A stretch of 64,000 bases of DNA from Fusobacteriota bacterium (lineage in GTDB: Bacteria > Bacillota > TC1): positions 682,001 to 746,000 of the forward strand of contig WTXA01000002.1 in NCBI GenBank assembly GCA_009773805.1, read 5' to 3'. Positions within the stretch are counted from its first letter, which is position 1; every line of letters starts with the position of its first letter. The notes beneath the pieces are model-generated. The model had not been told where the DNA came from. It did no database searches and saw nothing but the letters and a program-made list of their open reading frames with translations. Shown in pieces: positions 1 to 64,000 of the stretch. A program made the position numbers and the translations under genes.

Positions 1-140
1 ATCAAGCAAAAATTGTCTTGAACGAAGGTCATACCTTTGGTCAAGGAGGAGACGGCTTCCAACGAATGAATATAGCTTGTCCAAGATCAATAATCCAAGA
101 AGCCTTGGAGAGGCTTCGCAATGCTATAGAAAAGATATAA
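1..140 (+). CDS. C-terminal end of a PatB/MalY-type PLP aminotransferase (C-S lyase), partial
   Basis: The window opens inside a gene read in frame 3 that stops at TAA 138-140. The visible 45 residues contain GxxFGxGGDGFxRMNIACP followed by a helix, which matches the C-terminal end of MalY/PatB class I/II aminotransferases (cystathionine beta-lyase-like), where the arginine binds the substrate carboxylate. The next gene, a trans-sulfuration PLP enzyme, begins 14 bases later, so the two probably form a sulfur amino acid operon. The family call rests on a short tail only; the exact substrate is unknown. Confidence 0.6.
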   Translation, partial: QAKIVLNEGHTFGQGGDGFQRMNIACPRSIIQEALERLRNAIEKI

Positions 141-154
141 AGGAGGATAAATAA

Positions 155-1300
155 TTGTCAAAAGACTTTAATATAAAAACACAATTAGTTCATGGATTCC
201 GAGGATATGATGAAAAGACTGGGGCTGTAAGTTTTCCAATTTATCAAAGTGCGACATTTCGTCATCCAGGCTTGTTCGAAAGTACTGGTTACGATTATTC
301 AAGAACACAAAATCCTACAAGGGAAGAACTTGAAGATACCATAGCGAGTCTAGAAAAGGGATTTGGAGCCTTGGCTTTTAGTTCTGGCATGGCAGCAATT
401 TCAAATCTCCTTGCAATGTTTAAACCTGGTGATCATTTAATAGTTTCTGATGATCTATATGGTGGTACTTATAGACTTCTTGAGCAAGTTTATAAGAAGT
501 ATGATATAACTGCATCATATATCGATTTTACAGATTTAAATAATTTAAAGACGAGTATTAGGGAAAATACTCGTGCCATTTTTATAGAAAGTCCTTCCAA
601 TCCTATGATGAAAGTTACAGATATTCGTGGGGCTGTTGCTATAGCTAAAGAAAGAGGCTTGATGATAATAGTTGACAATACTTTTCTTAGTCCCTATTTT
701 CAAAAACCTCTTGAGTTAGGTGCAGATTTGGTAGTCCATAGTGGAACCAAATTTCTTGGAGGACACGATGATACACTTGCAGGTTTTTTAGTGGCTAAGG
801 ACAAGGGATTAATCGAGGAACTAAGATTCTTACAGAATTCTATTGGAGCAGTGCTTGCACCTCTTGATAGTTGGCTAATACTAAGAGGGATAAAAACTTT
901 AGCTATTAGGATGGAACGCCAACAAGAAAATGCCTTAAAAGTTGCCAATTGGTTAAGAGCACATAAGTTAGTAGAGTCAGTTTTCTATGTTGGTTTATCT
1001 GATCATCCTGGTTATAAAATATCTAAGAGTCAATCCACAGGATTTGGTTCTATGATATCCTTTAGTATAAAAAATCCGAAAAAAGTTAAGAAGATTCTCT
1101 CAAGTCTTAAAGTCATAACTTTTGCAGAAAGCCTAGGAGGGGTAAAGACTCTTATGACATATCCTTTTCATCAGACACATGCAGATATTTCAGAAGAAAT
1201 TAGAAACCGTCTTGGAGTAAATGAAAAGTTATTAAGAATTTCAGTAGGGATTGAAGATGTAGATGATATTATTGAAGATTTAGAACAAGCACTATTATAA
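155..1300 (+). CDS. Trans-sulfuration family PLP enzyme (cystathionine gamma-synthase/beta-lyase/methionine gamma-lyase type)
   Basis: A full-length 381-residue member of the Cys/Met metabolism PLP family, cytosolic. The PLP lysine is K199 in HSGTKFLGGHDD and the ring-nitrogen aspartate is D184 in IIVDNTF; the N-terminal YSRTQNPTREELE segment is also typical of the family. Translation starts at TTG 155 behind a strong AAGGAGG ending 8 bases upstream; no ATG gives the same full N-terminus. It follows the aminotransferase by 14 bases and ends in a strong terminator. It works on homoserine esters, cystathionine, cysteine or methionine, but the family cannot be resolved to one reaction by eye. 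Confidence 0.88.
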   Translation: MSKDFNIKTQLVHGFRGYDEKTGAVSFPIYQSATFRHPGLFESTGYDYSRTQNPTREELEDTIASLEKGFGALAFSSGMAAISNLLAMFKPGDHLIVSDDLYGGTYRLLEQVYKKYDITASYIDFTDLNNLKTSIRENTRAIFIESPSNPMMKVTDIRGAVAIAKERGLMIIVDNTFLSPYFQKPLELGADLVVHSGTKFLGGHDDTLAGFLVAKDKGLIEELRFLQNSIGAVLAPLDSWLILRGIKTLAIRMERQQENALKVANWLRAHKLVESVFYVGLSDHPGYKISKSQSTGFGSMISFSIKNPKKVKKILSSLKVITFAESLGGVKTLMTYPFHQTHADISEEIRNRLGVNEKLLRISVGIEDVDDIIEDLEQALL

Positions 1301-1307
1301 TATATTA

Positions 1308-1348
1308 AAGATAAAAGGAATACATGGATGTATTCCTTTTATCTTTAT
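1308..1348 (+). terminator. Rho-independent terminator after the PLP enzyme gene
   Basis: An 18-bp near-perfect stem (1308-1325 with 1328-1345) and a GG loop directly follow the stop codon. The core is GGAATACAT / ATGTATTCC. Confidence 0.85.
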
Positions 1349-1388
1349 ATAGTAAATCTTTGATTAAGTACATTGTGAAGGGTTTATT

Positions 1389-1397
1389 TGATATAAT
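1389..1397 (+). promoter_or_regulatory. Extended -10 promoter for rsgA
   Basis: TGATATAAT (TGn plus a perfect TATAAT at 1392-1397) lies 58 bases before the rsgA start. No good -35 is seen at 16-18 bp, which fits an extended -10 promoter. Confidence 0.5.
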
Positions 1398-1454
1398 TAA
1401 GATGTATTAAGTAAACAGCTATAAGGTAATGGATAGAGTAGGAGATGGAGATAA

Positions 1455-2531
1455 GTGGAAATGCGATTAATAAATCTAGGTTTCACAGAAAATATATATA
1501 AAAAAACTGATCAATATCCTGGTCTTTACCCAGGTAGAGTAATTGGTCAAAACAAAGAAATCTACAAGATAGCAACAACCACAGGGGAACTAATAGGGGA
1601 AATATCAGGGAAAATGCGTCACTTAGCAACTAAGATGACAGACTATCCAACAGTTGGAGATTTTGTTTTAATAGACAGGGTGGACCAATCAAAGGGCAAT
1701 GCCATAATTCATCAAATATTAACAAGACAAAGCCTAATAGTAAGAAAAGCTGCTGGAACAGGACATGAGGTCCAAATAGTAGCAGCAAATATAGATACTA
1801 TTTTTATCTGTATGTCCTTAAATAACGACTTTAATTTGAGAAGACTAGAAAGATACCTTGCAATATCCTTTGATAGTGGAGCAATGCCAGTTATTATACT
1901 AACTAAGTCAGATTTATGTGAGGATTTGGAAGATAAACTATCTGAAGTAGAAAAAGTAGGGCTAGGCGTTGATGTCATCATAACCTCAGGGTTAAGTAGT
2001 GAAGGATATCAAATTCTCCTAAAATATATTTTACCAGGCAAAACTGTAGCCTTTATAGGATCATCTGGAGTAGGTAAATCCACACTAATAAATAGACTGC
2101 TTCGTGAAGATATACTAGAAACAAAAGAAATTAGAAAAGATGACAAAGGAAGACATGCAACAACCAGTAGAGAACTTAAACTAATACCAACAGGTGGTGC
2201 TGTTATAGATACACCAGGAATGAGAGAATTAGGCTTAGAAAGTGTCAACTTAAATAGGGCTTTTAATGATATTGAAGAACTCTCTAAAAATTGTAAGTTT
2301 AAGGATTGCCAACATGAAAATGAACCAGGATGTAGAGTCAAAATAGCAATTGAAGAGGGAACACTTGATGAAGAACGACTTATTAGCTATAAAAAACTTA
2401 AAAAAGAAGCGAAATATGAAGGTCTAAATTCAAAACAAATCGAAAAAGAGAAAACAGACGAAATGTTTTCACAGTTTGGCGGCATTAAAAATGCTAGAGA
2501 CTTTGCTAAAGGCAAGTATAAGAATAAATGA
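1455..2531 (+). CDS. rsgA: Ribosome small subunit-dependent GTPase RsgA
   Basis: RsgA (YjeQ/EngC) is a circularly permuted GTPase that helps late 30S subunit maturation. The sequence shows the permuted order: TKSD (G4) near residue 150, then Walker A GSSGVGKS at 202-209, DTPGMREL (G3) near 253, and a C-terminal zinc motif C-x4-C-x-H-x6-C near 281-294. The N-terminal OB-fold precedes them. Length 358 is a little above the usual. GTG 1455 is used by the longest reading; ATG 1461 two codons later is an equal alternative, both behind purine-rich GGAGATGGAG. Confidence 0.95.
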   Translation: MEMRLINLGFTENIYKKTDQYPGLYPGRVIGQNKEIYKIATTTGELIGEISGKMRHLATKMTDYPTVGDFVLIDRVDQSKGNAIIHQILTRQSLIVRKAAGTGHEVQIVAANIDTIFICMSLNNDFNLRRLERYLAISFDSGAMPVIILTKSDLCEDLEDKLSEVEKVGLGVDVIITSGLSSEGYQILLKYILPGKTVAFIGSSGVGKSTLINRLLREDILETKEIRKDDKGRHATTSRELKLIPTGGAVIDTPGMRELGLESVNLNRAFNDIEELSKNCKFKDCQHENEPGCRVKIAIEEGTLDEERLISYKKLKKEAKYEGLNSKQIEKEKTDEMFSQFGGIKNARDFAKGKYKNK

Positions 2532-2544
2532 AAGGGGTTGGAGT

Positions 2545-3108
2545 ATGTCTATATTTTTAATTGATTATGAAAATGTTGGAGTACCAGGACTTGATGGACT
2601 AACTAAACTACACGAAACGGATATAATCTATATATTCTATAGCGAAAATGCTGATAGATTAACATTTGGTTTGCACAAAAGGCTTTCAGAAAGCAGAGCG
2701 CAAATTATTTATATGAAAATAGGGGTGGGTTCTAAAAATGCCCTAGATTTCCAATTAGCTTCCTTTTTAGGCTTTCTCATAGGGGAAAAACCCGATGGTA
2801 AATTCTATATAGTTTCTAAAGACAAGGGTTTTGAATGCTTAAGTAAGTTTTGGGAAAAGAGGAAAATGAAAGTAGACTGTGTTGTTAGTCTAACAGGAAA
2901 AAATATAGAAGAAGAAATCAACGATTTGGAACTATCACTGGTTAATATAGTAGATCCAAAATATTTAAAAATGGTTACAGGTTTTCTGCAAAAATATAAG
3001 ACTAAGCAAGGAGTTAATAATGCATTAGTTAAAGAGTTGGGAACAACAAAGGCTGGTGAAATATACAAATTGCTTAAGCCGTATATGAACGATAAAAAGG
3101 GAGTATAA
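2545..3108 (+). CDS. PIN/NYN-like domain protein
   Basis: A 187-residue protein beginning MSIFLIDYENVG, the hallmark first strand of NYN/PIN-like nuclease folds with acidic D7 and N10, followed by a DFQLASFLGFLI helix and a strand-DKGF motif (YIVSKDKGFECL) that matches the family's third acidic region. Such domains are metal-dependent RNases or nucleases; some have lost activity. The start is ATG 2545, preceded by AGGGGTTGGAG and 13 bases after rsgA stops; longer in-frame readings would overlap rsgA and lack the family N-terminus. The C-terminal 50 residues look like a small helical extension. Substrate unknown. Confidence 0.7.
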   Translation: MSIFLIDYENVGVPGLDGLTKLHETDIIYIFYSENADRLTFGLHKRLSESRAQIIYMKIGVGSKNALDFQLASFLGFLIGEKPDGKFYIVSKDKGFECLSKFWEKRKMKVDCVVSLTGKNIEEEINDLELSLVNIVDPKYLKMVTGFLQKYKTKQGVNNALVKELGTTKAGEIYKLLKPYMNDKKGV

Positions 3109-3118
3109 GGAGGAGAAT

Positions 3119-3376
3119 ATGATGAGAGAATGGAAACATGATTGTAATATCACAATCAAAGAGGAACCATATATCAATAACCTATCAAGATTTACTGTTT
3201 ATCAGAATGATAGTCTATTAGGCAGTTTCTATCCATTGCATATAGATGAAATGGCTTTTTTGATTGAAGAATTGGACAAGGGTGCTTGTCCTGTTTGTGA
3301 AGGTTGGGAAGAAAAAATGAAAGACAAGTGCGAATGGAGAAAAGGTGATAACAATCCATTCCTAGAAACATGGTAA
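3119..3376 (+). CDS. Small hypothetical protein with a CPVC motif
   Basis: An 85-residue protein I do not recognise. It starts at the first of two ATG codons behind AAGGAGGAGAAT, 10 bases after the NYN gene, and its stop overlaps the start of the next gene (ATGGTAA). It carries one CPVC pair near residue 69 and another cysteine in KDKCEW, which could bind metal or be redox active. It has no signal peptide or membrane segment. Tight coupling with the following FAD oxidoreductase suggests a shared role. Confidence 0.65.
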   Translation: MMREWKHDCNITIKEEPYINNLSRFTVYQNDSLLGSFYPLHIDEMAFLIEELDKGACPVCEGWEEKMKDKCEWRKGDNNPFLETW

Positions 3377-4566
3377 AAAATCTATATAAAGGTAATCTTT
3401 ATTGGGACAAGACTCTTTTAAATCCATATGAGTTTGAAAAAGTAAATACCGATTTAAGTACAAAGGTATTGATTATAGGTGGTGGATTTAGTGGTAATTT
3501 ATGTGCTAATGTACTGTCACAATCAGGAATGGATGTTACAGTAGTAGAAAAAAGCAAAGTTGGCACAGGTAGTAGCGTAGCTAGTACTGGATTGATTCAA
3601 TATCGAAGTGACAAGATGTTGTCTGAATTTATAGATGAAATAGGTGAGGAAAAAGGGCGACTTTTCTACCAAATGTGTCTTGAAGCAGTTGATAACCTAA
3701 CTGCAATTAATAATAATCTTAACGGGGATACCGAATATAGATTGAAGGATAGTATCTACTATGCTTCATCAAAAAAAGATGAAAAAAAGTTAAAGACAGA
3801 ATTTGAATATTTAAAGAAGTATGACTTTCCTGTTGAGTATCTTGATAAAATTCAACTAAATGATAGATATGGAATAAAAAAGGTAGCAGCTTTGCGTACC
3901 TGGCACGATGCTGATGTTAACCCATATAAGTTTATACAAGTTTTGATTAAAAGAAACTTAGAACAAGGTGTGAAATATTTCGAAAATACAAATATTGATC
4001 TTGATAGTATCAAGGATAATAGTATTAAGACTAAAGATGGCAATATTATTAAGTATGATAAAATCATATTAGCTACTGGTTATTCAAAAATCTATCCTGC
4101 TACTAAAAAGAAAACCCTCTATAATAGAACTTATGCAATTTGTACAAAACCCTTAGAAAACTTATGGACTGATGAGGTTATGATTTGGGAAACCATGGAA
4201 CCTTATCTATATATTCGCACAACTGAGGATAAGAGGATTATTGCAGGAGGTTTAGATGAGGAAAGAAATATTTTGGAAAAGAATCAATTAAGAAGATTAG
4301 TTAAAGCTACAAAAATAGCTGATAAGGTAAAGAAGTTATTTCCAAACTTAGATATTAAAATTGATTATTACTGGACTGCTTTGTTTTATGGGACTAAGGA
4401 TGGTTTGCCGTTTATTGGTAAAGATCCTGATAGAAGTAATGTCTATTATTTATTGGGCTATGAAGGTAATGGTATGTGTTACTCAATGGCGGGTTCATTA
4501 ATTATTAAAGATTTAATTAATGGTGTCTTTAATAAGTATGAAAATATTGTGGGATTGGATCGTTAA
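3370..4566 (+). CDS. FAD-dependent oxidoreductase (DAO family)
   Basis: A 398-residue DAO-family flavoprotein. The dinucleotide-binding GGGFSGNLCA motif sits near residues 38-47, after a 30-residue leader containing LYWD, and a second FAD-contact motif (IILATGY) occurs near residue 235. The C-terminus has GLPFIGKDPDRSNVYYLLGYEGNGM, split here as a typical DAO cap ending. Its start overlaps the stop of the small CPVC gene by 7 bases, so translation is coupled. Such enzymes oxidise amines or alpha-amino acids; the substrate is not apparent. Confidence 0.82.
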   Translation: MVKNLYKGNLYWDKTLLNPYEFEKVNTDLSTKVLIIGGGFSGNLCANVLSQSGMDVTVVEKSKVGTGSSVASTGLIQYRSDKMLSEFIDEIGEEKGRLFYQMCLEAVDNLTAINNNLNGDTEYRLKDSIYYASSKKDEKKLKTEFEYLKKYDFPVEYLDKIQLNDRYGIKKVAALRTWHDADVNPYKFIQVLIKRNLEQGVKYFENTNIDLDSIKDNSIKTKDGNIIKYDKIILATGYSKIYPATKKKTLYNRTYAICTKPLENLWTDEVMIWETMEPYLYIRTTEDKRIIAGGLDEERNILEKNQLRRLVKATKIADKVKKLFPNLDIKIDYYWTALFYGTKDGLPFIGKDPDRSNVYYLLGYEGNGMCYSMAGSLIIKDLINGVFNKYENIVGLDR

Positions 4567-4578
4567 ACAGACAAAACT

Positions 4579-4613
4579 AAAAGCAGGTATGAATTACTCA
4601 TACCTGCTTTTTT
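4579..4613. terminator. Bidirectional terminator between convergent genes
   Basis: A 14-bp stem AAAAGCAGGTATGA / TCATACCTGCTTTT with a 5-base loop lies between the FAD gene and the converging HD-GYP gene, with T-runs on both strands. Confidence 0.85.
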
Positions 4614-6011
4614 CTAATGGGAGAATTTAAAAGTTTTGTTGTTAAAGAGTTTTAAACAAGCTTCAACAACTTTTGCATCATATTTAGTACCTTTGTATTT
4701 TTGAATTTCTTCAAGTGCTGCTTCTATGCCAGGAGCTGATCTATAGGACCTGTTATAATTCATAGCCTCAACTAAATCAGCAACAGCTATGATTCTTGCT
4801 TCCAAGATGATTTCATCACCCTTTAATCCAGTTGGATAGCCACTACCATCTAGTCGTTCATGATGTTGTAATATCATTTTTGGTATTACCTCTGGTAAAT
4901 CAATACTACTAATAAACTCATAGGCCTTTCTAGGATGTTCTTTTAATATTTGTTTTTGTTCTACTGATAAAGTAGTAGTAGTAGCCAATATATCATCAGA
5001 AATAAAGATCTTACCAATATCATGGACTAAAGAACCTAATGATAAGTTATCAATATCTTCAGAATCCAATCCCATTTCTTTAGCAATGGCAACAGATAAT
5101 TCCTGAACTCTTTTTTGACGACCAGCAGTATAAGGGTCCTTTAATTCACATAGTTTTGAAATAGCCTGAATTGATTGATAGAACATTTTCCTAATTTTCT
5201 TGTAACTTTCTTCTAAGGCCATTTTATACTTAGTCTGTTCTGTAACATCCTCAGCAAAAACTGAAATACCTATTAGTTGATTCCCAACCTTTAAAGGACT
5301 TATTGTTAAATAAAGATACATTTTACCAGTTTCAGATAGATAATCTAGTGAGAAACGACCTTCCTTAATAGCTCTTTCAAACAAAGAAGTCCAAAAAGCA
5401 ACATTTTCAGGTTTCAGTAATTCCTTAGGAGTCATACCAAGTTCAGGTGTTATATCTTTACTTTTTATATATTTGATAAAAGGTCCGTTATACATTAAAA
5501 GACCATACTTTACTGGATCAACAATCCAAATCAAAGCTCTTGTGCTTTCAATTAATGCATGGTATCTCTCATTATCTTCTTTATTAATTTGTTCAATTCT
5601 ATTGATTTCAGATTGGGTTAAGTATAAATCCGTTTTATCTTCTATTATGGTATATCTAAGTTTCCTACCTTTTACTTCAAAAAGATTTACAGATAACATA
5701 GCATACTTTACTTCATATTGATGAGTATGTAACATGATAGGAAAATCATGGATAAATCCTTTATCTTGTATTTCTTCATTTATTCTATCTATATCAGATT
5801 TCCTTTTAATTATATTTAATTCAGCAAATGATTTACCAATCACTTCATTCATTCCATAACCAAAAAAATCTAGAAAAGATTGATTAACAAAAATGAATTC
5901 ATTAGTTTCATGATCACAGATTATCATTGGTTGTGTTGATGTTTCAAAAGCACTTAGAAACAAAGACGCCTTTTCATCAAGAAATATTTCATTAAGATTA
6001 TTCATTAACAA
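4614..6011 (-). CDS. PAS-PAS-HD-GYP protein (putative c-di-GMP phosphodiesterase)
   Basis: A soluble 465-residue signalling protein. PAS domains occupy about residues 15-125 and 148-262, and an HD-GYP domain about 270-460. The HD pair is H330-D331 in VHDIGKIF, and the GYP signature is HHERLDGSGYP at 383-393; HD-GYP proteins usually hydrolyse c-di-GMP. No membrane segment is present, so it senses an internal signal through PAS. The start is TTG 6011 or ATG 6005, both behind AAGGAAG. It is divergent from the flavin-binding gene at 6161. Confidence 0.9.
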   Translation of the reverse strand: MLMNNLNEIFLDEKASLFLSAFETSTQPMIICDHETNEFIFVNQSFLDFFGYGMNEVIGKSFAELNIIKRKSDIDRINEEIQDKGFIHDFPIMLHTHQYEVKYAMLSVNLFEVKGRKLRYTIIEDKTDLYLTQSEINRIEQINKEDNERYHALIESTRALIWIVDPVKYGLLMYNGPFIKYIKSKDITPELGMTPKELLKPENVAFWTSLFERAIKEGRFSLDYLSETGKMYLYLTISPLKVGNQLIGISVFAEDVTEQTKYKMALEESYKKIRKMFYQSIQAISKLCELKDPYTAGRQKRVQELSVAIAKEMGLDSEDIDNLSLGSLVHDIGKIFISDDILATTTTLSVEQKQILKEHPRKAYEFISSIDLPEVIPKMILQHHERLDGSGYPTGLKGDEIILEARIIAVADLVEAMNYNRSYRSAPGIEAALEEIQKYKGTKYDAKVVEACLKLFNNKTFKFSH

Positions 6012-6160
6012 TTTACTTCCTTTCTATAATTGACCCTACGCTTACAGTATAAATTTATATACTTAATTTAGCAACTAATTTTTAATATAATAACATTTTT
6101 TAATTAGATATGGTAATATTTAGTGAGGATTAGTGCTGAATTGTAAGATGAGGAAAAGTG

Positions 6161-6640
6161 ATGAGAAGAAAAGATAAAGAAATTAGTGAAATTGATGAAG
6201 TAATAAAGATAATAGAAGACTCTAAAGTAATGCACCTTGGTTTATCAAATAATAATCTACCTTATGTTATTCCCCTAAATTTTGGATTCCAATATGATGG
6301 TAATATTATAAAAATATATTTTCACTCTGCTAAAGTTGGTAAAAAAATCGATTTTATTAATAGCAATAATAAGTGTGCAGTGGAAATGACTAGCTACTTT
6401 GAGTTAGAAAAAGGGGAAACAGCTTGCCAGTGGTCAGCCTTTCATAAAAGTATAATGATAGAAGGCAACATCTTCTTGGTAGAAAATGAAGAAGAAATCA
6501 AAAATGCAATGGATCTTTTAATGAAACGTTATGGTTTTGAAGGTATTCCCATATATGAAGAAAAATATTTAAAAGCCATGGCGGTCTATTGTATTGAAGT
6601 TGAATCAATTAGTGGTAAAAGGAATATGCCTAAGATATAA
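6161..6640 (+). CDS. Pyridoxamine 5'-phosphate oxidase-like flavin-binding protein (NimA-type)
   Basis: A 159-residue split-barrel FMN protein. The N-terminal MRRKDKEI, LGLSNNNLPYVIPLNFG strand pair and FHSAKVGKKIDFI segment are typical of the NimA/flavin-nucleotide-binding subfamily, which includes 5-nitroimidazole reductases. ATG 6161 is preferred; a GTG directly before it (6158) extends by one residue. The RBS is GAGGAAAA. It is followed by a GyrI-like gene 19 bases away, likely in one operon. The substrate is unknown. Confidence 0.8.
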   Translation: MRRKDKEISEIDEVIKIIEDSKVMHLGLSNNNLPYVIPLNFGFQYDGNIIKIYFHSAKVGKKIDFINSNNKCAVEMTSYFELEKGETACQWSAFHKSIMIEGNIFLVENEEEIKNAMDLLMKRYGFEGIPIYEEKYLKAMAVYCIEVESISGKRNMPKI

Positions 6641-6659
6641 GGTTAAGGAGGATTAATTA

Positions 6660-7130
6660 ATGAGTTATTTATTTCAAGTAATTGAAACAGAACCCCAAGC
6701 TGCAGTTGCGATACGAAAAGTGACTTCAGCTAATAATTTACCTACAGTAGTAGAAGAAGTATTTAATACCATAGTTGAATATATTTCAAAGAAGGAAGGG
6801 TTGTCACTTGGACCTGCCTTTATTGCTTACTACAGTATGGACGAGAAAAATTTAGAAGTGGAAATAGGATTTCCAGTAAGTGAAGAAATTCCAGGTGAGG
6901 GAGAAATTATATGTACTGAAATACCAGGTGGTAAAAGAGTGGTAGGCTATTACAAAGGAGCTTATGCTTATATGACTTACCTTTATGATGAAATGCTAAA
7001 ATGGATTCTTTTAAAAGGCTTAGAACCAAGTAGCTTAGTATATGAATATTATTTCAATTCACCACAAGATGTTCCAGAGAATGAATTGCTGACAAAAGTT
7101 GAATTTTTACTAAAAACACCATCTAAATAG
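6660..7130 (+). CDS. GyrI-like / AraC effector-binding domain protein
   Basis: A 156-residue stand-alone effector-binding domain of the GyrI-like (SOUL/BmrR-C) fold, without a DNA-binding domain. Typical features are VAIRKVTS at the start, the VEIGFPVSEEIPG strand and the GGKRVVGYYKGAY strand-helix. Family members bind small amphipathic molecules or hydrolyse some of them. It has a good RBS (AAGGAGG) and follows the NimA-like gene. Its stop codon lies inside the loop of the terminator hairpin. Confidence 0.8.
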   Translation: MSYLFQVIETEPQAAVAIRKVTSANNLPTVVEEVFNTIVEYISKKEGLSLGPAFIAYYSMDEKNLEVEIGFPVSEEIPGEGEIICTEIPGGKRVVGYYKGAYAYMTYLYDEMLKWILLKGLEPSSLVYEYYFNSPQDVPENELLTKVEFLLKTPSK

Positions 7131-7143
7131 GATGGTGTTTTAT
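7113..7143 (+). terminator. Terminator overlapping the end of the GyrI-like gene
   Basis: Stem AAAACACCATC / GATGGTGTTTT (7113-7123 and 7131-7141) with the loop TAAATAG, which contains part of the sense codons and the TAG stop. Confidence 0.8.
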
Positions 7144-7158
7144 TTTATTATTTTAATA

Positions 7159-7188
7159 TTGACAATACAGTACGTCATACAGTATAAT
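7159..7188 (+). promoter_or_regulatory. Promoter and candidate operator of the PadR operon
   Basis: TTGACA (7159-7164), an 18-bp spacer and a perfect TATAAT (7183-7188). The spacer holds two exact copies of ATACAGTA (7165-7172 and 7178-7185), 13 bases apart, with the second overlapping the -10. This is a natural place for PadR autoregulation. Confidence 0.75.
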
Positions 7189-7207
7189 CCGAATAGGAGG
7201 TGATTCT

Positions 7208-7555
7208 GTGAATGAAGAAAATATCAAATTAGTCTACAATAATCTTTTACAAGAACTAAGAAGAGGTAATATAATATTGAGTGTTCTGAGTCAGCTTACA
7301 GAACCACAATATGGTTACTCACTAGTAGTTTTATTAGAAGAGAAGGGGATATCCATAGAACCTGGAACTCTTTACCCTCTATTAAGAAGATTAGAAAAGC
7401 AAGAGATACTAGAAAGCAATTGGGATACTGATACCTCAAAACCAAGAAAGTATTACAGACTAAGTGAAAATGGGAAATTAATCTATAAGGACTTATGTGT
7501 TGAATGGTTTAAGATGGTAGATAGTATGGATCAAATATTAAAGGATAAGGAGTAA
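7208..7555 (+). CDS. PadR family transcriptional regulator
   Basis: A 115-residue PadR-type winged-helix regulator: the GNIILSVLSQL helix, PQYGYSLVVLLEEKG, and the signature EPGTLYPLLRRLEKQEILES followed by RKYYRLSENGK wing are all present. Start is GTG 7208 behind AGGAGGTGA. The next gene, 5 bases after the stop, encodes an HAAS-domain membrane protein; this regulator-HAAS pairing is common in Firmicutes. It probably represses its own promoter (see the repeat at 7165-7185). Confidence 0.92.
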   Translation: MNEENIKLVYNNLLQELRRGNIILSVLSQLTEPQYGYSLVVLLEEKGISIEPGTLYPLLRRLEKQEILESNWDTDTSKPRKYYRLSENGKLIYKDLCVEWFKMVDSMDQILKDKE

Positions 7556-7560
7556 AGCTA

Positions 7561-8571
7561 ATGGAACTAATTAATAGATATATATATGCTGTAACAAAAA
7601 GCTTTCCAAAAAAGCAAAAATTAGAAATTGAAGAAGAACTTAAAGCCAATATTGAAGATATGATAGAGCAAAATTCAAGTAATTATAGTCATGAAGAAAA
7701 AGTGAAAAAAGCTCTTTTGGAATTAGGCAACCCTGAAATAGTGGCTGATAATTATAGAGGCTCAAAAAGATTCTTGATCGGACCTTTCTATTATGAACTT
7801 TATCTGATGGTTTTAAAAATAGTTGTGGCTGCTGTGGTTGGAGGAATATCAATTGCCTTATTTATTAAAAGTTTCTTCACAGCCAATATTGATATAGCAA
7901 ATATAGGATTAGAATATTTAACTTCAATATTTTCTGGTGCAATGCAAGCTTTTGCTTGGACAACTATTGTATTTATTATTATTGAAAGAAATAATGCTAA
8001 ACTTAGGGATGAACTGAAAGATAAAGAAAGCTGGGATTTAACAAAACTACCATTATTACCAAATAAAAAAACTCAAATACCAATATCAGAACCTATTGCA
8101 GCAATAATTTTTACTACAATATTCTTTAGTGTCTTTTTAGGAATCCTTTATTCAGCACCAGAGGCTTTTGCTGTTTATTTTGAAAAAGCTGGTGAAATGA
8201 TGCGAATACCAATATTTGAGATAGACGTGCTTAAAGGATATCGCTCATGGTTTATTGCAATCTTTTTCTTAAGTATCTTAAAGGAGATATTTAGCCTTTA
8301 CTATAGAAAATGGAATTTAAAGAATTCCTTAGTAAGTATATTTATAATAACAATTACAGCAATACTAGGGGTTATTATAATAACAGATAATAGTCTTTGG
8401 AATCCAAATTTTCCAACAGAAATTCTAAAACAGATACAAGGTAGTTTTGATTTTCCAGGTTTTTGGTTAAATATCAGAAATTGGATTGTAGCTTTTTTTA
8501 TAATAATAAATGTTGGGGAAATTTTATCAATCCTTTATAAAGGAATATATCTAAATAGAAAACTACAATAA
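7561..8571 (+). CDS. HAAS-domain multi-pass membrane protein (PadR partner)
   Basis: A 336-residue protein with an N-terminal HAAS-like helical domain (residues 1-75, containing the ELGNPEIVADNYR motif) followed by about six hydrophobic segments, roughly at 80-105, 115-140, 175-200, 225-245, 258-280 and 305-325. It follows the PadR gene by 5 bases and is surely co-transcribed. Proteins of this layout are thought to act as membrane partners whose level or state depends on the PadR regulator; the biochemical role is not known. Confidence 0.75.
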   Translation: MELINRYIYAVTKSFPKKQKLEIEEELKANIEDMIEQNSSNYSHEEKVKKALLELGNPEIVADNYRGSKRFLIGPFYYELYLMVLKIVVAAVVGGISIALFIKSFFTANIDIANIGLEYLTSIFSGAMQAFAWTTIVFIIIERNNAKLRDELKDKESWDLTKLPLLPNKKTQIPISEPIAAIIFTTIFFSVFLGILYSAPEAFAVYFEKAGEMMRIPIFEIDVLKGYRSWFIAIFFLSILKEIFSLYYRKWNLKNSLVSIFIITITAILGVIIITDNSLWNPNFPTEILKQIQGSFDFPGFWLNIRNWIVAFFIIINVGEILSILYKGIYLNRKLQ

Positions 8572-8614
8572 AGATAAGATTAATAATTTGCAAAAAAATA
8601 AAGATAGATATAGT

Positions 8615-8632
8615 ATGTATCCATAGATACAT
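8615..8632. promoter_or_regulatory. GTATC-N4-GATAC operator upstream of the ABM-methyltransferase-RIC operon
   Basis: A perfect inverted repeat ATGTATC-CATA-GATACAT lies 21 bp upstream of an extended -10 (TGATATAAT, TATAAT at 8653-8658). The same core, GTATC-N4-GATAC, recurs upstream of hcp at 21593-21606. It has no T-run, so it is not a terminator. Confidence 0.65.
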
Positions 8633-8686
8633 CTTTGATAATTATTTGATGATATAATCAAAATTAAAAGGAAGGAATGTGGAAAA

Positions 8687-8974
8687 ATGATTAAAGTAGT
8701 AGCTAAGAATTACATTCAAGAAGAAAAGATGGAAGAGATTATGGAATTATATAAGGAGCTAGTTGAAAAAACCGTAAAAGAACCTGGCTGTGTTAAATAT
8801 GAGCTTTATCAAGATATAAATGATGCAAAAATAGTAACCATGATAGAAGAATGGGAAAGTTTAGAAGCCTTGGTTGAACATGAGAAATCTGAACATTTCA
8901 CGAAAATATTTCCTCTATTGAAAGATTTGGTTACAGGTGAATCAGACTTCCGAATCTATAAGAAGCTGCTATAA
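8687..8974 (+). CDS. Antibiotic biosynthesis monooxygenase (ABM) domain protein
   Basis: A 95-residue single ABM (dimeric ferredoxin-like barrel) domain: VVAKNYIQEEKMEE, the VKEPGCVKYELYQD strand and the EEWESLEALVEHEKSEHF helix are diagnostic. Members include quinol monooxygenases and small heme- or quinone-handling proteins. The RBS is AAGGAAGG. It heads a three-gene operon with a methyltransferase and RIC, so it may act in stress protection, although this is inferred from position only. Confidence 0.85.
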   Translation: MIKVVAKNYIQEEKMEEIMELYKELVEKTVKEPGCVKYELYQDINDAKIVTMIEEWESLEALVEHEKSEHFTKIFPLLKDLVTGESDFRIYKKLL

Positions 8975-8976
8975 TT

Positions 8977-9591
8977 ATGAGTCAGCTTTTTAATAGAATA
9001 GCTCCTATTTATGGTTTGTACTTCAACTCTCAAAAAAAGTACTATCAAAATATCTTAAATGATATACAAAATGATCTTCAAAATAAAATTGATTTAAAAG
9101 AGAATATTAGTATTATTGATTTTGGTTGTGGCACAGGAGCATTATGTTCAGCACTAAAAGAAAAGAAATTAGATGTAACCGGGGTTGATTCAGCTTATAA
9201 TATGTTAAAAGTTGCTATTAAGAAAACAAAAGGTCTTGATATTAAATATTACGAAGGTAGTATACTTGAGAGGCTACCCTTTGAAGATGATAGTTTTGAT
9301 ATAGCTATAGCTTCATATGTTGCACATGGATTGAAAAGTAGTGTGAGAAAGAAAATGTATCAGGAAATGTCTCGATTAAGTAGGGATTTAGTAATTATTC
9401 ATGACTATAATGAAAAAAGATCGTTACTAACAGATATAGTAGAATGGCTGGAAAGAGGAGATTATTTCAACTTCATAAAAGTAGTAAAGGAAGAGTTAAG
9501 AGATAACTTTGCTGAAGTAAAGGTGATTAATGTAGATGAAAAAGCAGCTTGGTATGTATGTAATAAGAAAGGGAAAACCTATAATGAGTAA
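8977..9591 (+). CDS. Class I SAM-dependent methyltransferase
   Basis: A 204-residue Rossmann-fold methyltransferase. Motif I is IIDFGCGTGALC near residues 47-58, followed by VTGVDSAYNML (motif II) and LPFEDDSFDIAIASYVAHGL (post-motif region). It resembles the UbiE/BioC-like methyltransferase_11 group. It starts two bases after the ABM gene, and its 3' end overlaps the RIC start by 8 bases, so the three genes are translationally coupled. Its acceptor is unknown. Confidence 0.82.
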   Translation: MSQLFNRIAPIYGLYFNSQKKYYQNILNDIQNDLQNKIDLKENISIIDFGCGTGALCSALKEKKLDVTGVDSAYNMLKVAIKKTKGLDIKYYEGSILERLPFEDDSFDIAIASYVAHGLKSSVRKKMYQEMSRLSRDLVIIHDYNEKRSLLTDIVEWLERGDYFNFIKVVKEELRDNFAEVKVINVDEKAAWYVCNKKGKTYNE

Positions 9592-10303
9592 GTTTTACAG
9601 TGGACAGAACATTGGTGATATAGTAGTGGAGTTTCCTAAAGCGGCAGAAGTATTCAAGGAAAATAAAGTAGATTTTTGTTGTGGTGGGAATAGACCTCTA
9701 TCCGAAGCCTTGATAGAACAAGGACTAGATGAGAAACTGATTATGGCGAAAATTAATGATTTATATGATTATCAACAAGCTAATAAGGATAATTCTGACA
9801 AAGACTGGAGAGAAGTTCCAACAGGTGATTTGGTAGAGCATATTTTAGATACTCATCATGCATATCTATGGTCTGAGTTACCAAAAATAAGTGAATATGT
9901 AACTAAAATATTAAGAGTTCATGGGGAACATCATCCTGAATTGACTCAAGTTCATAAATTGTTTCATTTGGTTAAGATGGAGCTTGAGGAGCATTTAGTT
10001 AAAGAAGAAACTATTCAATATCCAGCTATTTTTAAATATTTGGAAAATAATGAATTGGTAGATTTAGAAAAAGCTGTTAATTTAGTTGCAGAATTGGAAG
10101 CAGAACATACTGCCGCTGGTGATGTGTTGAAAGAATTAAGAGCAGTGACTAAAGATTTTCAGGTACCTGATGATGCTTGTAGATCTTATGATCTTACTTA
10201 CCTGAAACTTAAGGAGATGGAAAGCGATATTTTTCAACATATACATTTAGAAAATAATATATTGTTTCCACGCCTTGAAGCTTTAAAAGAAAAACTTAAA
10301 TAA
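9584..10303 (+). CDS. ric: Iron-sulfur cluster repair di-iron protein (RIC/ScdA/YtfE)
   Basis: RIC repairs iron-sulfur clusters damaged by nitric oxide or peroxide. The 239-residue protein has the ScdA N-terminal domain with the DFCCGGNRPL motif, then a hemerythrin-like di-iron domain carrying HxxH/E ligands in HILDTHH, HGEHH, EEHLVKEE, EAEHTAAG and HIHLENNILFP. ATG 9584 is chosen because residues from MSKFYSGQNIGDIV onward match the family; an upstream in-frame start would overlap the methyltransferase by 56 bases. It belongs to the operon controlled by the GTATC-N4-GATAC site, shared with hcp. Confidence 0.93.
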   Translation: MSKFYSGQNIGDIVVEFPKAAEVFKENKVDFCCGGNRPLSEALIEQGLDEKLIMAKINDLYDYQQANKDNSDKDWREVPTGDLVEHILDTHHAYLWSELPKISEYVTKILRVHGEHHPELTQVHKLFHLVKMELEEHLVKEETIQYPAIFKYLENNELVDLEKAVNLVAELEAEHTAAGDVLKELRAVTKDFQVPDDACRSYDLTYLKLKEMESDIFQHIHLENNILFPRLEALKEKLK

Positions 10304-10439
10304 TATATAAATTAGAATGACTACAAAAACAAAACCATTTCAACACCAATAATAATTATTGTTATAGAATAAAAAATATAATATAATTTTATCAGTACGT
10401 AAGTTATATATTTTTATCAATAATTGTTAGGGGTTGACT

Positions 10440-11363
10440 ATGATGTGTAGTCTATTTAAAAAATTACTAAAGAGGGAAGATGGGCAGTCTTTGGTTGCTT
10501 TTGCTTTGTTGTTTGTGATTTTAATGGGTTCTGGAGCCTTAGTTATTGATGTTGGTTTTATTGAAGTTAAAAAAAGTTATGTACAAAATGTAACTGATGC
10601 AGCTGCTCTTGCAGGGGCAATGGATTTACCTAATTATTCTATAGCAATAAATAATGCTAAGAAGATAGCTGAAGCCAATGGTGTTGAGGTGATTAAAACA
10701 ACAGTCAAGACACCATATAAGGGAGATAGTACTTCTATAGAAGTGGTTTGTTCTCAAACACTTAATTATACCTTTGCTAGAGTTTTAGGTTTTGATAAGG
10801 TGGAGGTTTATTCTCGCGCAGTTGCAAAAAAAGTTTCCAATTGGTCTGGGGAAGCGTTACCATTTATTAATCTAGATGATGACTATTCAGCAGATCCAGA
10901 AATTGTAGCTTGGGAAAAGACTGGGCCTGGCGACTTTGAAAGTATAGATAATTATTCAATAATAAATCCCAAAGATCCTGACAAACTATATTTTGAAGTT
11001 GATTACATGAACGGTATTGAACTGAAAAAGGGAACTGTAGCTACTGTAAAACAGGAAGTGGGTTATGTCTATAATCAACACAAACCTGATGATACTGTAT
11101 ATATCCTTAGTTTAAATAAAAATGTTATTAATTCAGGGAAAGTCTTATTAAAAGATGGTAGCACTAGATCTTTAAGTAAGTTGAAAAATGGTGATATTGT
11201 TCATCCTAATCAATTAGTGCTTCTTGAATGTATTTTTCATGATTATGACTATCAAGGGACAACATTATTTTTAACTACTAAGAAAGTATATAATATTGCT
11301 AATAACGAGTTTCCACCTGATTATGTTGGACCTAATGGTGGATCATCAAAATTAATTGAATAA
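10440..11363 (+). CDS. TadE/TadG-like secreted or membrane-anchored protein
   Basis: A 307-residue protein with a TadG/TadE-like N-terminus: REDGQSLVAFALLFVILMG, whose polar-then-hydrophobic pattern with a conserved Glu/Asp-Gly-Gln is typical, followed by VIDVGFIEVKKSYVQNVTDAAALAGA, split as the Flp-pilus helper signature. The rest is predicted extracellular and unrecognised. The start is ATG 10440 behind TAGGGG; a TTG at 10434 is less well spaced. No tad ATPase or pilin gene is nearby, so it is an orphan in this window. Confidence 0.75.
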   Translation: MMCSLFKKLLKREDGQSLVAFALLFVILMGSGALVIDVGFIEVKKSYVQNVTDAAALAGAMDLPNYSIAINNAKKIAEANGVEVIKTTVKTPYKGDSTSIEVVCSQTLNYTFARVLGFDKVEVYSRAVAKKVSNWSGEALPFINLDDDYSADPEIVAWEKTGPGDFESIDNYSIINPKDPDKLYFEVDYMNGIELKKGTVATVKQEVGYVYNQHKPDDTVYILSLNKNVINSGKVLLKDGSTRSLSKLKNGDIVHPNQLVLLECIFHDYDYQGTTLFLTTKKVYNIANNEFPPDYVGPNGGSSKLIE

Positions 11364-11383
11364 GTAATAGCTAAAATATATAA

Positions 11384-11414
11384 AAAACAACCACCATTTG
11401 GTGGTTGTTTTCTA
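11384..11414. terminator. Bidirectional terminator
   Basis: Stem AAAACAACCACC / GGTGGTTGTTTT with a 4-base loop, between the convergent TadG-like and lipoprotein genes. Confidence 0.85.
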
Positions 11415-11435
11415 TTATACATATATATAGTAAAT

Positions 11436-12038
11436 TTAAGATAGTTTTTCTACCTGCTTTTGATAAGCAGCTAGATGATTCTTTGAACCATTCACAAGTG
11501 TATCGAAGACGTTTTTTATATCTTGAGGTAACTCATATTTAAGAAATTTTTCATACATGGCTATGTTGGCTATCTCTGCTTGTACACCTGCCTTGGCAGA
11601 CTCTAGTAAGCTTGTTGGCATAACTAATAAAGCTGAGGATTCATCCTTAGGAAATACTAAATCATAAGTTTCATATATATCTTTAAGATAATCTAAATGG
11701 GTATCCTCAGATTTCAGAATATTAGAATAAGGTCTAGTAGCATCAAATTCTTCTATAATAGCTGCATATTCGGCTCTAGCTATATATTCGTCTTGAACAG
11801 CGTACATCAACATATCACCTATACTCATATCTTTATCAACAAAGGCTCCTTTGGCTCCATAACCTTCTAGTGTTAAGTCAAAGTCTTTAGCAATAAGTTG
11901 AACAAAATCTTCATCTTTTTCAATTATCTCATTATTAATTTTATTAACATTATCACTGCTGCTACATCCCATTATTGTAAAGGTGAGAATTGTTATTAGT
12001 AGCAATAAAATCAAACTATATTTTATTTTCACTTTCAT
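11436..12038 (-). CDS. DUF2202 ferritin-like lipoprotein
   Basis: A 200-residue lipoprotein: an N-terminal lysine-rich segment and hydrophobic stretch lead to the lipobox TIMGC, after which a DUF2202 ferritin-like domain follows (MLMYAVQDEYIARAEYAAII, KSEDTHLDYL, ETYDLVFP, AEIANIAMYEKFL). The repeated E-x-x-H/E pattern suggests a di-iron or metal site. ATG 12038 has AAAGGAGTGA at ideal spacing; the upstream GTG (12047) lies within that ribosome binding site. The function of DUF2202 is unknown. Confidence 0.85.
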   Translation of the reverse strand: MKVKIKYSLILLLLITILTFTIMGCSSSDNVNKINNEIIEKDEDFVQLIAKDFDLTLEGYGAKGAFVDKDMSIGDMLMYAVQDEYIARAEYAAIIEEFDATRPYSNILKSEDTHLDYLKDIYETYDLVFPKDESSALLVMPTSLLESAKAGVQAEIANIAMYEKFLKYELPQDIKNVFDTLVNGSKNHLAAYQKQVEKLS

Positions 12039-12212
12039 AATAATCACTCCTTTTTTTAGTATGATTTTAATATATACTTCTAATGTGAAAAAGGACTGAT
12101 GATAAACTGATTTCCTTATGATGATTTCATATGGATCCTTTGTATGAAGTTGATTATTTGTTCGAAACTTGATAGACTTGAGTCAAATAATACTAAAGGA
12201 TGGTGGTACAAA

Positions 12213-13292
12213 ATGTTAGATAAAATTAGAGAATTTCCTGATGAGATTGTGTTTCAGGAAGGTGGACCTTGTATATCTCTATATCAATTAACACACAGAC
12301 ATTCACCAGAAAATAAACAAGACATTGTAGTCTTTAATAATATGCTACGGGATTTAGAGAGTCTATTAGAAGAAAAATATAAAGATGCTGATATAGACAA
12401 AATAATGAAAGCATTTCAAGAACTAAAAGAAGATAAACCTTTTTGGAATAATACACTTGATGGAATAGCAATTCTTGCTAATAAGGATAGATTTTTGATT
12501 TATGTGCTTCCTGAAAATGTTGAAAACAAATTGTCTGTGGGAGACTCTTTCCATATTCTCCCATTGATAAAAACTTTCCAGTCAGCTGAAAAATATAATC
12601 TATTAGGTTTAGATGGTAATGACTTCACTATATATGAAGGTAGTAAATATGAACTTGAAGAACTTGAAGTAAATGAAGAACTTCCAAAAACTATTGAAGA
12701 AGTACTAGGTTTTGAGCACTCAGAAAAATTCCTTAATCATGCTTCACGTGGTGCAGGAAACAGAGCAACTTTCCATGGACAAGGTTCTAAAAAGGATGAA
12801 GTTGAAGAGGATCTACTTAAATATTTCAAGTATGTTGATAAACTGGTCTTGGAAAATTTCTCCAAGTTATCCAAGTTACCTCTAATATTGGTTGCTTTAA
12901 CAGAAAATCAAGGATTGTTTAGAAAATTGAGCAACAATACATACCTGATGGAAGAGGGAATAAATTCATCAATCAAGGCACTTGATGAGGGTAAACTAAC
13001 ATCTAAAGCATGGGAAATATTAGAAGTTGTCAATCAAGAAAGAATCAATAGCTTAATAGAAGACTTCAATCAGTCTAAAGCAAATTCACTAGGTTCTGAT
13101 GATTTGCACAAGATAAAAAAAGCAATCATGGACAAAAGAATAAAAATTATGATGATAGAAGAAAATAGAGATATATCAGAAGAGCTTGATAAATTAGTTA
13201 CCCAAGTAATCAAGGATAAAGGTCAAATTATAGTCCTTAAAGAGGAACAAATGCCAAGTGAAAATGGAGTTGCAGCAATTTATAGATTTTAG
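12213..13292 (+). CDS. baeRF-family (eRF1-like) protein
   Basis: A 359-residue protein I place in the bacterial/archaeal eRF1-like (baeRF) families on the basis of the N-terminal CISLYQLTHRHSPENKQD segment, the conserved RATFHGQGSKKDE motif preceding a helix that enters the second domain (LPLILVALTENQGLF) and the C-terminal GVAAIYRF strand. Such proteins are thought to act on stalled or resting ribosomes. ATG 12213 fits the family N-terminus better than the start 69 bases upstream. It is followed 10 bases later by an Imm5-like gene. Confidence 0.7.
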   Translation: MLDKIREFPDEIVFQEGGPCISLYQLTHRHSPENKQDIVVFNNMLRDLESLLEEKYKDADIDKIMKAFQELKEDKPFWNNTLDGIAILANKDRFLIYVLPENVENKLSVGDSFHILPLIKTFQSAEKYNLLGLDGNDFTIYEGSKYELEELEVNEELPKTIEEVLGFEHSEKFLNHASRGAGNRATFHGQGSKKDEVEEDLLKYFKYVDKLVLENFSKLSKLPLILVALTENQGLFRKLSNNTYLMEEGINSSIKALDEGKLTSKAWEILEVVNQERINSLIEDFNQSKANSLGSDDLHKIKKAIMDKRIKIMMIEENRDISEELDKLVTQVIKDKGQIIVLKEEQMPSENGVAAIYRF

Positions 13293-13302
13293 GTGGGTAA
13301 CA

Positions 13303-13863
13303 ATGAAAAAAATGATAGTTACTAGAGAAAGTCCAGTTCTAGAATCTTTAAGAACGTTAATAGAAAAGCAAAAACACAGAACTCTTGTAATGTGGGCCTT
13401 GGATTGTGCCAAAGGGATACTACCAATTTTTGAAACTAAATATCCTAAGGACAAAAGACCAAGAGAAGCACTAAGAGCGGCAAGGTTATGGGCTCGTGGT
13501 GATATAAAGATGCCGATTGCCAAAAAGGCGGCTCATGCTAGTCATAATGCTGCATCTGAAGTGATTAATGATAGCCCTGCTGCTGGAGCAGCTGCAAGAG
13601 CCATAGGACACGTAGTGGGAACAGTTCATGTGGAAACACATGCAATAGGAGTAGCCTGCTATGGTATAACTGCTTTTGTCTATGATCTTTCCGCGGAAGA
13701 TCAAGATGAGGTTATTAGTAAAATACTAACCTGCATGTACGACAGACTGACCTATTGGGAAAAACAAATAGATAAAATGGATATAATGAAAACAAAATGG
13801 GCACCATTTCTTTTAAGAAATGATGTTCCAAACAAAGAAAAACTATTAAGAGGAAAAGCTTAG
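13303..13863 (+). CDS. Putative immunity protein (Imm5-like domain)
   Basis: A 186-residue protein with the HRTLVMWALDCAKGILPIFE, KRPREALRAARLWARG and AIGHVVGTVHVETHAIGVA segments found in proteins annotated as Imm5-like immunity proteins, which are all-helical and alanine/histidine-rich. ATG 13303 has AGGTGGG at good spacing; a longer reading would extend into the preceding gene. The pairing with a baeRF protein and the absence of any polymorphic toxin nearby argue that its role here may not be immunity. Confidence 0.7.
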   Translation: MKKMIVTRESPVLESLRTLIEKQKHRTLVMWALDCAKGILPIFETKYPKDKRPREALRAARLWARGDIKMPIAKKAAHASHNAASEVINDSPAAGAAARAIGHVVGTVHVETHAIGVACYGITAFVYDLSAEDQDEVISKILTCMYDRLTYWEKQIDKMDIMKTKWAPFLLRNDVPNKEKLLRGKA

Positions 13864-13869
13864 AAAAAA

Positions 13870-13910
13870 AACAAAGCCAAAGCATTAGATTGCTTTGGCT
13901 TTGTTTTTTG
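13870..13910. terminator. Bidirectional terminator
   Basis: A 15-bp stem AACAAAGCCAAAGCA / TGCTTTGGCTTTGTT with a 6-base loop and a T-run separates the Imm5-like gene from the converging DUF368 gene. Confidence 0.88.
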
Positions 13911-13936
13911 AATTTACTACATATTGTATAACTGAC

Positions 13937-14824
13937 CTATTTCTTTTGAAAGAAAACCTTTATTCTATCAAGGGCAAAGATTAGAGCTGCTCCAATAAAG
14001 AAAAATAGGAAGTCAAAAGTTTCAAAGGTCATAGCTGGATGGGGAATTTCTAGTGTTGTTGGTCCTTCAAATATTGCATATAAGGAACCTAACATCAAGC
14101 CTATAATTGTGTAGATGGCTTGTGTTCTATGAGTTCTTAGAACATATCTTATTGACTTAATGGTTGTTGCAATACCTGCAAGAACACCAAAAGTGAATAT
14201 TATTAGAATAGGCAAATAATTAAAGTTCAAACTTAGGACTTGTCTGATTGAACTTATAATTCCAGTATATATACCAAAAATCAATAATAGACTTGAACCT
14301 GATATTCCTGGAAGTACCATGGCAGATATGGCTATCATTGCTGCCACAAAAACATAAATAATTAGGAACAAGTTTAAGTCCCCAAAAGCTAAGCTTACTC
14401 CACTACCATTTGATGAAGGGTTGAAGAAAGTTAATAATACAACCACAATAATTCCAATTAAGGTAAATATTAGATTTTTGTATTTACCTACTATATTTTC
14501 ACGTTCTTCAATTATGATTAAAGGAATTGACAATAGAACAAAACCTGTAAATAACGAACTTACACTATAAATACTGCTTTCAAAAAAGGAAGTCAGAAAT
14601 AGTACAGATAGTATCATACCAGTGATCCAACCGATTCCTAGTCTCCCTAGGAATTTTAAGCCAACTAATCGTTCCTTCATTGAATTTTTAGTCATTAGTG
14701 AATTTAGTGAATTTATAAAGTCATCATAAAATCCTAGAATAAATGCGATAGTTCCACCTGATACTCCTGGCACACTATCTGCCAAGGCCATAAGAAAGCC
14801 TCTAATAAAATTTAAAATATACAA
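13937..14824 (-). CDS. DUF368 membrane protein (undecaprenyl-phosphate translocase family)
   Basis: A polytopic membrane protein of about 295 residues. Two internal repeats carry the family motif: DSVPGVSGGTIAFILGFYDD near the start and LPGISGSSLLLIFGIYTG in the second half. DUF368 members such as PopT have been reported to return undecaprenyl phosphate across the membrane. The start is chosen as TTG 14824 because AAGGAGTGG lies 7 bases upstream; an ATG at 14854 has no visible ribosome binding site. Confidence 0.85.
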   Translation of the reverse strand: MYILNFIRGFLMALADSVPGVSGGTIAFILGFYDDFINSLNSLMTKNSMKERLVGLKFLGRLGIGWITGMILSVLFLTSFFESSIYSVSSLFTGFVLLSIPLIIIEERENIVGKYKNLIFTLIGIIVVVLLTFFNPSSNGSGVSLAFGDLNLFLIIYVFVAAMIAISAMVLPGISGSSLLLIFGIYTGIISSIRQVLSLNFNYLPILIIFTFGVLAGIATTIKSIRYVLRTHRTQAIYTIIGLMLGSLYAIFEGPTTLEIPHPAMTFETFDFLFFFIGAALIFALDRIKVFFQKK

Positions 14825-14945
14825 ATTACCACTCCTTAAAATTACTATGTTCATATTTTACCATTTTATTATATAAAAAACGAATAATTGATGATAATAT
14901 GAATAAAAGAATGAAACAAGAAATATAATTTAAAGGCGGTATTAA

Positions 14946-15524
14946 TTGAGCATGGGGATAGAAAATGTGAACCGATGTGACTGGGTAACTAAAGACCAGA
15001 TATATCAAGATTATCATGACAAAGAATGGGGAGTTCCACTTCATGATGATAGAAGACTATTTGAAATGCTTGTTTTAGAAGGGATGCAAGCTGGATTAAG
15101 CTGGCTGACAGTTCTAAAGAAGCGTGAAGCTTTTCGCTTGGCTTTTGATGGTTTTGATGTGGATAAGGTTATTAACTATGACCAGGAAAAGATAGCAAGT
15201 TTGATGGGAAATAAGGATATTATAAGAAATAGATTAAAGATTGAATCAGCCATAAAAAACGCCAAAGCTTTTAAAGAGGTTCAAACACAATATGGCAGTT
15301 TTGACTCATTTATATGGTCATATGTAGACAATGAAACAATAATCAATCATTATACTACACTAAAGGAAATACCACCCAATACCCCCTTGTCAGATACTAT
15401 AAGCAAGGACTTAAAGAAACGTGGTTTTAATTTTGTAGGTTCGACTATTATTTATGCTTTTATGCAATCTATAGGTATGGTTAATGATCATACTAAGGAT
15501 TGTTATTTATATGGGAGGGACTAA
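14946..15524 (+). CDS. tag: DNA-3-methyladenine glycosylase I
   Basis: Tag removes 3-methyladenine from alkylated DNA. The 192-residue protein has RCDWVTKD with the zinc-binding Cys, YHDKEWGVPLHDDRRLFEML, EGMQAGLSWLTVLKKRE and the C-terminal GFNFVGSTIIYAFMQSIGMVNDHTKDC, split here into motifs, with the distal His and Cys zinc ligands. TTG 14946 or ATG 14952 may be the start; GGCGG is better spaced for the TTG. It is followed by two small genes at close spacing, probably an operon. Confidence 0.93.
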   Translation: MSMGIENVNRCDWVTKDQIYQDYHDKEWGVPLHDDRRLFEMLVLEGMQAGLSWLTVLKKREAFRLAFDGFDVDKVINYDQEKIASLMGNKDIIRNRLKIESAIKNAKAFKEVQTQYGSFDSFIWSYVDNETIINHYTTLKEIPPNTPLSDTISKDLKKRGFNFVGSTIIYAFMQSIGMVNDHTKDCYLYGRD

Positions 15525-15525
15525 A

Positions 15526-15939
15526 ATGATTATTAATGTTAATACAATGATTGATTTACCAATTGAAAAGGTATGGGAATATTGGACGGAACCAGCTCAT
15601 ATAGTTAATTGGAATAATGCTTCTGATGATTGGCATACTACCAAGGCTACCAATGATTTAAGGTCTGGTGGAAAGTTTTCATCCAGGATGGAAGCCAAAA
15701 ATGGTAGTGTTGGTTTTGATTTTTCAGGTGTTCATAATGATGTGAAAAAATATAGTTTGATTGATAGTGTTTTAGATGATGGCAGATTGATGAGTGTTAG
15801 TTTCAAGGAAATTGATGGGAGGACTTTTGTTAGTGAAGATTTTGAAGCAGAAATAGAAAATTCTATTGAGCTACAAAAAACAGGATGGCAGGCTATCTTG
15901 GATAATTTTAAGAAATATGCTGAAGGGCAGGGTGAATAA
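15526..15939 (+). CDS. SRPBCC/AHSA1 domain protein
   Basis: A 137-residue SRPBCC-fold protein of the AHSA1 (activator of Hsp90 ATPase homologue) type: IDLPIEKVWEYWTEPAHIVNW at the N-terminus and the C-terminal TGWQAILDNFKKYAE helix are diagnostic. ATG 15526 has GGGAGGG 6 bases upstream. The following VOC-family gene starts immediately after its stop; the SRPBCC plus VOC pairing is common in small stress or detoxification operons. The ligand is not known. Confidence 0.85.
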   Translation: MIINVNTMIDLPIEKVWEYWTEPAHIVNWNNASDDWHTTKATNDLRSGGKFSSRMEAKNGSVGFDFSGVHNDVKKYSLIDSVLDDGRLMSVSFKEIDGRTFVSEDFEAEIENSIELQKTGWQAILDNFKKYAEGQGE

Positions 15940-16353
15940 ATGGCTATTATTGCGTATTTAAATTTTAATGGTAATTGTCGTGAGGCTATGGAATATTATA
16001 GAGATGTGTTTAATGGTAAGAATTTTAGTGTTATGACACTTGGTGATATGCCTCCTGAAGGGGGATTTGATATTAATGAGGATAATAAGGAACTTATTAT
16101 GCATGGTTATCTTGAGGTTTTTGATACTGCTATAATGTTTTCGGATACCCTACCACATATGAATTTAATCTTTGGGAATAATATTCACCTTAATATTTCA
16201 CTAAATGATTTAGATGATTTAAAACTGGTATTCGAGAAGATGAGAATTGAGGGTAAAGTTGTAGTCGAACTGGGGGAAACTTCCTGGACGAAGGCATATG
16301 GTTATATGATTGATAAGTTTGGTATTGGCTGGATGTTTAACTATCAAGAATAA
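15940..16353 (+). CDS. VOC family (PhnB-like) protein
   Basis: A 137-residue PhnB/3-demethylubiquinone-like member of the vicinal oxygen chelate superfamily, starting at the ATG adjacent to the preceding stop. AYLNFNGNCREAMEYYRDVF and the C-terminal WTKAYGYMIDKFGIGWMFNY motifs are typical. These proteins are metal-dependent dimers or binding proteins; no specific reaction is apparent. Confidence 0.85.
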   Translation: MAIIAYLNFNGNCREAMEYYRDVFNGKNFSVMTLGDMPPEGGFDINEDNKELIMHGYLEVFDTAIMFSDTLPHMNLIFGNNIHLNISLNDLDDLKLVFEKMRIEGKVVVELGETSWTKAYGYMIDKFGIGWMFNYQE

Positions 16354-16388
16354 AAAAGTTTGAAATTAAATAAAATAAAATGAATTAA

Positions 16389-16416
16389 TAATGCCCTTAA
16401 TAAAGGGCATTAATTT
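16389..16416 (+). terminator. Terminator after the tag operon
   Basis: Stem TAATGCCCTT / AAGGGCATTA with an AATA loop and an AT-rich T-containing tail. Confidence 0.75.
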
Positions 16417-16429
16417 ATATTTTGAAAAA

Positions 16430-16456
16430 TGAACGGATTTAATAGTTAGAATCGTT
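16430..16456 (+). promoter_or_regulatory. Candidate ECF sigma promoter
   Basis: TGAAC (16430-16434), an 18-bp gap and CGTT (16453-16456) resemble the GAAC / CGTC-type -35/-10 elements of ECF sigma factors, just upstream of a sigma factor gene, suggesting autoregulation. Confidence 0.4.
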
Positions 16457-16481
16457 TTTAGTATAGATAGGAGGTGAAGAA

Positions 16482-16961
16482 GTGGATAAGTCCTTTGATG
16501 ATGATATTTCAAATACTATAGAGAAATATGGAGATATGGTTAGACGTATTAGTTTCCTTTATTTTAGGAATATGGCTGATGTAGAGGATGTATTTCAAGA
16601 AGTGTTTTTACAATACTTTTTAAATATAGATAAATTTCAAAGTGAAGAACATAAAAAATCTTGGCTTTGTCGAGTAACCTTCAATAAATGCAAGGATTTA
16701 ATTAAGAGTTTCTGGCGTAAGAAAGTCATAAGCTTAGAAAAAGTTGAAATAGCTTTTGAGAGTGAGGAACAAAGCGAACTCATGGCAGCGGTGTTAAAGC
16801 TTCCAACAGACTATAAGAATATCATTTACATGCATTATTATGAAGGTTTTACTGTACCTGAAATAGCAGAAGTTACCAAGAAAAACATAAATACAGTTTA
16901 TTCACTTTTAAGACGAGCAAAAGTGAAATTGAAAAAGGAACTAGGTGAAATTGAATTATGA
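16482..16961 (+). CDS. ECF-type RNA polymerase sigma factor
   Basis: A 159-residue sigma-70 family ECF factor with region 2 (RISFLYFRNMADVEDVFQEVF) and region 4 (LPTDYKNIIYMHYYEGFTVP and the HTH TKKNINTVYSLLRRAK). Start is GTG 16482 behind AGGAGGTGA. The next gene, an RsgI-type membrane protein, overlaps it by 4 bases and is the probable anti-sigma partner. A GAAC/CGTT promoter upstream suggests autoregulation. Confidence 0.92.
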   Translation: MDKSFDDDISNTIEKYGDMVRRISFLYFRNMADVEDVFQEVFLQYFLNIDKFQSEEHKKSWLCRVTFNKCKDLIKSFWRKKVISLEKVEIAFESEEQSELMAAVLKLPTDYKNIIYMHYYEGFTVPEIAEVTKKNINTVYSLLRRAKVKLKKELGEIEL

Positions 16962-17806
16962 AAGAATTTAAAGAATATTTAAATAAAATCAAAGCTGAAG
17001 AGGGCTTGAAAGTAAAAACTATAAAATACATAAGAATGGAATCTAATAAAATAAATCAAAAAAATAATAAGAGAAACAATGAAAAATATTTTGGGAAAGG
17101 GGTTTTTGGAATGAAAAAGTTAGCAGGAGCACTATTCTCAGTTGCGGTCTTAGCAATTGTAGCTTTAGGAGGCTTTAATTTATATAACAGTCCAGTAGCC
17201 TATGTTAGTATGGACATTAATCCTAGTGTGGAATTAGGGTTGAATTTTATGAACAGGGTAGTTAGTGTAGAGGGTGTCAATGATGATGGGAGAGGTCTTC
17301 TTACTGAAATGAAATTAGAAAATATGACCGCTGAAGAAGCAGTTCAAGCCTTTGTACAAGAAGCTAACAAAAAGGGATATTTGAATGAAGATGGTTCATC
17401 TGTGGTTGCCTTAACTACCTTTGCAAAAAATGAAAAGAAGGCTGAAAAGATAGAAGATAGAATTCAAGACAGAGTAAAGAAAATAATTGCTGAAAAAAGT
17501 ATGGATTATGTAGTTTATTCAGACCATGCTAATCTTGAACTTAGAAGTGAGGCAGAAAAGTACGACATATCACCAGGTAAATATAGACTTATCCTCATGC
17601 TACAGGAACTTGATTCCAGCATTGAAGTTACAGACTATAAAGATGCTACTGTTAAGGAGATTATGTTTAAGATTCATGATTTGAAGGGAATTGGGCAAAA
17701 TAGAAATGATAAATCAAAGGATTTCGAAAGAAATAGAGCTATAATTAACGAAACTGCTCAACAAGCTATTATTAGAGCACAAAATAAAAAAAATAATCCT
17801 AAATAA
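16958..17806 (+). CDS. RsgI-like anti-sigma factor
   Basis: A 282-residue single-pass membrane protein. The cytosolic part is about 50 basic residues, the membrane segment lies near 55-76 (LAGALFSVAVLAIVALGG), and the outer domain has the RsgI signature YVSMDINPSVELGLN with NRVVSVEGVNDDG, seen in RsgI anti-sigma-I proteins. The usual RsgI N-terminal domain is not recognisable. The 4-base ATGA overlap with the sigma gene indicates coupled synthesis. An internal ATG (17111) after AAAGGGGTTTTTGG could give a shorter form. Confidence 0.75.
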   Translation: MKEFKEYLNKIKAEEGLKVKTIKYIRMESNKINQKNNKRNNEKYFGKGVFGMKKLAGALFSVAVLAIVALGGFNLYNSPVAYVSMDINPSVELGLNFMNRVVSVEGVNDDGRGLLTEMKLENMTAEEAVQAFVQEANKKGYLNEDGSSVVALTTFAKNEKKAEKIEDRIQDRVKKIIAEKSMDYVVYSDHANLELRSEAEKYDISPGKYRLILMLQELDSSIEVTDYKDATVKEIMFKIHDLKGIGQNRNDKSKDFERNRAIINETAQQAIIRAQNKKNNPK

Positions 17807-17830
17807 ATCAAATATTTGTTATAAGTATTT

Positions 17831-17868
17831 AAAAAAACATTGCCCTAACTAAATGGCAATGTTTTTTT
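17831..17868 (+). terminator. Terminator after the sigma/anti-sigma operon
   Basis: Stem AAAAAAACATTGCC / GGCAATGTTTTTTT with a 10-base loop. Confidence 0.85.
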
Positions 17869-17878
17869 ATTTATAGTG

Positions 17879-17909
17879 TTGACATTGACGTAACGTAATA
17901 GTTTAATAT
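17879..17909 (+). promoter_or_regulatory. MerR-type promoter with 19-bp spacer
   Basis: TTGACA (17879-17884), a 19-bp spacer and TAATAT (17904-17909). The stretched spacer and the ACGTAACGTAA motif inside it are what MerR-family activators need; the gene that follows encodes a MerR regulator. Confidence 0.65.
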
Positions 17910-17929
17910 AGAGACAAGGAGGTGGTGTG

Positions 17930-18703
17930 ATGGAATATACAATTAATTCTTTAGCAAAGATGTCAGGAATTAGTAGCAGGACACTAAGACACTATGATGA
18001 TATCGAGTTATTAAAACCATCAAGAATCAGTTCCACCAAATACAGAATCTATGGACAAAAGGAAATTGATAAACTACAACAAATATTATTCTACAAGGAA
18101 CTTGGACTTGGTCTTAGTGATATTAAGAAGATATTGGACAATAGTAGTTTTGATGCTCAAGAGGCTATGGAAAAACATTTGATGGAACTTGAAAGTAAGC
18201 AAAAACAAATCGATCAACTAATATTAAATGTCAACAAGACAATTAAGTCACTAAAAGGAGAAGAGGAAATGAGTAACAAAGAAAAATTTGAAGGCTTCAA
18301 AAAAAATATGATTGAAGCAAACGAGCAAAAATATGGTAAAGAAATTAGAGAAAAATTTGGAAATGATGTAATTGAAGAATCAAATCAAAAACTTGCCCAA
18401 ATGACTCAGGAAGAATATCAAGATATAGAAAAATTAGCAAAAGAACTAAATCTCAAACTTAAAGATGCAGTTGCTACAGGAAATCCAAGAGGTGATTTAG
18501 CACAAGAAGTATGCGAATTACATAGAAGATGGCTAACCTTCTACTGGCCTAAGGATACCTATACCAAAGAAGCACATCAAGGTTTGGCAGAGATGTATTG
18601 CCAAGATGAAAGATTCAAGGAATACTATGAAAAAATAGCTCCAGGAACAGCAGAGTTCCTAAATGAAGCAATAAAGATCTATTGTATGAAAAGATCAGAG
18701 TAG
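17930..18703 (+). CDS. MerR family regulator with TipAS domain
   Basis: A 257-residue regulator. Residues 1-70 form the MerR winged helix (SLAKMSGISSRTLRHYDDI, then SSTKYRIYGQKEID), a coiled coil covers about 75-105, and a TipAS drug-recognition domain spans about 120-255 (ELHRRWLTFYWPK, YTKEAHQGLAEMY). TipAS domains bind thiopeptide antibiotics or related compounds covalently or tightly. ATG 17930 is used, with GTG just before it, behind AAGGAGGTGG. The promoter has a 19-bp spacer, consistent with autoactivation. Confidence 0.9.
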   Translation: MEYTINSLAKMSGISSRTLRHYDDIELLKPSRISSTKYRIYGQKEIDKLQQILFYKELGLGLSDIKKILDNSSFDAQEAMEKHLMELESKQKQIDQLILNVNKTIKSLKGEEEMSNKEKFEGFKKNMIEANEQKYGKEIREKFGNDVIEESNQKLAQMTQEEYQDIEKLAKELNLKLKDAVATGNPRGDLAQEVCELHRRWLTFYWPKDTYTKEAHQGLAEMYCQDERFKEYYEKIAPGTAEFLNEAIKIYCMKRSE

Positions 18704-18836
18704 ATATAATGAGGGCAAGGCACGAAAAGATAGTGGTGAATAGGATGATTCGATTTGATGAGATATTGATCTAGATACTTGTGGATTTAATATCCAAAAA
18801 AAGTTAGTAAGGAATGGTAATATATGATGCAAGTAA
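18704..18836. other. Eroded sequence upstream of the GNAT remnant
   Basis: No intact gene on either strand. It is probably the ruined 5' half of the GNAT gene; reading frames are interrupted every 10-20 codons. Confidence 0.45.
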
Positions 18837-19085
18837 AAATTCTTTGTTGATAGTAATTTTAGAGGTAGAGATTATGGGATTGGAGCTAATTTATTTGCAA
18901 CTTTTATATCATTTGTTAAAAAAACAGATATGAAGCATATAATTTTGGATACACCGGCTGTTGCAACTAGATCACATTATTTCTATAGGAAAGTAGGATT
19001 TAGATTAATTGACAATGTAGATTTACCAGTTGAATATTCCTATCCAGATAGAAACTCACTATTATTTATATTAGATATCAATTAA
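18837..19085 (+). pseudogene. Decayed GNAT acetyltransferase (C-terminal remnant)
   Basis: An open stretch of about 82 codons without any usable start encodes FVDSNFRGRDYGIGANLF, the GNAT acetyl-CoA binding motif, followed by HIILDTPAVATRSHYFYRKVGFRL, split as the family's beta4-alpha4 region, and ends at TAA 19083-19085. Upstream (18704-18836) only fragments with several stop codons remain where the N-terminal half should be. It is the eroded remains of a GNAT N-acetyltransferase gene. Confidence 0.75.
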
Positions 19086-19107
19086 GTTTGATAGAAGGAG
19101 ATTTAAA

Positions 19108-19665
19108 ATGAACGGAATTGAATTATTAGTTGAAGAACACAAGTATATAAAAAGAATGTTAATTGTAGTAAGAAAAGCCTGTCTAGGAGTAATGAAGGGT
19201 GAAAATATCAACTATGAAGATTTCAGAAATATTATCGATTTTATTAGAAAATATGCTGATAATCACCACCATGGCAAAGAAGAAAAGTTGCTCTTTAATA
19301 GAATGGTAAGTGAAATTGGAGGAGCAGCAGAAAAGCTAGTAAAACATGGTATGTTAGTAGAACATGACTTAGGCAGACAATTTATTGTGGCTCTTGAAGA
19401 AGCTTTGGCTGAAGTTGAAGGTGGAAATTATGAGGCTAGACTTGATGTTATTGCCAATGCCGTATCCTATACTCACCTGCTTTATAGACATATAGATAAA
19501 GAAGACGATGTGGCTTATCCTTTTGCTCAAAGGGCTCTAAGTGAAGAAACTCTTATTAATTTTGATAAGGATACTTTGCTATTTGAAGAGAAAACTATGA
19601 ATGAAGGTGTTCAAAATAAATATTTGAAAGTGTTAGAATCGTTAGAAAGAAAATATATCGGATAA
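19108..19665 (+). CDS. Hemerythrin domain protein
   Basis: A 185-residue single hemerythrin-like four-helix protein. The metal-ligand pattern is VEEHKYIKRML, NHHHGKEEKLLF, LVEHDLGRQF and YRHIDKEDDVAYPF, with His and Glu in the expected helices. Such proteins bind oxygen, NO or iron. ATG 19108 has AGAAGGAG 7 bases upstream. It lies downstream of the GNAT remnant and faces the hcp gene, so it may belong to the window's NO/oxygen-defence set, although no shared operator was seen. Confidence 0.88.
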   Translation: MNGIELLVEEHKYIKRMLIVVRKACLGVMKGENINYEDFRNIIDFIRKYADNHHHGKEEKLLFNRMVSEIGGAAEKLVKHGMLVEHDLGRQFIVALEEALAEVEGGNYEARLDVIANAVSYTHLLYRHIDKEDDVAYPFAQRALSEETLINFDKDTLLFEEKTMNEGVQNKYLKVLESLERKYIG

Positions 19666-19813
19666 TTATGGATAATATATATAGGCTACGTTAGAATTTA
19701 GGTATCTTGAATAATATAAAGTTCCTGATGGTAATGAACTAAGATAATCATACCAAACGATATACAAAATATTGCAGGATTAATTACTAATATTAAAAAC
19801 AATTTATATAACT

Positions 19814-19859
19814 AAAAAATGAAGGAAGATGGACATTTGCCCATCTTTCTTCATTTTTT
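19814..19859. terminator. Bidirectional terminator before hcp
   Basis: A 19-bp stem (AAAAAATGAAGGAAGATGG paired with 19841-19859) and a 7-8 base loop. The preceding 19666-19813 holds no recognisable gene. Confidence 0.85.
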
Positions 19860-19876
19860 AATAAGGATTATAAGGA

Positions 19877-21511
19877 TTATTTTAATATTTCTTTAAGGTC
19901 GTGTTCAGGGGTTGTTATTGGAGTCAAGTCAAATTTTTCAACTAAGATATCTAGAACATTAGAGGATAAGAAAGCTGGCAATGTAGGTCCTAGATAAATA
20001 TTTTTGATACCTAATGCTAATAAGGTCAATAAGATACAAACAGCCTTTTGCTCATACCATGAGAGAACAAGAGTAAGAGGTAGGTCATTTACTGAACAAT
20101 CAAAAGCCTTCGATAAAGCCAAGGCTACCTCAATAGCTGAATAAGCATCATTACATTGTCCCATGTCAAGAATACGAGGTAAGCCATTGATTTCACCTAG
20201 ATCCAAGTCATTGAATCTAAACTTACCACAAGCTAGGGTTAGAATCATAGTATCCTTTGGAGCCTTTTGTACAAATTTAGTATAGTAGTTTCTACCTGGT
20301 TTAGCACCATCACAACCTCCTACAAGGAAGAAGTGCTTAACAGAACCATCCTTTACAGAATCGACTATTTTATCAGCTACACTTAAGACTGTCTTTCTAG
20401 CAAAGCCAGTAACAAGTTCTGTTCCACCATTAATACCAGGCATTTGAGTATCTTGTGCATAACCACCAAGTTCGATAGCCTTATTTATAACTGGTGTGAA
20501 ATCCTTCTTGTGGTCAACTTCAGGTATATGCTGTAATTCAGGGAAGGCCACCATAGATGAAGTGAATATTCTATCACTGTATGATTGCTTTGGAGGCATC
20601 AGACAATTGGTTGTATAAAGTATTGGTGCTGGTATATTCTTGAATTCTTTTTGTTGATTCTGCCAGGCTGTACCAAAATTACCTTTTAGTTGAGAATATT
20701 TCTTCAGCTCAGGATAACCGTGGGCTGGAAGCATTTCACTATGTGTATAGACATTAACTCCTTTACCTTTAGTTTGTTCTAATAATTGTTTAAGATCATA
20801 AAGATCATGACCAGTAATAACGATAAATGGGCCTTTTTCTATTTCTGTTGGTACTTTTGTAGGTACAGGATGACCGTAGGTACTAGTGTTTGCTTCATCT
20901 AGTAAAGCCATACATTTTAGATTTATATGACCAAATTCCATCAAATAACCTAACCAGTCTTCACTTGAGTGGTTACTACCAACTATTCTCATACCCTTAT
21001 ATAGCCAGGCAGATACTTCAGGATTTTCTTTTCCTAGAACAAAAGCGTGTAAAGCATAAGCAGCCATTCCTCTAATTCCAAATAGTAGTGTAGAACGTAG
21101 TGAGACTATATCAGAATCCCCATGCCATAGTTTCTCGTATGGGTAGGCTTCATAATGTCCGTACTTAGCAGTTTCTTCTAAACATTCAAGACTACTTTTA
21201 GATTGGGAACATGAGTAGAGCTCATAATTCATATATTTAGCAGTTTCTTCTTGAACTTTTTTAATAGTTTCTCTGATTCTTGTACTATCGAAACTAACAT
21301 TAGTAACAGTTGTAAATAGTCCTTGCAACATAAGTTCATCTGTTTCTTTGGTAGTTATCTTTCCTTCAACTGCTCTTGCTAAGTTTATAAGAGCTCCTGT
21401 AAGTTCATCTTGACTATTGGCAACTATTGGTTCCTTGCCACAGGCTCCTGAATCAGTACAGCCTCTTCCGCCACTTGCTTGTTCACATTGAAAACAAAAC
21501 ATATTATTCAT
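19877..21511 (-). CDS. hcp: Hydroxylamine reductase / hybrid cluster protein
   Basis: Hcp carries a hybrid Fe-S-O cluster and protects anaerobes against nitrosative stress; NO and hydroxylamine reductase activities are reported. The 544-residue protein starts with the proximal cluster motif C6-x2-C9-x8-C18-x5-C24 and contains the hybrid-cluster regions TTNCLMPP, GGCDGAKPGR, LACGKFRFN and DMGQCNDAYSA. ATG 21511 follows CAGGAGGAAT. The upstream region holds a GTATC-N4-GATAC inverted repeat identical in core to that before the RIC operon. Confidence 0.97.
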   Translation of the reverse strand: MNNMFCFQCEQASGGRGCTDSGACGKEPIVANSQDELTGALINLARAVEGKITTKETDELMLQGLFTTVTNVSFDSTRIRETIKKVQEETAKYMNYELYSCSQSKSSLECLEETAKYGHYEAYPYEKLWHGDSDIVSLRSTLLFGIRGMAAYALHAFVLGKENPEVSAWLYKGMRIVGSNHSSEDWLGYLMEFGHINLKCMALLDEANTSTYGHPVPTKVPTEIEKGPFIVITGHDLYDLKQLLEQTKGKGVNVYTHSEMLPAHGYPELKKYSQLKGNFGTAWQNQQKEFKNIPAPILYTTNCLMPPKQSYSDRIFTSSMVAFPELQHIPEVDHKKDFTPVINKAIELGGYAQDTQMPGINGGTELVTGFARKTVLSVADKIVDSVKDGSVKHFFLVGGCDGAKPGRNYYTKFVQKAPKDTMILTLACGKFRFNDLDLGEINGLPRILDMGQCNDAYSAIEVALALSKAFDCSVNDLPLTLVLSWYEQKAVCILLTLLALGIKNIYLGPTLPAFLSSNVLDILVEKFDLTPITTPEHDLKEILK

Positions 21512-21592
21512 TCTTTGTAATTCCTCCTGGGTATTCTATTGCACTAAATTTATCGTGCTCTGAAATTCTACTATATTACTATGAATTAATCG

Positions 21593-21606
21593 GTATCTTG
21601 AGATAC
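21593..21606. promoter_or_regulatory. GTATC-N4-GATAC operator upstream of hcp
   Basis: GTATC-TTGA-GATAC (also readable as GTATCT-TG-AGATAC) in the hcp/MFS intergenic region, 82 bp upstream of the hcp start. It shares its core with the site at 8617-8630. Confidence 0.65.
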
Positions 21607-21618
21607 GAAATTTTAATT

Positions 21619-21682
21619 TTGATATGGAAAATATATCAAGGTAGTTTGGTTGCTTAGTTTGGTGAATATATTGTAAACTAAG
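21619..21682. promoter_or_regulatory. Two further inverted repeats upstream of the MFS gene
   Basis: TTGATAT-N7-ATATCAA (21619-21639) and CTTAGTTT-N14-AAACTAAG (21653-21660 with 21675-21682), the second close to the expected MFS promoter. Factors unknown. Confidence 0.4.
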
Positions 21683-21708
21683 TATAGTAGTAAAAAAGGA
21701 AGATATTA

Positions 21709-22932
21709 ATGAAAGCGAAATTAGATAACAAAAGCAGATTAAAGAAGTTCTTTGGTATAAATACAAGCATGCTCACAATGCTAGTAATTGTTGTATCCTT
21801 AGGACTAGGAGAAAAGATAGGTGAAAGATTCCTTCCTGTTTATATATTAGCCTTAGGAGGTTCTATATATGCTATAGGCTTTTTGAATTCAATTGATAAT
21901 TTTCTATCAGCTATTTATTCTTATATAGGTGGGTATATTTCTGATAGAATTGGCTATAAAAAAGCTTTATATACATATACTTTAATTGCTATATTTGGAT
22001 ATTTGATTATCATTTTATTTCCTATTTGGCAGGCTGTCTTGGTTGGAGCTGTTTTTTTTATATCTTGGACTGCATTATCCCTACCTGCTATACTTTCATT
22101 GATTTCGGCAACAGTGGTTAAGGAGAAACAAACCATGGGTGTATCTCTTCATTCATTGGTTAGAAGAATACCTATGGCTCTTGGACCACTTCTTGGAGGA
22201 ATTCTTATTACTAATCTTGGAATTACAACAGGTTCACGAGTGTCTTTCTCCATAGCTTTGATGCTCGGTATATTTTCCTTATATTTTATAAAGAAATATA
22301 TTGAAGATAAGAAAGAAGGTACATCAAAACCAATAGCCCCATTATCAATCTTTAAGTCTATGAGTAGTGAGTTAAGAATATTGTTGCTTAGTGATATTTT
22401 TATAAGATTCGCTGAACAGATACCATATGCTTTCGTCGTTATTTGGGTATTGGAAAATAAAGGCATGTCAGCAGCTTTTTTTGGTATCCTTACTGTAATA
22501 GAAATGATTACTGCAATGTTGATATATATTCCAGTAGCTTATTTATCAGAAAAGACATCTAGCAAGTTAAGTATAAGCATATCATTTGTTTTTTTTACAA
22601 TATTTCCTGTGTTTCTTCTTTTCTCTAGAAATGTGCCGTTACTTATTATAGCTTTTATAATTAGGGGCTTAAAGGAATTTGGTGAGCCTACAAGAAAGGC
22701 ATTGATTGTTAAGTTGGCTCCTATTGGTGGACAGGGTTCAATATTTGGAGCCTACTATCTTTTTAGGGATGTTATTGTTTCTGTAGTAGTACTTTTTAGT
22801 GCATTGCTATGGAATATTGGTCCTAGTTTTAATTTTTTAACTGCAAGTCTATTTGGCTTGATTGGTACAATAATATTTATCCTTTTTGGTAAGGATGAGA
22901 GAGGCTTGGTGAAAAAGTATGAATCTAATTGA
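21709..22932 (+). CDS. MFS transporter
   Basis: A 407-residue, 12-segment major facilitator. The cytoplasmic loop motif GGYISDRIGYKKALY between helices 2 and 3 and RRIPMALGPLLGGIL in helix 5 are typical of drug or metabolite exporters. It starts with ATG behind AAGGAAG and overlaps the next gene by 14 bases. It is divergent from hcp and shares its intergenic region, so coordinated control with hcp is possible. The substrate cannot be predicted. Confidence 0.88.
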   Translation: MKAKLDNKSRLKKFFGINTSMLTMLVIVVSLGLGEKIGERFLPVYILALGGSIYAIGFLNSIDNFLSAIYSYIGGYISDRIGYKKALYTYTLIAIFGYLIIILFPIWQAVLVGAVFFISWTALSLPAILSLISATVVKEKQTMGVSLHSLVRRIPMALGPLLGGILITNLGITTGSRVSFSIALMLGIFSLYFIKKYIEDKKEGTSKPIAPLSIFKSMSSELRILLLSDIFIRFAEQIPYAFVVIWVLENKGMSAAFFGILTVIEMITAMLIYIPVAYLSEKTSSKLSISISFVFFTIFPVFLLFSRNVPLLIIAFIIRGLKEFGEPTRKALIVKLAPIGGQGSIFGAYYLFRDVIVSVVVLFSALLWNIGPSFNFLTASLFGLIGTIIFILFGKDERGLVKKYESN

Positions 22933-23257
22933 TGAATATATTCAAACATTTCCAGAAGAGGTTCAAAAAAAACTTCAAGAAATAAGACAAGTGATAAAAG
23001 AAAATGCACCTGAGGCTATAGAGAAAATCAGCTATGGTATTCCAACTTTCTATTTAGAAGGCAATCTAGTTCATTTTGCTGCCTATAGTGGTCATATAGG
23101 TTTTTATCCAGCACCTAGTGGAATCGATGCTTTTAAAGATGAGCTAAGAGCGTATAAGACTAGCAAGGGTGCTATACAATTTCCAATTGATAAGGATATT
23201 CCTCTTGATTTGATTAAAAAAATAGTTCTTTTCAGGGTAGGGGAGAATACTAAATAA
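22919..23257 (+). CDS. DUF1801 (YdhG-like) protein
   Basis: A 112-residue DUF1801 protein: EYIQTFPEEVQKKLQEIRQVI, EKISYGIPTFYLEGNLVHFAA and IGFYPAPSGIDAFKDEL are the family's conserved segments. The fold is YdhG-like; related Bacillus proteins have been described as frataxin-like iron chaperones. It overlaps the MFS gene by 14 bases and the rlmD gene by one base, so the three genes are translationally linked. Confidence 0.85.
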   Translation: MNLIDEYIQTFPEEVQKKLQEIRQVIKENAPEAIEKISYGIPTFYLEGNLVHFAAYSGHIGFYPAPSGIDAFKDELRAYKTSKGAIQFPIDKDIPLDLIKKIVLFRVGENTK

Positions 23258-24594
23258 TGAGTAAGAAAGTAATCAAAGGCAAGGTAGCTTACTTGACTGA
23301 AGAAGGTAAGGGTGTTGTTAAAATAAAGGGTAAAGACTTGTTTGTGCCCTATGTTTTACCTGGTGAATTTGTTAGTGTTGAGGTTGTTGAAACTAGAACT
23401 GGTGAGGTATCTCGTTTGTTGAAGGTGGAAACTCCCTCAGTTGATAGAGTTAAGCCTCCATGTCCATATTTCTATGAGTGTGGTGGTTGTCAATTACAGC
23501 ATATGAACTATAGTGCTGAGTTGAGTTTCAAGGAAAATTATGTCAAGCGACTATTATCAAAGTTTGGTGACTTTTCTGGTGTGATTGGGATGGAGAATCC
23601 TTGGTATTATAGGAATAAGGTCATTTCTACGTTTGGTTATGATCGGAGTAATCGGGTTGTTTCAGGAATTTATAGTGAAAGTAGTCACAGGCTTGTTCCA
23701 ATCGATGTTTGTTTGATTGAAGATGAGGTTGCTGATAAGGTGATTGCAACTATTAGGAAGTTAGTTTCTGATTTTAAGATTAGAATTTTTGACGAGGATA
23801 AGGGTCGTGGTTTTTTGCGTCATGTTGTTATTAGGAGTGGTCATTATAGTGGCGAGGTGATGGTTACTTTGGTGGTTTCATCTTTTGAGTTTCCTTCTAA
23901 GAATAATTTTGTTAAGGCTTTGGTGAAGAAGCATCCTGAGGTGGGGTGTGTGGTGCTTAATTTAAATAAGAGGCGTTCTAGTGTGGTTCTTGGTCATGAG
24001 GAGAGGGTTATTTATGGTAAGGGTTTTATAGAGGATGCTTTGTGTGGTTTGAGGTTTGGTATTTCTTCTAGATCTTTTTATCAGATTAATAGTGTGCAGA
24101 CTGAGATTCTCTATAATAAAGTTATTGAGTTTGCTGGCCTTACTGGTGAAGAGTTGGTTCTTGATGCTTATTGTGGTGTTGGGACTATTGGTATGGTGGT
24201 TGCTAGTCGTGCTAAGAGGGTTATTGGTGTTGAGATTAATGCTGATGCTGTTAAGGACGCTAAGATTAATGCTAGAAGGAATGATATTTCTAATATTTCT
24301 TTTGTTTGTGCTGATGCTTCAGATTATATGGTTGGTTTAACTAAAGAGGGTATTGGGGTTGATGTAGTATTGATGGATCCTCCTAGGGATGGTAGTGATG
24401 AGAGGTTTTTAGAAGCTGTCCTTAAGCTTAAACCTAAACGGGTTGTTTATGTTTCTTGTGGTCCTTATGCTCTTGCTAGGGATTTGGAGTTTTTGACTAG
24501 GCATGGGGAGTATAGGGTGGCGCAGATGGTTGGGGTTGATTTGTTTCCTCATACTTATCATGTGGAGACGGTGGTAAAGCTTGAAAGACAATAG
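23257..24594 (+). CDS. rlmD: 23S rRNA (uracil-C5)-methyltransferase RlmD-type (TrmA family)
   Basis: A 445-residue RNA m5U methyltransferase. An N-terminal TRAM domain (residues 1-60) is followed by the 4Fe-4S ligands C69, C75 and C78 (CPYFYECGGCQ) with the fourth near 152, the SAM motif LDAYCGVGTIGM and the catalytic cysteine C401 in VYVSCGP. RlmD methylates U1939 of 23S rRNA; RlmCD-type dual specificity in Firmicutes is possible. Its codons end mostly in T or G (GTT, GGT, TTG, CGT), unlike its A-rich neighbours. Confidence 0.93.
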   Translation: MSKKVIKGKVAYLTEEGKGVVKIKGKDLFVPYVLPGEFVSVEVVETRTGEVSRLLKVETPSVDRVKPPCPYFYECGGCQLQHMNYSAELSFKENYVKRLLSKFGDFSGVIGMENPWYYRNKVISTFGYDRSNRVVSGIYSESSHRLVPIDVCLIEDEVADKVIATIRKLVSDFKIRIFDEDKGRGFLRHVVIRSGHYSGEVMVTLVVSSFEFPSKNNFVKALVKKHPEVGCVVLNLNKRRSSVVLGHEERVIYGKGFIEDALCGLRFGISSRSFYQINSVQTEILYNKVIEFAGLTGEELVLDAYCGVGTIGMVVASRAKRVIGVEINADAVKDAKINARRNDISNISFVCADASDYMVGLTKEGIGVDVVLMDPPRDGSDERFLEAVLKLKPKRVVYVSCGPYALARDLEFLTRHGEYRVAQMVGVDLFPHTYHVETVVKLERQ

Positions 24595-24608
24595 TTATAG
24601 ATAAAAAG

Positions 24609-24635
24609 AATAAGAGCCTTTCGGCTCTTATTTCT
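24609..24635 (+). terminator. Terminator after rlmD
   Basis: Stem AATAAGAGCC / GGCTCTTATT with a TTTC loop and T-containing tail. Confidence 0.8.
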
Positions 24636-24669
24636 AATTATAAATTAAAGTGCTTGGTGGAGGTTTAAA

Positions 24670-25059
24670 CTATTTTTTTAAACCTTCAACTGCTACCTCA
24701 AATCCTCCGTATGCCATTTTCTTCATATCAATCGGCATTATAAAATCACTTTGTTCATCATAGTTCTCATTCATTTCATCCATCACTTTTTTATTTACTT
24801 CATCACGATGTTCCTTAGAGTTGAAAACAATTAATGAAAACCATACATTTTCATCACTTTTTGCTCCAGTCATTTCAGAAAAAGATCGTGATTTTTCCAC
24901 TCCCATTTCCTGTTGTTTGAGATCATCACCTTTACATTCAAAGTATTCAAGCGCACCATGCTTCATCCAAGAATCCCTGCCCTCTTCCGCCATTTTCTTG
25001 TAATCATCTTCCTTACCTTTAGGCACAACAAGCACAAATCCATCAATATATTTCCCCAT
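24670..25059 (-). CDS. DUF1428 domain protein
   Basis: A 129-residue DUF1428 protein with the conserved MGKYIDGFVLVVPK N-terminus, WMKHGALEYFEC, VWFSLIVFNSKEHRDEVN and a C-terminal MAYGGFEV segment. The fold resembles dimeric ferredoxin-like barrels; the function is unknown. ATG 25059 has AAAGGAGGTATATAAA upstream and gives the family N-terminus; a longer reading by 16 codons has no support. Confidence 0.88.
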   Translation of the reverse strand: MGKYIDGFVLVVPKGKEDDYKKMAEEGRDSWMKHGALEYFECKGDDLKQQEMGVEKSRSFSEMTGAKSDENVWFSLIVFNSKEHRDEVNKKVMDEMNENYDEQSDFIMPIDMKKMAYGGFEVAVEGLKK

Positions 25060-25183
25060 TTTATATACCTCCTTTACATTTCTCGATTTATAAAAAAAGT
25101 CTAACATACATATTCTTCATTATCAATATATAGTATAATTATAACAATGACTTGAAAAAGTATATAGAGTAAGGAGCACATCT

Positions 25184-26134
25184 GTGACACAATATATGTA
25201 TTACATCAATTATCAAGATTATGAGAAAGATTTATGCGACCTTGAAATGAGGGCGCTATTTAATAGACCCATAGAAACCAAGGCATTTTTCTCAAATCTA
25301 AGGATTGATGAATCTTTAAGTCCATATTTCAAAAGCAGGTTAGAAATACTGCATGAGGCAAATAATCTTGAGGATCTTATTCAAAAGATTAGTAAAAAGA
25401 ATTATCTGGTAGAAGGATTTAAAGTTAATTACCTGTCTATAATTAAACCTGATCCTATCAATAAGGATCGAAAAGCAATAACTAAAGCAATTGGTTACGC
25501 CTTCGAAGGGTTGCCTTCCTTTGATCATCCCGTTATTACATATGGGGTTACTCATAATGATAGTAAATGGTACTTTGGTATTCTTGTTTACAATACAATG
25601 CATTGGAAAAAACATAAATCAAAACCCAACAGTTATTCTAGTTCATTAAGTCTTAATACAGCAAAAGCAATTCTAAATGTTGCAAATAGAGGAGACACTT
25701 CCAAAAAAATAATTGACCCATGTTGTGGTGTAGGTACGGTTCTTTTAGAAGGTCATTTTTCTGGTTATGACATTACAGGTTGTGAGATTAATTACAAGGT
25801 TGCGATGAAAGCTCGTGATAACCTAAAACATTATGGCTATAAAGGACAAGTAATCCATAAAGATATAAAAGACTTGGATGAATATTATGATGCAGCAATT
25901 GTGGACTTACCTTATGGTAACTCTAGTGAATCGGATGAAATTGATATGATGGACATTATCCATCATGCAGCAAGGATTTCTAAACGCCAAGTATTGGTAT
26001 CTTCTATTGATTTAACAGAAAAAATTTCTGCAAAAGGATTAGTCATTGTTGATCGAGCAGTGGTTTATAAAAATAAAAGTAAAAGATTCATGAGATATAT
26101 TTGGGTCTGTGAGGGTAAGGAAGAAAACTATTAA
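25184..26134 (+). CDS. Trm11-like/UPF0020-type nucleic acid methyltransferase
   Basis: A 316-residue SAM methyltransferase. The C-terminal half carries the SAM motif IIDPCCGVGTVLLEG and the catalytic VDLPYGNSS, a (D/N)LPYG-type motif typical of N-methylating RNA/DNA enzymes related to Trm11/TrmG10. The N-terminal part (1-160) resembles a degenerate THUMP-like RNA-binding region. GTG 25184 follows AAGGAG at 7 bases. A tRNA guanosine N2-methyltransferase role is likely but unproven. Confidence 0.78.
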   Translation: MTQYMYYINYQDYEKDLCDLEMRALFNRPIETKAFFSNLRIDESLSPYFKSRLEILHEANNLEDLIQKISKKNYLVEGFKVNYLSIIKPDPINKDRKAITKAIGYAFEGLPSFDHPVITYGVTHNDSKWYFGILVYNTMHWKKHKSKPNSYSSSLSLNTAKAILNVANRGDTSKKIIDPCCGVGTVLLEGHFSGYDITGCEINYKVAMKARDNLKHYGYKGQVIHKDIKDLDEYYDAAIVDLPYGNSSESDEIDMMDIIHHAARISKRQVLVSSIDLTEKISAKGLVIVDRAVVYKNKSKRFMRYIWVCEGKEENY

Positions 26135-26232
26135 TTTTAAAAAAACGAAAGGCTAGGTATCGATTATAATGGTACGCACCGCAGCATCAAGAAATATAGT
26201 TCGAAGAAGAAGTAATATCAATAAAAAAATGA

Positions 26233-26268
26233 GCCGCTGAGTGCAATATGACGCTCGGTGGCTTTTTC
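26233..26268 (+). terminator. Terminator
   Basis: An 11-bp stem with G-U pairs (GCCGCTGAGTG / CGCTCGGTGGC) followed by TTTTT. Confidence 0.75.
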
Positions 26269-26381
26269 TCATAATAGATTAAAAGGTAATCGATACAAAT
26301 ACGTATAATTGTTCTTGAATTGTGGATGAGATATAATAGACGACATATAAAGAAACCATTAGTAGAAATGTCGCGGTATAT

Positions 26382-26435
26382 TTCTATTTCCCGAAAATGA
26401 AATAAAGTTGATTTTGGGAAATAGAATGTTATAAT
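26382..26435 (+). promoter_or_regulatory. Promoter and inverted-repeat operator of the DUF4143 ATPase
   Basis: TTCTATTTCCC (26382-26392) is exactly complementary to GGGAAATAGAA (26416-26426); with one extra C the arms extend to 17/16 bases. TTGATT (26408-26413) and TATAAT (26430-26435) with a 16-bp spacer overlap the right arm, so the gene is probably repressed by a protein bound here. Confidence 0.6.
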
Positions 26436-26454
26436 GAGTATGGAGGTGTTTTAA

Positions 26455-27645
26455 ATGAAGTTAATAGATAGAGAAAAGTATCTTAATAGGTTAATAAACT
26501 TAAAAGATACACCTGATATAAAAGTAATTACTGGTGTTAGACGCTCTGGAAAATCAAAATTAATGGAACAATACATTATGTGGCTTAAAGAAAATGGGTC
26601 AGAGCCTAATATTATCTCCATAGATCTTACGAGTTTGAAATTTGAAACACTTAAAGAATATCATGCATTAAATAATTATATTGAAGAAAAATATGATACA
26701 AAAAAAGACAACTATATATTTATAGATGAAGTTCAAATGTGTGAACAGTTTGAACTTGCTATAAACAGTCTGCATTCAACGGGAAATTATGATATTTATG
26801 TTTCAGGATCAAATGCATTCTTATTGAGTAGCGATTTAGCAACATTGTTTACAGGTCGTACTTATGAGATTGAGGTTTTTCCATTTTCTTTTTCTGAATA
26901 TTTGGAATATTACAAAATCTCAAATATTCAAATTGCATTTGATAGATATATGAAAGATGGTGGGATGGCAGGTTCGTATTTTTATAAAGAACAGGAAGAA
27001 CGATTTAAATACCTTGCTGATATATTCGATACATTAATTGTACGTGATATAAGACAAAAATACAAAATTAGAAATACTCTCCTCATGGATAAAATTTCTG
27101 AATTCATGATGGATAATATTTCTAATTTGACATCAACAAGAAAAATAGCAGAAACCTTGACGAAAAATTTAGATAAAATTAATCATAAAACGGTTGGTTC
27201 ATATCTTGATTATCTATGTAACGCTTTTGCTTTCTATAAGGTTAGAAGATATGACATACGTGGAAAAAAGTACTTAACGTCTAGTGAGAAGTACTACCTT
27301 AGCGATCATGCATTTAGATATGCAAAGTTGGGAACTAGGAATCTTGATTACGGAAGAGTTATCGAAAATATAGTTGCATTAGAATTAATGAGAAGAGGCT
27401 ATGAAATATATGTAGGAGTTCTATATAAAAAAGAAGTAGACTTCGTAGCAGCTAAGCAAAATGAAAAGATTTATATTCAGGTGGCTGATGATATTTCTAA
27501 TGATGAGACTTTTGCGAGAGAAGTAGATTCGTTATTAAAAATAAAAGATGCATATCCTAAAATTTTAATTGCAAGGACAAGACATGAACAATATCAGTTT
27601 GATGGAGTACAAGTGATTGATATAGCTGAATGGTTAAATAGTTAA
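26455..27645 (+). CDS. AAA ATPase with DUF4143 domain
   Basis: A 396-residue AAA_14/DUF4143 protein. Walker A is GVRRSGKS at 27-34, Walker B YIFIDEVQ near 92, the sensor VSGSNAFLLS near 124, and FPFSFSEYLEYY begins the linker. The DUF4143 part (about 200-390) ends in a nuclease-like ENIVALELMRRGYEIYVG and KEVDFVA motif similar to PD-(D/E)xK folds. Functions are mostly unknown; mobile or defence roles have been suggested. It has a strong RBS (GGAGGTG) and its own inverted-repeat promoter. Confidence 0.9.
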   Translation: MKLIDREKYLNRLINLKDTPDIKVITGVRRSGKSKLMEQYIMWLKENGSEPNIISIDLTSLKFETLKEYHALNNYIEEKYDTKKDNYIFIDEVQMCEQFELAINSLHSTGNYDIYVSGSNAFLLSSDLATLFTGRTYEIEVFPFSFSEYLEYYKISNIQIAFDRYMKDGGMAGSYFYKEQEERFKYLADIFDTLIVRDIRQKYKIRNTLLMDKISEFMMDNISNLTSTRKIAETLTKNLDKINHKTVGSYLDYLCNAFAFYKVRRYDIRGKKYLTSSEKYYLSDHAFRYAKLGTRNLDYGRVIENIVALELMRRGYEIYVGVLYKKEVDFVAAKQNEKIYIQVADDISNDETFAREVDSLLKIKDAYPKILIARTRHEQYQFDGVQVIDIAEWLNS

Positions 27646-27701
27646 TAAAAAGAGATTGAAAAAAATTGTTTCTATAAAATATAAATAGAGGAAAAAATAT
27701 T

Positions 27702-28928
27702 ATGAATGAAAAAATAGCCGTAATAGGCGGAGGACCAGCAGGAATAATAGCTGCAGGAACAATAGGCTCAAGAGGGAAAGACGTGACCCTTATAGAAAAG
27801 AATGAAAAACTAGGCAAAAAACTATTTATTACAGGAAAAGGAAGATGCAACATAACCAATGCAGCACCTATAGATGAACTATTCGACTATATTAATACAA
27901 ATAAGAACTTTCTATACAGTAGCCTATATACTTTTACTAATGATAATATAATTGAACTATTAGAGAACTTTGGACTTAAAACAAAAGTAGAAAGAGGCAA
28001 TAGAGTCTTTCCAGCAAGTGATAAGTCCAGTGATGTTATAAAGGCCTTAGAAAAGTTCCTTAAAAAGAACAATGTGCGAATAATGCTCAATTCAAAAGTT
28101 GATAGTATAGTCTATAGGAAAAAAAATAAGAGCTTTGTAATAACTATAGGGGAAAAGGATCATGAATTTGATAAAGTGGTAATAGCAACAGGTGGAGTTT
28201 CTTATCCTACTACTGGTTCTACAGGAGATGGATTTACATTTGCAAAAAGAATGGGACACAATATTATACCCCTGAAACCATCCTTAGTGCCTATAGAAAT
28301 TGATGCTGAGTGGATTAAAGATCTTCAAGGAGTTTCTTTGAAAAATGTTAACCTAAGTGCATACTCTGGGAAAAAATTGCTAAAAGAAGAGTTTGGAGAA
28401 ATGATCTTTACTCATCATGGAATTTCTGGACCAATTGTATTATCTATAAGTAACGGAATAAATAAATATATAAATAAAGACTTAAGGATGGAGATAGACT
28501 TTAAACCTGCTTTAAGTATAGAGAAATTGAACAATAGGTTATTGCGAGATTTTGAACAATATTCTAATAAACAACTTAAAAATGCATTAAATGATTTATT
28601 ACCACAAAAATTAATACCTTGGGTAATTAAACTATCCCATACTGATCCAGAAAAAACCGTTAACCAAATAACCAAAGAAGAAAGAATGAACTTGATAAAT
28701 ATAATTAAAGGATTTCCACTTAAATTTAAGAAATTTAGGCCTATAGAAGAGGCAATTGTAACATCTGGAGGAGTTTCTACAAAAGAGATTAACCCCTCAA
28801 CTATGGAATCAAAACTAGTGCCAAACCTATATTTTGTTGGTGAGGTAATAGATGTGGATGCTCTTACTGGAGGCTACAATTTACAAATCGCCTATTCTAC
28901 AGGATATTTGGCTGGTATTAGTATTTAA
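27702..28928 (+). CDS. HI0933-family FAD/NAD(P)-binding flavoprotein
   Basis: A 408-residue flavoprotein of the HI0933/YhiN family (aminoacetone oxidase-like). Features are the N-terminal GGGPAGIIAAGT dinucleotide-binding loop, KLFITGKGRCNITN, a central ATGGVSYPTTGSTGDG motif and the C-terminal EVIDVDALTGGYNLQIAYSTG, split here, all diagnostic of the family. Its natural substrate is not settled. It is followed by an rsmH paralogue 29 bases away. Confidence 0.9.
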   Translation: MNEKIAVIGGGPAGIIAAGTIGSRGKDVTLIEKNEKLGKKLFITGKGRCNITNAAPIDELFDYINTNKNFLYSSLYTFTNDNIIELLENFGLKTKVERGNRVFPASDKSSDVIKALEKFLKKNNVRIMLNSKVDSIVYRKKNKSFVITIGEKDHEFDKVVIATGGVSYPTTGSTGDGFTFAKRMGHNIIPLKPSLVPIEIDAEWIKDLQGVSLKNVNLSAYSGKKLLKEEFGEMIFTHHGISGPIVLSISNGINKYINKDLRMEIDFKPALSIEKLNNRLLRDFEQYSNKQLKNALNDLLPQKLIPWVIKLSHTDPEKTVNQITKEERMNLINIIKGFPLKFKKFRPIEEAIVTSGGVSTKEINPSTMESKLVPNLYFVGEVIDVDALTGGYNLQIAYSTGYLAGISI

Positions 28929-28957
28929 TTTAAAAATAATATTAAGGATATAATAAT

Positions 28958-29998
28958 ATGGAAGAAAAACATCAAAGAAGAAAAAGATATAACGGAACAC
29001 ATCCAAAATCTTTTAATGAGAAATACAAGGAACTACAACCAGAAAAATATTCTGAAACAGTTGCTAGGGTTATTCAAAAAGGTGGTACACCTGCAGGGAT
29101 GCATCGCTCTATTTGTGTTGATGAGATATTAGAATTTCTTAAAATCACACCTGGTCAGATAGGACTAGATGCAACCTTAGGGTATGGTGGACATACTTTA
29201 GAGTTGTTAAAACGTCTTGATTCTAAAGGGCACCTCTATTCATTAGATGTGGACCCTATTGAATTACCTATAACGAAGGAAAGACTTCTGAATATGGGAT
29301 ATGGTCCGGAAATTTTATCAATTAGGCAGATGAATTTCTCTGATATCAATATTATCAGAGAAGAAACAGGACCACTAAATTTTGTTCTGGCAGATCTTGG
29401 TGTTTCTTCTATGCAAATTGATAACCCTGATAGGGGCTTCTCTTTTAAGAACGAAGGACCACTTGATTTGAGACTAGATCCCCAAAAAGGAATTTCTGCT
29501 GCAGAGCGTTTGAAAGATATGAGTCAGGAAGAGTTGGAAGGTATGTTTATAGAAAACTCAGATGAACCTCATGCTGAGGTTATAGCTCATGCAATTTTTG
29601 AAAAAACTAGTCAAGGAATGGATATTTCAACCACAACCTTACTAAAAGAGATTATAGCTGATGCCTTAGATTTCCTACCAGAAAAAACTAGGAAAGAAGA
29701 AATTAAAAAATCTTGTCAGCGCTGCTTCCAGGCCTTGAGAATTGATGTTAATAGTGAGTTTGATGTTTTATATGAATTTTTGGAGAAACTTCCTGATGTT
29801 CTTGCACCAGGTGGGCGTGTAGCTATTTTATCTTTCCATTCAGGTGAGGATAGACTGGTTAAAAAATCGTTTAAGCATTTCTTCCGTGAAGGTATCTATA
29901 GTGAAGTTGCTGCTAGTCCTATCAGACCATCAGCTGAGGAGTGTAATACTAATAGCAGGGCTCGTTCTGCAAAATTAAGGTGGGCAATAAAGGCATAG
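28958..29998 (+). CDS. rsmH: 16S rRNA m4C1402 methyltransferase RsmH, stand-alone paralogue
   Basis: A 346-residue RsmH (MraW) family protein. HRSICVDEILEFL starts the conserved domain, SAM motif DATLGYGGHT is near residue 70, then LADLGVSSMQIDNPDRGFSF, split as the family signature, and RCFQALRIDVNSE and AILSFHSGEDRLVKKSFK. It has an N-terminal extension of about 45 residues with basic repeats not found in the dcw-cluster enzyme. Here it lies outside a cell-division cluster, next to a flavoprotein and an FGE-like gene, so it is probably a second copy. Confidence 0.9.
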   Translation: MEEKHQRRKRYNGTHPKSFNEKYKELQPEKYSETVARVIQKGGTPAGMHRSICVDEILEFLKITPGQIGLDATLGYGGHTLELLKRLDSKGHLYSLDVDPIELPITKERLLNMGYGPEILSIRQMNFSDINIIREETGPLNFVLADLGVSSMQIDNPDRGFSFKNEGPLDLRLDPQKGISAAERLKDMSQEELEGMFIENSDEPHAEVIAHAIFEKTSQGMDISTTTLLKEIIADALDFLPEKTRKEEIKKSCQRCFQALRIDVNSEFDVLYEFLEKLPDVLAPGGRVAILSFHSGEDRLVKKSFKHFFREGIYSEVAASPIRPSAEECNTNSRARSAKLRWAIKA

Positions 29999-30011
29999 GG
30001 GAGGACACTAA

Positions 30012-30764
30012 GTGATAAATAATACTATAAGAGATTATTTGAACAATTTGATGATCCCTATTTCAGGTGGTGTTGAATATATAAGGGACTATAAAGATGA
30101 TAAAAAGTGGATTAGTACAAATTCTAAAATGAGTGTACCAGGACAAAAAGGCAATTTAACAGAAACAGTAAAAGAAATTATGGTAAAACCTTTTCTTATT
30201 GCAAAATATCCAGTTACAAAAAAATTGTATGAAGTTGTTCTCGATAAGGAATCAGTTGAATTTGAGACAAAGTCTATACCAATTGTGAATGTGTCCTGGT
30301 TTGATGCTATTTCATTCTGCAATATACTTTCTAAGCAAAGTGGTTTAAATGAATGTTATACTTTTGGACTAAATGGTGATAGTGATGTGATTTGCAATTG
30401 GGAGGTAGATGGCTATAGACTACCAACAGATTCAGAGTGGCAGTATGCATGCAAAGCAGAATCTACTGGATATAGATATGGAGAAATTGAGAATATTGCA
30501 TGGTATAGTGGAAATTCCGAAGGTGAAATTCATGAGGTAGGTGAAAAAGATCCGAATAAGTGGGGGTTGTACGATATGCTCGGAAACACATGGGAATGGT
30601 GTTGGGACTTATATGATGAAAAGTCCTATGGTCCTTATCGTATCTTTCGAGGAGGCAGTTGGGCCGAACAAGCAAGAGGATGTGGTGCTACTTGTCGTCG
30701 TCGTGGACATCCCTCATTTGGTATTGATGATCTTGGATTTCGCTTAGCTAAATCTATGAAATAG
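30012..30764 (+). CDS. SUMF1/formylglycine-generating enzyme family protein
   Basis: A 250-residue FGE-sulfatase (SUMF1) domain protein. IAKYPVTKKLYEVV, VNVSWFDAISFCN, YRLPTDSEWQYAC, NTWEWCWDLYDE and FRGGSWAEQARGC with RRRGHPSFGIDDLGFRLA are the family's sequential motifs. Such domains either generate formylglycine in sulfatases or have other hydroxylase/binding roles. GTG 30012 has GGGGAGG upstream and follows rsmH closely. No sulfatase gene is in the window. Confidence 0.88.
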   Translation: MINNTIRDYLNNLMIPISGGVEYIRDYKDDKKWISTNSKMSVPGQKGNLTETVKEIMVKPFLIAKYPVTKKLYEVVLDKESVEFETKSIPIVNVSWFDAISFCNILSKQSGLNECYTFGLNGDSDVICNWEVDGYRLPTDSEWQYACKAESTGYRYGEIENIAWYSGNSEGEIHEVGEKDPNKWGLYDMLGNTWEWCWDLYDEKSYGPYRIFRGGSWAEQARGCGATCRRRGHPSFGIDDLGFRLAKSMK

Positions 30765-30878
30765 ATAAATAATTTAATTATTTTGACATATTAATTACTA
30801 TGTTTCTTTAGAATAAAATATGTTAACATAACAATAATAGGATATTTAATTTATATATAATATGGATGGAGGATTTTC

Positions 30879-31304
30879 ATGGAAATTCAAGAAATTAAAG
30901 AACACTGGTCAAAAACCTATAGTGCAGAAGGGAAACCAGACTGGTCCCATATATTCCCCTTCTATAGTGAAAATATTGTCTTTCATGATTCAATCCAAAA
31001 AATAGAAGGCAAAGTCAAATTTATAGAGATGTGTAATCGTCTATCTAAACGCTGCAAGAGTTTAAATATGGATATCTACCATATTGTGAAGACAGACAAT
31101 GTAATAATGATGGATTGGAAAATGACCATGGCCTTTAGATTTTTCCCTTCAAGTCCAATATATGGTGCCAGTAGACTAACATTTGATAATGATGGCTTAA
31201 TAAGTGAACAAAGAGATTACTACGATCTTTGGGGCGACATTTATGATGGTATTCCAATTTATAGAAGATTTTACAGATGGTTTATGAGAGTTTTTTTTGG
31301 ATAG
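30879..31304 (+). CDS. NTF2-like/SnoaL domain protein
   Basis: A 141-residue NTF2-fold protein with EIKEHWSKTYSAEGKPDW, PFYSENIVFHD and RLTFDNDGLISEQRDYYDLW segments. It begins an operon with an SDR gene (9 bases later) and a desaturase-like flavoprotein. NTF2-like proteins often act as small isomerases or hydrolases on polyketide, steroid or terpenoid substrates, which fits those neighbours, but the substrate is unknown. RBS TGGAGG precedes ATG 30879. Confidence 0.78.
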   Translation: MEIQEIKEHWSKTYSAEGKPDWSHIFPFYSENIVFHDSIQKIEGKVKFIEMCNRLSKRCKSLNMDIYHIVKTDNVIMMDWKMTMAFRFFPSSPIYGASRLTFDNDGLISEQRDYYDLWGDIYDGIPIYRRFYRWFMRVFFG

Positions 31305-31313
31305 GAGATATAA

Positions 31314-32246
31314 ATGAAGTTTGAATTACCAGAACAACTAATATTTATGAAAAACGATAAAGCAATTCAAAAACATAGTAATGAACCTATGACTGGAAAA
31401 CTATGTGTAATCTCTGGGGCAACATCTGGCGTTGGTTATGAAGCTGTAAAAAGCTTAGCCGCCGGTGGTGCTAATATTGTCATGGTTGTTAGAAATGAAA
31501 ACAAAGCCAAAGTTATCAAAAAAGAGATTGAAGCACGATATTCAGTAGTCGTCGCTTATTTTATTGCTGATTTTTCAGATTTAAAACAAGTAGAAAAAGC
31601 AGCTATGGATATTTTAGACAAGTACCCAAGAATCGATATCTTAATTAACAGTGCAGGAATCCACTCAACAAAAAGAAAGCTAAATAAGGATGGACTTGAA
31701 ATGGTTTTTTGCGTTAATCACTTAGCACCATTTCTATTGACAAAGTTATTAATGAATAGAATGATAGAATCTTCACCCTCAAGAATTATTCAAGTTAATT
31801 CAGAGGGACATCGGTTTAATGGACTGAAGGTTGATGATATAAATTGGAAGAAGCGTTTTTACACCGGCTTAAGAAGTTATGGTGCTTCAAAGACAGCACA
31901 ATTACTAACGGTATGGGAATTAGCTAAAGAGCTAGAAGGTACAGGTGTAACTATAAATGCAATGCATCCAGGTGCTGTAAAAACAAATATAGGTAATGAT
32001 AACGGCATACTATATCGTTGGTTTTTACATAATGTTACCTGGCATTTCTTAAAAGATTCAAAAATAGCTGGTGATGCTTTATACTATTTAGCTTCAGCAA
32101 GTGAATTAAGTAATGTAAGTGGAGAATTTTTTAATTTGACAACTTTAGAAAAACCAGCTGACCATGCCTTGAATCAAGAAAATCAGAAAAAAATCTGGAG
32201 TCTTAGCATAAAGATGACAGGTTTAGAAAAAAAGGATGATGAATAA
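31314..32246 (+). CDS. SDR family oxidoreductase (retinol dehydrogenase-like)
   Basis: A 310-residue extended SDR with SGATSGVGYEA cofactor motif near residue 34, LINSAGIHST, and catalytic S-Y-x3-K in SYGASKTAQ. The NHLAPFLLTKLL and NAMHPGAVKT segments place it near retinol/light-dependent protochlorophyllide reductase-like SDRs, which oxidise bulky hydrophobic alcohols. Its downstream partner, a desaturase-like flavoprotein, starts immediately after its stop. Confidence 0.85.
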   Translation: MKFELPEQLIFMKNDKAIQKHSNEPMTGKLCVISGATSGVGYEAVKSLAAGGANIVMVVRNENKAKVIKKEIEARYSVVVAYFIADFSDLKQVEKAAMDILDKYPRIDILINSAGIHSTKRKLNKDGLEMVFCVNHLAPFLLTKLLMNRMIESSPSRIIQVNSEGHRFNGLKVDDINWKKRFYTGLRSYGASKTAQLLTVWELAKELEGTGVTINAMHPGAVKTNIGNDNGILYRWFLHNVTWHFLKDSKIAGDALYYLASASELSNVSGEFFNLTTLEKPADHALNQENQKKIWSLSIKMTGLEKKDDE

Positions 32247-33845
32247 ATGAGATACGATGCAATAATTGTTGGTGGTGGCATCGCTGGCTTGACTAGTGCC
32301 GCATTTCTTTCTAAGAATGGATATAGGATTTTACTTTGTGAAAAAGAAGACCATGTAGGTGGGTTAGTAAGTTCATTTAATTATGATGGCTTTTTATTTG
32401 ACGCTGGTGTTAGAGGGATTGTTGATTCTGGAATTGTTAAACCGATGCTAAAACAGCTTGATATTGATCTTGAATTTGTTAAAAGCGTAGTAACTATTGG
32501 AATAGAAAAAGAATTTATAAAAGTTGATACAATTGATAGTTTAAAAGATTATCGCCAGATGCTTGTAAATCTATATCCGGAAAATGAAGCTGACATTGAT
32601 GTAATACTTGATGAAATAAGAAAAGTCATGGATTATATGGACATTCTATATGGAATAGAGAATCCTTTATTTAAGGATTTGAAGAAAGATAGAGAATATC
32701 TTTTTAAAACCTTAATTCCTTGGTTATTTAAATTTTTGTCAAAATCAGGAAAAATCAAAAATTTCAAAGCACCAGTTTATGAGTATCTAAGTAAGTTAAC
32801 GGATAATCAGTCTTTGATTGATATCATTAGTCAGCATTTCTTTCAAGAGACACCTGCTTCCTTTGCTCTAAGCTATTTTAGTCTTTATTTGGATTATGAA
32901 TATCCAATTAAAGGAACTTATGATTTAGTGGTTAAGATGAAAGAATTTATCATTAAAGCTGGCGGGACAATAAAAACAGGAGTTGTAATTAGTAAGATTG
33001 ACTATTCCAATAAATCAATCTTTGATCAAAACAATCAGCAGTACGAATATAATCAATTAGTTTGGGCAGCTGATCATAATCAGTTGTACAAGGCAATTGA
33101 TATGGAAACAATTAAGGATGTTAAAGTTAAGAAGGAAATTGAGGAACAAAAAAATCTACTTGAAGGAAAACGAGGGGGAGATTCTATTTACTCCCTATTC
33201 TTGGCTGTTGATTTAGATAAGGAATATTTCAGAAATAAATCTAGTGGGCATATGTTCTATACCCCAAATAAAATTGGACAGTCAAAAGTTTTCGATAAGC
33301 TAAATATGGTAAGTAAGTCATCTGATAAAGAGGAAATTCTAGAATGGATGAATGATTATCTCGATTATACTACTTATGAAATAGCAATTCCTGCACTTAG
33401 AAATGAAGAACTTGCTCCACTTGGAAAAACCGGGTTGGTTGTGAGTGTTTTGATGGATTATGAATTTATTAGTAATATTAAAGCTTTAGGTTTTTATAAG
33501 GAGTTTAAGAAGTTTTGTGAAGAGAAGATGGTTGCTGTTTTAGATAATAGTATTTATGGGGATTTAGGTAGTAATTTAATTCATCGTTTTAGTTCTTCAC
33601 CTCTTACTATTGAAAGATTAAGTGGTAATCATGAGGGTGGTATCACTGGCTGGGCTTTTACTAATGATGCTATTCCGGCTATATCAAAGATGACTGCAGT
33701 AGCTAACACCTATTACACTCCTATACCTGATATACTACAAGCTGGGCAGTGGACTTTTAGTCCTTCTGGTTTACCTATTAGTATCTTAACGGGTAAGATT
33801 GCTGCTGATAAGGCGGGTAAGAATATTAGAAAAGGTCAGAAATAG
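32247..33845 (+). CDS. Phytoene desaturase/retinol saturase-like flavoprotein
   Basis: A 532-residue flavin amine oxidase-type enzyme. The FAD motif GGGIAGLTSAAFLSKNG begins at residue 9, followed by GGLVSSFNYDGFLFDAGV, and the C-terminus has the CrtI-like FSPSGLPISILTGKIAAD segment. It resembles carotene isomerases and retinol saturases. The upstream NTF2-like and SDR genes suggest a pathway on an isoprenoid or other lipid. The 3' third uses mainly T- and G-ending codons. Confidence 0.85.
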   Translation: MRYDAIIVGGGIAGLTSAAFLSKNGYRILLCEKEDHVGGLVSSFNYDGFLFDAGVRGIVDSGIVKPMLKQLDIDLEFVKSVVTIGIEKEFIKVDTIDSLKDYRQMLVNLYPENEADIDVILDEIRKVMDYMDILYGIENPLFKDLKKDREYLFKTLIPWLFKFLSKSGKIKNFKAPVYEYLSKLTDNQSLIDIISQHFFQETPASFALSYFSLYLDYEYPIKGTYDLVVKMKEFIIKAGGTIKTGVVISKIDYSNKSIFDQNNQQYEYNQLVWAADHNQLYKAIDMETIKDVKVKKEIEEQKNLLEGKRGGDSIYSLFLAVDLDKEYFRNKSSGHMFYTPNKIGQSKVFDKLNMVSKSSDKEEILEWMNDYLDYTTYEIAIPALRNEELAPLGKTGLVVSVLMDYEFISNIKALGFYKEFKKFCEEKMVAVLDNSIYGDLGSNLIHRFSSSPLTIERLSGNHEGGITGWAFTNDAIPAISKMTAVANTYYTPIPDILQAGQWTFSPSGLPISILTGKIAADKAGKNIRKGQK

Positions 33846-33849
33846 TATT

Positions 33850-34002
33850 ATGCAACAAAGTATAGAAAAATATGAACAGATTTTAGAGGATAAAAGAATA
33901 GATGAAGCGATAGCACAAGCTAAAGCTGAATATAATAATGGGGCGAAGTTATTAGATGCAAAAGAGGTGCTTTCTTCTTTAAGGAGAAAGCATTTTAAGT
34001 AA
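33850..34002 (+). CDS. Small antitoxin-like protein
   Basis: A 50-residue reading frame beginning MQQSIEKYEQILEDKRIDEA and ending LLDAKEVLSSLRRKHFK, whose tail resembles the toxin-binding end of RelB/Phd-type antitoxins. ATG 33850 lies 4 bases after the flavoprotein stop and has only a weak ribosome binding site. No toxin gene follows, so this may be an orphan antitoxin or remnant. Confidence 0.5.
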   Translation: MQQSIEKYEQILEDKRIDEAIAQAKAEYNNGAKLLDAKEVLSSLRRKHFK

Positions 34003-34023
34003 AGCAATGGTAAGGAGTAAAAA

Positions 34024-34218
34024 ATGGAATACAAGGATTTTCTAAATAAATTATCAGGTCCAGCAAGAAATGCACTAGAAGATGAGGGGATTGATAGTTT
34101 TGAAGAATTGGCAACACTCAGCAAGAAAGAACTACTAGCAAAACATGGAATAGGCAGGGCTACATTACCGTTAGTTAATGAATGTTTGAATAAAAAGGGA
34201 TTGAAATTAAGAGACTAG
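34024..34218 (+). CDS. Small helix-hairpin-helix (RpoA C-terminal-like) protein
   Basis: A 64-residue protein with the LSGPARNALEDEGIDSFEEL and KHGIGRATLPLVNECL segments of the helix-hairpin-helix domain found in the RNA polymerase alpha subunit C-terminus, so it may bind DNA or RNA polymerase partners. ATG 34024 has TAAGGAG upstream. The proton ATPase gene starts 28 bases later. Confidence 0.75.
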   Translation: MEYKDFLNKLSGPARNALEDEGIDSFEELATLSKKELLAKHGIGRATLPLVNECLNKKGLKLRD

Positions 34219-34246
34219 TTAGGGTTAATAAAGGAGGCTTGAAAAT

Positions 34247-36673
34247 TTGGATATTTATGAAATAAAAAGCACTTCCTTATACAAAGAGATGACAGTTGAT
34301 GAAATCTATAAAGAGCTAGAGACTGCTAAAGGTGGACTTTCTTCAGATGAGGTAAAAAAAAGAATCAAGATATTTGGACCAAACGATATCAAAGAAGCTA
34401 AAAGAAATAAAATACTTGACTTCTTTAAGCGCTACTGGGGACCAATGCCCTGGATGCTTGAATTTGCCATAGTTTTAACTATAATATTAGACCACTATAC
34501 GGAAAGTATAATAATATTCCTGCTATTAACTATTAATGCAATTATCGGATATTTTCAATCGCAAAATTCACAAAAAGCAGTTCAACTACTTAAAAAAAAC
34601 CTAGAAATAAAAGCAAAAGTATTTCGTGATGATAAATTAATTCAAATAGAAGCGAAAGAAATTGTCCCAGGAGATATAATCAGCATAAAACGTGGTGATC
34701 TAATTCCTGCGGATGTTAAAATCATAGATGGTGAGTTATCAATAGATGAATCCGCCTTAACAGGTGAATCATTACCTAAAGATATTTATATTGGTGATGT
34801 TATCTTTTCAAGTTCAATTGTCAAACGAGGAGAAGCCAAATGTGCAGTAGTAAATACTGGTTCCAACACCTATTTTGGCAAGACAGTTGAATTAGTCAAA
34901 ATTGCTAAACCAAAGTCAAAACAAGTTGAATTGATGCTTAATATAGTCAAATACATGATGTATTTGGGTATTTTTGCTTCAGTTGTTGTGTCTATATATG
35001 GATTATATATCCAAAAAGATATTCTATTTATCTTATCAATTGTGGTTATCTTCCTAATTGGGGCAATACCTGTTGCCTTACCTGCTGTTTTGACTATAGT
35101 ACAGGCTGTAGGTGCTATTGAACTATCTAAAAAAGGTGTTCTAGTCACTAGGCTGGATTCAATAGAAGATGGCGCCTCTATAGATATATTTTGTTTCGAC
35201 AAAACAGGTACTATAACCCAAAATAATCTTACTGTTGTAGACAGTGTTGCCTTTGGTGACTACACTAAAGAAGATGTTATAAGAATGGCAGCCCTAGCTT
35301 CAGCAGAAGATAGTATGGATGCTATAGATCTTTCGATAATAAATTATGCGAAAAAAGAAAAAATAGATTTATCAGATTATGAAAAAGTTTCATATGATCA
35401 CTTTAATCCAGAAAGTAAGAAGACACAAGCTGTAGTAAAAATTGACGGGAAAAGTATTAAGATAATCAAAGGTGCAGCTCAAACTATTATGGAATTATGT
35501 GATAATATCAACGGAAAAAGTCTGACTCAGTCAATGAATTCCATTAGGGAATTTTCAGAAAAAGGCTCAAGAACTATCGCTATTGCTGTAGCTGATGACT
35601 ATGTTTTAAAGAAATATGATTTGGTTGGTTTTCTTGCTATTGCCGATCCTCCTAGAGATGATTCTAAGAGTATGATTGAAGAAATTAGAAGTCTTGGTAT
35701 TAAATGTTTGATGTTAACAGGTGATAGTCTGGCTATTGCTAAAGAAATTGCAGGTCAAGTTGGTATTGGCGGTAATATTTTTCGAATGGTTGACCTTGAA
35801 GGTTTAGACTATACGGAACAATTAAAGATCATAGAAGAAAGCGATGGCTTTGCAGAAGTATATCCTGAAGATAAATACAATATAGTTAAACTATTACAAG
35901 AAAATGGTCATGTTGTTGGAATGACAGGTGATGGTGTAAACGATTCACCAGCTTTAAAACAAGCAGATCTTGGAACAGCTGTCAGCGATGCTACAGATGT
36001 GGCAAAAGCATCAGCAAGTATAGTCTTGACTGAGCCTGGACTGAGCGAAATAATTGACACTGTCAAGATAAGTAGAAAAACATATCAGAGAATGTTAACT
36101 TGGGTTATTAATAAGATAACCAAGGTAGTTGAGGTTGTTGTTTTGTTTTCTGTTGGATTCTTTTGGACTAAGAATATTGTTATTTCTCTATTAGGCATGT
36201 CTCTTTTGGTATTTGCCAATGATTTTGTGACAATGTCAATTGCCACTGATAATGTTAAATCAACTGGCTCTCCTAATATTTGGAATATAAAGAATCTTAT
36301 AAAGGCTTCCTTTCTTTTAGGATTTTTCTTTGCTTTAGTGGATCTAGTAATAATCTATATAGGTCTTAACTATTTCCAGTTGGATTTTATTAGGATTCAG
36401 ACTTTGGTGATGTTATCATTGGTTTTCAATACTCAGTTTAGAATTTTGATGGTTAGAGAAAGAGGGCATTTTTGGTCTTCTTTGCCTAATAAGCATTTAT
36501 TGATGATTAATATATTGGCAATTATTGTGTTTGTTTTTGTTGGTAGTCTGGGTATTTTTGTACCTGCTCTTGCTCTAAGTCAAGTGTTGATTACACTTGG
36601 GGTGACTTTTGTTTTGATGATAATCCTGGATTTTGTTAAATACTATATTTTTAGATGGTTTAAAATAGTCTGA
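34247..36673 (+). CDS. P3A-type proton-efflux ATPase
   Basis: An 808-residue plasma-membrane H+-ATPase-type P-type ATPase. The first transmembrane region follows PMPWMLEFA, a P3A hallmark; the actuator motif is ESALTGESLP, the phosphorylated Asp is D318 in FDKTGTITQ, and MTGDGVNDSPALKQAD closes the P domain; four to six membrane segments follow. Start is TTG 34247 behind AAGGAGG. It could export protons at the cost of ATP or maintain pH; Mg/Ca types lack the PMPWMLE signature. The 3' part uses T/G-ending codons. Confidence 0.88.
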   Translation: MDIYEIKSTSLYKEMTVDEIYKELETAKGGLSSDEVKKRIKIFGPNDIKEAKRNKILDFFKRYWGPMPWMLEFAIVLTIILDHYTESIIIFLLLTINAIIGYFQSQNSQKAVQLLKKNLEIKAKVFRDDKLIQIEAKEIVPGDIISIKRGDLIPADVKIIDGELSIDESALTGESLPKDIYIGDVIFSSSIVKRGEAKCAVVNTGSNTYFGKTVELVKIAKPKSKQVELMLNIVKYMMYLGIFASVVVSIYGLYIQKDILFILSIVVIFLIGAIPVALPAVLTIVQAVGAIELSKKGVLVTRLDSIEDGASIDIFCFDKTGTITQNNLTVVDSVAFGDYTKEDVIRMAALASAEDSMDAIDLSIINYAKKEKIDLSDYEKVSYDHFNPESKKTQAVVKIDGKSIKIIKGAAQTIMELCDNINGKSLTQSMNSIREFSEKGSRTIAIAVADDYVLKKYDLVGFLAIADPPRDDSKSMIEEIRSLGIKCLMLTGDSLAIAKEIAGQVGIGGNIFRMVDLEGLDYTEQLKIIEESDGFAEVYPEDKYNIVKLLQENGHVVGMTGDGVNDSPALKQADLGTAVSDATDVAKASASIVLTEPGLSEIIDTVKISRKTYQRMLTWVINKITKVVEVVVLFSVGFFWTKNIVISLLGMSLLVFANDFVTMSIATDNVKSTGSPNIWNIKNLIKASFLLGFFFALVDLVIIYIGLNYFQLDFIRIQTLVMLSLVFNTQFRILMVRERGHFWSSLPNKHLLMINILAIIVFVFVGSLGIFVPALALSQVLITLGVTFVLMIILDFVKYYIFRWFKIV

Positions 36674-36724
36674 ATGTAAGACAAGTATGTAGCCAGATTT
36701 AATTATGGAAAAGGAAGAAAGCAT

Positions 36725-37261
36725 ATGAAAAAAGTAGTTTTATATATCGCCATGAGTCTGGATGGGTATATTGCTGATAAGAATGGTGGCGTATCCTGGC
36801 TAGTTGGTGAGGATAGGGATATTCAACTTAGTAGTTATGATGAATTCATCAAGACGGTTGATACTATAATAATGGGTAATAATTCATATAGTCAGATTAC
36901 AACAGAGCTTTCTCCTGACAAATGGGTTTATGAGGGTATGAAAACTTTTGTGTTAACTCATCGAGATATGATTTCTAATAGAGATGTTGAATTTACTAAA
37001 GAGAATATTGTTGATTTAGTAAATAGGATTAGAGCCAAGGCTTCAAATGAGGGTAAAGATATTTGGCTTTGTGGAGGGTCTGATCTTGTTCATCAGTTTA
37101 TGGAAAAGGACCTTATTGACAGGTATCATGTTACTGTTATCCCTACAATACTAGGTGCTGGTATTAGATTGTTTAAGAAACTTGATCAGCCTCTGTTGTT
37201 GAAACATATTTCTAATAGAGCAATCAATGGTATGGTGGATGTTGTTTATGATAGGAGATAA
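36725..37261 (+). CDS. Dihydrofolate reductase/RibD C-terminal domain protein
   Basis: A 178-residue RibD-C/DHFR-like protein: VVLYIAMSLDGYIADKNGGVSWL, split, an IIMGNNSYSQI strand, WLCGGSDLVHQF and VIPTILGAGIRLF are typical of this common Firmicute family (YyaP/YwjB-like). It binds NADPH in the related enzymes; the substrate here is unknown. It has a clear RBS (GGAAGAAAGC) and ends before a strong terminator. Confidence 0.85.
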   Translation: MKKVVLYIAMSLDGYIADKNGGVSWLVGEDRDIQLSSYDEFIKTVDTIIMGNNSYSQITTELSPDKWVYEGMKTFVLTHRDMISNRDVEFTKENIVDLVNRIRAKASNEGKDIWLCGGSDLVHQFMEKDLIDRYHVTVIPTILGAGIRLFKKLDQPLLLKHISNRAINGMVDVVYDRR

Positions 37262-37300
37262 TGATTTAAAAAGGAATTTAAATAGTAATTATATAATTTG

Positions 37301-37348
37301 ACTTTCATGCACATATACTAATGAATATTGTGCATGAAAGTTTTTTTT
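37301..37348 (+). terminator. Terminator after the RibD-like gene
   Basis: A 13-bp stem ACTTTCATGCACA / TGTGCATGAAAGT with a 15-base loop and eight T. Confidence 0.82.
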
Positions 37349-37366
37349 AATATCTGAAAAGTATTT

Positions 37367-37406
37367 ACAAATATACTTAAATGAAATACAATATAAGTAT
37401 ATTTGT
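37367..37406 (+). promoter_or_regulatory. AbiE operator (13-bp inverted repeat)
   Basis: ACAAATATACTTA (37367-37379) and its perfect complement TAAGTATATTTGT (37394-37406), 14 bases apart, lie 21 bases before abiEi. AbiEi antitoxins are known to autorepress by binding inverted repeats. Confidence 0.75.
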
Positions 37407-37426
37407 ATTATATGGAGGTGAAAAAC

Positions 37427-38020
37427 ATGAAGAATATTGAAAAACTTGAAAAACTCATTAAAGAACAACATGGAACTGTCCTTAGTTCTGATCTTACAAG
37501 ATATGACATCCCGAGAACATACCTTTCGATGATGGTTGCAGAAGGAAAACTTGAAAAGATGAATAGGGGTGTCTATGCTTCAATTGATTCAATAGAAGAT
37601 GAAATGTATGCAATGCAGAGCAAGTATCCAAAACTTATATTCTCTCATGAAACAGCTTTATTCTTACATGGTTTAACTGATAGGACTCCTTATGAATATG
37701 CTGCTACTGTTCCTAGTGGCTATAAAGTAGTAGAAACGTTATCAGAGAGATTTAAAATCTATTATATAAAAAAAGATTTGCATTTATTAGGTTTATGCAA
37801 GGTAAAGTCTTCATTTGGTAATCAGATAATGGCATATAATGTTGAAAGAACAATTTGTGATATTATCAGAAGTAAAAGCAGGATTGATATCCAAATATTT
37901 AATGATGCTTTGAAGAGGTTTGTCAATAAAAAGTCAGTAGACTATACACTATTGATGAAATATGCAAAGGACTTTAAAGTTGAAAAAAAATTAAAAGAAT
38001 ATTTGGAGATATTATTATGA
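37427..38020 (+). CDS. abiEi: AbiEi-type antitoxin (type IV toxin-antitoxin)
   Basis: A 197-residue AbiEi-family antitoxin: the N-terminal wHTH (SSDLTRYDIPRTYLSMMVAEG, KLEKMNRGVYAS) and the C-terminal AbiEi_1 region (FSHETALFLHGLTDRTP, YNVERTICDIIRSKSRID). It neutralises AbiEii indirectly and represses the operon. ATG 37427 has TGGAGGTGA; a longer reading has no RBS. The toxin gene overlaps by 4 bases. Confidence 0.9.
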   Translation: MKNIEKLEKLIKEQHGTVLSSDLTRYDIPRTYLSMMVAEGKLEKMNRGVYASIDSIEDEMYAMQSKYPKLIFSHETALFLHGLTDRTPYEYAATVPSGYKVVETLSERFKIYYIKKDLHLLGLCKVKSSFGNQIMAYNVERTICDIIRSKSRIDIQIFNDALKRFVNKKSVDYTLLMKYAKDFKVEKKLKEYLEILL

Positions 38021-38853
38021 GTGGAAAAGCGATGAGTTTAAAAGCAAAAATTAGAAATTTAGCAAACGAAAAGGATATATCTGCCCAAGTTGTACTTCAA
38101 AATTATATGTTTGAAAGATTTATTGAAAGATTATCAAAATCTGATTACAAAGATAATTTTATATTAAAAGGTGGCATTTTAATTGCATCAATTGTAGGAA
38201 TAGATAAACGTTCTACTATGGATATGGATGCTACAATTAAAAATTATCCATTAGACATTGCATCTTTGTCAAAAGCTGTTAAAGATATATGTGATATTGC
38301 TGTACAAGATAATGTAAAGTTTGAATATATAGGCATTGAACCTATTAGAAAAGATGATGCTTATGGTGGTTTTCGAGTGAGTTTACAAGGTGCTTATGAC
38401 ACAATATTAACACCTTTGCAGATTGACATGACAACTGGTGATGAAATTACGCCAAAAGAGATTTTATATATTTACAAAAAAATTATAAATAATGAAACTA
38501 TTGATGTCTGGGCTTATAATATTGAAACTGTCCTTGCAGAAAAAGTAGAATCAATTTTGAACAGAGGAGAACTCAATACTAGACCTAGAGATTTCTATGA
38601 TGTCTATATACTTTCTAAAACTCAAGAATTTGATACTATGCTCTTTATAAAAGCTTTAAGAAATACAGCAGAACATAGAAAAACAACTCATATTTTTGAA
38701 AATATAAAGAATAGGATTAAAAAAATTGAAAACAGTAAATCATTGGAATTATTATGGATAAAATATACGAGAAATTACCGATATGCAAAGGATATAGCGT
38801 ATAGCAATGTAATTGAGTCGCTAAAATTGTTGATTTTCCAAGAAGATATGTGA
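38017..38853 (+). CDS. abiEii: AbiEii/AbiGii nucleotidyltransferase toxin
   Basis: A 278-residue AbiEii toxin of the DNA polymerase-beta-like nucleotidyltransferase fold. LKGGILIASIVGIDKRSTMDMDA holds the conserved GG (52-53) and acidic D69/D71 pair, the metal site, described here by positions. Such toxins transfer nucleotides to RNA, in characterised cases the tRNA acceptor end, causing growth arrest. It overlaps abiEi by 4 bases (ATGA). With its antitoxin and operator it looks intact and active. Confidence 0.92.
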   Translation: MSGKAMSLKAKIRNLANEKDISAQVVLQNYMFERFIERLSKSDYKDNFILKGGILIASIVGIDKRSTMDMDATIKNYPLDIASLSKAVKDICDIAVQDNVKFEYIGIEPIRKDDAYGGFRVSLQGAYDTILTPLQIDMTTGDEITPKEILYIYKKIINNETIDVWAYNIETVLAEKVESILNRGELNTRPRDFYDVYILSKTQEFDTMLFIKALRNTAEHRKTTHIFENIKNRIKKIENSKSLELLWIKYTRNYRYAKDIAYSNVIESLKLLIFQEDM

Positions 38854-38858
38854 AATAA

Positions 38859-38887
38859 GTAGTAATCTGTTTTCTTACTACTTTAAT
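38859..38887 (+). terminator. Weak terminator after abiEii
   Basis: Stem AAGTAGTAA / TTACTACTT with a 9-base loop and a short T-containing tail. Confidence 0.5.
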
Positions 38888-38954
38888 TTACGTCTATTTA
38901 TTGATATGCTATTAAGTACTAATAACAATTATATATATAAAAGGAGACTTTTAA

Positions 38955-39698
38955 ATGAACAATAAAAATTTAAGATACAACATACTAATAAGTGTTGTAA
39001 TGATAACCATAGCTATTTCTATATATGTTTTGCAGATAGTTTTATTTAAAGATCCACACGAGTCGATGTTCTTATTGTTTCAGGATTTAGCATTTCTACC
39101 TATTTCAGTAATTCTAATATCATATATTCTTGAAAAATATTTAAAGAACAAGGAAAAAGAAGAAAACTTTAAAAAGCTGCAGATTGTTGTAAGTGCCTTC
39201 TATTCTGAAGTAGGTTCATCATTAATTAGAAAAATATCTCACTTTGATAGTAATTTAGAATCATTTAAAGAAAAGATGGATTTTGAACAAGAGTTGAAAA
39301 AAAAGGATAAGAAAAAAATAATTAAATTACTAAGAAATTTTGAGTATGACATAGATAGTCATACTGCTAATCTAGAGGACCTGAAACAATTCCTGATAAG
39401 TAAAAAAATGTATATATCCAGAATGTTTGAAAACCCAAATCTTTTGGAACATAGTCGTTTTACTGATATGCTTTGGTCTGTATATCATCTTTTAGATGAA
39501 TTGGAGAATAGAGAAGACTTGCAATCCTTGCCAATAAACGATATGCTTCATCTTTCCATTGATATTTTGAGAGCATATCCACTTCTAATAATTGAGTGGT
39601 TCGAGTATATGACTTACCTGAGGCAGGAGTATCCATACCTATATTCCTTGGCAATTAGAAAGAGTCCTTTTGAAAATAATCACATAATAATTGACTGA
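38955..39698 (+). CDS. Membrane protein of unknown function
   Basis: A 247-residue protein I do not recognise. Two membrane segments lie near residues 9-29 and 38-58, followed by a charged, coiled-coil-rich cytosolic domain (EKYLKNKEKEENFKKL, KKKDKKKIIKLLRNFEYD). ATG 38955 has AAAGGAGACT. It stands alone after the AbiE pair; whether it is a separate defence or stress gene cannot be told. Confidence 0.6.
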   Translation: MNNKNLRYNILISVVMITIAISIYVLQIVLFKDPHESMFLLFQDLAFLPISVILISYILEKYLKNKEKEENFKKLQIVVSAFYSEVGSSLIRKISHFDSNLESFKEKMDFEQELKKKDKKKIIKLLRNFEYDIDSHTANLEDLKQFLISKKMYISRMFENPNLLEHSRFTDMLWSVYHLLDELENREDLQSLPINDMLHLSIDILRAYPLLIIEWFEYMTYLRQEYPYLYSLAIRKSPFENNHIIID

Positions 39699-39733
39699 TA
39701 TTTATAAATAATATTAAATAAACGGAGGATAAT

Positions 39734-40282
39734 ATGAAAATTACAGCTGTATTAGGTAGCCCAATCAGAAATGGTAACTCAGAGGAGATGGTAAATCTTT
39801 TCCTAACTGGATTTGCCGGTGATGATATTAGAATTTTCAATATCAATGAACTAAATTGTAAAAGCTGTCAGGCCTGTGATGAATGTAAAAAAAGCGATAG
39901 TATTGAATGTGCACTTCATGATGAGCTGCAACCTGTAATGAATAGCTTGGCAGAATCAGATCTAATTGTACTGGCAAGTCCAATCTATATGGATCAAATA
40001 ACCGCCCAGCTAAGAATATTCCAAGATAGATTAAATGTATTCCTTAGGAAAGATTTTAGTACAAAACTAAAGGAAACTCCAACTGTACTTCTATATAGTC
40101 AAGCCATAGAGGATGAGAATAACTATAAGAACTATTTTAAGACCTTGAAGAAAGTCTATGGTAAGTTTAATATGAAAGTAGTTGACACTATAGTATTAAC
40201 TGATGCATCAGAACATGATGAGATAAAAAACAATATTGAAATACAAGCTAGACTTACTAATTGGCAGCAGAATAATTTATAG
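39734..40282 (+). CDS. Flavodoxin-like NAD(P)H-dependent oxidoreductase
   Basis: A 182-residue flavodoxin-fold protein with AVLGSPIRNGNSEEM as the FMN-phosphate loop, CKSCQACDECKK, and ASPIYMDQITAQLR. It resembles iron-sulfur flavoproteins and NADPH-dependent FMN reductases; the cysteines CKSCQAC could coordinate a cluster. It opens a run of three genes with a tautomerase and a LacI regulator, with 11 and 8 bases between them. Confidence 0.85.
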   Translation: MKITAVLGSPIRNGNSEEMVNLFLTGFAGDDIRIFNINELNCKSCQACDECKKSDSIECALHDELQPVMNSLAESDLIVLASPIYMDQITAQLRIFQDRLNVFLRKDFSTKLKETPTVLLYSQAIEDENNYKNYFKTLKKVYGKFNMKVVDTIVLTDASEHDEIKNNIEIQARLTNWQQNNL

Positions 40283-40293
40283 GGGGAATAGGA

Positions 40294-40536
40294 ATGCCAC
40301 ATATTATTGTAAAACTCTGGACAGGTAAACCAGAAGATAAAAAAAGACAATTAGCAGAAGAAATTAAGAAGCTGACAATAAATATATTAGGAACACCAGA
40401 GTCTAGTATCTCAGTTGCCTTTGAAGAAACAACACCGGAAGACTGGCCACTAAAAGTATATGGACCAGACATAATGGACAAGCAAGATACCCTATACATC
40501 AAACCAGGCTATGTGCCAGATATTTTCAAGAAATAG
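40294..40536 (+). CDS. 4-oxalocrotonate tautomerase-like protein
   Basis: An 80-residue tautomerase. The catalytic N-terminal proline follows the initiator Met (MPHIIVKLWTGKPEDKK), and the conserved LGTPESSISVAFEE strand is present. These enzymes ketonise enol compounds. The substrate is unclear; the upstream flavodoxin and downstream LacI regulator suggest a small catabolic or detoxification unit. Confidence 0.88.
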   Translation: MPHIIVKLWTGKPEDKKRQLAEEIKKLTINILGTPESSISVAFEETTPEDWPLKVYGPDIMDKQDTLYIKPGYVPDIFKK

Positions 40537-40544
40537 AGGTAACT

Positions 40545-41552
40545 ATGACCAAGAAGGAAACTATAACAATACTAGAAATAGCCAAGATGTCAGGGGTGAA
40601 CCCGTCTACTGTCTCAAGAGTAATAAATCATCCTGAAATGGTAAATGAAAAAACCAGAGAGAGAGTACTAGGCTTTATTAAGGAATGTAACTATCAACCA
40701 AATCCCTTTGCAAGAGGCCTACAAACAAAAAAAAGTAAAATAGTTGCACTAGTAGTGCCAAATTTTACCACACTCTCATTTGCTAATCTGGCTAGAGGAA
40801 TACAAGAAAAGTTAATGCAAAAAGATTACTCTATGGTTATATTCAGTTCACACGAGGATGAGTTATTAGAAAAGAAAATTTGTAAAAAAATATCAGAACT
40901 CCATATTGATGGAGTGATTTTCGCTTCCTCCATGATGCCTAAATATGAAGAATTACCAAATGGAATTGCAAAAGTTTTTATAGACAGAGATGGATCAAAG
41001 GATGGAATAGACACTTTTATACTAGATATTGAAGGAGCCTTTGATAAACTAATAAAATATTTAGTGGCTAAGGGACATACCAAAATAGGCTTTGTGGCAG
41101 GTGATAAGGGATCTTATGCTGGCTTAAAAAAAGTGTCAGCTTTTAGAAAATCCTTAAACAAAAGGGGTTTGACCGTCGATGAAGACATGATCGTAGATGC
41201 TTTTTGGTCTTCTAAGGAAGGTTGGCTGGCAACTAAAAAGCTCTTGGAAAAGGGGAAGAAACCTACAGCCATAGTTGCTGGATCAGACACACTTGCAGTT
41301 GGAGTAATAGGAGCCATCAGCTCTTTAGGAATAAAAGTACCTGAGGATATATCTGTTATAGGCTTTAATAACGAACCAGGAAGTGAATCCTTAAATCCTC
41401 CTTTAACTACCATGGAATATGATGACTATGGTATGGGACAAGAAGTTGCTGAAGCAGTAATGGATAGGATAAATAACCCGGAACAGGAGAACATAATTAA
41501 AACATACACTATGAACATTATTGAACGTAAAACTGTTACTAACCTTAATTGA
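40545..41552 (+). CDS. LacI family transcriptional regulator
   Basis: A 335-residue LacI/PurR regulator. The HTH is TILEIAKMSGVNPSTVSRVINHP at residues 6-28 and a hinge helix with YQPNPFARGLQTKK follows; the periplasmic-binding-like effector domain covers the rest (IVALVVPNFTTL, VIGFNNEPGSES). The codon usage is A-rich. A perfect palindrome CTGCAAACGTTTGCAG lies in the leader of the acyl-CoA dehydrogenase operon 83 bases after its stop and is its likely operator, though it also fits the CcpA cre consensus. Confidence 0.92.
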   Translation: MTKKETITILEIAKMSGVNPSTVSRVINHPEMVNEKTRERVLGFIKECNYQPNPFARGLQTKKSKIVALVVPNFTTLSFANLARGIQEKLMQKDYSMVIFSSHEDELLEKKICKKISELHIDGVIFASSMMPKYEELPNGIAKVFIDRDGSKDGIDTFILDIEGAFDKLIKYLVAKGHTKIGFVAGDKGSYAGLKKVSAFRKSLNKRGLTVDEDMIVDAFWSSKEGWLATKKLLEKGKKPTAIVAGSDTLAVGVIGAISSLGIKVPEDISVIGFNNEPGSESLNPPLTTMEYDDYGMGQEVAEAVMDRINNPEQENIIKTYTMNIIERKTVTNLN

Positions 41553-41634
41553 CAAACAAAACCATATATGGTTAAATAGAAATCAATAGAGGTTTCTATA
41601 TTTAAAATATGTAGAAATATTTTTTTAAGGAAAA

Positions 41635-41650
41635 CTGCAAACGTTTGCAG
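41635..41650. promoter_or_regulatory. LacI/cre-type operator
   Basis: CTGCAAACGTTTGCAG, a perfect 16-bp palindrome 25 bases before the acyl-CoA dehydrogenase start. Its centre CG and arms fit LacI-family operators and the CcpA cre consensus TGNAANCGNNNNCA. Confidence 0.8.
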
Positions 41651-41674
41651 CAATTTATCAAGGAGCAAGAATAA

Positions 41675-42814
41675 ATGGACTTTAACTTATCAAACACTCA
41701 CAAACTACTACAAGACTTCTACCAAAGATTTGCTGAAAAAGAAATAAAACCACTAGCAAGAAAAATGGATGAGGAAGAAAAATTCGATTTGGAACTACTA
41801 AAAAAAATGCAATCAGTAGGACTATTTGGTATACCCTACTCTAAGGAATACGGTGGAGCAGGAGGAGATACTTTAGCCTACGTACTATGTATGGAAGAAA
41901 TATCCAAAATAGATGCAAGCTCAGGAATAACCATCTCAGTGCACACCTCATTATGCTGTTCCTGCATCAACGACTTTGGAACAGAAGTGCAGAAGGAGAA
42001 ATATCTAAGACCATTGATAGATGGAAGGAAGATTGGCTGCTTTTCTCTAACGGAACCTAATGCAGGATCTGATGCAGGGGGCCAACAAACTAGTGCGGTA
42101 CTAGATGGTGATAGTTATGTACTAAATGGCTCAAAAGTATTTACCACCAACTCTGGATTTGCAGATATCTTCATCATCTTTGCAGTAACAGACAAAGCTG
42201 CAGGAACTGATGGCATATCAGCTTTTATTGTAGAAGCTGGAACACCTGGATTAAGTGTAGGTAATAGTATACCAAGAATGGGAATCAGAGCTTCATCAAA
42301 TTGTGAAGTAGCTATTAATGGAGTAAGGGTTCCTAAAGAAAACATGCTCCGTCGTGAGGGTGAAGGTTTTGAAATAGCCTTAAAAGCACTTGATGGTGGA
42401 AGAATAGGCATTGGTGCCCAATCAGTAGGTATAGCCCAAGGTGCACTAAATGAAGCTATGCATTATGTCAGAGAAAGAAAACAATTCGGTAAACCTATTG
42501 CAGCTTTCCAAAATACCAAGTTTAAGATAGCAGAAATGCAAACTAAAATAGATGCTGCAAGACTATTGGTATACAGAGCAGCCATAGCTAAGGATGCCAA
42601 GAAAGACTATAGCGATTTAGCGGCGATGTGTAAACTATTTGGCTCAGAAGTAGCTAATGAAGTTACTCGAGTTTGTGTACAGCTACTTGGAGGGTATGGA
42701 TATTCAAGAGAATATCCAGTTGAAAGAATGATGCGAGACGCAAAGATTACTGAAATTTATGAAGGAACCTCTGAGGTTATGAAAATGGTCATAGCTGGTT
42801 CTTTGAAAATATAG
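41675..42814 (+). CDS. Acyl-CoA dehydrogenase (short-chain/butyryl-CoA type)
   Basis: A 379-residue acyl-CoA dehydrogenase. FGIPYSKEYGGAGGDTLAY at the N-terminus, the FAD/substrate loop FSLTEPNAGSDAGG and the catalytic glutamate E363 in IYEGTSEVMK near the end are typical of butyryl-CoA dehydrogenases. It heads an operon with EtfB and the EtfA::crotonase fusion, so its electrons are probably passed to the ETF, possibly by flavin-based bifurcation. Start ATG 41675 has CAAGGAGC upstream. It is controlled by the palindrome at 41635-41650. Confidence 0.92.
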   Translation: MDFNLSNTHKLLQDFYQRFAEKEIKPLARKMDEEEKFDLELLKKMQSVGLFGIPYSKEYGGAGGDTLAYVLCMEEISKIDASSGITISVHTSLCCSCINDFGTEVQKEKYLRPLIDGRKIGCFSLTEPNAGSDAGGQQTSAVLDGDSYVLNGSKVFTTNSGFADIFIIFAVTDKAAGTDGISAFIVEAGTPGLSVGNSIPRMGIRASSNCEVAINGVRVPKENMLRREGEGFEIALKALDGGRIGIGAQSVGIAQGALNEAMHYVRERKQFGKPIAAFQNTKFKIAEMQTKIDAARLLVYRAAIAKDAKKDYSDLAAMCKLFGSEVANEVTRVCVQLLGGYGYSREYPVERMMRDAKITEIYEGTSEVMKMVIAGSLKI

Positions 42815-42827
42815 GGAGGGTAAGATT

Positions 42828-43634
42828 TTGAAAATATTAGTTTGTATGAAACAAGTACCAGATACCAGTGAAGTTACCCTTGACCCTATAACTAACACAC
42901 TTATCAGAAAAGGTGTTAGAAGTATTATCAACCCTGATGACAAGGCAGGAATAGAAGCAGCCTTATCATTAAGAGATGAAATCCAAAATAGTGAAGTAAT
43001 AGTGGTATCCATGGGGCCTCCTCAAGCAGAGATAGCTCTTATGGAGACTTTAGCTATGGGTTGTGATGAAGCCTATCTAATATCTGATCGCAAGTTTGGC
43101 GGATCCGATACTTTGGCAACTTCTACCATATTAGCAGCTGCACTTAAGAAGATTGGTTTTGACCTTATAATAACTGGAAGACAAGCTATTGATGGTGATA
43201 CAGCTCAAGTCGGACCTCAAATAGCTGAACACCTTGGTATACCTCATGTTAGTTATGTTGAAGAGTTTTTCTATAGTGATGGTGGTGATGAAGGCAAGGC
43301 TATGATTGTAATGAGGCAATTTGAAGATAGATATCACAAAATCAGGGTAAAATTCCCATGTCTGTTAACTGCAATAAGCGGCTATAAAGAACCTAGATAT
43401 TTGACAGTTTCTGGTGTTTTTGATGCTGATAATAAGGAAATAAAGCACTTTGGATACGAGGAACTTAAAGAGCACTTAGATGAAAGTTGTATTGGACTTA
43501 AAGGTTCTCCAACCAAAGTGGTTAAATCCTATACCAAAGAACAAAAGTCCCAAGGGACAGTCCTGAAAGGCTTAACTAATAACGAAGCTGTTGAGGCTAT
43601 AATGGCTAGACTAAAAGAAGGGCATATTATATAG
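42828..43634 (+). CDS. etfB: Electron transfer flavoprotein beta subunit
   Basis: A 268-residue EtfB: MKILVCMKQVPDTSEVTLDP is the canonical N-terminus, and GRQAIDGDTAQVGPQIAEHL and YLTVSGVFDADNKE follow. The beta subunit binds AMP in ordinary ETFs and FAD in bifurcating ones. Start is TTG 42828 behind AGGGAGGG. It lies between the acyl-CoA dehydrogenase and the EtfA::crotonase gene with 13- and 12-base gaps. Confidence 0.93.
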   Translation: MKILVCMKQVPDTSEVTLDPITNTLIRKGVRSIINPDDKAGIEAALSLRDEIQNSEVIVVSMGPPQAEIALMETLAMGCDEAYLISDRKFGGSDTLATSTILAAALKKIGFDLIITGRQAIDGDTAQVGPQIAEHLGIPHVSYVEEFFYSDGGDEGKAMIVMRQFEDRYHKIRVKFPCLLTAISGYKEPRYLTVSGVFDADNKEIKHFGYEELKEHLDESCIGLKGSPTKVVKSYTKEQKSQGTVLKGLTNNEAVEAIMARLKEGHII

Positions 43635-43646
43635 GGGTGAATAATT

Positions 43647-45458
43647 TTGAGTAAAGATATATTTGTTTTCATAGAACAAAGAGATGGAAATATACAAAAT
43701 GTTAGTTATGAACTAATAGGTGAGGCCAGCTCCCTGGCAGAAGATCTCAACCAGAAGGTAATTGGTGTACTACTAGGAAGTGGTATAGAAGATAAAGCTG
43801 AAGCACTTATTGAATATGGTGCCGACGAAGTTATAGTTGTTGATAACAAGATACTAAAGGAATATATGACTGAACCTTATGCCAAGGCTTTAACTGATAT
43901 TGTTTTAGATAGGGATCCTGAGATTTTGCTAATTGGAGCCACAACAATTGGTAGAGATTTAGGACCTCGTATTTCTGCTAGGTTAAGAACTGGACTAACA
44001 GCAGATTGCACATCCTTGTTCATCGATCCAGAAACAAAGGATCTACATATGACCAGACCTGCTTTTGGTGGTAATTTGATGGCTGTCATCCAATGTAGAA
44101 ATCACAGACCACAAATGGCAACAATAAGACCAGGTGTAATGCAACCAATAGAACGAGATGAAAAAAGACAAGGAATTATTAATGTAGTTGAGATAGATTT
44201 TTCAGCTATCAGCGATAGTGTTGAGATATTGGAAGTAATTAAAAAAGAAAAGAAAAGTTCTGATATAACCAAAGCTAAATACGTAGTTAGTGGTGGACGT
44301 GGAGTAGGTAGTAAAGAGAACTTTGACAAGTTGAAGGAACTATCAGATGTAATTGGTGGTGAAGTAGCTGGTTCAAGAGCTGCTGTTGAAGCTGGTTGGT
44401 TAGAAACTGAAAAACAAGTCGGACAAACCGGCAAGACAGTAAGACCCGACCTATATATTGCTTGCGGTATTTCTGGTGCTATTCAGCATGTAGCTGGGAT
44501 GGAAAATTCAGGTATGATAATAGGTATAAATAAAAATGATACTGCTCCAATTTTTGATGTGGCAGATCTTGGTATTGTTGGTGATGTAAATGCAATACTA
44601 CCTCCACTTATTACTGCCATAAAAAAAGCTAAGGAGGAAGGTATGGACTATGTAGCTCCTTCTTCTAATAAATATATGGGGATGGAGAATATTTTATATA
44701 ATGTAAATAATGGGATTGCATATTTAACCATAAATAGACCCAAATCATTAAATGCTTTAAACAGGAAAACCTTACTAGAAATAGGTGCTGTAGTTGATCT
44801 ATTGGAAAAGGATGAGACTGTACAAGTGCTTATTGTAAGAGGTGCTGGTGGTAGGGCGTTTGTTGCTGGTGCTGATATTTCCTTGATGTTGGATATGGAT
44901 GAAGCAGCAGGTGAGGAAATATCTACACTTGCTCAGTCTGTATTTTCTAGACTGAAGAATTTACCTCAGGTTGTAATAGGTGCCATAAATGGTTATGCTT
45001 TAGGTGGCGGCAACGAGTTGGCTATGGCTTGCGATATTAGGGTGGCTAGTAGTAGAGCTAAGTTTGGTCAGCCTGAGGTTAAGTTGGGGCTTATTCCTGG
45101 TTTTGGTGGAACCCAACGACTACAAAGGCTAGTAGGGCAAGGATATTCTAAGGAGTTGATTTTTACTGGTGATATGATAAGTGCAGAAGAAGCTTACCGT
45201 ATTGGTCTGGTTAGTAAGGTTGTAGCTCCAGAGGCTCTAAATCGGGTCGTAAATGACTTGGCTATGAAGATTATGAGCAATGGGATACAAGCAGTAAAAA
45301 TGGCCAAGAAGGCTATAAATGAGGGTGGTTGTGTGGATTTGGAAAATGGCATGGCTGTTGAAAATAGAGAGTGGACCAGTTGTTTTACAAATGATGAGTC
45401 TAAAGAGGGAATGTCGGCGTTTGTAGAAAAAAGAAAACCTAGATTTAGAGATTTTTAA
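43647..45458 (+). CDS. EtfA::enoyl-CoA hydratase (crotonase) fusion protein
   Basis: A 603-residue fusion. Residues 1-330 are ETF alpha: FVFIEQRDGNIQNVSYEL, KYVVSGGRGVGSKENF, TVRPDLYIACGISGAIQH and the FAD-binding KNDTAPIFDVADLGIVGD. Residues 345-603 are a crotonase with ITLNRPKSLNALN-type start (LTINRPKSLNALN), GGRAFVAGADISLM (oxyanion loop), catalytic GGGNELAM and PEVKLGLIPGFGGTQRL. Both glutamates are present, so both halves look active. TTG start at 43647 behind GGGGTGA. At the junction, AAGGAGG (44631-44637) lies 5 bases before in-frame ATG 44643, so a free crotonase could also be made. Confidence 0.93.
   Translation: MSKDIFVFIEQRDGNIQNVSYELIGEASSLAEDLNQKVIGVLLGSGIEDKAEALIEYGADEVIVVDNKILKEYMTEPYAKALTDIVLDRDPEILLIGATTIGRDLGPRISARLRTGLTADCTSLFIDPETKDLHMTRPAFGGNLMAVIQCRNHRPQMATIRPGVMQPIERDEKRQGIINVVEIDFSAISDSVEILEVIKKEKKSSDITKAKYVVSGGRGVGSKENFDKLKELSDVIGGEVAGSRAAVEAGWLETEKQVGQTGKTVRPDLYIACGISGAIQHVAGMENSGMIIGINKNDTAPIFDVADLGIVGDVNAILPPLITAIKKAKEEGMDYVAPSSNKYMGMENILYNVNNGIAYLTINRPKSLNALNRKTLLEIGAVVDLLEKDETVQVLIVRGAGGRAFVAGADISLMLDMDEAAGEEISTLAQSVFSRLKNLPQVVIGAINGYALGGGNELAMACDIRVASSRAKFGQPEVKLGLIPGFGGTQRLQRLVGQGYSKELIFTGDMISAEEAYRIGLVSKVVAPEALNRVVNDLAMKIMSNGIQAVKMAKKAINEGGCVDLENGMAVENREWTSCFTNDESKEGMSAFVEKRKPRFRDF
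44631..44645 (+). promoter_or_regulatory. Possible internal translation start for the crotonase half
   Basis: AAGGAGG, then 5 bases, then in-frame ATG 44643 (residue 333 of the fusion). Two later in-frame ATG codons (44676, 44682) correspond to the usual crotonase N-terminus. This could allow separate synthesis of the hydratase. Confidence 0.5.
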
Positions 45459-45483
45459 TAATAGATATATGGAGGTATTAATA

Positions 45484-46026
45484 ATGGATTTTAAAGAATG
45501 TTTAAGAGGTAGAAGAAGTGTAAGAAAGTTTAAAGATAATATGGTTGAGCATGAGTTAATTGAGAAGGTAGTTGAGGGTGCTTCATACTCTCCTTCTTGG
45601 AAGAATTCTCAGATAGTCAGGTATATTATTGTTGAGGACAGGGTTCTTTTAAACAAGTTGGCTGATGACTGTGTGATGGACTTTGAGCATAATGCAAATA
45701 TTATTAGAAATGCTCCTGCAGTTGTACTTGTTACTTATATAGTAGGTCGTTCTGGGTATGATAAGGATGGTAATTTCTCCACTAGCAAGGGTGCTGGTTG
45801 GGAAATGTTTGATGCAGGTATTGCTTCTCAGTCTTTTTCACTGTCAGCTTATGCTGAAGGGTTAGGTTGTGTTATATTAGGGGTCTTTGATGAAGATATG
45901 GTTTCTAAAGAAGCTAATATTCCAGAGGGACAAAAACTTGCGGCTATTTTGGCTATTGGTTATCCTGATGAGGAACCAACTATGCCAAAGCGTAAGAGTG
46001 TAGAGGAATTAGTGAGTTTTAGGTAG
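45484..46026 (+). CDS. Nitroreductase family protein
   Basis: A 180-residue FMN nitroreductase-fold protein: CLRGRRSVRKFKDNMVEHEL with the double arginine phosphate contact, ASYSPSWKNSQIVRYI, and GLGCVILGVFDED near the end. ATG 45484 has GGAGGT upstream; a 5-codon longer reading starts earlier. It is the last gene of the acyl-CoA dehydrogenase operon, which suggests a role in redox handling there, although its substrate is unknown. Confidence 0.88.
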   Translation: MDFKECLRGRRSVRKFKDNMVEHELIEKVVEGASYSPSWKNSQIVRYIIVEDRVLLNKLADDCVMDFEHNANIIRNAPAVVLVTYIVGRSGYDKDGNFSTSKGAGWEMFDAGIASQSFSLSAYAEGLGCVILGVFDEDMVSKEANIPEGQKLAAILAIGYPDEEPTMPKRKSVEELVSFR

Positions 46027-46112
46027 TAGCTTGATTTATTATCTTGATAACATATAAAAAAAGTAGTATTATCTTATACATAGAAGTTTTATTTTGAAAG
46101 GGGATTTTAATA

Positions 46113-46442
46113 ATGTTATGGAAATGTAATAGTTGTGGTTATATGCACGAAGATGATAATGCACCAGAAGTTTGTCCAAAATGTGGAGCTCCAAAAGAAA
46201 TGTTTGTAGCACTATCTGAAGAGGATGCTGAAAAAGTTTATACATCAGATCGTACCAATGATATTCATATGGAAATCATTGAATTATCAATGAAAATTGC
46301 TGATCTTGCCTTAGAGGGTATTGAGATAGATCTTGACCCAAATTGTGTATCAGTTTTTGCCAAAGCATGTGATGAAGCTTGGGTTATTAAACAAAGAAGC
46401 AAGGCTGAAATTGCTGGTCATATGACAAAAGGAAAATGGTAA
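46113..46442 (+). CDS. Rubredoxin-like domain protein
   Basis: A 109-residue protein with an N-terminal rubredoxin-type iron site, CNSCGYMHEDDNAP and CPKCGAP (C-x2-C and C-x2-C), followed by a helical tail (DAEKVYTSDRTND, ADLALEGIEIDLDP). It resembles rubrerythrin C-terminal or rubredoxin-like proteins without a di-iron domain. RBS AAAGGGG. It is a plausible electron carrier for the neighbouring redox enzymes. Confidence 0.85.
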   Translation: MLWKCNSCGYMHEDDNAPEVCPKCGAPKEMFVALSEEDAEKVYTSDRTNDIHMEIIELSMKIADLALEGIEIDLDPNCVSVFAKACDEAWVIKQRSKAEIAGHMTKGKW

Positions 46443-46461
46443 TATTGTAGTTAATTTGTAT

Positions 46462-46488
46462 AGCACCCCTTTTTAGGGGTGCTTTTTA
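46462..46488 (+). terminator. Terminator after the rubredoxin-like gene
   Basis: Stem AGCACCCCT / AGGGGTGCT with a TTTT loop and a T-run. Confidence 0.88.
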
Positions 46489-46572
46489 TTTACAACACTC
46501 TTGCCATTAATCTGTCAAAAGGGTATTATCAAAATATATGATATATAACATAAGTAACAGGAGGCAGTGCTG

Positions 46573-47916
46573 ATGAATAAATTGGTTAAAACTATAACAG
46601 AAAGAAAATCAACTAGGACTTTTGAAAACAGGCCAATAAGTGAAGAAACAAAGATAATGATATTAGAAAAAATCAGGACTTTGACCAATCCCTTTGATGT
46701 GAAAATAAGGTATAATCTAATTGATAATACTGAAAAAGACACAACACAAAAGCTGGGTACTTATGGGGTTATTAGAAATCCTAGTAATTTCATTACTGCA
46801 ACTTTAGTAGATGATAAATTTGCTCTTGAGGCTTTAGGTTATGAGATGGAGGATTTGATTCTTTATCTTACAAATATCGGAATTGGTAGCTGTTGGTTAG
46901 GTGGAACTTTTAATAGAGGTCAATTTGCCAAAGAGGTCGGTTTAAAAGAAGATGAAATAATTCCAATTATTCTGCCAATTGGCTATATTGCAGATAAGAA
47001 ATCCATAACAGAAAAAGTTATGAGGAAAATGTCAAAGGGAGATTCAAGGAAAGATTGGTTAGAATTATTCTTTAAGAGTGATTTTAATACGCAACTTTTA
47101 ATTTCGGAGGCAGGGGTATATAGTGAAGCCTTAGAAATGGTAAGATTAGGTCCTTCTGCTTCTAACAAGCAACCTTGGAGAATTATTAAGGATGGTAATA
47201 AGTTCCATTTCTATGAGTACTCTACACCTGGTTATAGTAAAATGTTCTCTTATGATATTCAACGGATTGATATGGGAATTGCGGCTGCTCACTTTAGTCT
47301 TTCTGCTAAAGCAAAAGGCTTTGTTGGGAATTTTAGTGTTGAGGAACCAAGTCTTAAAGTTCCAGAAAACACATTATACAAGTTTACATGGATAGGGGAT
47401 GAGAATATGACTGGAAAGGCAAAAGAAATTGTTCTAGCTGGTGGATGTTTTTGGGGAACTGAAAAATATCTATCTCTTATAAAGGGCATTATCAGTACAG
47501 AAGTAGGTTATGCTAATGGTAATACACCATTTCCGACCTATCAGGATGTTTGCTATAAGGATACTGGTCATACAGAGGCGGTTAAAGTAATATATGATTC
47601 TGCTGTTATTAATCTTACAGCAGTGCTTTCTCTTTTTTATGATGTAATTAATCCAACCTCAATAAATAAGCAGGGTAATGATGTGGGTAGTCAATATAGA
47701 TCGGGTATCTATTATGTGGATGAGAGTGATTTAGAGGTGATACAAAAATCCATTATAGAATTGCAAGCTAAATATGATGAGAAGATTGCAATTGAGGTTT
47801 TACCTCTTGATAATTATACGACTGCAGAAGAGTATCATCAGAAGTATCTTGATAAGAATCCAGGTGGTTATTGTCATATTGGACCTGATAAATTCAAGAA
47901 GGCTATGGATAGTTAA
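46573..47916 (+). CDS. Nitroreductase::peptide-methionine sulfoxide reductase MsrA fusion
   Basis: A 447-residue fusion. Residues 1-275 are a nitroreductase of the type that duplicates the fold (TERKSTRTFENRPISEET, GIGSCWLGGTFNRGQF, RLGPSASNKQPWRI, DMGIAAAHFSLSAKAKG). Residues 280-447 are MsrA: catalytic C292 in LAGGCFWGTEKY, TGHTEAVKV, GNDVGSQYRSGIYY and AEEYHQKYLDKNPGGYCHI. ATG 46573 has AGGAGG at 8 bases; a GTG 6 bases earlier is too close. An in-frame ATG (47407) behind AGGGGATGAG could start a free MsrA. It may couple flavin reduction to methionine sulfoxide repair. Confidence 0.93.
   Translation: MNKLVKTITERKSTRTFENRPISEETKIMILEKIRTLTNPFDVKIRYNLIDNTEKDTTQKLGTYGVIRNPSNFITATLVDDKFALEALGYEMEDLILYLTNIGIGSCWLGGTFNRGQFAKEVGLKEDEIIPIILPIGYIADKKSITEKVMRKMSKGDSRKDWLELFFKSDFNTQLLISEAGVYSEALEMVRLGPSASNKQPWRIIKDGNKFHFYEYSTPGYSKMFSYDIQRIDMGIAAAHFSLSAKAKGFVGNFSVEEPSLKVPENTLYKFTWIGDENMTGKAKEIVLAGGCFWGTEKYLSLIKGIISTEVGYANGNTPFPTYQDVCYKDTGHTEAVKVIYDSAVINLTAVLSLFYDVINPTSINKQGNDVGSQYRSGIYYVDESDLEVIQKSIIELQAKYDEKIAIEVLPLDNYTTAEEYHQKYLDKNPGGYCHIGPDKFKKAMDS
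47400..47409 (+). promoter_or_regulatory. Possible internal translation start for the MsrA half
   Basis: GGGGATGAG-like sequence then ATG 47407 in frame, just before the MsrA domain (MTGKAKEIVLAGGCFW). Confidence 0.35.
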
Positions 47917-47933
47917 TATAGGGGGATTATTTA

Positions 47934-49061
47934 ATGCTTGTAATTATCTATTCAACTTTAATTTTCGGTATTTTAGCCACTTTGATGTTTTTCTTTAAGT
48001 TGCCAAAGATTGGCATGGTTATGAAAGAGGCAATGGAAAATAGGAGTGGTGTAACTTATCTATCTGTATCAATCATTATTCCGGCTAGAAATGAAGAAAG
48101 TAATTTACCTCATATACTAAGTGACCTTATGAAACAAACCTATCCTATACATGAAATAATTTGTGTGGATGATGGGTCTAAAGATAGAACACTTGATATA
48201 ATCAAGAAATATTCAGAATTAGGACTAGTAAAAGTAAAAGGTATTGGAGTAGAGAATTTACCAAAAGGCTGGAAGGGTAAGGCTTGGGCTTGTCAAAGTG
48301 GAGCAAAAGCTGCTGATGGAGAGTTGGTTTTGTTTATTGATTCCGATGTTAGGTTTTCTGAGAAGGCTGTTGAATTATTGGTTGAAAGTTACTTGCGAAA
48401 AGGGAAACCTATATCAGTACAACCATACCATTCAATGAAAAAACAGTATGAATACCTTTCACTTTTCTTTAATTTGATAGAGGTTTGTGGTACAGGTCTT
48501 AGTATATTGGGGAACAGAGTTACTCAAGGTTTCTTTGGTCCAGTATTGTTGATTGAAAAAAGGGTGTTTAGTAAATTCGGAGGCTATGAAAGAGTTAAAA
48601 ATAGAGTAATTGAAGATTTCGATTTAGGTAAATACCTTGGACGTAACGGCGTTAGTATAGAACTGTTCCTTGGTGGTAAGGATATAAGGTTTAGAATGTA
48701 TTCTAAGTCAATTAAGGAAGTAATTGAAGGTTGGTCTAAGAATTTTGCTAGTGGTTCTTTTGCTATGAATAGGTGGTTATTTATTGCAATTGTATGGTGG
48801 ATAGGATATCTTATATTATTACCTACTTTATTAATCAGAGGAATTTTATTAAGTAGTGATCAGGATATTTTAATCCTGGGTGGGCTTTATATTTTTAGTG
48901 TTATGTTGCTTTTCAGGGGGGCTAGGTCTGTTGGTTCATATCCTTTTTTTATTTGTTTAGTTTATCCAATATATTTATTGGTTTTTCAATTTATATATTT
49001 TTATTCAATTATTGGGACCTACCTTCTTAAAACAACAACTTGGAAAGGAAGAAAACTATAG
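47934..49061 (+). CDS. CrtQ-like glycosyltransferase family 2 protein
   Basis: A 375-residue membrane GT2 enzyme. An N-terminal membrane helix is followed by IIIPARNEESNLPHILSDL, CVDDGSKDRTL, the DxD-type LFIDSDVRFS and EDFDLGKYLGRNG; three or four membrane segments occupy the C-terminus. It is similar to 4,4'-diaponeurosporenoate glycosyltransferase CrtQ of staphyloxanthin synthesis. The next gene, directly adjacent, is a CrtO-like acyltransferase. Without CrtM/CrtN here, the acceptor may be a different lipid. Confidence 0.82.
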   Translation: MLVIIYSTLIFGILATLMFFFKLPKIGMVMKEAMENRSGVTYLSVSIIIPARNEESNLPHILSDLMKQTYPIHEIICVDDGSKDRTLDIIKKYSELGLVKVKGIGVENLPKGWKGKAWACQSGAKAADGELVLFIDSDVRFSEKAVELLVESYLRKGKPISVQPYHSMKKQYEYLSLFFNLIEVCGTGLSILGNRVTQGFFGPVLLIEKRVFSKFGGYERVKNRVIEDFDLGKYLGRNGVSIELFLGGKDIRFRMYSKSIKEVIEGWSKNFASGSFAMNRWLFIAIVWWIGYLILLPTLLIRGILLSSDQDILILGGLYIFSVMLLFRGARSVGSYPFFICLVYPIYLLVFQFIYFYSIIGTYLLKTTTWKGRKL

Positions 49062-49538
49062 ATGCAAATTTTCTACTTGCCCAACTGGTTAATGTTATTA
49101 ACCTATTTCATAGGTTGGCCTTTGATGCAGTTGGCAGTTGCTTATTTAATCAATTTCTTGGATAATAAGTACTTTCAACCGGATAATTTTATCTTAAAAA
49201 GTAGAAAGTGGGAATCAGCTTTTTATAGGAGAGTCATAAAAGTCCCTAAGTGGAAGCATCTTCTTCCTGATGGTGCTGCAACCTATAAGAGTGGTTTTAA
49301 AAAGAAGAGGTTAGGAAGTAGTGATTCCAATTATTTGAACCAATTTATTATTGAAACTGGTAGAGCGGAGATTATGCATTGGTTGGAGATTTTGCCTTTT
49401 TGGGTTTTTGCTCTTTGGAGTCCTGGTTATGTTGTTTGGATTATGTTAGGGTACGCCTTAGTGGTTAATGTACCATGTATTATTACACAAAGGTTTAATA
49501 GACCAAGGCTTGTTAAGGTTAGTAAGAGTAGAGTTTAA
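49062..49538 (+). CDS. CrtO-like acyltransferase
   Basis: A 158-residue membrane protein with three to four hydrophobic segments and the motifs WESAFYRRVIKVPKWKHLLPD, GAATYKSGFKKKRL and ETGRAEIMHWLEILPF, matching the glycosyl-4,4'-diaponeurosporenoate acyltransferase (CrtO) family. ATG follows the CrtQ-like stop without a gap. The pair would glycosylate then acylate a lipid, as in staphyloxanthin synthesis. Confidence 0.85.
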   Translation: MQIFYLPNWLMLLTYFIGWPLMQLAVAYLINFLDNKYFQPDNFILKSRKWESAFYRRVIKVPKWKHLLPDGAATYKSGFKKKRLGSSDSNYLNQFIIETGRAEIMHWLEILPFWVFALWSPGYVVWIMLGYALVVNVPCIITQRFNRPRLVKVSKSRV

Positions 49539-49548
49539 TATAACTTCT

Positions 49549-49573
49549 AATATAACATATGAAATGTTATATT
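49549..49573. promoter_or_regulatory. 10-bp inverted repeat before the CDGSH gene
   Basis: AATATAACAT-ATGAA-ATGTTATATT. It lacks a T-run and precedes a GATATAATT -10-like box, so it is either an operator or a weak terminator. Confidence 0.4.
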
Positions 49574-49639
49574 ATCTTGATGATTATTTGCCTTTGAGTG
49601 ATATAATTAGGACATATATTAAGAAAACGGAGAATTAAA

Positions 49640-50326
49640 ATGAGTGATGAAAACAAAAAAGGCAGAATAAAAATTGTTAAAGATGGGCCATATATTGTAA
49701 CTGGGGGAATTGATCTCTCAGAAAAAATCATAACACCAAAGGGTAGGGGCTATATATATACTGAGGGAGAGCATTTTGAACATAAGGAAACTTACTCCCT
49801 TTGTAGATGTGGTAAGACAAAGACTACCCCATACTGTGATGGGACTCATACTGAAGTAGGCTTTGTTGGTACTGAGACAGCTTCAAGGGAACCATATCAT
49901 AATAGAGTAGGAATACTAGAAGGCCCAGATCTTGATTTATTAGATGATGATAGATGCGCCTATGCTAGATTTTGTCACAGAAAAGATGGAAATGTTTGGG
50001 AACTAACACAGTGGTCAGATGATCCTAGTTTGAAAAGTGAAGCTATTATAGCAGCTTATCAATGTCCAACTGGAAGACTAGTAGCTAGAGAAAAAGATGG
50101 TTACGAAATAGATCCTCCTTATCCTGAAAGTATAGAAATACTTCAGGACCCACAGGAGCGTGTAAGTTGTGGCATCTTTGTCAAGGGTGGTATACCTATT
50201 GAATCCTCAGATGGTTTTGTTTATGAAAGAAGAAATAGAGTTGTACTATGTAGATGTGGTGAGTCAATTATAAAACCATTTTGTGATGCGTCTCATATAA
50301 CCTGTAAATACAAGGATAAAAAGTAA
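49640..50326 (+). CDS. CDGSH-4Fe4S-CDGSH iron-sulfur protein
   Basis: A 228-residue cytosolic protein with two CDGSH 2Fe-2S motifs: C55-R-C57 ... PYCDGTH70 (ligands C55, C57, C66, H70) and C204-R-C206 ... PFCDASH219. Between them lies a divergent 4Fe-4S segment with CAYARFCH near 106-113 and CPTGRLV. This combination occurs in bacterial CDGSH-repeat proteins of unknown function, possibly in electron transfer or cluster storage. ATG 49640, RBS GGAG. Confidence 0.88.
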   Translation: MSDENKKGRIKIVKDGPYIVTGGIDLSEKIITPKGRGYIYTEGEHFEHKETYSLCRCGKTKTTPYCDGTHTEVGFVGTETASREPYHNRVGILEGPDLDLLDDDRCAYARFCHRKDGNVWELTQWSDDPSLKSEAIIAAYQCPTGRLVAREKDGYEIDPPYPESIEILQDPQERVSCGIFVKGGIPIESSDGFVYERRNRVVLCRCGESIIKPFCDASHITCKYKDKK

Positions 50327-50392
50327 ATTTTCAGGAATGTATTCCTTAAAATTAGTAAAAATTGATAATTTCAGGAATGTATTCCTGAAATT
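50326..50392. repeat. Tandem palindromes with AGGAATGTATTCCT core
   Basis: Two palindromes, 50326-50353 (13-bp arms, one mismatch) and 50367-50392 (perfect 12-bp arms AATTTCAGGAAT / ATTCCTGAAATT), share the core TCAGGAATGTATTCCT. They lie between the CDGSH and TudS genes. No T-run follows, so they look more like paired protein-binding sites or stable mRNA hairpins than terminators. Confidence 0.7.
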
Positions 50393-50437
50393 ATTTACTT
50401 TAGGGTGAATATTTTACAAAAGTGAAGGAGGGTGAAA

Positions 50438-50890
50438 ATGTATATAGTCAGTGCATGTTTAGCTGGTATCAAATGTAGATATGATGGGAAAAGTAGTGAA
50501 AATGAATTTGTTATGAGATTGATAAAGGAAGATAAAGCTTTTGCTGTTTGTCCTGAATTGCTTGGAGGTTTAAAAACACCAAGACCAGCATGTGAAGTAA
50601 CGATCGATACTGATGGAAATAGAAAAGTAGTTACTAAGGACGGTAAAGGCTATACCAAGGAATTTGAGGAGGGTGCCAGGAAGACTCTTGAGTTTGCCAA
50701 AAAGAAAGGTATCAACAAAGCAATATTAAAATCTAAAAGCCCATCTTGTGGTTGTGGACTAATACATGATGGTTCCTTTACTGGTGCTTTGACTAGGGGT
50801 GATGGCCTGACAGCAGAGCTACTAATAAAGGCTGGTCTAGAAGTATATACAGATAAGCAGTTAGAAGAAAATTTGAATAAAAAAATATAA
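50438..50890 (+). CDS. DUF523/TudS-type thiouracil desulfidase
   Basis: A 150-residue DUF523 protein. The three conserved cysteines that hold the 4Fe-4S cluster in TudS are present in SACLAGIKCRYDG, VCPELLGGL and SKSPSCGCG. TudS desulfidases remove sulfur from thiouracil or 4-thio-UMP. ATG 50438 has AAGGAGGGTG upstream; a GTG 6 bases earlier falls within the RBS. The paired palindromes upstream may regulate it. It ends in a bidirectional terminator. Confidence 0.82.
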   Translation: MYIVSACLAGIKCRYDGKSSENEFVMRLIKEDKAFAVCPELLGGLKTPRPACEVTIDTDGNRKVVTKDGKGYTKEFEEGARKTLEFAKKKGINKAILKSKSPSCGCGLIHDGSFTGALTRGDGLTAELLIKAGLEVYTDKQLEENLNKKI

Positions 50891-50905
50891 TGAGCAATAT
50901 AAAAT

Positions 50906-50934
50906 AAGGGAAGCCATAATTGGCTTCCCTTTAA
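50906..50934. terminator. Bidirectional terminator
   Basis: Stem AAGGGAAGCC / GGCTTCCCTT with an ATAATT loop, between convergent genes. Confidence 0.88.
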
Positions 50935-50935
50935 T

Positions 50936-51370
50936 CTATAAATTTTCTTCTAACCATTTAGCAACTTTAGCACATGCTGGCATACAAAAATGTGATGTAC
51001 TATAGGCTTTTTTGTCTTTGGGATCAGTTAATGTTTTGGGATAATCAAGATCAAGTAAATCACGACAATCAACACACTTCATATTAGTTATCCAAAAATC
51101 ATGAAACACCTTACCCTTATTCTGAGCTGGTTCACGACTTTCATTTGAAGAGTCACGACCATACTTAATACCAATAGCCATCATAGCCCCAGTATACAAG
51201 CCACAAACACCACCCTTACCATTAATACCACCACCAAAACAAGTAGCAATCCTAGGTATTAGAGTGTCTTTGACTCCTAGAATATCACAACCAACTAATA
51301 AGGTTGACTCACAACAATTAAAACCATCACCAAAATATATTAATGCCTTCTTTTCATAATCATTTGACAT
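50936..51370 (-). CDS. C_GCAxxG_C_C family protein
   Basis: A 144-residue cysteine-rich protein of the C_GCAxxG_C_C family: GFNCCESTLLVGC, CFGGGINGKGGVCGLYTGAM (the G-C-x-x-G core), CVDCRDLL and CMPACAKVAKWL. It is probably a redox or metal-binding protein; no reaction is known. ATG 51370 has AGGAGTTGTAGC upstream. A much longer reading overlaps the GntR gene and lacks support. Confidence 0.85.
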   Translation of the reverse strand: MSNDYEKKALIYFGDGFNCCESTLLVGCDILGVKDTLIPRIATCFGGGINGKGGVCGLYTGAMMAIGIKYGRDSSNESREPAQNKGKVFHDFWITNMKCVDCRDLLDLDYPKTLTDPKDKKAYSTSHFCMPACAKVAKWLEENL

Positions 51371-51398
51371 GCTACAACTCCTATCTCTATTTATAATC

Positions 51399-52133
51399 TT
51401 ACTCTCTAAAATACCTGTTTCTAAGAGTAATAAGCTCACCAATTTCAGGATTAAAATAAACCTCGTTATAGGATAGCTTCTCATCGGCAACACTATAAAA
51501 TATCTGCTTCCATACTAGTATGGCCGAAGGAAGAGGTAGACCAAAAAGTTTAGCTAATCTTTCATCACATAAGTATGGAGAATAATTTGACAAGGAGTGA
51601 GAAGTCTCCTGATGACAATATTCCCATAAAAAATCATCAATATTCATCGTAGGAAGATCTATTGGAATATCTCTTTTAAATATATTTAAAGGAATACGGT
51701 TATAGGCGACAATAGCCAACTTCCCATCAGCTAAATAATGCCAGATAGCATTGAAAACCTTATCCCCAATATTTATCCCTAATTTATTTGCAACAACTTC
51801 ATCAGCCTCTTCAATCAAGTGGCCTTTAGGTATATACTCAGCCTTATAACCACTTTGTTTCAACATTTCAGTAAAATTATTAACTAAATCAATTCTCATT
51901 CTTGGATCAAGAGCACTAGGATGAACAAAATTGCCAGAACCATGTTTCTTAGTTATGAAACCCTCCATGGCCAACATAAGCAAGGATTCTCGCAATGTAA
52001 CAAGACTAACCCCAAGTCTGGATGAAAGTATAGACTCTGAAGGCAATTTATTATTTGGAAAATTTTCTCTTCTGAAAATTTCCAATAATCTTTTTTTTAC
52101 ACCTGAGTAAGTTGAATAATTAATTTTTCCCAT
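51399..52133 (-). CDS. GntR family regulator with UTRA domain (first copy)
   Basis: A 244-residue GntR/HutC-type regulator: winged helix at 1-70 (NKLPSESILSSRLGVSLVTLRE, GFITKKHGSGNFVHP) and an effector-binding UTRA domain from about 90 (FTEMLKQSGYKAEYI, WHYLADGKLAIVAYNRIP). It lies downstream of the molybdenum hydroxylase genes on the same strand but separated by a terminator, so it is transcribed separately. It and the second GntR (55127-55846) probably sense a metabolite of the neighbouring catabolic locus. Confidence 0.9.
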   Translation of the reverse strand: MGKINYSTYSGVKKRLLEIFRRENFPNNKLPSESILSSRLGVSLVTLRESLLMLAMEGFITKKHGSGNFVHPSALDPRMRIDLVNNFTEMLKQSGYKAEYIPKGHLIEEADEVVANKLGINIGDKVFNAIWHYLADGKLAIVAYNRIPLNIFKRDIPIDLPTMNIDDFLWEYCHQETSHSLSNYSPYLCDERLAKLFGLPLPSAILVWKQIFYSVADEKLSYNEVYFNPEIGELITLRNRYFRE

Positions 52134-52199
52134 AAAATCCTCATTTCGTTAAACTGCATAAGTAAATTAAAACAAATATCCTAGTAAAAATCAATAGAA

Positions 52200-52230
52200 A
52201 GAGACCCGCCATTGTTAACGGAGGGTCTTT
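52200..52230 (-). terminator. Terminator after the molybdenum hydroxylase operon
   Basis: Reverse-strand stem AGACCCtCC ... GGcGGGTCT followed by a CTTTCTATT tail. Confidence 0.6.
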
Positions 52231-52238
52231 TACTTAAA

Positions 52239-54494
52239 TTATTTCTTTAAAAGCGACAGAACTCTTTCTGGTTTGGCAGGATATTGTTGTACTGGTTTAC
52301 CGATAGCATTACTAACAGCATTTAATACAGCTGATGCTACTGGGACAATAGCTGCTTCACCAATTGATTTAGCACCGTATGGACCACCATATTCGCCTTC
52401 TTCAATAAAGCCTGTCTTGATTTTAGGCATTTCATTAGCATGCAGTATATGATAGGTACTGAAACTATCTGAGGTTACCTTACCATTTTCATCAAAGGTA
52501 ATATCTTCACAAAGTGCATAACCAATTCCTTGCTGAATACCACCGTGAAGTTGGCCTTCTAAAATCATAGGGTTGATTGCCCTACCAACATCATGAACAG
52601 CAACATAATCTAAAATCTTAACTTCACCAGTTTTAGTGTCAACCAATACTTCGGCAAAATGTGCTCCATATGAACCTGGAAGAGCAACAGAGGCATAAGT
52701 GCAAGTTTCAATAAAGTCTTCTTGATGTTTATCGTGAACAAAACTGATCAAGTCAACATACTTGACAGGTGGACAATTTATTTGATCTGTAGAAATTTCC
52801 TTATTTCCAAAAATCAAGGTATCTTCCTTGACTCTTAAATATTCTGCAGCATATTTTGTCAGGCGTTGTTTCATTTGCAGGGCAACTTTGTAGGCTGCAC
52901 CACCTTCAACAAACAAACCTCTGCTGGCACTTTCTCCGTTGGACCAGCCAGCGACGTCAGTATTACCATGGATTGAACGAACATCGTCAACCTCGAGACC
53001 TAATATCTCGGCAACTATTTGTTTCAGGGAAATAATAGCTCCACTTCCCATTTCATGAGAACAAACATTTAATAAAGCTGTTCCGTCTTCATTTAATCTT
53101 AAAGTAGCAGCAGTCATATCACGTCCGACACCAAAGACACCATTACCATGACAAGCAACACTCATGCCCTTACCATAAAGATACCGTCCGTTTTCCCTTA
53201 CTTCGTTAAGTGGTTTATTGTTCCAGTCGAACATTTCCATGCCTTTTTGCATAGCATCTTTAGGACGAGCATTACCTAAGGATTTTTTACTTCTTTGTTC
53301 TATATCATCTGGACCTACAAGGTTTTTTTCATAAAATTTTGTTATATCCATATTCAAGTCCTTGGCAATCTCATTATATTGTGCGCAAATCGCGCCAAAT
53401 AACTGAGGAGAACCATAGCCTCTCATAGCTCCACCACTTGGGGTATTGGTATATATTGATGCTCCTTTGAATTTCATGTTGGGACATTTGAGCATCTTGT
53501 AGTATTTTGCTGACATGGCACCAAGAATGATAGGACCTCCACAAGTAGCATAGGAGCCAGTGTTAGTTATCATATCCATGGCTTGAGCCATAATATTACC
53601 TTCTTTATCTACACCTATTTTGACTGTAGCTTTTGCACCTTGTCTGGTACAAGTACCGACGATGGTTTCACTACGATTATAGCCTAGAGTTACTGGTCTA
53701 CCGGCTCTCATAGATAAAAGAACAGGTACTCCTATATTATTATAGTCTGTTTTAGCACCGAAACCACCTCCAAGTGCTGGTGTAATGCTTTTAATCATCT
53801 GTAATGGAATATTAAAAATATCAGAGGTGATAATTTTGTGGGCAATACTGTTTTGATCTGGTGCCCAGACTGTCAATAAACCATCTGGTTCATATGAAGC
53901 GCTTACCACATGATTTTCCATCATTGCATGATGGATAGCCGGAAAGCGATATGTTCCTTCATAAACTTTGTAACTATTTTTAAAAGCCTCATCAGCATCA
54001 CCTGTATTAGACTCCATTTTGAATTGTAAGTTATGGTTTCCGTTGATATCAGGTGCGCCAGGTTTCATGGCTTCATCTATAGTAAATACTGCAGGCAACA
54101 CCTCATATTCAACTTTTATTAGTTTAACTGCTTCTTCAGCTATTTCAACTGTTTCGGCAGCGACGGCGGCAACTCTGTCTCCTACATATCTAACTATAGG
54201 AGGAAAAAGATATTCATCTTCAAGTGCTTTATGACCAATAAACTTCTTCTGGCTATTGAAAGCCACTTGAGGAGTATTATGTGTATGAGTAACAACTAAA
54301 ACTCCTGGCAATGCTTCAGCCTCAGAAGTATCGACACTGATTACTCTAGCATGTGCGTGGGGTGAAAACAGCATTTTTGCATGTAGTCCTCTTGGATGCT
54401 TGATATCAGCTGTATAGATCATTGCTCCAGTTACTTTTAAGGCTGCATCTTGTATTGGAAATGATTTTCCAATTTGATTAAAATTATCTTTCAT
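52239..54494 (-). CDS. Molybdopterin-binding large subunit of an aldehyde oxidoreductase/xanthine dehydrogenase family enzyme
   Basis: A 751-residue Mo hydroxylase large subunit. KVTGAMIYTADIKHP at the N-terminus, ALGGGFGAKTD, RGYGSPQ, GVGRDMTAATLRL and the conserved glutamate in the C-terminal SIGEAAIVPVASA are the family's molybdopterin and active-site motifs. It is followed directly by the 2Fe-2S small subunit. No FAD subunit gene is in the operon, as in Desulfovibrio aldehyde oxidoreductase, so it may oxidise aldehydes and pass electrons to another carrier. The exact substrate is unknown. Confidence 0.9.
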   Translation of the reverse strand: MKDNFNQIGKSFPIQDAALKVTGAMIYTADIKHPRGLHAKMLFSPHAHARVISVDTSEAEALPGVLVVTHTHNTPQVAFNSQKKFIGHKALEDEYLFPPIVRYVGDRVAAVAAETVEIAEEAVKLIKVEYEVLPAVFTIDEAMKPGAPDINGNHNLQFKMESNTGDADEAFKNSYKVYEGTYRFPAIHHAMMENHVVSASYEPDGLLTVWAPDQNSIAHKIITSDIFNIPLQMIKSITPALGGGFGAKTDYNNIGVPVLLSMRAGRPVTLGYNRSETIVGTCTRQGAKATVKIGVDKEGNIMAQAMDMITNTGSYATCGGPIILGAMSAKYYKMLKCPNMKFKGASIYTNTPSGGAMRGYGSPQLFGAICAQYNEIAKDLNMDITKFYEKNLVGPDDIEQRSKKSLGNARPKDAMQKGMEMFDWNNKPLNEVRENGRYLYGKGMSVACHGNGVFGVGRDMTAATLRLNEDGTALLNVCSHEMGSGAIISLKQIVAEILGLEVDDVRSIHGNTDVAGWSNGESASRGLFVEGGAAYKVALQMKQRLTKYAAEYLRVKEDTLIFGNKEISTDQINCPPVKYVDLISFVHDKHQEDFIETCTYASVALPGSYGAHFAEVLVDTKTGEVKILDYVAVHDVGRAINPMILEGQLHGGIQQGIGYALCEDITFDENGKVTSDSFSTYHILHANEMPKIKTGFIEEGEYGGPYGAKSIGEAAIVPVASAVLNAVSNAIGKPVQQYPAKPERVLSLLKK

Positions 54495-54965
54495 TTAGGA
54501 TTCCTCCAGTTTTTTTGTAGCAAGCTGTATAGCTTCAACTATTTTTACATAACCTGTACAACGGCATAGGTTATTATCCAGGCCATCACGTATTTCTTGT
54601 TCTGTAGGGTGAGGATTCTGATCCAACAGAGATTTTGCTGTTATGACCATACCTGGTGTACAATAGCCACACTGTACTGCACCTGCTTCAATAAAAGCGC
54701 TTTGGATTGGGTGAAGTTCTGTGCCTTTGCTTAAACCTTCTACTGTAGTTACAGTTCTGTCTTGAACTTTCATAATATTTGTTGTGCAAGAATTTACTGC
54801 TTTTCCATCTAATAAAACCTTACAAGCTCCACAATCTCCAGCTTCACAACCTGGCTTGGCGCCTGTTAAGTCTAATTTCTCCCTCAAAACTTTTAATAGT
54901 GTCCAATTTCTTTCTACTGCCAATTCTACTTTCTTATCATTAACGATGAATGATACTAATTCCAT
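54495..54965 (-). CDS. 2Fe-2S small subunit of the molybdenum hydroxylase
   Basis: A 156-residue CoxS/XdhC-type iron-sulfur subunit. The plant-type 2Fe-2S centre is C40-C45-C48-C60, and the second centre is C99-C102-C134-C136 (QCGYCTP, NNLCRCTGY). It lies one base before the large subunit gene. Start ATG 54965 has AAAGGACGTG upstream, and two tandem ATGACT copies sit at 54993-55008 in the promoter region. Confidence 0.93.
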   Translation of the reverse strand: MELVSFIVNDKKVELAVERNWTLLKVLREKLDLTGAKPGCEAGDCGACKVLLDGKAVNSCTTNIMKVQDRTVTTVEGLSKGTELHPIQSAFIEAGAVQCGYCTPGMVITAKSLLDQNPHPTEQEIRDGLDNNLCRCTGYVKIVEAIQLATKKLEES

Positions 54966-54992
54966 AAAATCACGTCCTTTCTTTAACTCATT

Positions 54993-55008
54993 ATATGACT
55001 ATATGACT
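54993..55008. repeat. Tandem ATATGACT repeats upstream of the Mo hydroxylase operon
   Basis: Two adjacent copies of ATATGACT. The half-site ATGACT recurs as an inverted pair upstream of the FGGY kinase (55988-56002), suggesting a common regulator. Confidence 0.45.
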
Positions 55009-55044
55009 TATTCTGCAATAGTTTAATTTAAAAAAGTTGGAAAT

Positions 55045-55080
55045 ATATAAAAAAAGTAACCAACTATATAGTTGGTTACT
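55045..55080 (-). terminator. Terminator after the second GntR gene
   Basis: A perfect 26-bp palindrome (55055-55080, half AGTAACCAACTAT) followed on the reverse strand by seven T. Confidence 0.85.
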
Positions 55081-55126
55081 CATTTATCCAATATATTTCA
55101 TAATATGTTGCTCATTTATTTAGCTA

Positions 55127-55846
55127 TTAAAATGCTTTAAAATCCTTACGGACCATTTTTAACTTAAAAATTTCTGGATTAAAGCGAATCTTAGTTATAC
55201 AAACTAATCTATCATCCTGATCATGGATATATTCATCCCAGGTATTAATTGGTGTATTTGGTGGGATAGAAAACAATTCCGCCGTACTATCATCAATAAT
55301 TTCAGGAATAAATTCAACAATTGAATGAAGACTATAAACACCATAAGTAGCCAGAAAATTAAATAAATCCTTGTCTAACTTCATATCAAGACTTAAGTCA
55401 TTAGGGAACAGTCTATGAGGAATATAAATATTATGGAAACAGGCAACTTTATCGTCACCTTTAATAATCTCATCATAAACATAATAATCTTCTTCAGGAC
55501 AATGAGGAAAAGTCCTTGATTCAACTCTTAAGTTAGAGAACTCAATACTAGTCTTGTAGTCTGCTTGTTCAAGAATCTTGAAAAAGTTCATATTTGCATC
55601 TATCCTGAACTTTGTATCAACAACACTATTAAGGATTACATTACCATGACCATGTCTTCTACTAATATATGATAGAGATGCTAACTCAGCTAAGGCTTCC
55701 CTGACTGTATGTTTACTAGTACCAAGTATTTCAGATAAATTTTCTTCTGATGGAAGAGTAGAAGCAGGAAAATCTTTTTTGTGTATCCTGTCTAATATTG
55801 CTCCAGCCACCTTCTTGTATAAAGGTGGATTCTTTAAAACCTTCAT
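55127..55846 (-). CDS. GntR family regulator with UTRA domain (second copy)
   Basis: A 239-residue GntR/HutC regulator related to the one at 51399. Winged helix about 1-70 (STLPSEENLSEILGTSKHTV, SYISRRHGHGNVI); UTRA domain about 85-235. It is divergent from the FGGY kinase operon, with a perfect 10-bp inverted repeat (55886-55909) in the shared region, the likely operator. It probably controls the 56-63 kb operon. Confidence 0.9.
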   Translation of the reverse strand: MKVLKNPPLYKKVAGAILDRIHKKDFPASTLPSEENLSEILGTSKHTVREALAELASLSYISRRHGHGNVILNSVVDTKFRIDANMNFFKILEQADYKTSIEFSNLRVESRTFPHCPEEDYYVYDEIIKGDDKVACFHNIYIPHRLFPNDLSLDMKLDKDLFNFLATYGVYSLHSIVEFIPEIIDDSTAELFSIPPNTPINTWDEYIHDQDDRLVCITKIRFNPEIFKLKMVRKDFKAF

Positions 55847-55885
55847 TTATAACTCCTATTATTCCTAGTTTTTTAATTATTTGCT

Positions 55886-55909
55886 TATTATGTGTAACAA
55901 CACATAATA
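55886..55909. promoter_or_regulatory. GntR operator candidate
   Basis: TATTATGTGT-AACA-ACACATAATA, a perfect 10-bp inverted repeat with a TGT/ACA core characteristic of GntR-family sites, 40 bases upstream of the divergent GntR gene. Confidence 0.7.
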
Positions 55910-55943
55910 TACCATATGTTGAAGTAAAAAACTACAAATTATA

Positions 55944-55972
55944 TTGACTAAATAGGTCTTTAACCTTATAAT
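55944..55972 (+). promoter_or_regulatory. Sigma-A promoter of the kinase operon
   Basis: TTGACT (55944-55949), a 17-bp spacer and a perfect TATAAT (55967-55972). Initiation would be near 55979. Confidence 0.85.
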
Positions 55973-55987
55973 TAACCGAAGTCGTAC

Positions 55988-56002
55988 AGTCATTGGATGA
56001 CT
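55988..56002. promoter_or_regulatory. AGTCAT-TGG-ATGACT operator just downstream of the promoter
   Basis: A short inverted repeat at about +10 to +24 of the kinase transcript. ATGACT also occurs twice before the Mo hydroxylase operon. Confidence 0.45.
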
Positions 56003-56023
56003 AATAAAAATAGAGGTGAGATT

Positions 56024-57508
56024 ATGTACCTAGCACTTGATGTTGGCACAACAATTGCCAAAGCAGTATTATTCAACAAAAATGGAGAAGAACTACTAGT
56101 AGCAGAAAAACCACTAGACACTATAATAAGGCAAAAAGACTATTATGAACAAGATCCAGAACAAATAAAAGAAACAATCTATGAAGTATTAAAGGAACAC
56201 TTTACCAGCAAATGGGGAAGTGAGATAAAAGCAATTATCCTTTCAACCCAAGGTGGAGCAATCATACCAATTGATGAGAATGGGAAGGAAATATACCCCT
56301 TCATTTCTTGGTTGGACAATCGAGCTGGGGAACAAATGGAATATATGAAAAAAGATGGAACAGCTAAAATCGTCAGAGAAAAAAGCGGCTGGTGGCCACA
56401 AATAGGTCTGCCTTTCGTTACATTATCTTGGTTAAGAGATAATGAACCTGAAGTTTTTAAGGGAACTGACAAGTTTTTATCGCTTAATGACTATCTAGGC
56501 TTTGTTTTAACAGGAAATTGTGTAACTAATCTATCCTGTGCTGGTGAAGTACTATTAGCTAATAGCGTAGAAGCTGACTGGGATGATGATCTATGTAGAA
56601 TACTAGGTATTAGGAAGGATCAGTTATCAGTCATTAAGGAAGCTGAAGCAGTGGTAGGTCATTTAACTGAGTCAGTAGCTGCAAGAATTGGGGCAACTGT
56701 TGATATTCCTGTAATTAATGGTGGACAAGATCACACACTAGAAGCGCTGGCTGTTGGTATCAATGGTAAAGGAAAAAGTATGTTAGCTTGTGGTACAGCC
56801 TGGGTTATCAACTGTGCAACAGATAGTGGTGAACTTAAGAACATACCTATCAATATGGATTTAAACTTTCATATATTAAAAAACAAATGGGTTATCTCCC
56901 AATACTTAGGAAGCTTTGGAGGTAATTTTGAATGGTGGATGAATAATTTCTGGCAGGATTGTGATGGGAAGACTGAAAGAAAGCTGATGTTTTCTAAAAT
57001 GAATGAAGCTGTAGATAATACTAAATTCGATAAGTCACTAATCTACTTGCCATACAGTGGCGGTAGACAACTTGATGGAGTAAGAGAGTTTGGAAATTTC
57101 CTTAATTCTGATACAGGTCATAGTAGAGCAGATTTTACACGTGCCATGATGGAAGGTTCAGCCTTTGAAGTACGTTGGGCTCTTGATAAGTTAGAAGAAT
57201 ATGGAATAGTTGTAGATGAACTATGGATGATAGGTGGAACTGCAAAAAGTGAAGCATGGACTCAGATTATATCTGATGTACTGGGGGTTAAGGTCTATAA
57301 GAGTAACTATTCACACGGACCAGCACTTGGGGCTGCCTTAATAGGCGGTGTGAGTCTTGGTGATTACCCAAACTATGAAGAAGCTAGAAAAGTATTTACC
57401 ATTAAAGGAACTATTGTAGAACCTAATATGGATATGAAAGAAAAATATGATATTAAGTTTGAAAAAATATTTAAAGATAGTTTGATAAGGGAAAGAGAGG
57501 AAGTTTAG
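56024..57508 (+). CDS. FGGY-family carbohydrate kinase
   Basis: A 494-residue sugar kinase. MYLALDVGTTIAKAVLF is the family's first phosphate motif, GQDHTLEALAVG the second, and IGGTAKSEAWTQIISDVLG (adenosine motif) precedes GAALIGGVS. The family phosphorylates xylulose, glycerol, ribulose, erythritol or, as LsrK, AI-2. ATG 56024 behind GAGGTGAG is preferred. As first gene of the 8-gene operon it likely phosphorylates the entry substrate. Confidence 0.9.
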   Translation: MYLALDVGTTIAKAVLFNKNGEELLVAEKPLDTIIRQKDYYEQDPEQIKETIYEVLKEHFTSKWGSEIKAIILSTQGGAIIPIDENGKEIYPFISWLDNRAGEQMEYMKKDGTAKIVREKSGWWPQIGLPFVTLSWLRDNEPEVFKGTDKFLSLNDYLGFVLTGNCVTNLSCAGEVLLANSVEADWDDDLCRILGIRKDQLSVIKEAEAVVGHLTESVAARIGATVDIPVINGGQDHTLEALAVGINGKGKSMLACGTAWVINCATDSGELKNIPINMDLNFHILKNKWVISQYLGSFGGNFEWWMNNFWQDCDGKTERKLMFSKMNEAVDNTKFDKSLIYLPYSGGRQLDGVREFGNFLNSDTGHSRADFTRAMMEGSAFEVRWALDKLEEYGIVVDELWMIGGTAKSEAWTQIISDVLGVKVYKSNYSHGPALGAALIGGVSLGDYPNYEEARKVFTIKGTIVEPNMDMKEKYDIKFEKIFKDSLIREREEV

Positions 57509-57509
57509 C

Positions 57510-58286
57510 ATGGTAACTAGAAGACTAAGAAAAATATTCAAAGATGATGGAATGGCTTTTGTTGTAGCTTGTGATCATGGAATGATCAATGGACCGATGA
57601 GAGGTATTGGTAATCTTGAAGAAACTTTAAGAGCAGTTATTTCGGCTGAAGTAGATGGTGTAATGGCCACATATGGAACTGTTCGTCAGTTTCCTGAGCT
57701 TTTTGCTAAAACTAACTGGGTTTGTAGGCTCGATGGGGCTGCTAGTTTTCTCTCACCTGTAAGTGCTGTAGGTAGTCAGTTTTTCAATATTGAACAAGCT
57801 TTGATCCTTGGTGCTGAAGCACTCTGTGTTACAGCATTTCCAGGAACAAAGGATGAAGAACATGGTTGGGATACTATGGCTAAGGCAATTTATCAAGGTC
57901 ATAAATGGGGGATTCCAATGATGGCTGAAGTAATGCCAGGCGGTTTTACAGCAGGTCCTGAATTTAGAAATGTTGGCGTAACTAAAACTGCTGCTCGTAT
58001 TGCAGCAGAACTTGGCGCTGACTGGGTTAAAATTCCTTATGTTGAAGGTTATGAAGAGGTTGTTGCTACTTGTCCAGTTCCAGTTGTTGTTCTAGGCGGT
58101 CCTGGTAATGCAGACCCTGCTGTGACCTTAGAAATGGTAGCTAAAGGTCTTAAAGCAGGTTGTAAGGGTGCAACTATAGGCAGGAACATCTGGCAGGCTA
58201 AAGATACCTATATGATGGCAAAGACCGTTAATGATTTAATACATGGAAAGTTGACGCTAGAAGAAGCAATTGCCTTGGTGAAATAG
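57510..58286 (+). CDS. DhnA/LsrF-type class I aldolase
   Basis: A 258-residue TIM-barrel aldolase. VVACDHGMINGP (D22-H23) opens the barrel, VMPGGFTAG and LGADWVKIPYVEG with Schiff-base K174 follow, and VVLGGPGNADP/GATIGRNIW form the phosphate site. Relatives are archaeal fructose-bisphosphate aldolase and LsrF of AI-2 degradation. It starts one base after the kinase stop, so it probably cleaves the kinase product. Confidence 0.9.
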   Translation: MVTRRLRKIFKDDGMAFVVACDHGMINGPMRGIGNLEETLRAVISAEVDGVMATYGTVRQFPELFAKTNWVCRLDGAASFLSPVSAVGSQFFNIEQALILGAEALCVTAFPGTKDEEHGWDTMAKAIYQGHKWGIPMMAEVMPGGFTAGPEFRNVGVTKTAARIAAELGADWVKIPYVEGYEEVVATCPVPVVVLGGPGNADPAVTLEMVAKGLKAGCKGATIGRNIWQAKDTYMMAKTVNDLIHGKLTLEEAIALVK

Positions 58287-59138
58287 ATGCTGGATTTAAA
58301 TAGTGTGAGAGGTATTCTCATAGATATTGACGGGACATTAATGAGGGGTAAGGAATTATTAGATGGGGCATTAGAGTTTCTAGAGTATCTTGATAATGAG
58401 AAAATAACCTACCTTATAGTTTCTAATAATACAAAATCACCTAATAGTTATGTAGACCTATTTAAAGCAAGAGGGGTTTGGATAAGGGAAGAACAAATTC
58501 TAACCTGTACTAGTACCACCAAAAGATATTTGGATAACAATACGTATATTAAAAGTGCCTATGTTATCGGAAAGCCGGATTTGTTTGAAGCTGTGGAAGC
58601 TGCAGGGGTAAGAATACTAGAGGATGCTAGTGGTGTTGATATTGGAGAGGTAGCAGATGCAGTTATAGTTGGTGGAGATTTTGAGCTCAACTATACAAAA
58701 CTAAAGGATGCAGTACTTCATCTTCAAAAGGGAGCAGTACTTATTGGAAGTAACGGGGATATGCTGATTCCCACAGAGGAAGGACTTGTACCTGAAGCAG
58801 GGATGACCTTGGCTGCCCTAGAGGCAGGATCTGGGATTAAACCAATAATCTTAGGTAAACCAGAACCATATTTCTTTAAGTTAGCAGTTGAGAAACTTAG
58901 TGATAAGTGTGAAGATGAGTCCGAATTTGATATTAGGGAATCGATAGTTATGTTAGGTGACCGACTTGATACAGATATATCAGGAGCTGCCAAATATGGA
59001 TTAAAGACCATACTTGTTAAGACTGGTGTTGATGATGAACTAGGGATTGAAGTTAAGAAAATATATCCTGACCTGGTGGTTGAGGATTTAGTAGAATTAA
59101 AAAATATGTGGAGAAGGAGTAAGGAAAATGGAAAATAA
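58287..59138 (+). CDS. HAD-IIA family phosphatase (NagD-like)
   Basis: A 283-residue HAD-IIA protein. The nucleophile motif is IDIDGTLMRG (D13, D15), motif II VSNNTKSP near residue 47, motif III with GKPEPYFF and MLGDRLDTDISGA closes the active site. It follows the aldolase directly and overlaps the SDR gene by 11 bases. It may remove phosphate from an aldolase product or a by-product. Confidence 0.88.
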   Translation: MLDLNSVRGILIDIDGTLMRGKELLDGALEFLEYLDNEKITYLIVSNNTKSPNSYVDLFKARGVWIREEQILTCTSTTKRYLDNNTYIKSAYVIGKPDLFEAVEAAGVRILEDASGVDIGEVADAVIVGGDFELNYTKLKDAVLHLQKGAVLIGSNGDMLIPTEEGLVPEAGMTLAALEAGSGIKPIILGKPEPYFFKLAVEKLSDKCEDESEFDIRESIVMLGDRLDTDISGAAKYGLKTILVKTGVDDELGIEVKKIYPDLVVEDLVELKNMWRRSKENGK

Positions 59139-59892
59139 AGTAGTAATAGTAACAGGTGCAGGAAATGGAATAGGAGCTGCAACTGCTAGAATATATGCAG
59201 CCAATGGCTATAAGGTAGGAGTATTAGATGTTAAAGAAGCAGATGCTCTTAAAGTTGTTGGAGAAATAGTTGCAAGTGGAGGTGTAGCCTTGGCTGTGAC
59301 CTGTGATGTTGGTAACAAAGAAAGTGTAGAAGCTGCAGTAGCGAGAGTTGAAGCGACCTTTGGAGATATTGGTACAGTAGTAAATAATGCCGGAGTTGGT
59401 GGACCTTTTCATAGGGTTGATGAAGTAGAAGATGAGGAATGGGACTGGGTAGTTAATACAAATCAAAAAAGTGTCTTTATGTTTTCACGAATACTACTAC
59501 CAAAGATGAAAGCAGCAGGATTTGGAAGAATAGTTAATGTGGCTTCAATCCAAGGATTCTTAGGTAGCCCATATTCTTCAACCTATGTAGCAACAAAACA
59601 TGCAGTTATCGGCTATACAAGAACAATAGCTGCTGAGTGGGGCCAGTATGGAATTACCTGTAACGCAGTATGTCCTGGTTATGTTATGACTGCAATGGGA
59701 GCCCGTGATGATGAACTAGATGACTATACTAAAAAAGTAATGGCTAAAAGCCCAGTGAAAATATTAGCTAAGCCAGAGGATATTGGAAATTTAATCTACT
59801 ATATTACAGGTGAGCATGGACAATACATTAATGGTTCTATAATTAATATAGATGGTGGCATAACAGCCCATGTTGGGATAATGGAAGTTTAA
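59128..59892 (+). CDS. SDR family oxidoreductase
   Basis: A 254-residue classical SDR (FabG-like). The cofactor loop is VTGAGNGIGAATA (9-20), NNAG near 86-89, and the catalytic triad S140, Y153, K157 is intact. The final GQYINGSIINIDGGITAH is the typical C-terminal motif. Overlap with the HAD gene shows co-transcription. It likely interconverts a hydroxyl and keto group of the pathway substrate with NAD(P). Confidence 0.92.
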   Translation: MENKVVIVTGAGNGIGAATARIYAANGYKVGVLDVKEADALKVVGEIVASGGVALAVTCDVGNKESVEAAVARVEATFGDIGTVVNNAGVGGPFHRVDEVEDEEWDWVVNTNQKSVFMFSRILLPKMKAAGFGRIVNVASIQGFLGSPYSSTYVATKHAVIGYTRTIAAEWGQYGITCNAVCPGYVMTAMGARDDELDDYTKKVMAKSPVKILAKPEDIGNLIYYITGEHGQYINGSIINIDGGITAHVGIMEV

Positions 59893-59920
59893 GTTTACAG
59901 TAGCGGGAGTAGTGAAGTAA

Positions 59921-61078
59921 ATGGATGATCGAGGTAATGTGGTTGGTGCAGGTGCAGATGTAATAGTTATTGGTGCTGGAGTAGTAGGTGGAGCAATTGC
60001 CTACTACTTAAGCAAGATGGGTAAATCTGTAATCATATTAGAACAAGATGAAGTAGCCAGTGGTGCCAGTGGTGGTAATAACGGACAAATCAGTATCATC
60101 GACAGAGAACCTGGTATTGAGTTAGAATGGGCAAATGAGTCTATGAAAATGTATAGGGGGTATGAGGATGCTGGTGAATTCGAAACCGACCTCGATATTA
60201 CAGGAGGCTTAGCTCTTTTCTATAATCAGGAAGAAATTGAAATAGGACGAGAGGTTGTCAAGAAATATTCTGATTTGGGGTACAAATGTTCTATCTTGGT
60301 TGGAGATGAAATAAAGAAACAAGAACCAAATATCAATACTGACGTAGTCATGGGTGCAGCCTATTGTGGCGAAGAAGGAAGATTGAATCCCTTCTCTATA
60401 ACCATTGGACTTGTTGACATGGCAGTAAGTAGAGGTGCCAGACTTTACCAGAATACCAAGGTTATTGATTTTGTTCTTGAAGGTAATTTGATTAAGGAAG
60501 TAGTTACTGATAAAGGCAGCTTTCTTGGAGATACAGTTGTGGTGGCCACTGGTGCTTGGACTAGAGAATTAATGAGTAAGTTAGGACTTGATTATAGGAT
60601 ATTTTATGGAAGAGGGACGCTTATGGTAACTAATCCAATTGAGCCTTGTATCAAAGGTCCGATTGTTCCAGGTTGTTTTGCTATTGGAACCCTTTATGAA
60701 GGGGATTGGAATCTTTTGGGACTAACCCAACATAAAAATGGAACTATAACTATTGGGCAAGATACTAGAGCAGTTACTAATTATAATAAAGGTGTATCCT
60801 ATGATGGTACTATAGGACTGGCAAAGGCATTTGCCAAACACTTTCCAAACCTCAAGGATTTAGATGTTGTGAGAGTATGGTCAGCTGTAACTCCACATGT
60901 TGAAGATTCCTTACCAATTTATGGTTATTCAGGTAAGTATCCAAATATATTTATGGCCGCAGGATTAAAAGGAGCTCTAACAATAGCTCCAGCAGCTGGT
61001 CTTATGGCTGCTAGGATAATTATGGGAGAGACAGATGATAACTTGGTTGCGGATTACTCTCCGACCAGATTTGAATAA
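59921..61078 (+). CDS. FAD-dependent oxidoreductase, DAO type (catalytic subunit of a multi-subunit dehydrogenase)
   Basis: A 385-residue DAO-fold flavoprotein. The FAD motif is VIGAGVVGGAIAYYLSKMG, with SGASGGNNGQI and VVATGAW later, and the C-terminal LPIYGYSGKYPNIFMAAGLK. It resembles HcnC, PDH-beta of archaeal proline dehydrogenases and opine oxidases. With the next three genes (2Fe-2S, NAD/FAD, 4Fe-4S/BFD) it forms a complete electron-transfer chain. The RBS is weak (GGGAG). Confidence 0.88.
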   Translation: MDDRGNVVGAGADVIVIGAGVVGGAIAYYLSKMGKSVIILEQDEVASGASGGNNGQISIIDREPGIELEWANESMKMYRGYEDAGEFETDLDITGGLALFYNQEEIEIGREVVKKYSDLGYKCSILVGDEIKKQEPNINTDVVMGAAYCGEEGRLNPFSITIGLVDMAVSRGARLYQNTKVIDFVLEGNLIKEVVTDKGSFLGDTVVVATGAWTRELMSKLGLDYRIFYGRGTLMVTNPIEPCIKGPIVPGCFAIGTLYEGDWNLLGLTQHKNGTITIGQDTRAVTNYNKGVSYDGTIGLAKAFAKHFPNLKDLDVVRVWSAVTPHVEDSLPIYGYSGKYPNIFMAAGLKGALTIAPAAGLMAARIIMGETDDNLVADYSPTRFE

Positions 61079-61089
61079 AGGAGAGTAGT

Positions 61090-61410
61090 ATGAGAATATT
61101 AAATCACCCGATTTTGGGGGAGTTAAAGGATATGGAGACAGTTACCATCTATTGCGATGGTATGGAGATATTGGCTATAAGAGGAGAGCCTATTGCAGCA
61201 GCCTTACTAGCTGCTGGGATAAGAACTTTTAGAAAAACTGTCAAGACAGGGGAACCAAGAGGTGTCTATTGTGGTATAGGCCAATGTAACGATTGTATTA
61301 TGGAAGTCAATGGAGTACCAAATGTCAGAACCTGTGTTACCTTGGTTGAAGAAGGTATGATCATCAAAACACAAGAGGGACTTGGAAAGAGTGGTGGTTT
61401 GCATGATTAA
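61090..61410 (+). CDS. 2Fe-2S subunit (Fer2_4, HcnA/PdhX-like)
   Basis: A 106-residue 2Fe-2S protein with ligands C61, C66, C69 and C82 in YCGIGQCNDCI and VRTC, a plant-type motif (C-x4-C-x2-C-x12-C). It corresponds to the small electron-carrier subunit of HcnABC/PDH-type dehydrogenases. Its stop overlaps the next gene's start. Confidence 0.9.
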   Translation: MRILNHPILGELKDMETVTIYCDGMEILAIRGEPIAAALLAAGIRTFRKTVKTGEPRGVYCGIGQCNDCIMEVNGVPNVRTCVTLVEEGMIIKTQEGLGKSGGLHD

Positions 61411-62518
61411 TACTGAGCTACTCATAATTGGTGGTGGACCTGCAGGACTAGCAGCAGCTATTGCTGCAGGTAAATATGGGGTTAAAGCTATTGTGGTAGA
61501 TGAAAATCCACTACCTGGTGGCCAACTATTTAAACAAATACATAAGTTTTTTGGCTCGAAGGAACATAAGGCTGGAACTAGAGGGAATATTATTGGACAA
61601 CAGCTTTTAATTGAGGTTGAAAAGGTTGGAGCCCAAGTAATGTTAAATACTAGAGCCTTTGGTATATTTGATGATAATATTGTAGGTATAGTTAGTGGTG
61701 GAAAAAGTGAAAAAGTTGTAGCAAAAAAAATTATACTAGCAACAGGTGCCAGTGAAAACGCCTTGGCCTTTAAAGGGTCAACACTTCCAGGGGTGATGAC
61801 TGCAGGTGCAGCACAGACTTTTATTAATGTACATAGAGTTTTACCTGGTAGACGAGTAATTATGATAGGTACAGGAAATGTGGGGCTAATAACTTCATAT
61901 CAATTAATGCAAGCAGGAGCTGAAGTTGTAGCTGTTGTTGAAGCTGCTCCAAATGTTGGAGGTTATGACGTTCATGCCAATAAGTTAAGAAGAGCTGGAG
62001 TTCCTATCTACTTAGGTCATATTGTAATAGAAGCTTTCGGAGATAGTGAAGTATGTGGTGCTGTAATTGCTCCAGTTGATGAAAAATTTCAACCAGATCT
62101 AACACGTAGTTTTACCATAGAATGTGATACTATTTGCTTTGCAGTAGGTTTGACACCCAGGATTGAACTAGCACAAATGGCTGAAGCTTCAACTACTTTC
62201 ATAGGTGCTTTAGGTGGTCATTTACCGTTACATGATAATAGATTAAAAATTGGTAAAAATATATTTGCTGCTGGTGATATTGCCGGAGTGGAAGAAGCAA
62301 GTACAGCAATGGAAGAAGGTAGACTTGCCGGTGTTGTTGCGGCTATGGATCTAGGTAAATTAAGTGAAGACGATGGCAATGTTGAGATTGAATTAATTAA
62401 TGAAAGACTGTCAAAGTTAAGAAGTGGACAGTTCGGATTGAAGAGAGCGGTTGCCAAGTTGGAAATAATCAAACAATATGATGAGTTGTTAGGGAGGATA
62501 AATAATGGTGAAGAATAG
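61403..62518 (+). CDS. NAD/FAD-binding subunit (HcnB/PdhA-like)
   Basis: A 371-residue pyridine nucleotide-disulfide oxidoreductase-fold subunit. LLIIGGGPAGLAAAIAAGKYG and VIMIGTGNVGLITSYQLM are the FAD and NAD(P) motifs, and FAAGDIAGVEEASTAMEEG the C-terminal FAD site. ATG 61403 (inside the overlap ATGATTAA with the preceding gene) is chosen. It would receive electrons from the DAO subunit and pass them to NAD or a quinone-like carrier. Confidence 0.9.
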   Translation: MINTELLIIGGGPAGLAAAIAAGKYGVKAIVVDENPLPGGQLFKQIHKFFGSKEHKAGTRGNIIGQQLLIEVEKVGAQVMLNTRAFGIFDDNIVGIVSGGKSEKVVAKKIILATGASENALAFKGSTLPGVMTAGAAQTFINVHRVLPGRRVIMIGTGNVGLITSYQLMQAGAEVVAVVEAAPNVGGYDVHANKLRRAGVPIYLGHIVIEAFGDSEVCGAVIAPVDEKFQPDLTRSFTIECDTICFAVGLTPRIELAQMAEASTTFIGALGGHLPLHDNRLKIGKNIFAAGDIAGVEEASTAMEEGRLAGVVAAMDLGKLSEDDGNVEIELINERLSKLRSGQFGLKRAVAKLEIIKQYDELLGRINNGEE

Positions 62519-63227
62519 ATATATTGCTAGAATAAATTGTCTTCAACCAATACCATGTAATCCTTGTGAAACTTCTTGTCCTTTTGGAGCTATATATATA
62601 GGAGAAGATATAACTAATAGACCAATTTTAGATTTGGAAAAATGTAAAGGTTGTGGTATATGTGTAGCCGCTTGTCCAGGTATTGCTATAACTATGGCAA
62701 TGATAACCGGGGATGCTAAGGATTTTGTTTCCATACCTTATGAATACTTACCGCTTCCTTTAGTAGGAGATACAGTTGTCTTAGTAGATACTAACGGCGT
62801 TGATTTAGGTGAGGGTCTGGTGGAGAAACTGAATAGACCAAATAAGAAAGATCCCACTACCCTTGTATATGTATCTGTTGATAATACAATAACGGATAGA
62901 GCAGTTGGTATAAAGAGGAAAGTAGCAAGTATAGTAGATGTTATTGAGGTGGTTAATAGAATAGAGATTGTTGATCCCATAATATGCCGTTGTGAAGAAA
63001 TAAGAGAAAGCGAAATTATTGAGGGTATTAAAAAAGGTGATAGGACTGTAGAGGCAATTAAAAGAAGAACGAGAAGCGGCATGGGTCTTTGTCAGGGTAA
63101 AACTTGTAATCGCTTGATTGCTGGAATAATTGCCAGGGAGTCAGGTATTAGTGTTGGAGAACAAGCTCCATCAAGTAAGAGACCTCCAGTTGGAGTCATT
63201 AGTATCAGGGAGATGAGTGAGGAATAA
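62505..63227 (+). CDS. 4Fe-4S/BFD electron-transfer subunit
   Basis: A 240-residue protein. Two ferredoxin motifs lie at the N-terminus (C18-x2-C21-x3-C25 and C47-x2-C50-x2-C53-x3-C57). The C-terminus has a BFD-type 2Fe-2S region (ICRCEEIRESEI ... GLCQGKTC). Such a subunit appears in PDH-type dehydrogenases (PdhF-like). It overlaps the previous gene by 14 bases and ends the operon. No other gene follows in the same unit. Confidence 0.88.
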   Translation: MVKNRYIARINCLQPIPCNPCETSCPFGAIYIGEDITNRPILDLEKCKGCGICVAACPGIAITMAMITGDAKDFVSIPYEYLPLPLVGDTVVLVDTNGVDLGEGLVEKLNRPNKKDPTTLVYVSVDNTITDRAVGIKRKVASIVDVIEVVNRIEIVDPIICRCEEIRESEIIEGIKKGDRTVEAIKRRTRSGMGLCQGKTCNRLIAGIIARESGISVGEQAPSSKRPPVGVISIREMSEE

Positions 63228-63343
63228 AGAAGTGGAAAAGGTATGCCAAGCATAGTATTTTGATATAATATGATTGGTATTTTTTTTATTTCTATGTATA
63301 ATTAACATAGTTGACTTGTAATTTAGGGGGACAATAAAATAAC

Positions 63344-64000
63344 ATGGAAAATATGTATTTTTTTCAAAAATTAACAATACTTGGATTATTGGGATCATTA
63401 ATAATAATCTTGCTGATTATTTTATATTTTTCAAATAGTGCTAGAGTAAAAGAATCGGAAATTAAAAATAAATATAAAAATTTATTCCTTCATATGAATG
63501 AAGGTTTTGCTTTACATAGGCTAGTTTGTGACGAAACAGGAACTCCGATTGACTATATATTTTTAGATGTTAATAAGGTCTTTGAAAAGTTAACAGGTCT
63601 AAAAAGAGAGAATATTATTGGTAAGAGTGTAAAAGAAGTTTTGCCTGGTACTGAGGATTATTGGATCAAGACTTTTGGTCAAGTTGTTATTGAGGGTAAA
63701 CCAACAACTTATGAGAATTACTCTCATGAGTTATCAAAGCATTTTAAGGTTAGTGTTTATAGCCCAAAACCTATGGAATTTGCTACTTTGTTTTCTGATA
63801 TCACTAATCAGGTAGATACCAGTAAAAAAATCCATCATGAAAAACAACTGTTGATTACCATATTAGATAGTATAAAAGCAGGATACTGGGATATGGATAT
63901 TGTTAATAATACAGCCTTCTATAGCCCTTCATATAAGGCAATGCTAGGCTACGAGGATTTTGAATTAGAAAACAAGCCTGAACTATGGAAGAATCTGATT
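63344..64000 (+). CDS. PAS-domain sensor protein, partial
   Basis: A gene open to the window edge. It begins MENMYFFQKLTILGLLGSLI, a membrane anchor, followed by a PAS domain (LFLHMNEGFALHRLVCDETG, DYIFLDVNKVFEKLTGLKRE, NIIGKSVKEVLPG) and the start of a second (GYWDMDIVNNTAFYSPSYKAML), described in pieces. ATG 63344 follows AGGGGG at 13 bases; ATG 63353 is also possible. The output domain lies outside the window, so histidine kinase, GGDEF or HD-GYP cannot be told apart. Confidence 0.75.
   Translation, partial: MENMYFFQKLTILGLLGSLIIILLIILYFSNSARVKESEIKNKYKNLFLHMNEGFALHRLVCDETGTPIDYIFLDVNKVFEKLTGLKRENIIGKSVKEVLPGTEDYWIKTFGQVVIEGKPTTYENYSHELSKHFKVSVYSPKPMEFATLFSDITNQVDTSKKIHHEKQLLITILDSIKAGYWDMDIVNNTAFYSPSYKAMLGYEDFELENKPELWKNLI

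Follow-up and report, generated by a model that had tools for sequence, protein, structure and literature searches.

Four intact open reading frames in the window (i.e., the whole 64,000-nucleotide stretch of DNA that was analysed) encode DAO, 2Fe-2S, FAD and 4Fe-4S/BFD subunits at 59921-63227 (+ strand), the complete, ordered and overlapping or near-contiguous set that the first-pass annotation had described. In the reading we prefer, to which we give an even chance of being right, their products form a heteromeric flavo-iron-sulfur amine dehydrogenase resembling PDH1 and the opine dehydrogenases, co-regulated with a kinase/aldolase module and a Mo-hydroxylase. The complex would be akin to the dye-linked L-proline, D-hydroxyproline and opine dehydrogenases, and its DAO subunit would oxidise its substrate, a secondary or cyclic amine in the form of an imino acid or reduced N-heterocycle, at a C-N bond. 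Electrons would pass to FMN/FAD and the 2Fe-2S centres of the alpha and gamma subunits, then to a BFD 2Fe-2S centre and two 4Fe-4S clusters in the last subunit, and from there to a ferredoxin-like acceptor. Delivery via the two 4Fe-4S sites, which the annotation had raised as a possibility, is plausible.

Genes and motifs of the dehydrogenase set

The DAO-family catalytic (beta) subunit (59921-61078, +; 385 aa; PF01266, 199.4 bits) is followed by the 2Fe-2S (gamma) subunit (61090-61410, +; 106 aa; Fer2_4, 102.2 bits), the FAD/dinucleotide-binding (alpha) subunit with a SoxA/PDH-alpha core (61382-62518, +; 378 aa; Pyr_redox_2, 110.7 bits) and a Fer4+BFD subunit (62505-63227, +; 240 aa; Fer2_BFD 41.6, Fer4_7 32.7). 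An 11-bp gap separates the first two genes, followed by overlaps of 29 bp and 14 bp; the alpha gene probably starts at ATG 61403, in which case its overlap with the gamma gene is 8 bp. The same order is kept in the sibling genomes G003, G004 and G005, with DAO identities of 73-77%, so chance juxtaposition of the four genes can be rejected.

PMC4575208 defines motifs for PDH1 and the opine and D-hydroxyproline dehydrogenases (GxGxxG, Arg-X-Trp and 2Fe-2S cysteine motifs). The DAO subunit has an N-terminal GxGxxG (the FAD motif GAGVVG at 18) and an Arg-X-Trp (RVW 318-320, a putative FMN site), both likewise present in G003, G004 and G005; in L042 the Arg-X-Trp reads RSW. The gamma subunit has C-X4-C-X2-C-X12-C (CGIGQCNDC-X12-C), which fits the family motif C-X4-C-X2-C-X11-12-C, and the alpha subunit has two GxGxxG motifs (GGGPAG at 17 and GTGNVG at 163). 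All four sets (the window, G003, G004 and G005) contain the tested motifs. The second 2Fe-2S motif, C-X-C-X15-20-C-X4-C, is not in the alpha subunit but at the C-terminus of the fourth, as a BFD 2Fe-2S domain with a spacing of 32 (CXC-X32-C-X4-C). Because of this displacement, we limit the claim to a variant that works like the PDH1/opine enzymes. The fourth subunit also has two 4Fe-4S motifs, C-X5-C-X2-C-X3-CP and C-X2-C-X2-C-X3-CP, and their fusion with a BFD domain in one protein is an unusual subunit split.

The predicted DAO structure has a mean pLDDT of 91.0, and its Foldseek matches are glycine oxidase (7cyx) and then L-proline dehydrogenase (1y56_B). By sequence, the closest solved chain is PDH1 beta (1y56_B); the top DAO matches are amine-oxidising enzymes, and the solved chains nearest to the alpha subunit are sarcosine oxidase alpha and PDH1 alpha. 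The likeness to proline and opine dehydrogenases proposed in the annotation thus holds for the tested motifs and for PDH1 beta (first by sequence, second by fold), but not for the placement and spacing of the second 2Fe-2S motif. Arg302, the carboxylate-binding residue of glycine oxidase, aligns with a Thr in the DAO subunit, so a standard amino acid pocket is not preserved, which counts against the amine reading.

As read from the predicted proteins, the architecture is of a known kind with a variant subunit split. PDH1 (Pyrococcus/Thermococcus; 1y56) is alike in its DAO beta subunit, alpha subunit of FAD/ADP fold, FMN Arg-X-Trp motif, and 2Fe-2S and ferredoxin-like parts. Unlike in PDH1, the alpha subunit here lacks an N-terminal 2Fe-2S fusion, that part being encoded by its own gene, the BFD domain and two 4Fe-4S motifs are fused in their own subunit, and the operon includes kinase/aldolase genes. 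The opine/D-hydroxyproline dehydrogenase OdhB-C-A, as described in PMC4575208, shares the beta-gamma-alpha order, overlapping genes, gamma cysteine motif, GxGxxG motifs and Arg-X-Trp. However, OdhA itself bears a BFD-type motif and the complex has three subunits with no 4Fe-4S cluster reported, whereas the set here has a fourth subunit with BFD and 4Fe-4S motifs and a BFD cysteine spacing outside the 15-20 range.

Anaerobic glycerol-3-phosphate dehydrogenase (GlpABC) was rejected, GlpA TIGR03377 scoring 68.6 against a cut-off of 552.8 bits, as was heterotetrameric sarcosine oxidase (soxB TIGR01373, 98.1 vs 529.45; soxA TIGR01372, 155 vs 1164); all NCBIfam amine-oxidase equivalogs were below cut-off for the DAO set. 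Hydrogen cyanide synthase, HcnABC, which oxidises glycine to HCN, has three subunits (DAO, 2Fe-2S and FAD) and is not known to contain 4Fe-4S. It is alike in these subunits, but the set here has four, and a glycine substrate is not indicated.

Kinase/aldolase module, Mo-hydroxylase and shared operator-like sequences

Upstream of the dehydrogenase on the same strand lie the kinase and aldolase genes that had been noted, here assigned to the FGGY and DhnA types, followed by an HAD-IIA phosphatase and a short-chain dehydrogenase (SDR) that had gone unnamed. The XylB-like FGGY carbohydrate kinase (KIN; 55997-57508, +) is below the equivalog cut-off, and xylulokinase was rejected as its name (TIGR01312, 239.1 vs 380.25 bits). 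ATG 56024 is probably its true start: it gives the 494 aa seen in orthologues, and the alternative at 55997 lies within the operator described below. In the class I aldolase (DeoC/LacD; ALD; 57510-58286, +), Lys174 matches in alignment the lysine found in LsrF, MJ0400 and archaeal FBP aldolase; a plasmid search with it as query returned remote relatives only, all below 60% identity. The HAD-IIA phosphatase (58287-59138, +) passes the subfamily cut-off and is followed by the SDR (59128-59892, +). LsrK/LsrF (AI-2) and the archaeal DhnA aldolases are comparable systems: an FGGY kinase adjoins a DhnA-type aldolase that retains the catalytic lysine. The proteins here differ in that they are below equivalog cut-offs, the operon has no transporter, and the SDR and HAD partners differ.

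On the opposite strand are the Mo-hydroxylase genes. The small 2Fe-2S subunit (MoS; 54495-54965, -; family read from sequence) is 48% identical to an FeS subunit that adjoins a Mo-hydroxylase in L039. The best of 13 models for the large subunit (MoL; 52239-54494, -) is XdhA (NF043082), at 539 bits and below the cut-off of 780. No FAD subunit gene is adjacent to these genes. A GntR/UTRA regulator, GntR1 (51399-52133, -), adjoins them, and a second, GntR2 (55127-55846, -), is divergent from the kinase-dehydrogenase operon.

The kinase promoter is of sigma-70 type (TTGACT-17-TATAAT, 55944-55972, +; the best of 40 scanned matches). Eight nt past its -10 box begins a 23-bp operator-like inverted repeat, AGTCGT-N11-ATGACT (55980-56002, unstranded), which contains the direct repeat AGTCGT-N2-AGTCAT and is the sole exact site in the window's genome (G000). 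Across five genomes the exact inverted repeat has six sites, five of them in promoters of the dehydrogenase/kinase system (KIN in G000, G004 and G005; DAO in G003 and G004); the control gave two sites in G000 and one in G003. Markov resampling of these five promoter regions produced nothing equally good (0/3000 each). At the MoS promoter, a direct-repeat operator, AGTCATATAGTCAT (54995-55008, -), lies between the -35 (55018-55013) and -10 (54995-54990) boxes, and it is exact in both G000 and G005 (0/3000 each by resampling). With one mismatch allowed, the direct repeat occurs 16 times genome-wide in G000 vs 17 for the reversed control, i.e., not above background, so only exact promoter sites count. 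The inverted repeat with two mismatches was not above background within the window.

Since the inverted repeat occurs at the kinase promoter and at displaced DAO promoters, and its direct-repeat form at the Mo-hydroxylase promoter, the dehydrogenase, sugar module and Mo-hydroxylase are probably one regulon, judging from these sequences. GntR2 is likely the repressor that binds the operator. The dehydrogenase would be the distal half of an operon with one promoter, its start region covered by the operator, and all three systems would be co-induced by one signal, because the same operator is found at the Mo-hydroxylase promoter and, in siblings, at the displaced DAO operon. The operator at both DAO and KIN promoters may derive from duplication of a GntR2-promoter block. 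If one regulon does unite these systems, the operator and GntR regulator provide a defined entry point to the physiology of this uncultured order of Bacillota, and operator searches in relatives could identify the inducer, and through it the substrate. The source organism is anaerobic and uncultured.

Sibling genomes and the candidate substrates

The sugar module and dehydrogenase form one operon in G000 and G005, and in G004 the displaced dehydrogenase and the kinase module carry a common operator. Such linkage fits a sugar-pathway step with an alpha-hydroxy acid or phosphorylated polyol as substrate: the SDR would make a ketose, the kinase phosphorylate it, the aldolase cleave it, the Mo-enzyme oxidise the aldehyde and the DAO complex oxidise a hydroxy acid (e.g., glycolate). 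The top-scoring model for the HAD-IIA protein, phosphoglycolate phosphatase, also fits, but the score is under that model's cut-off. We consider this explanation unlikely. The syntenic locus of G003 is without kinase, aldolase, HAD and SDR genes, and that genome has no ALD match at 1e-50, yet it retains GntR2 (81%) and an operator at DAO only, so the sugar module is dispensable for the dehydrogenase. The four genes are relocated in G003 and G004, where their neighbours encode an ABC transporter component, an amidohydrolase and a RibD_C-like protein; G006 and G007, conversely, have the kinase/aldolase module without an adjoining DAO complex, and the best MoL model is XdhA-like rather than aldehyde-oxidase-like. 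The annotation had reasoned from the neighbouring genes to an alpha-hydroxy acid, amino sugar acid or phosphorylated polyol rather than proline: the link to kinase and aldolase genes is supported (operon order; common operator in siblings), but the inference from it to an alpha-hydroxy acid or phosphorylated polyol is not, and the G003 arrangement and the relocated context argue against it.

The turn away from proline-like substrates is likewise unsupported: a sister DAO clade (92/92) includes a complex adjoining a PutP-type proline symporter. The L042 PutP, the one tested, passes TIGR02121 (687.6 vs 515.5 bits); L041 and L043 have candidate counterparts, ORFs of 490-491 aa at the same position. 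These neighbours, together with PDH1 beta as the nearest solved chain, would suit a dehydrogenase of proline, hydroxyproline or a related imino acid in an amino acid fermenter, with the sugar genes as unrelated neighbours. We think this rather improbable: among the part of the neighbours that was scanned, no PutP, proline racemase or P5C enzyme lies near the genus g1 copies, and the operator common to the kinase and Mo-hydroxylase genes speaks against chance neighbourhood. Within the PDH1/opine-like reading, C-N oxidation is the favoured chemistry, acting on an imino-acid-like or reduced N-heterocyclic amine.

A special case of that reading, to which we assign a low probability, is that the complex acts on a reduced pterin or a comparable N-heterocycle, reoxidising or transforming a ring intermediate of an MCH/RibD_C-like/amidohydrolase pathway. 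It is suggested by the insertion of the dehydrogenase set between the RibD_C-like gene and AsnB in G003 and G004, by related DAOs that adjoin MCH in G083, G007, G008 and G009, and by the common operator of the XdhA-like Mo-enzyme. This support comes from genome context, however, and the MCH-linked DAOs, at 31-40% identity, group in a clade of their own.

The wider cluster in relatives

In relatives, the wider cluster contains MCH, a lipoate-dependent E1/E2, an amidohydrolase and a RibD_C-like protein. It looks geared to degrading a nitrogen-ring compound, and it is a more novel lead than the dehydrogenase itself; a literature search found neither the kinase-dehydrogenase operon nor the MCH-E1/E2 cluster in listings of published work. 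Downstream beyond the window, after a histidine-kinase-like gene, the genes read as no pathway except for the RibD_C-like gene, whose structure model was poor (mean pLDDT 44.3) and was left out of the analysis.

A further and doubtful reading makes the operon one arm of an anaerobic route, so far undescribed, for the uptake and degradation of a pterin- or nucleoside-like N-heterocycle bearing a polyol side chain. The ring would be handled by the amidohydrolase and RibD_C-like reductase, methenyl-H4MPT-cyclohydrolase homologues (in genomes with no RFAP synthase detected), the XdhA-like Mo-enzyme and the four-subunit dehydrogenase. The side chain would fall to the kinase, aldolase, SDR and HAD enzymes, and the lipoate-dependent E1/E2 complex would deliver acyl-CoA. 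The linked cluster is a testable case for MCH homologues outside known methanopterin C1 metabolism. A role for MCH in a complete methanopterin C1 route was not supported, with RFAP synthase over cut-off in 0/10 genomes of the order; FTR occurs in two of the ten (G006 and G008, neither in genus g1) and FTHFS in all ten.

Four-subunit dehydrogenase and its operon

The window (G000:C2:682001-746000) belongs to a 1.68-Mb Bacillota genome and carries four intact dehydrogenase genes on a single strand (+) at 59921-63227, positioned as in the first-pass annotation. Pfam assigns the ORFs to DAO (59921-61078), Fer2_4, Pyr_redox_2, and Fer4 plus Fer2_BFD. An FGGY kinase and a DeoC/LacD aldolase lie upstream on the same strand, as that annotation also proposed, and so do a HAD-IIA phosphatase and a short-chain dehydrogenase (SDR); we call these four genes the sugar module. 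The kinase resembles XylB but scores below cut-off. For the aldolase, the closest matches are MJ0400, LsrF and archaeal FBP aldolase; it retains the lysine and DHG motifs of these enzymes, and 9 of 398 sampled Bacillota genomes contain close relatives of it (E 1e-50 or better). Divergent from the operon are, in order, a GntR/UTRA regulator (GntR2), a two-gene Mo-hydroxylase and a second GntR/UTRA regulator (GntR1), with no FAD-subunit gene next to the Mo-hydroxylase. A promoter scan of 54900-63500 gave 40 matches, the top-scoring being TTGACT-17-TATAAT (55944-55972) upstream of the kinase, and within 55900-63227 the operon strand has a sole terminator-like match, a weak one in the aldolase gene.

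We tested the complex for the motifs of opine, D-hydroxyproline and L-proline dehydrogenases given in PMC4575208. GAGVVG and Arg-X-Trp (RVW) are present in the DAO subunit, C-X4-C-X2-C-X12-C in the small subunit, and two GxGxxG motifs in the FAD subunit. Unlike in those enzymes, the second 2Fe-2S motif is in the fourth subunit rather than alpha, with a spacing of 32 (BFD form), beside two 4Fe-4S motifs, of which the first carries an atypical C-X5-C. The complexes of three sibling genomes (G003, G004, G005) share this motif set. Of the solved chains, PDH1 beta 1y56_B (E 1.3e-31) is the closest to DAO, a DAO model (mean pLDDT 91.0) best matches glycine oxidase 7cyx and 1y56_B, and for the FAD subunit sarcosine oxidase alpha and 1y56_A come closest; among the matches listed, none of the four subunits reaches an NCBIfam cut-off. 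We therefore regard the complex as a genuine dehydrogenase of the PDH1/opine type, made of four subunits and with its subunit plan rearranged. In the alignment to glycine oxidase, Thr stands opposite Arg302 and Lys350 opposite Arg329; R318 and K350 are unchanged in all 17 aligned DAOs.

The host genome has a third long DAO-family gene at window 3370-4566 (168 bits). Window 63344-64000 holds the start of a 767-aa protein (L111:2344-4647), whose G005 orthologue is a PAS/GGDEF/HD-domain protein; its gene adjoins the locus in G000, G005 and G004, and G003 has an ORF of similar length there.

Repeats shared between promoters

Comparison of upstream regions revealed the inverted repeat AGTCRT-N11-AYGACT, which was not seen in full at the kinase promoters of G006 and G007. 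Exact genome-wide matches number one each in G000 and G005 (kinase), two in G004 (kinase and DAO) and one in G003 (DAO); a single G002 site, within a permease ORF, is probably chance. The reversed-control pattern has two sites in G000, one in G003 and none in the other three genomes. An exact direct-repeat form, AGTCRT-N2-AGTCAT, occurs three times in G000 (kinase, Mo-hydroxylase small-subunit promoter, C1:494254), twice in G005 (kinase, small subunit), and once in G004 (kinase), while G002 and G003 have none; if one mismatch is allowed, its count is not above control. Markov resampling gave 0/3000 in each of five kinase/DAO regions (inverted repeat) and at each of two small-subunit promoters (direct repeat), noting that the degenerate letters were picked after the sites were seen and that the resampled form fixes ATGACT. 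At the small-subunit promoter, the repeat falls between -35 and -10, and at the kinase promoter it begins 8 nt past the -10 box. Because these promoters have such repeats in common, one regulator family may control the sugar module, the complex and the Mo-hydroxylase, probably as one regulon. The C1:494254 site (L076) is near a gene resembling, by eye, a glycine reductase component B subunit, which is probably coincidence.

Rearrangement among siblings

The GntR2-kinase-aldolase order is conserved in G005, G004, G006 and G007; the phosphatase follows in G005 and G004, the SDR is present in all of them, and a RibD_C-like gene is immediately 3' of the SDR in G006 and G007. Between siblings (REARRANGEMENT), the locus in G005 is the same as in the window. 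In G004 the two are separated: the sugar module with GntR2 occupies one contig and the complex a second, where it has a GntR2 paralogue of its own. G003 carries the complex, but the aldolase search at 1e-50 gave no match there; at the syntenic module locus of G003, GntR2 (81%) is followed directly by a histidine-kinase-like gene, and a promoter remnant can be read there by eye. In both G003 and G004, the complex lies between AsnB-like and RibD_C-like genes, and after these come an amidohydrolase and a Bmp-type ABC substrate-binding protein. Since G000 and G005 have this same cluster without the complex, the complex has moved as a block between two loci.

DAO relatives, the MCH cluster and the substrate

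DAO relatives occur at 1e-60 in 9/398 phylum genomes and at 1e-40 in 8/10 order genomes, with no match at 1e-40 in G002 (79% complete) or G001. In a tree of 22 DAOs, the sister of the genus clade is a G006-G009 clade (support 92/92), and the next clade out holds DAOs linked to MCH, a methenyl-H4MPT-cyclohydrolase homologue. MCH adjoins DAOs in G083, G007, G008 and G009. At one sister-clade locus (L042), the entire complex immediately follows a PutP symporter (TIGR02121, 687.6 bits, exceeding the 515.5 cut-off), its 2Fe-2S gene overlapping an ORF and being located by motif; at locus L039, the DAO gene neighbours genes of a Bmp transporter as well as a three-gene Mo-hydroxylase.

MCH (PF02289) was found in 22/299 genomes and the RibD_C-like family (1e-20) in 11/299, apparently the same 299. 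Ten of those 11 also have MCH, the exception being G004 (76% complete); for this co-occurrence, Fisher p = 5e-12, uncorrected for relatedness and with 9/11 genomes from one order. The G000 MCH aligns along its length with archaeal MCH (267.5 bits), and RFAP synthase exceeds its cut-off in none of the 10 order genomes. Contig 4 of G000 has a run of RibD_C-like, amidohydrolase, Bmp ABC transporter, lipoate ligase-like, GntR, SDR, MCH, E1 alpha, E1 beta, E2 and MCH genes. G158, from another family, has the Mo-hydroxylase large subunit, GntR1, E2, E1b, E1a, MCH, an unknown gene, RibD_C-like, amidohydrolase and ECF consecutively (labels by best similarity). Because that row includes the large subunit and GntR1, homology ties the Mo-hydroxylase and GntR1 of the window to the MCH/E1/E2/RibD_C-like system.

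The first-pass annotation had favoured an alpha-hydroxy acid, amino sugar acid or phosphorylated polyol over proline as the substrate. Its gene-level observation holds, and its substrate inference is just one among several readings; context shifts weight to an amine or N-heterocycle.

At G000:C4 about 23770-38540 (L127, L128), lipoate-dependent E1 alpha, E1 beta and E2 genes are flanked by two MCH-like genes. RibD_C-like proteins are about 320-340 aa, often encoded next to an amidohydrolase (e.g., L111:4706-5719, just past the window in G000; L128:2582-3541; L156:8599-9573), and a confident structure was not obtained for the family. In the other genus of the host's taxonomic family, L154:2942-9921 (G001:C1) holds the same transporter/RibD_C-like/amidohydrolase/MCH cluster as short broken ORFs, suggesting decay. 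The L046:6588-18063 cluster (G008) comprises GntR, MeTr-like, MCH, DAO, three amidohydrolases, an ECF transporter, an M20 peptidase and an ECF S component; L038, L044, L045 and L054 are similar, as compared by similarity with only L038 partly scanned. L048:9067-12214 (G000:C2 about 51-54 kb) and L047 hold a paralogous DAO complex from a different DAO clade (28-30% identity), with separate 4Fe-4S and BFD genes.
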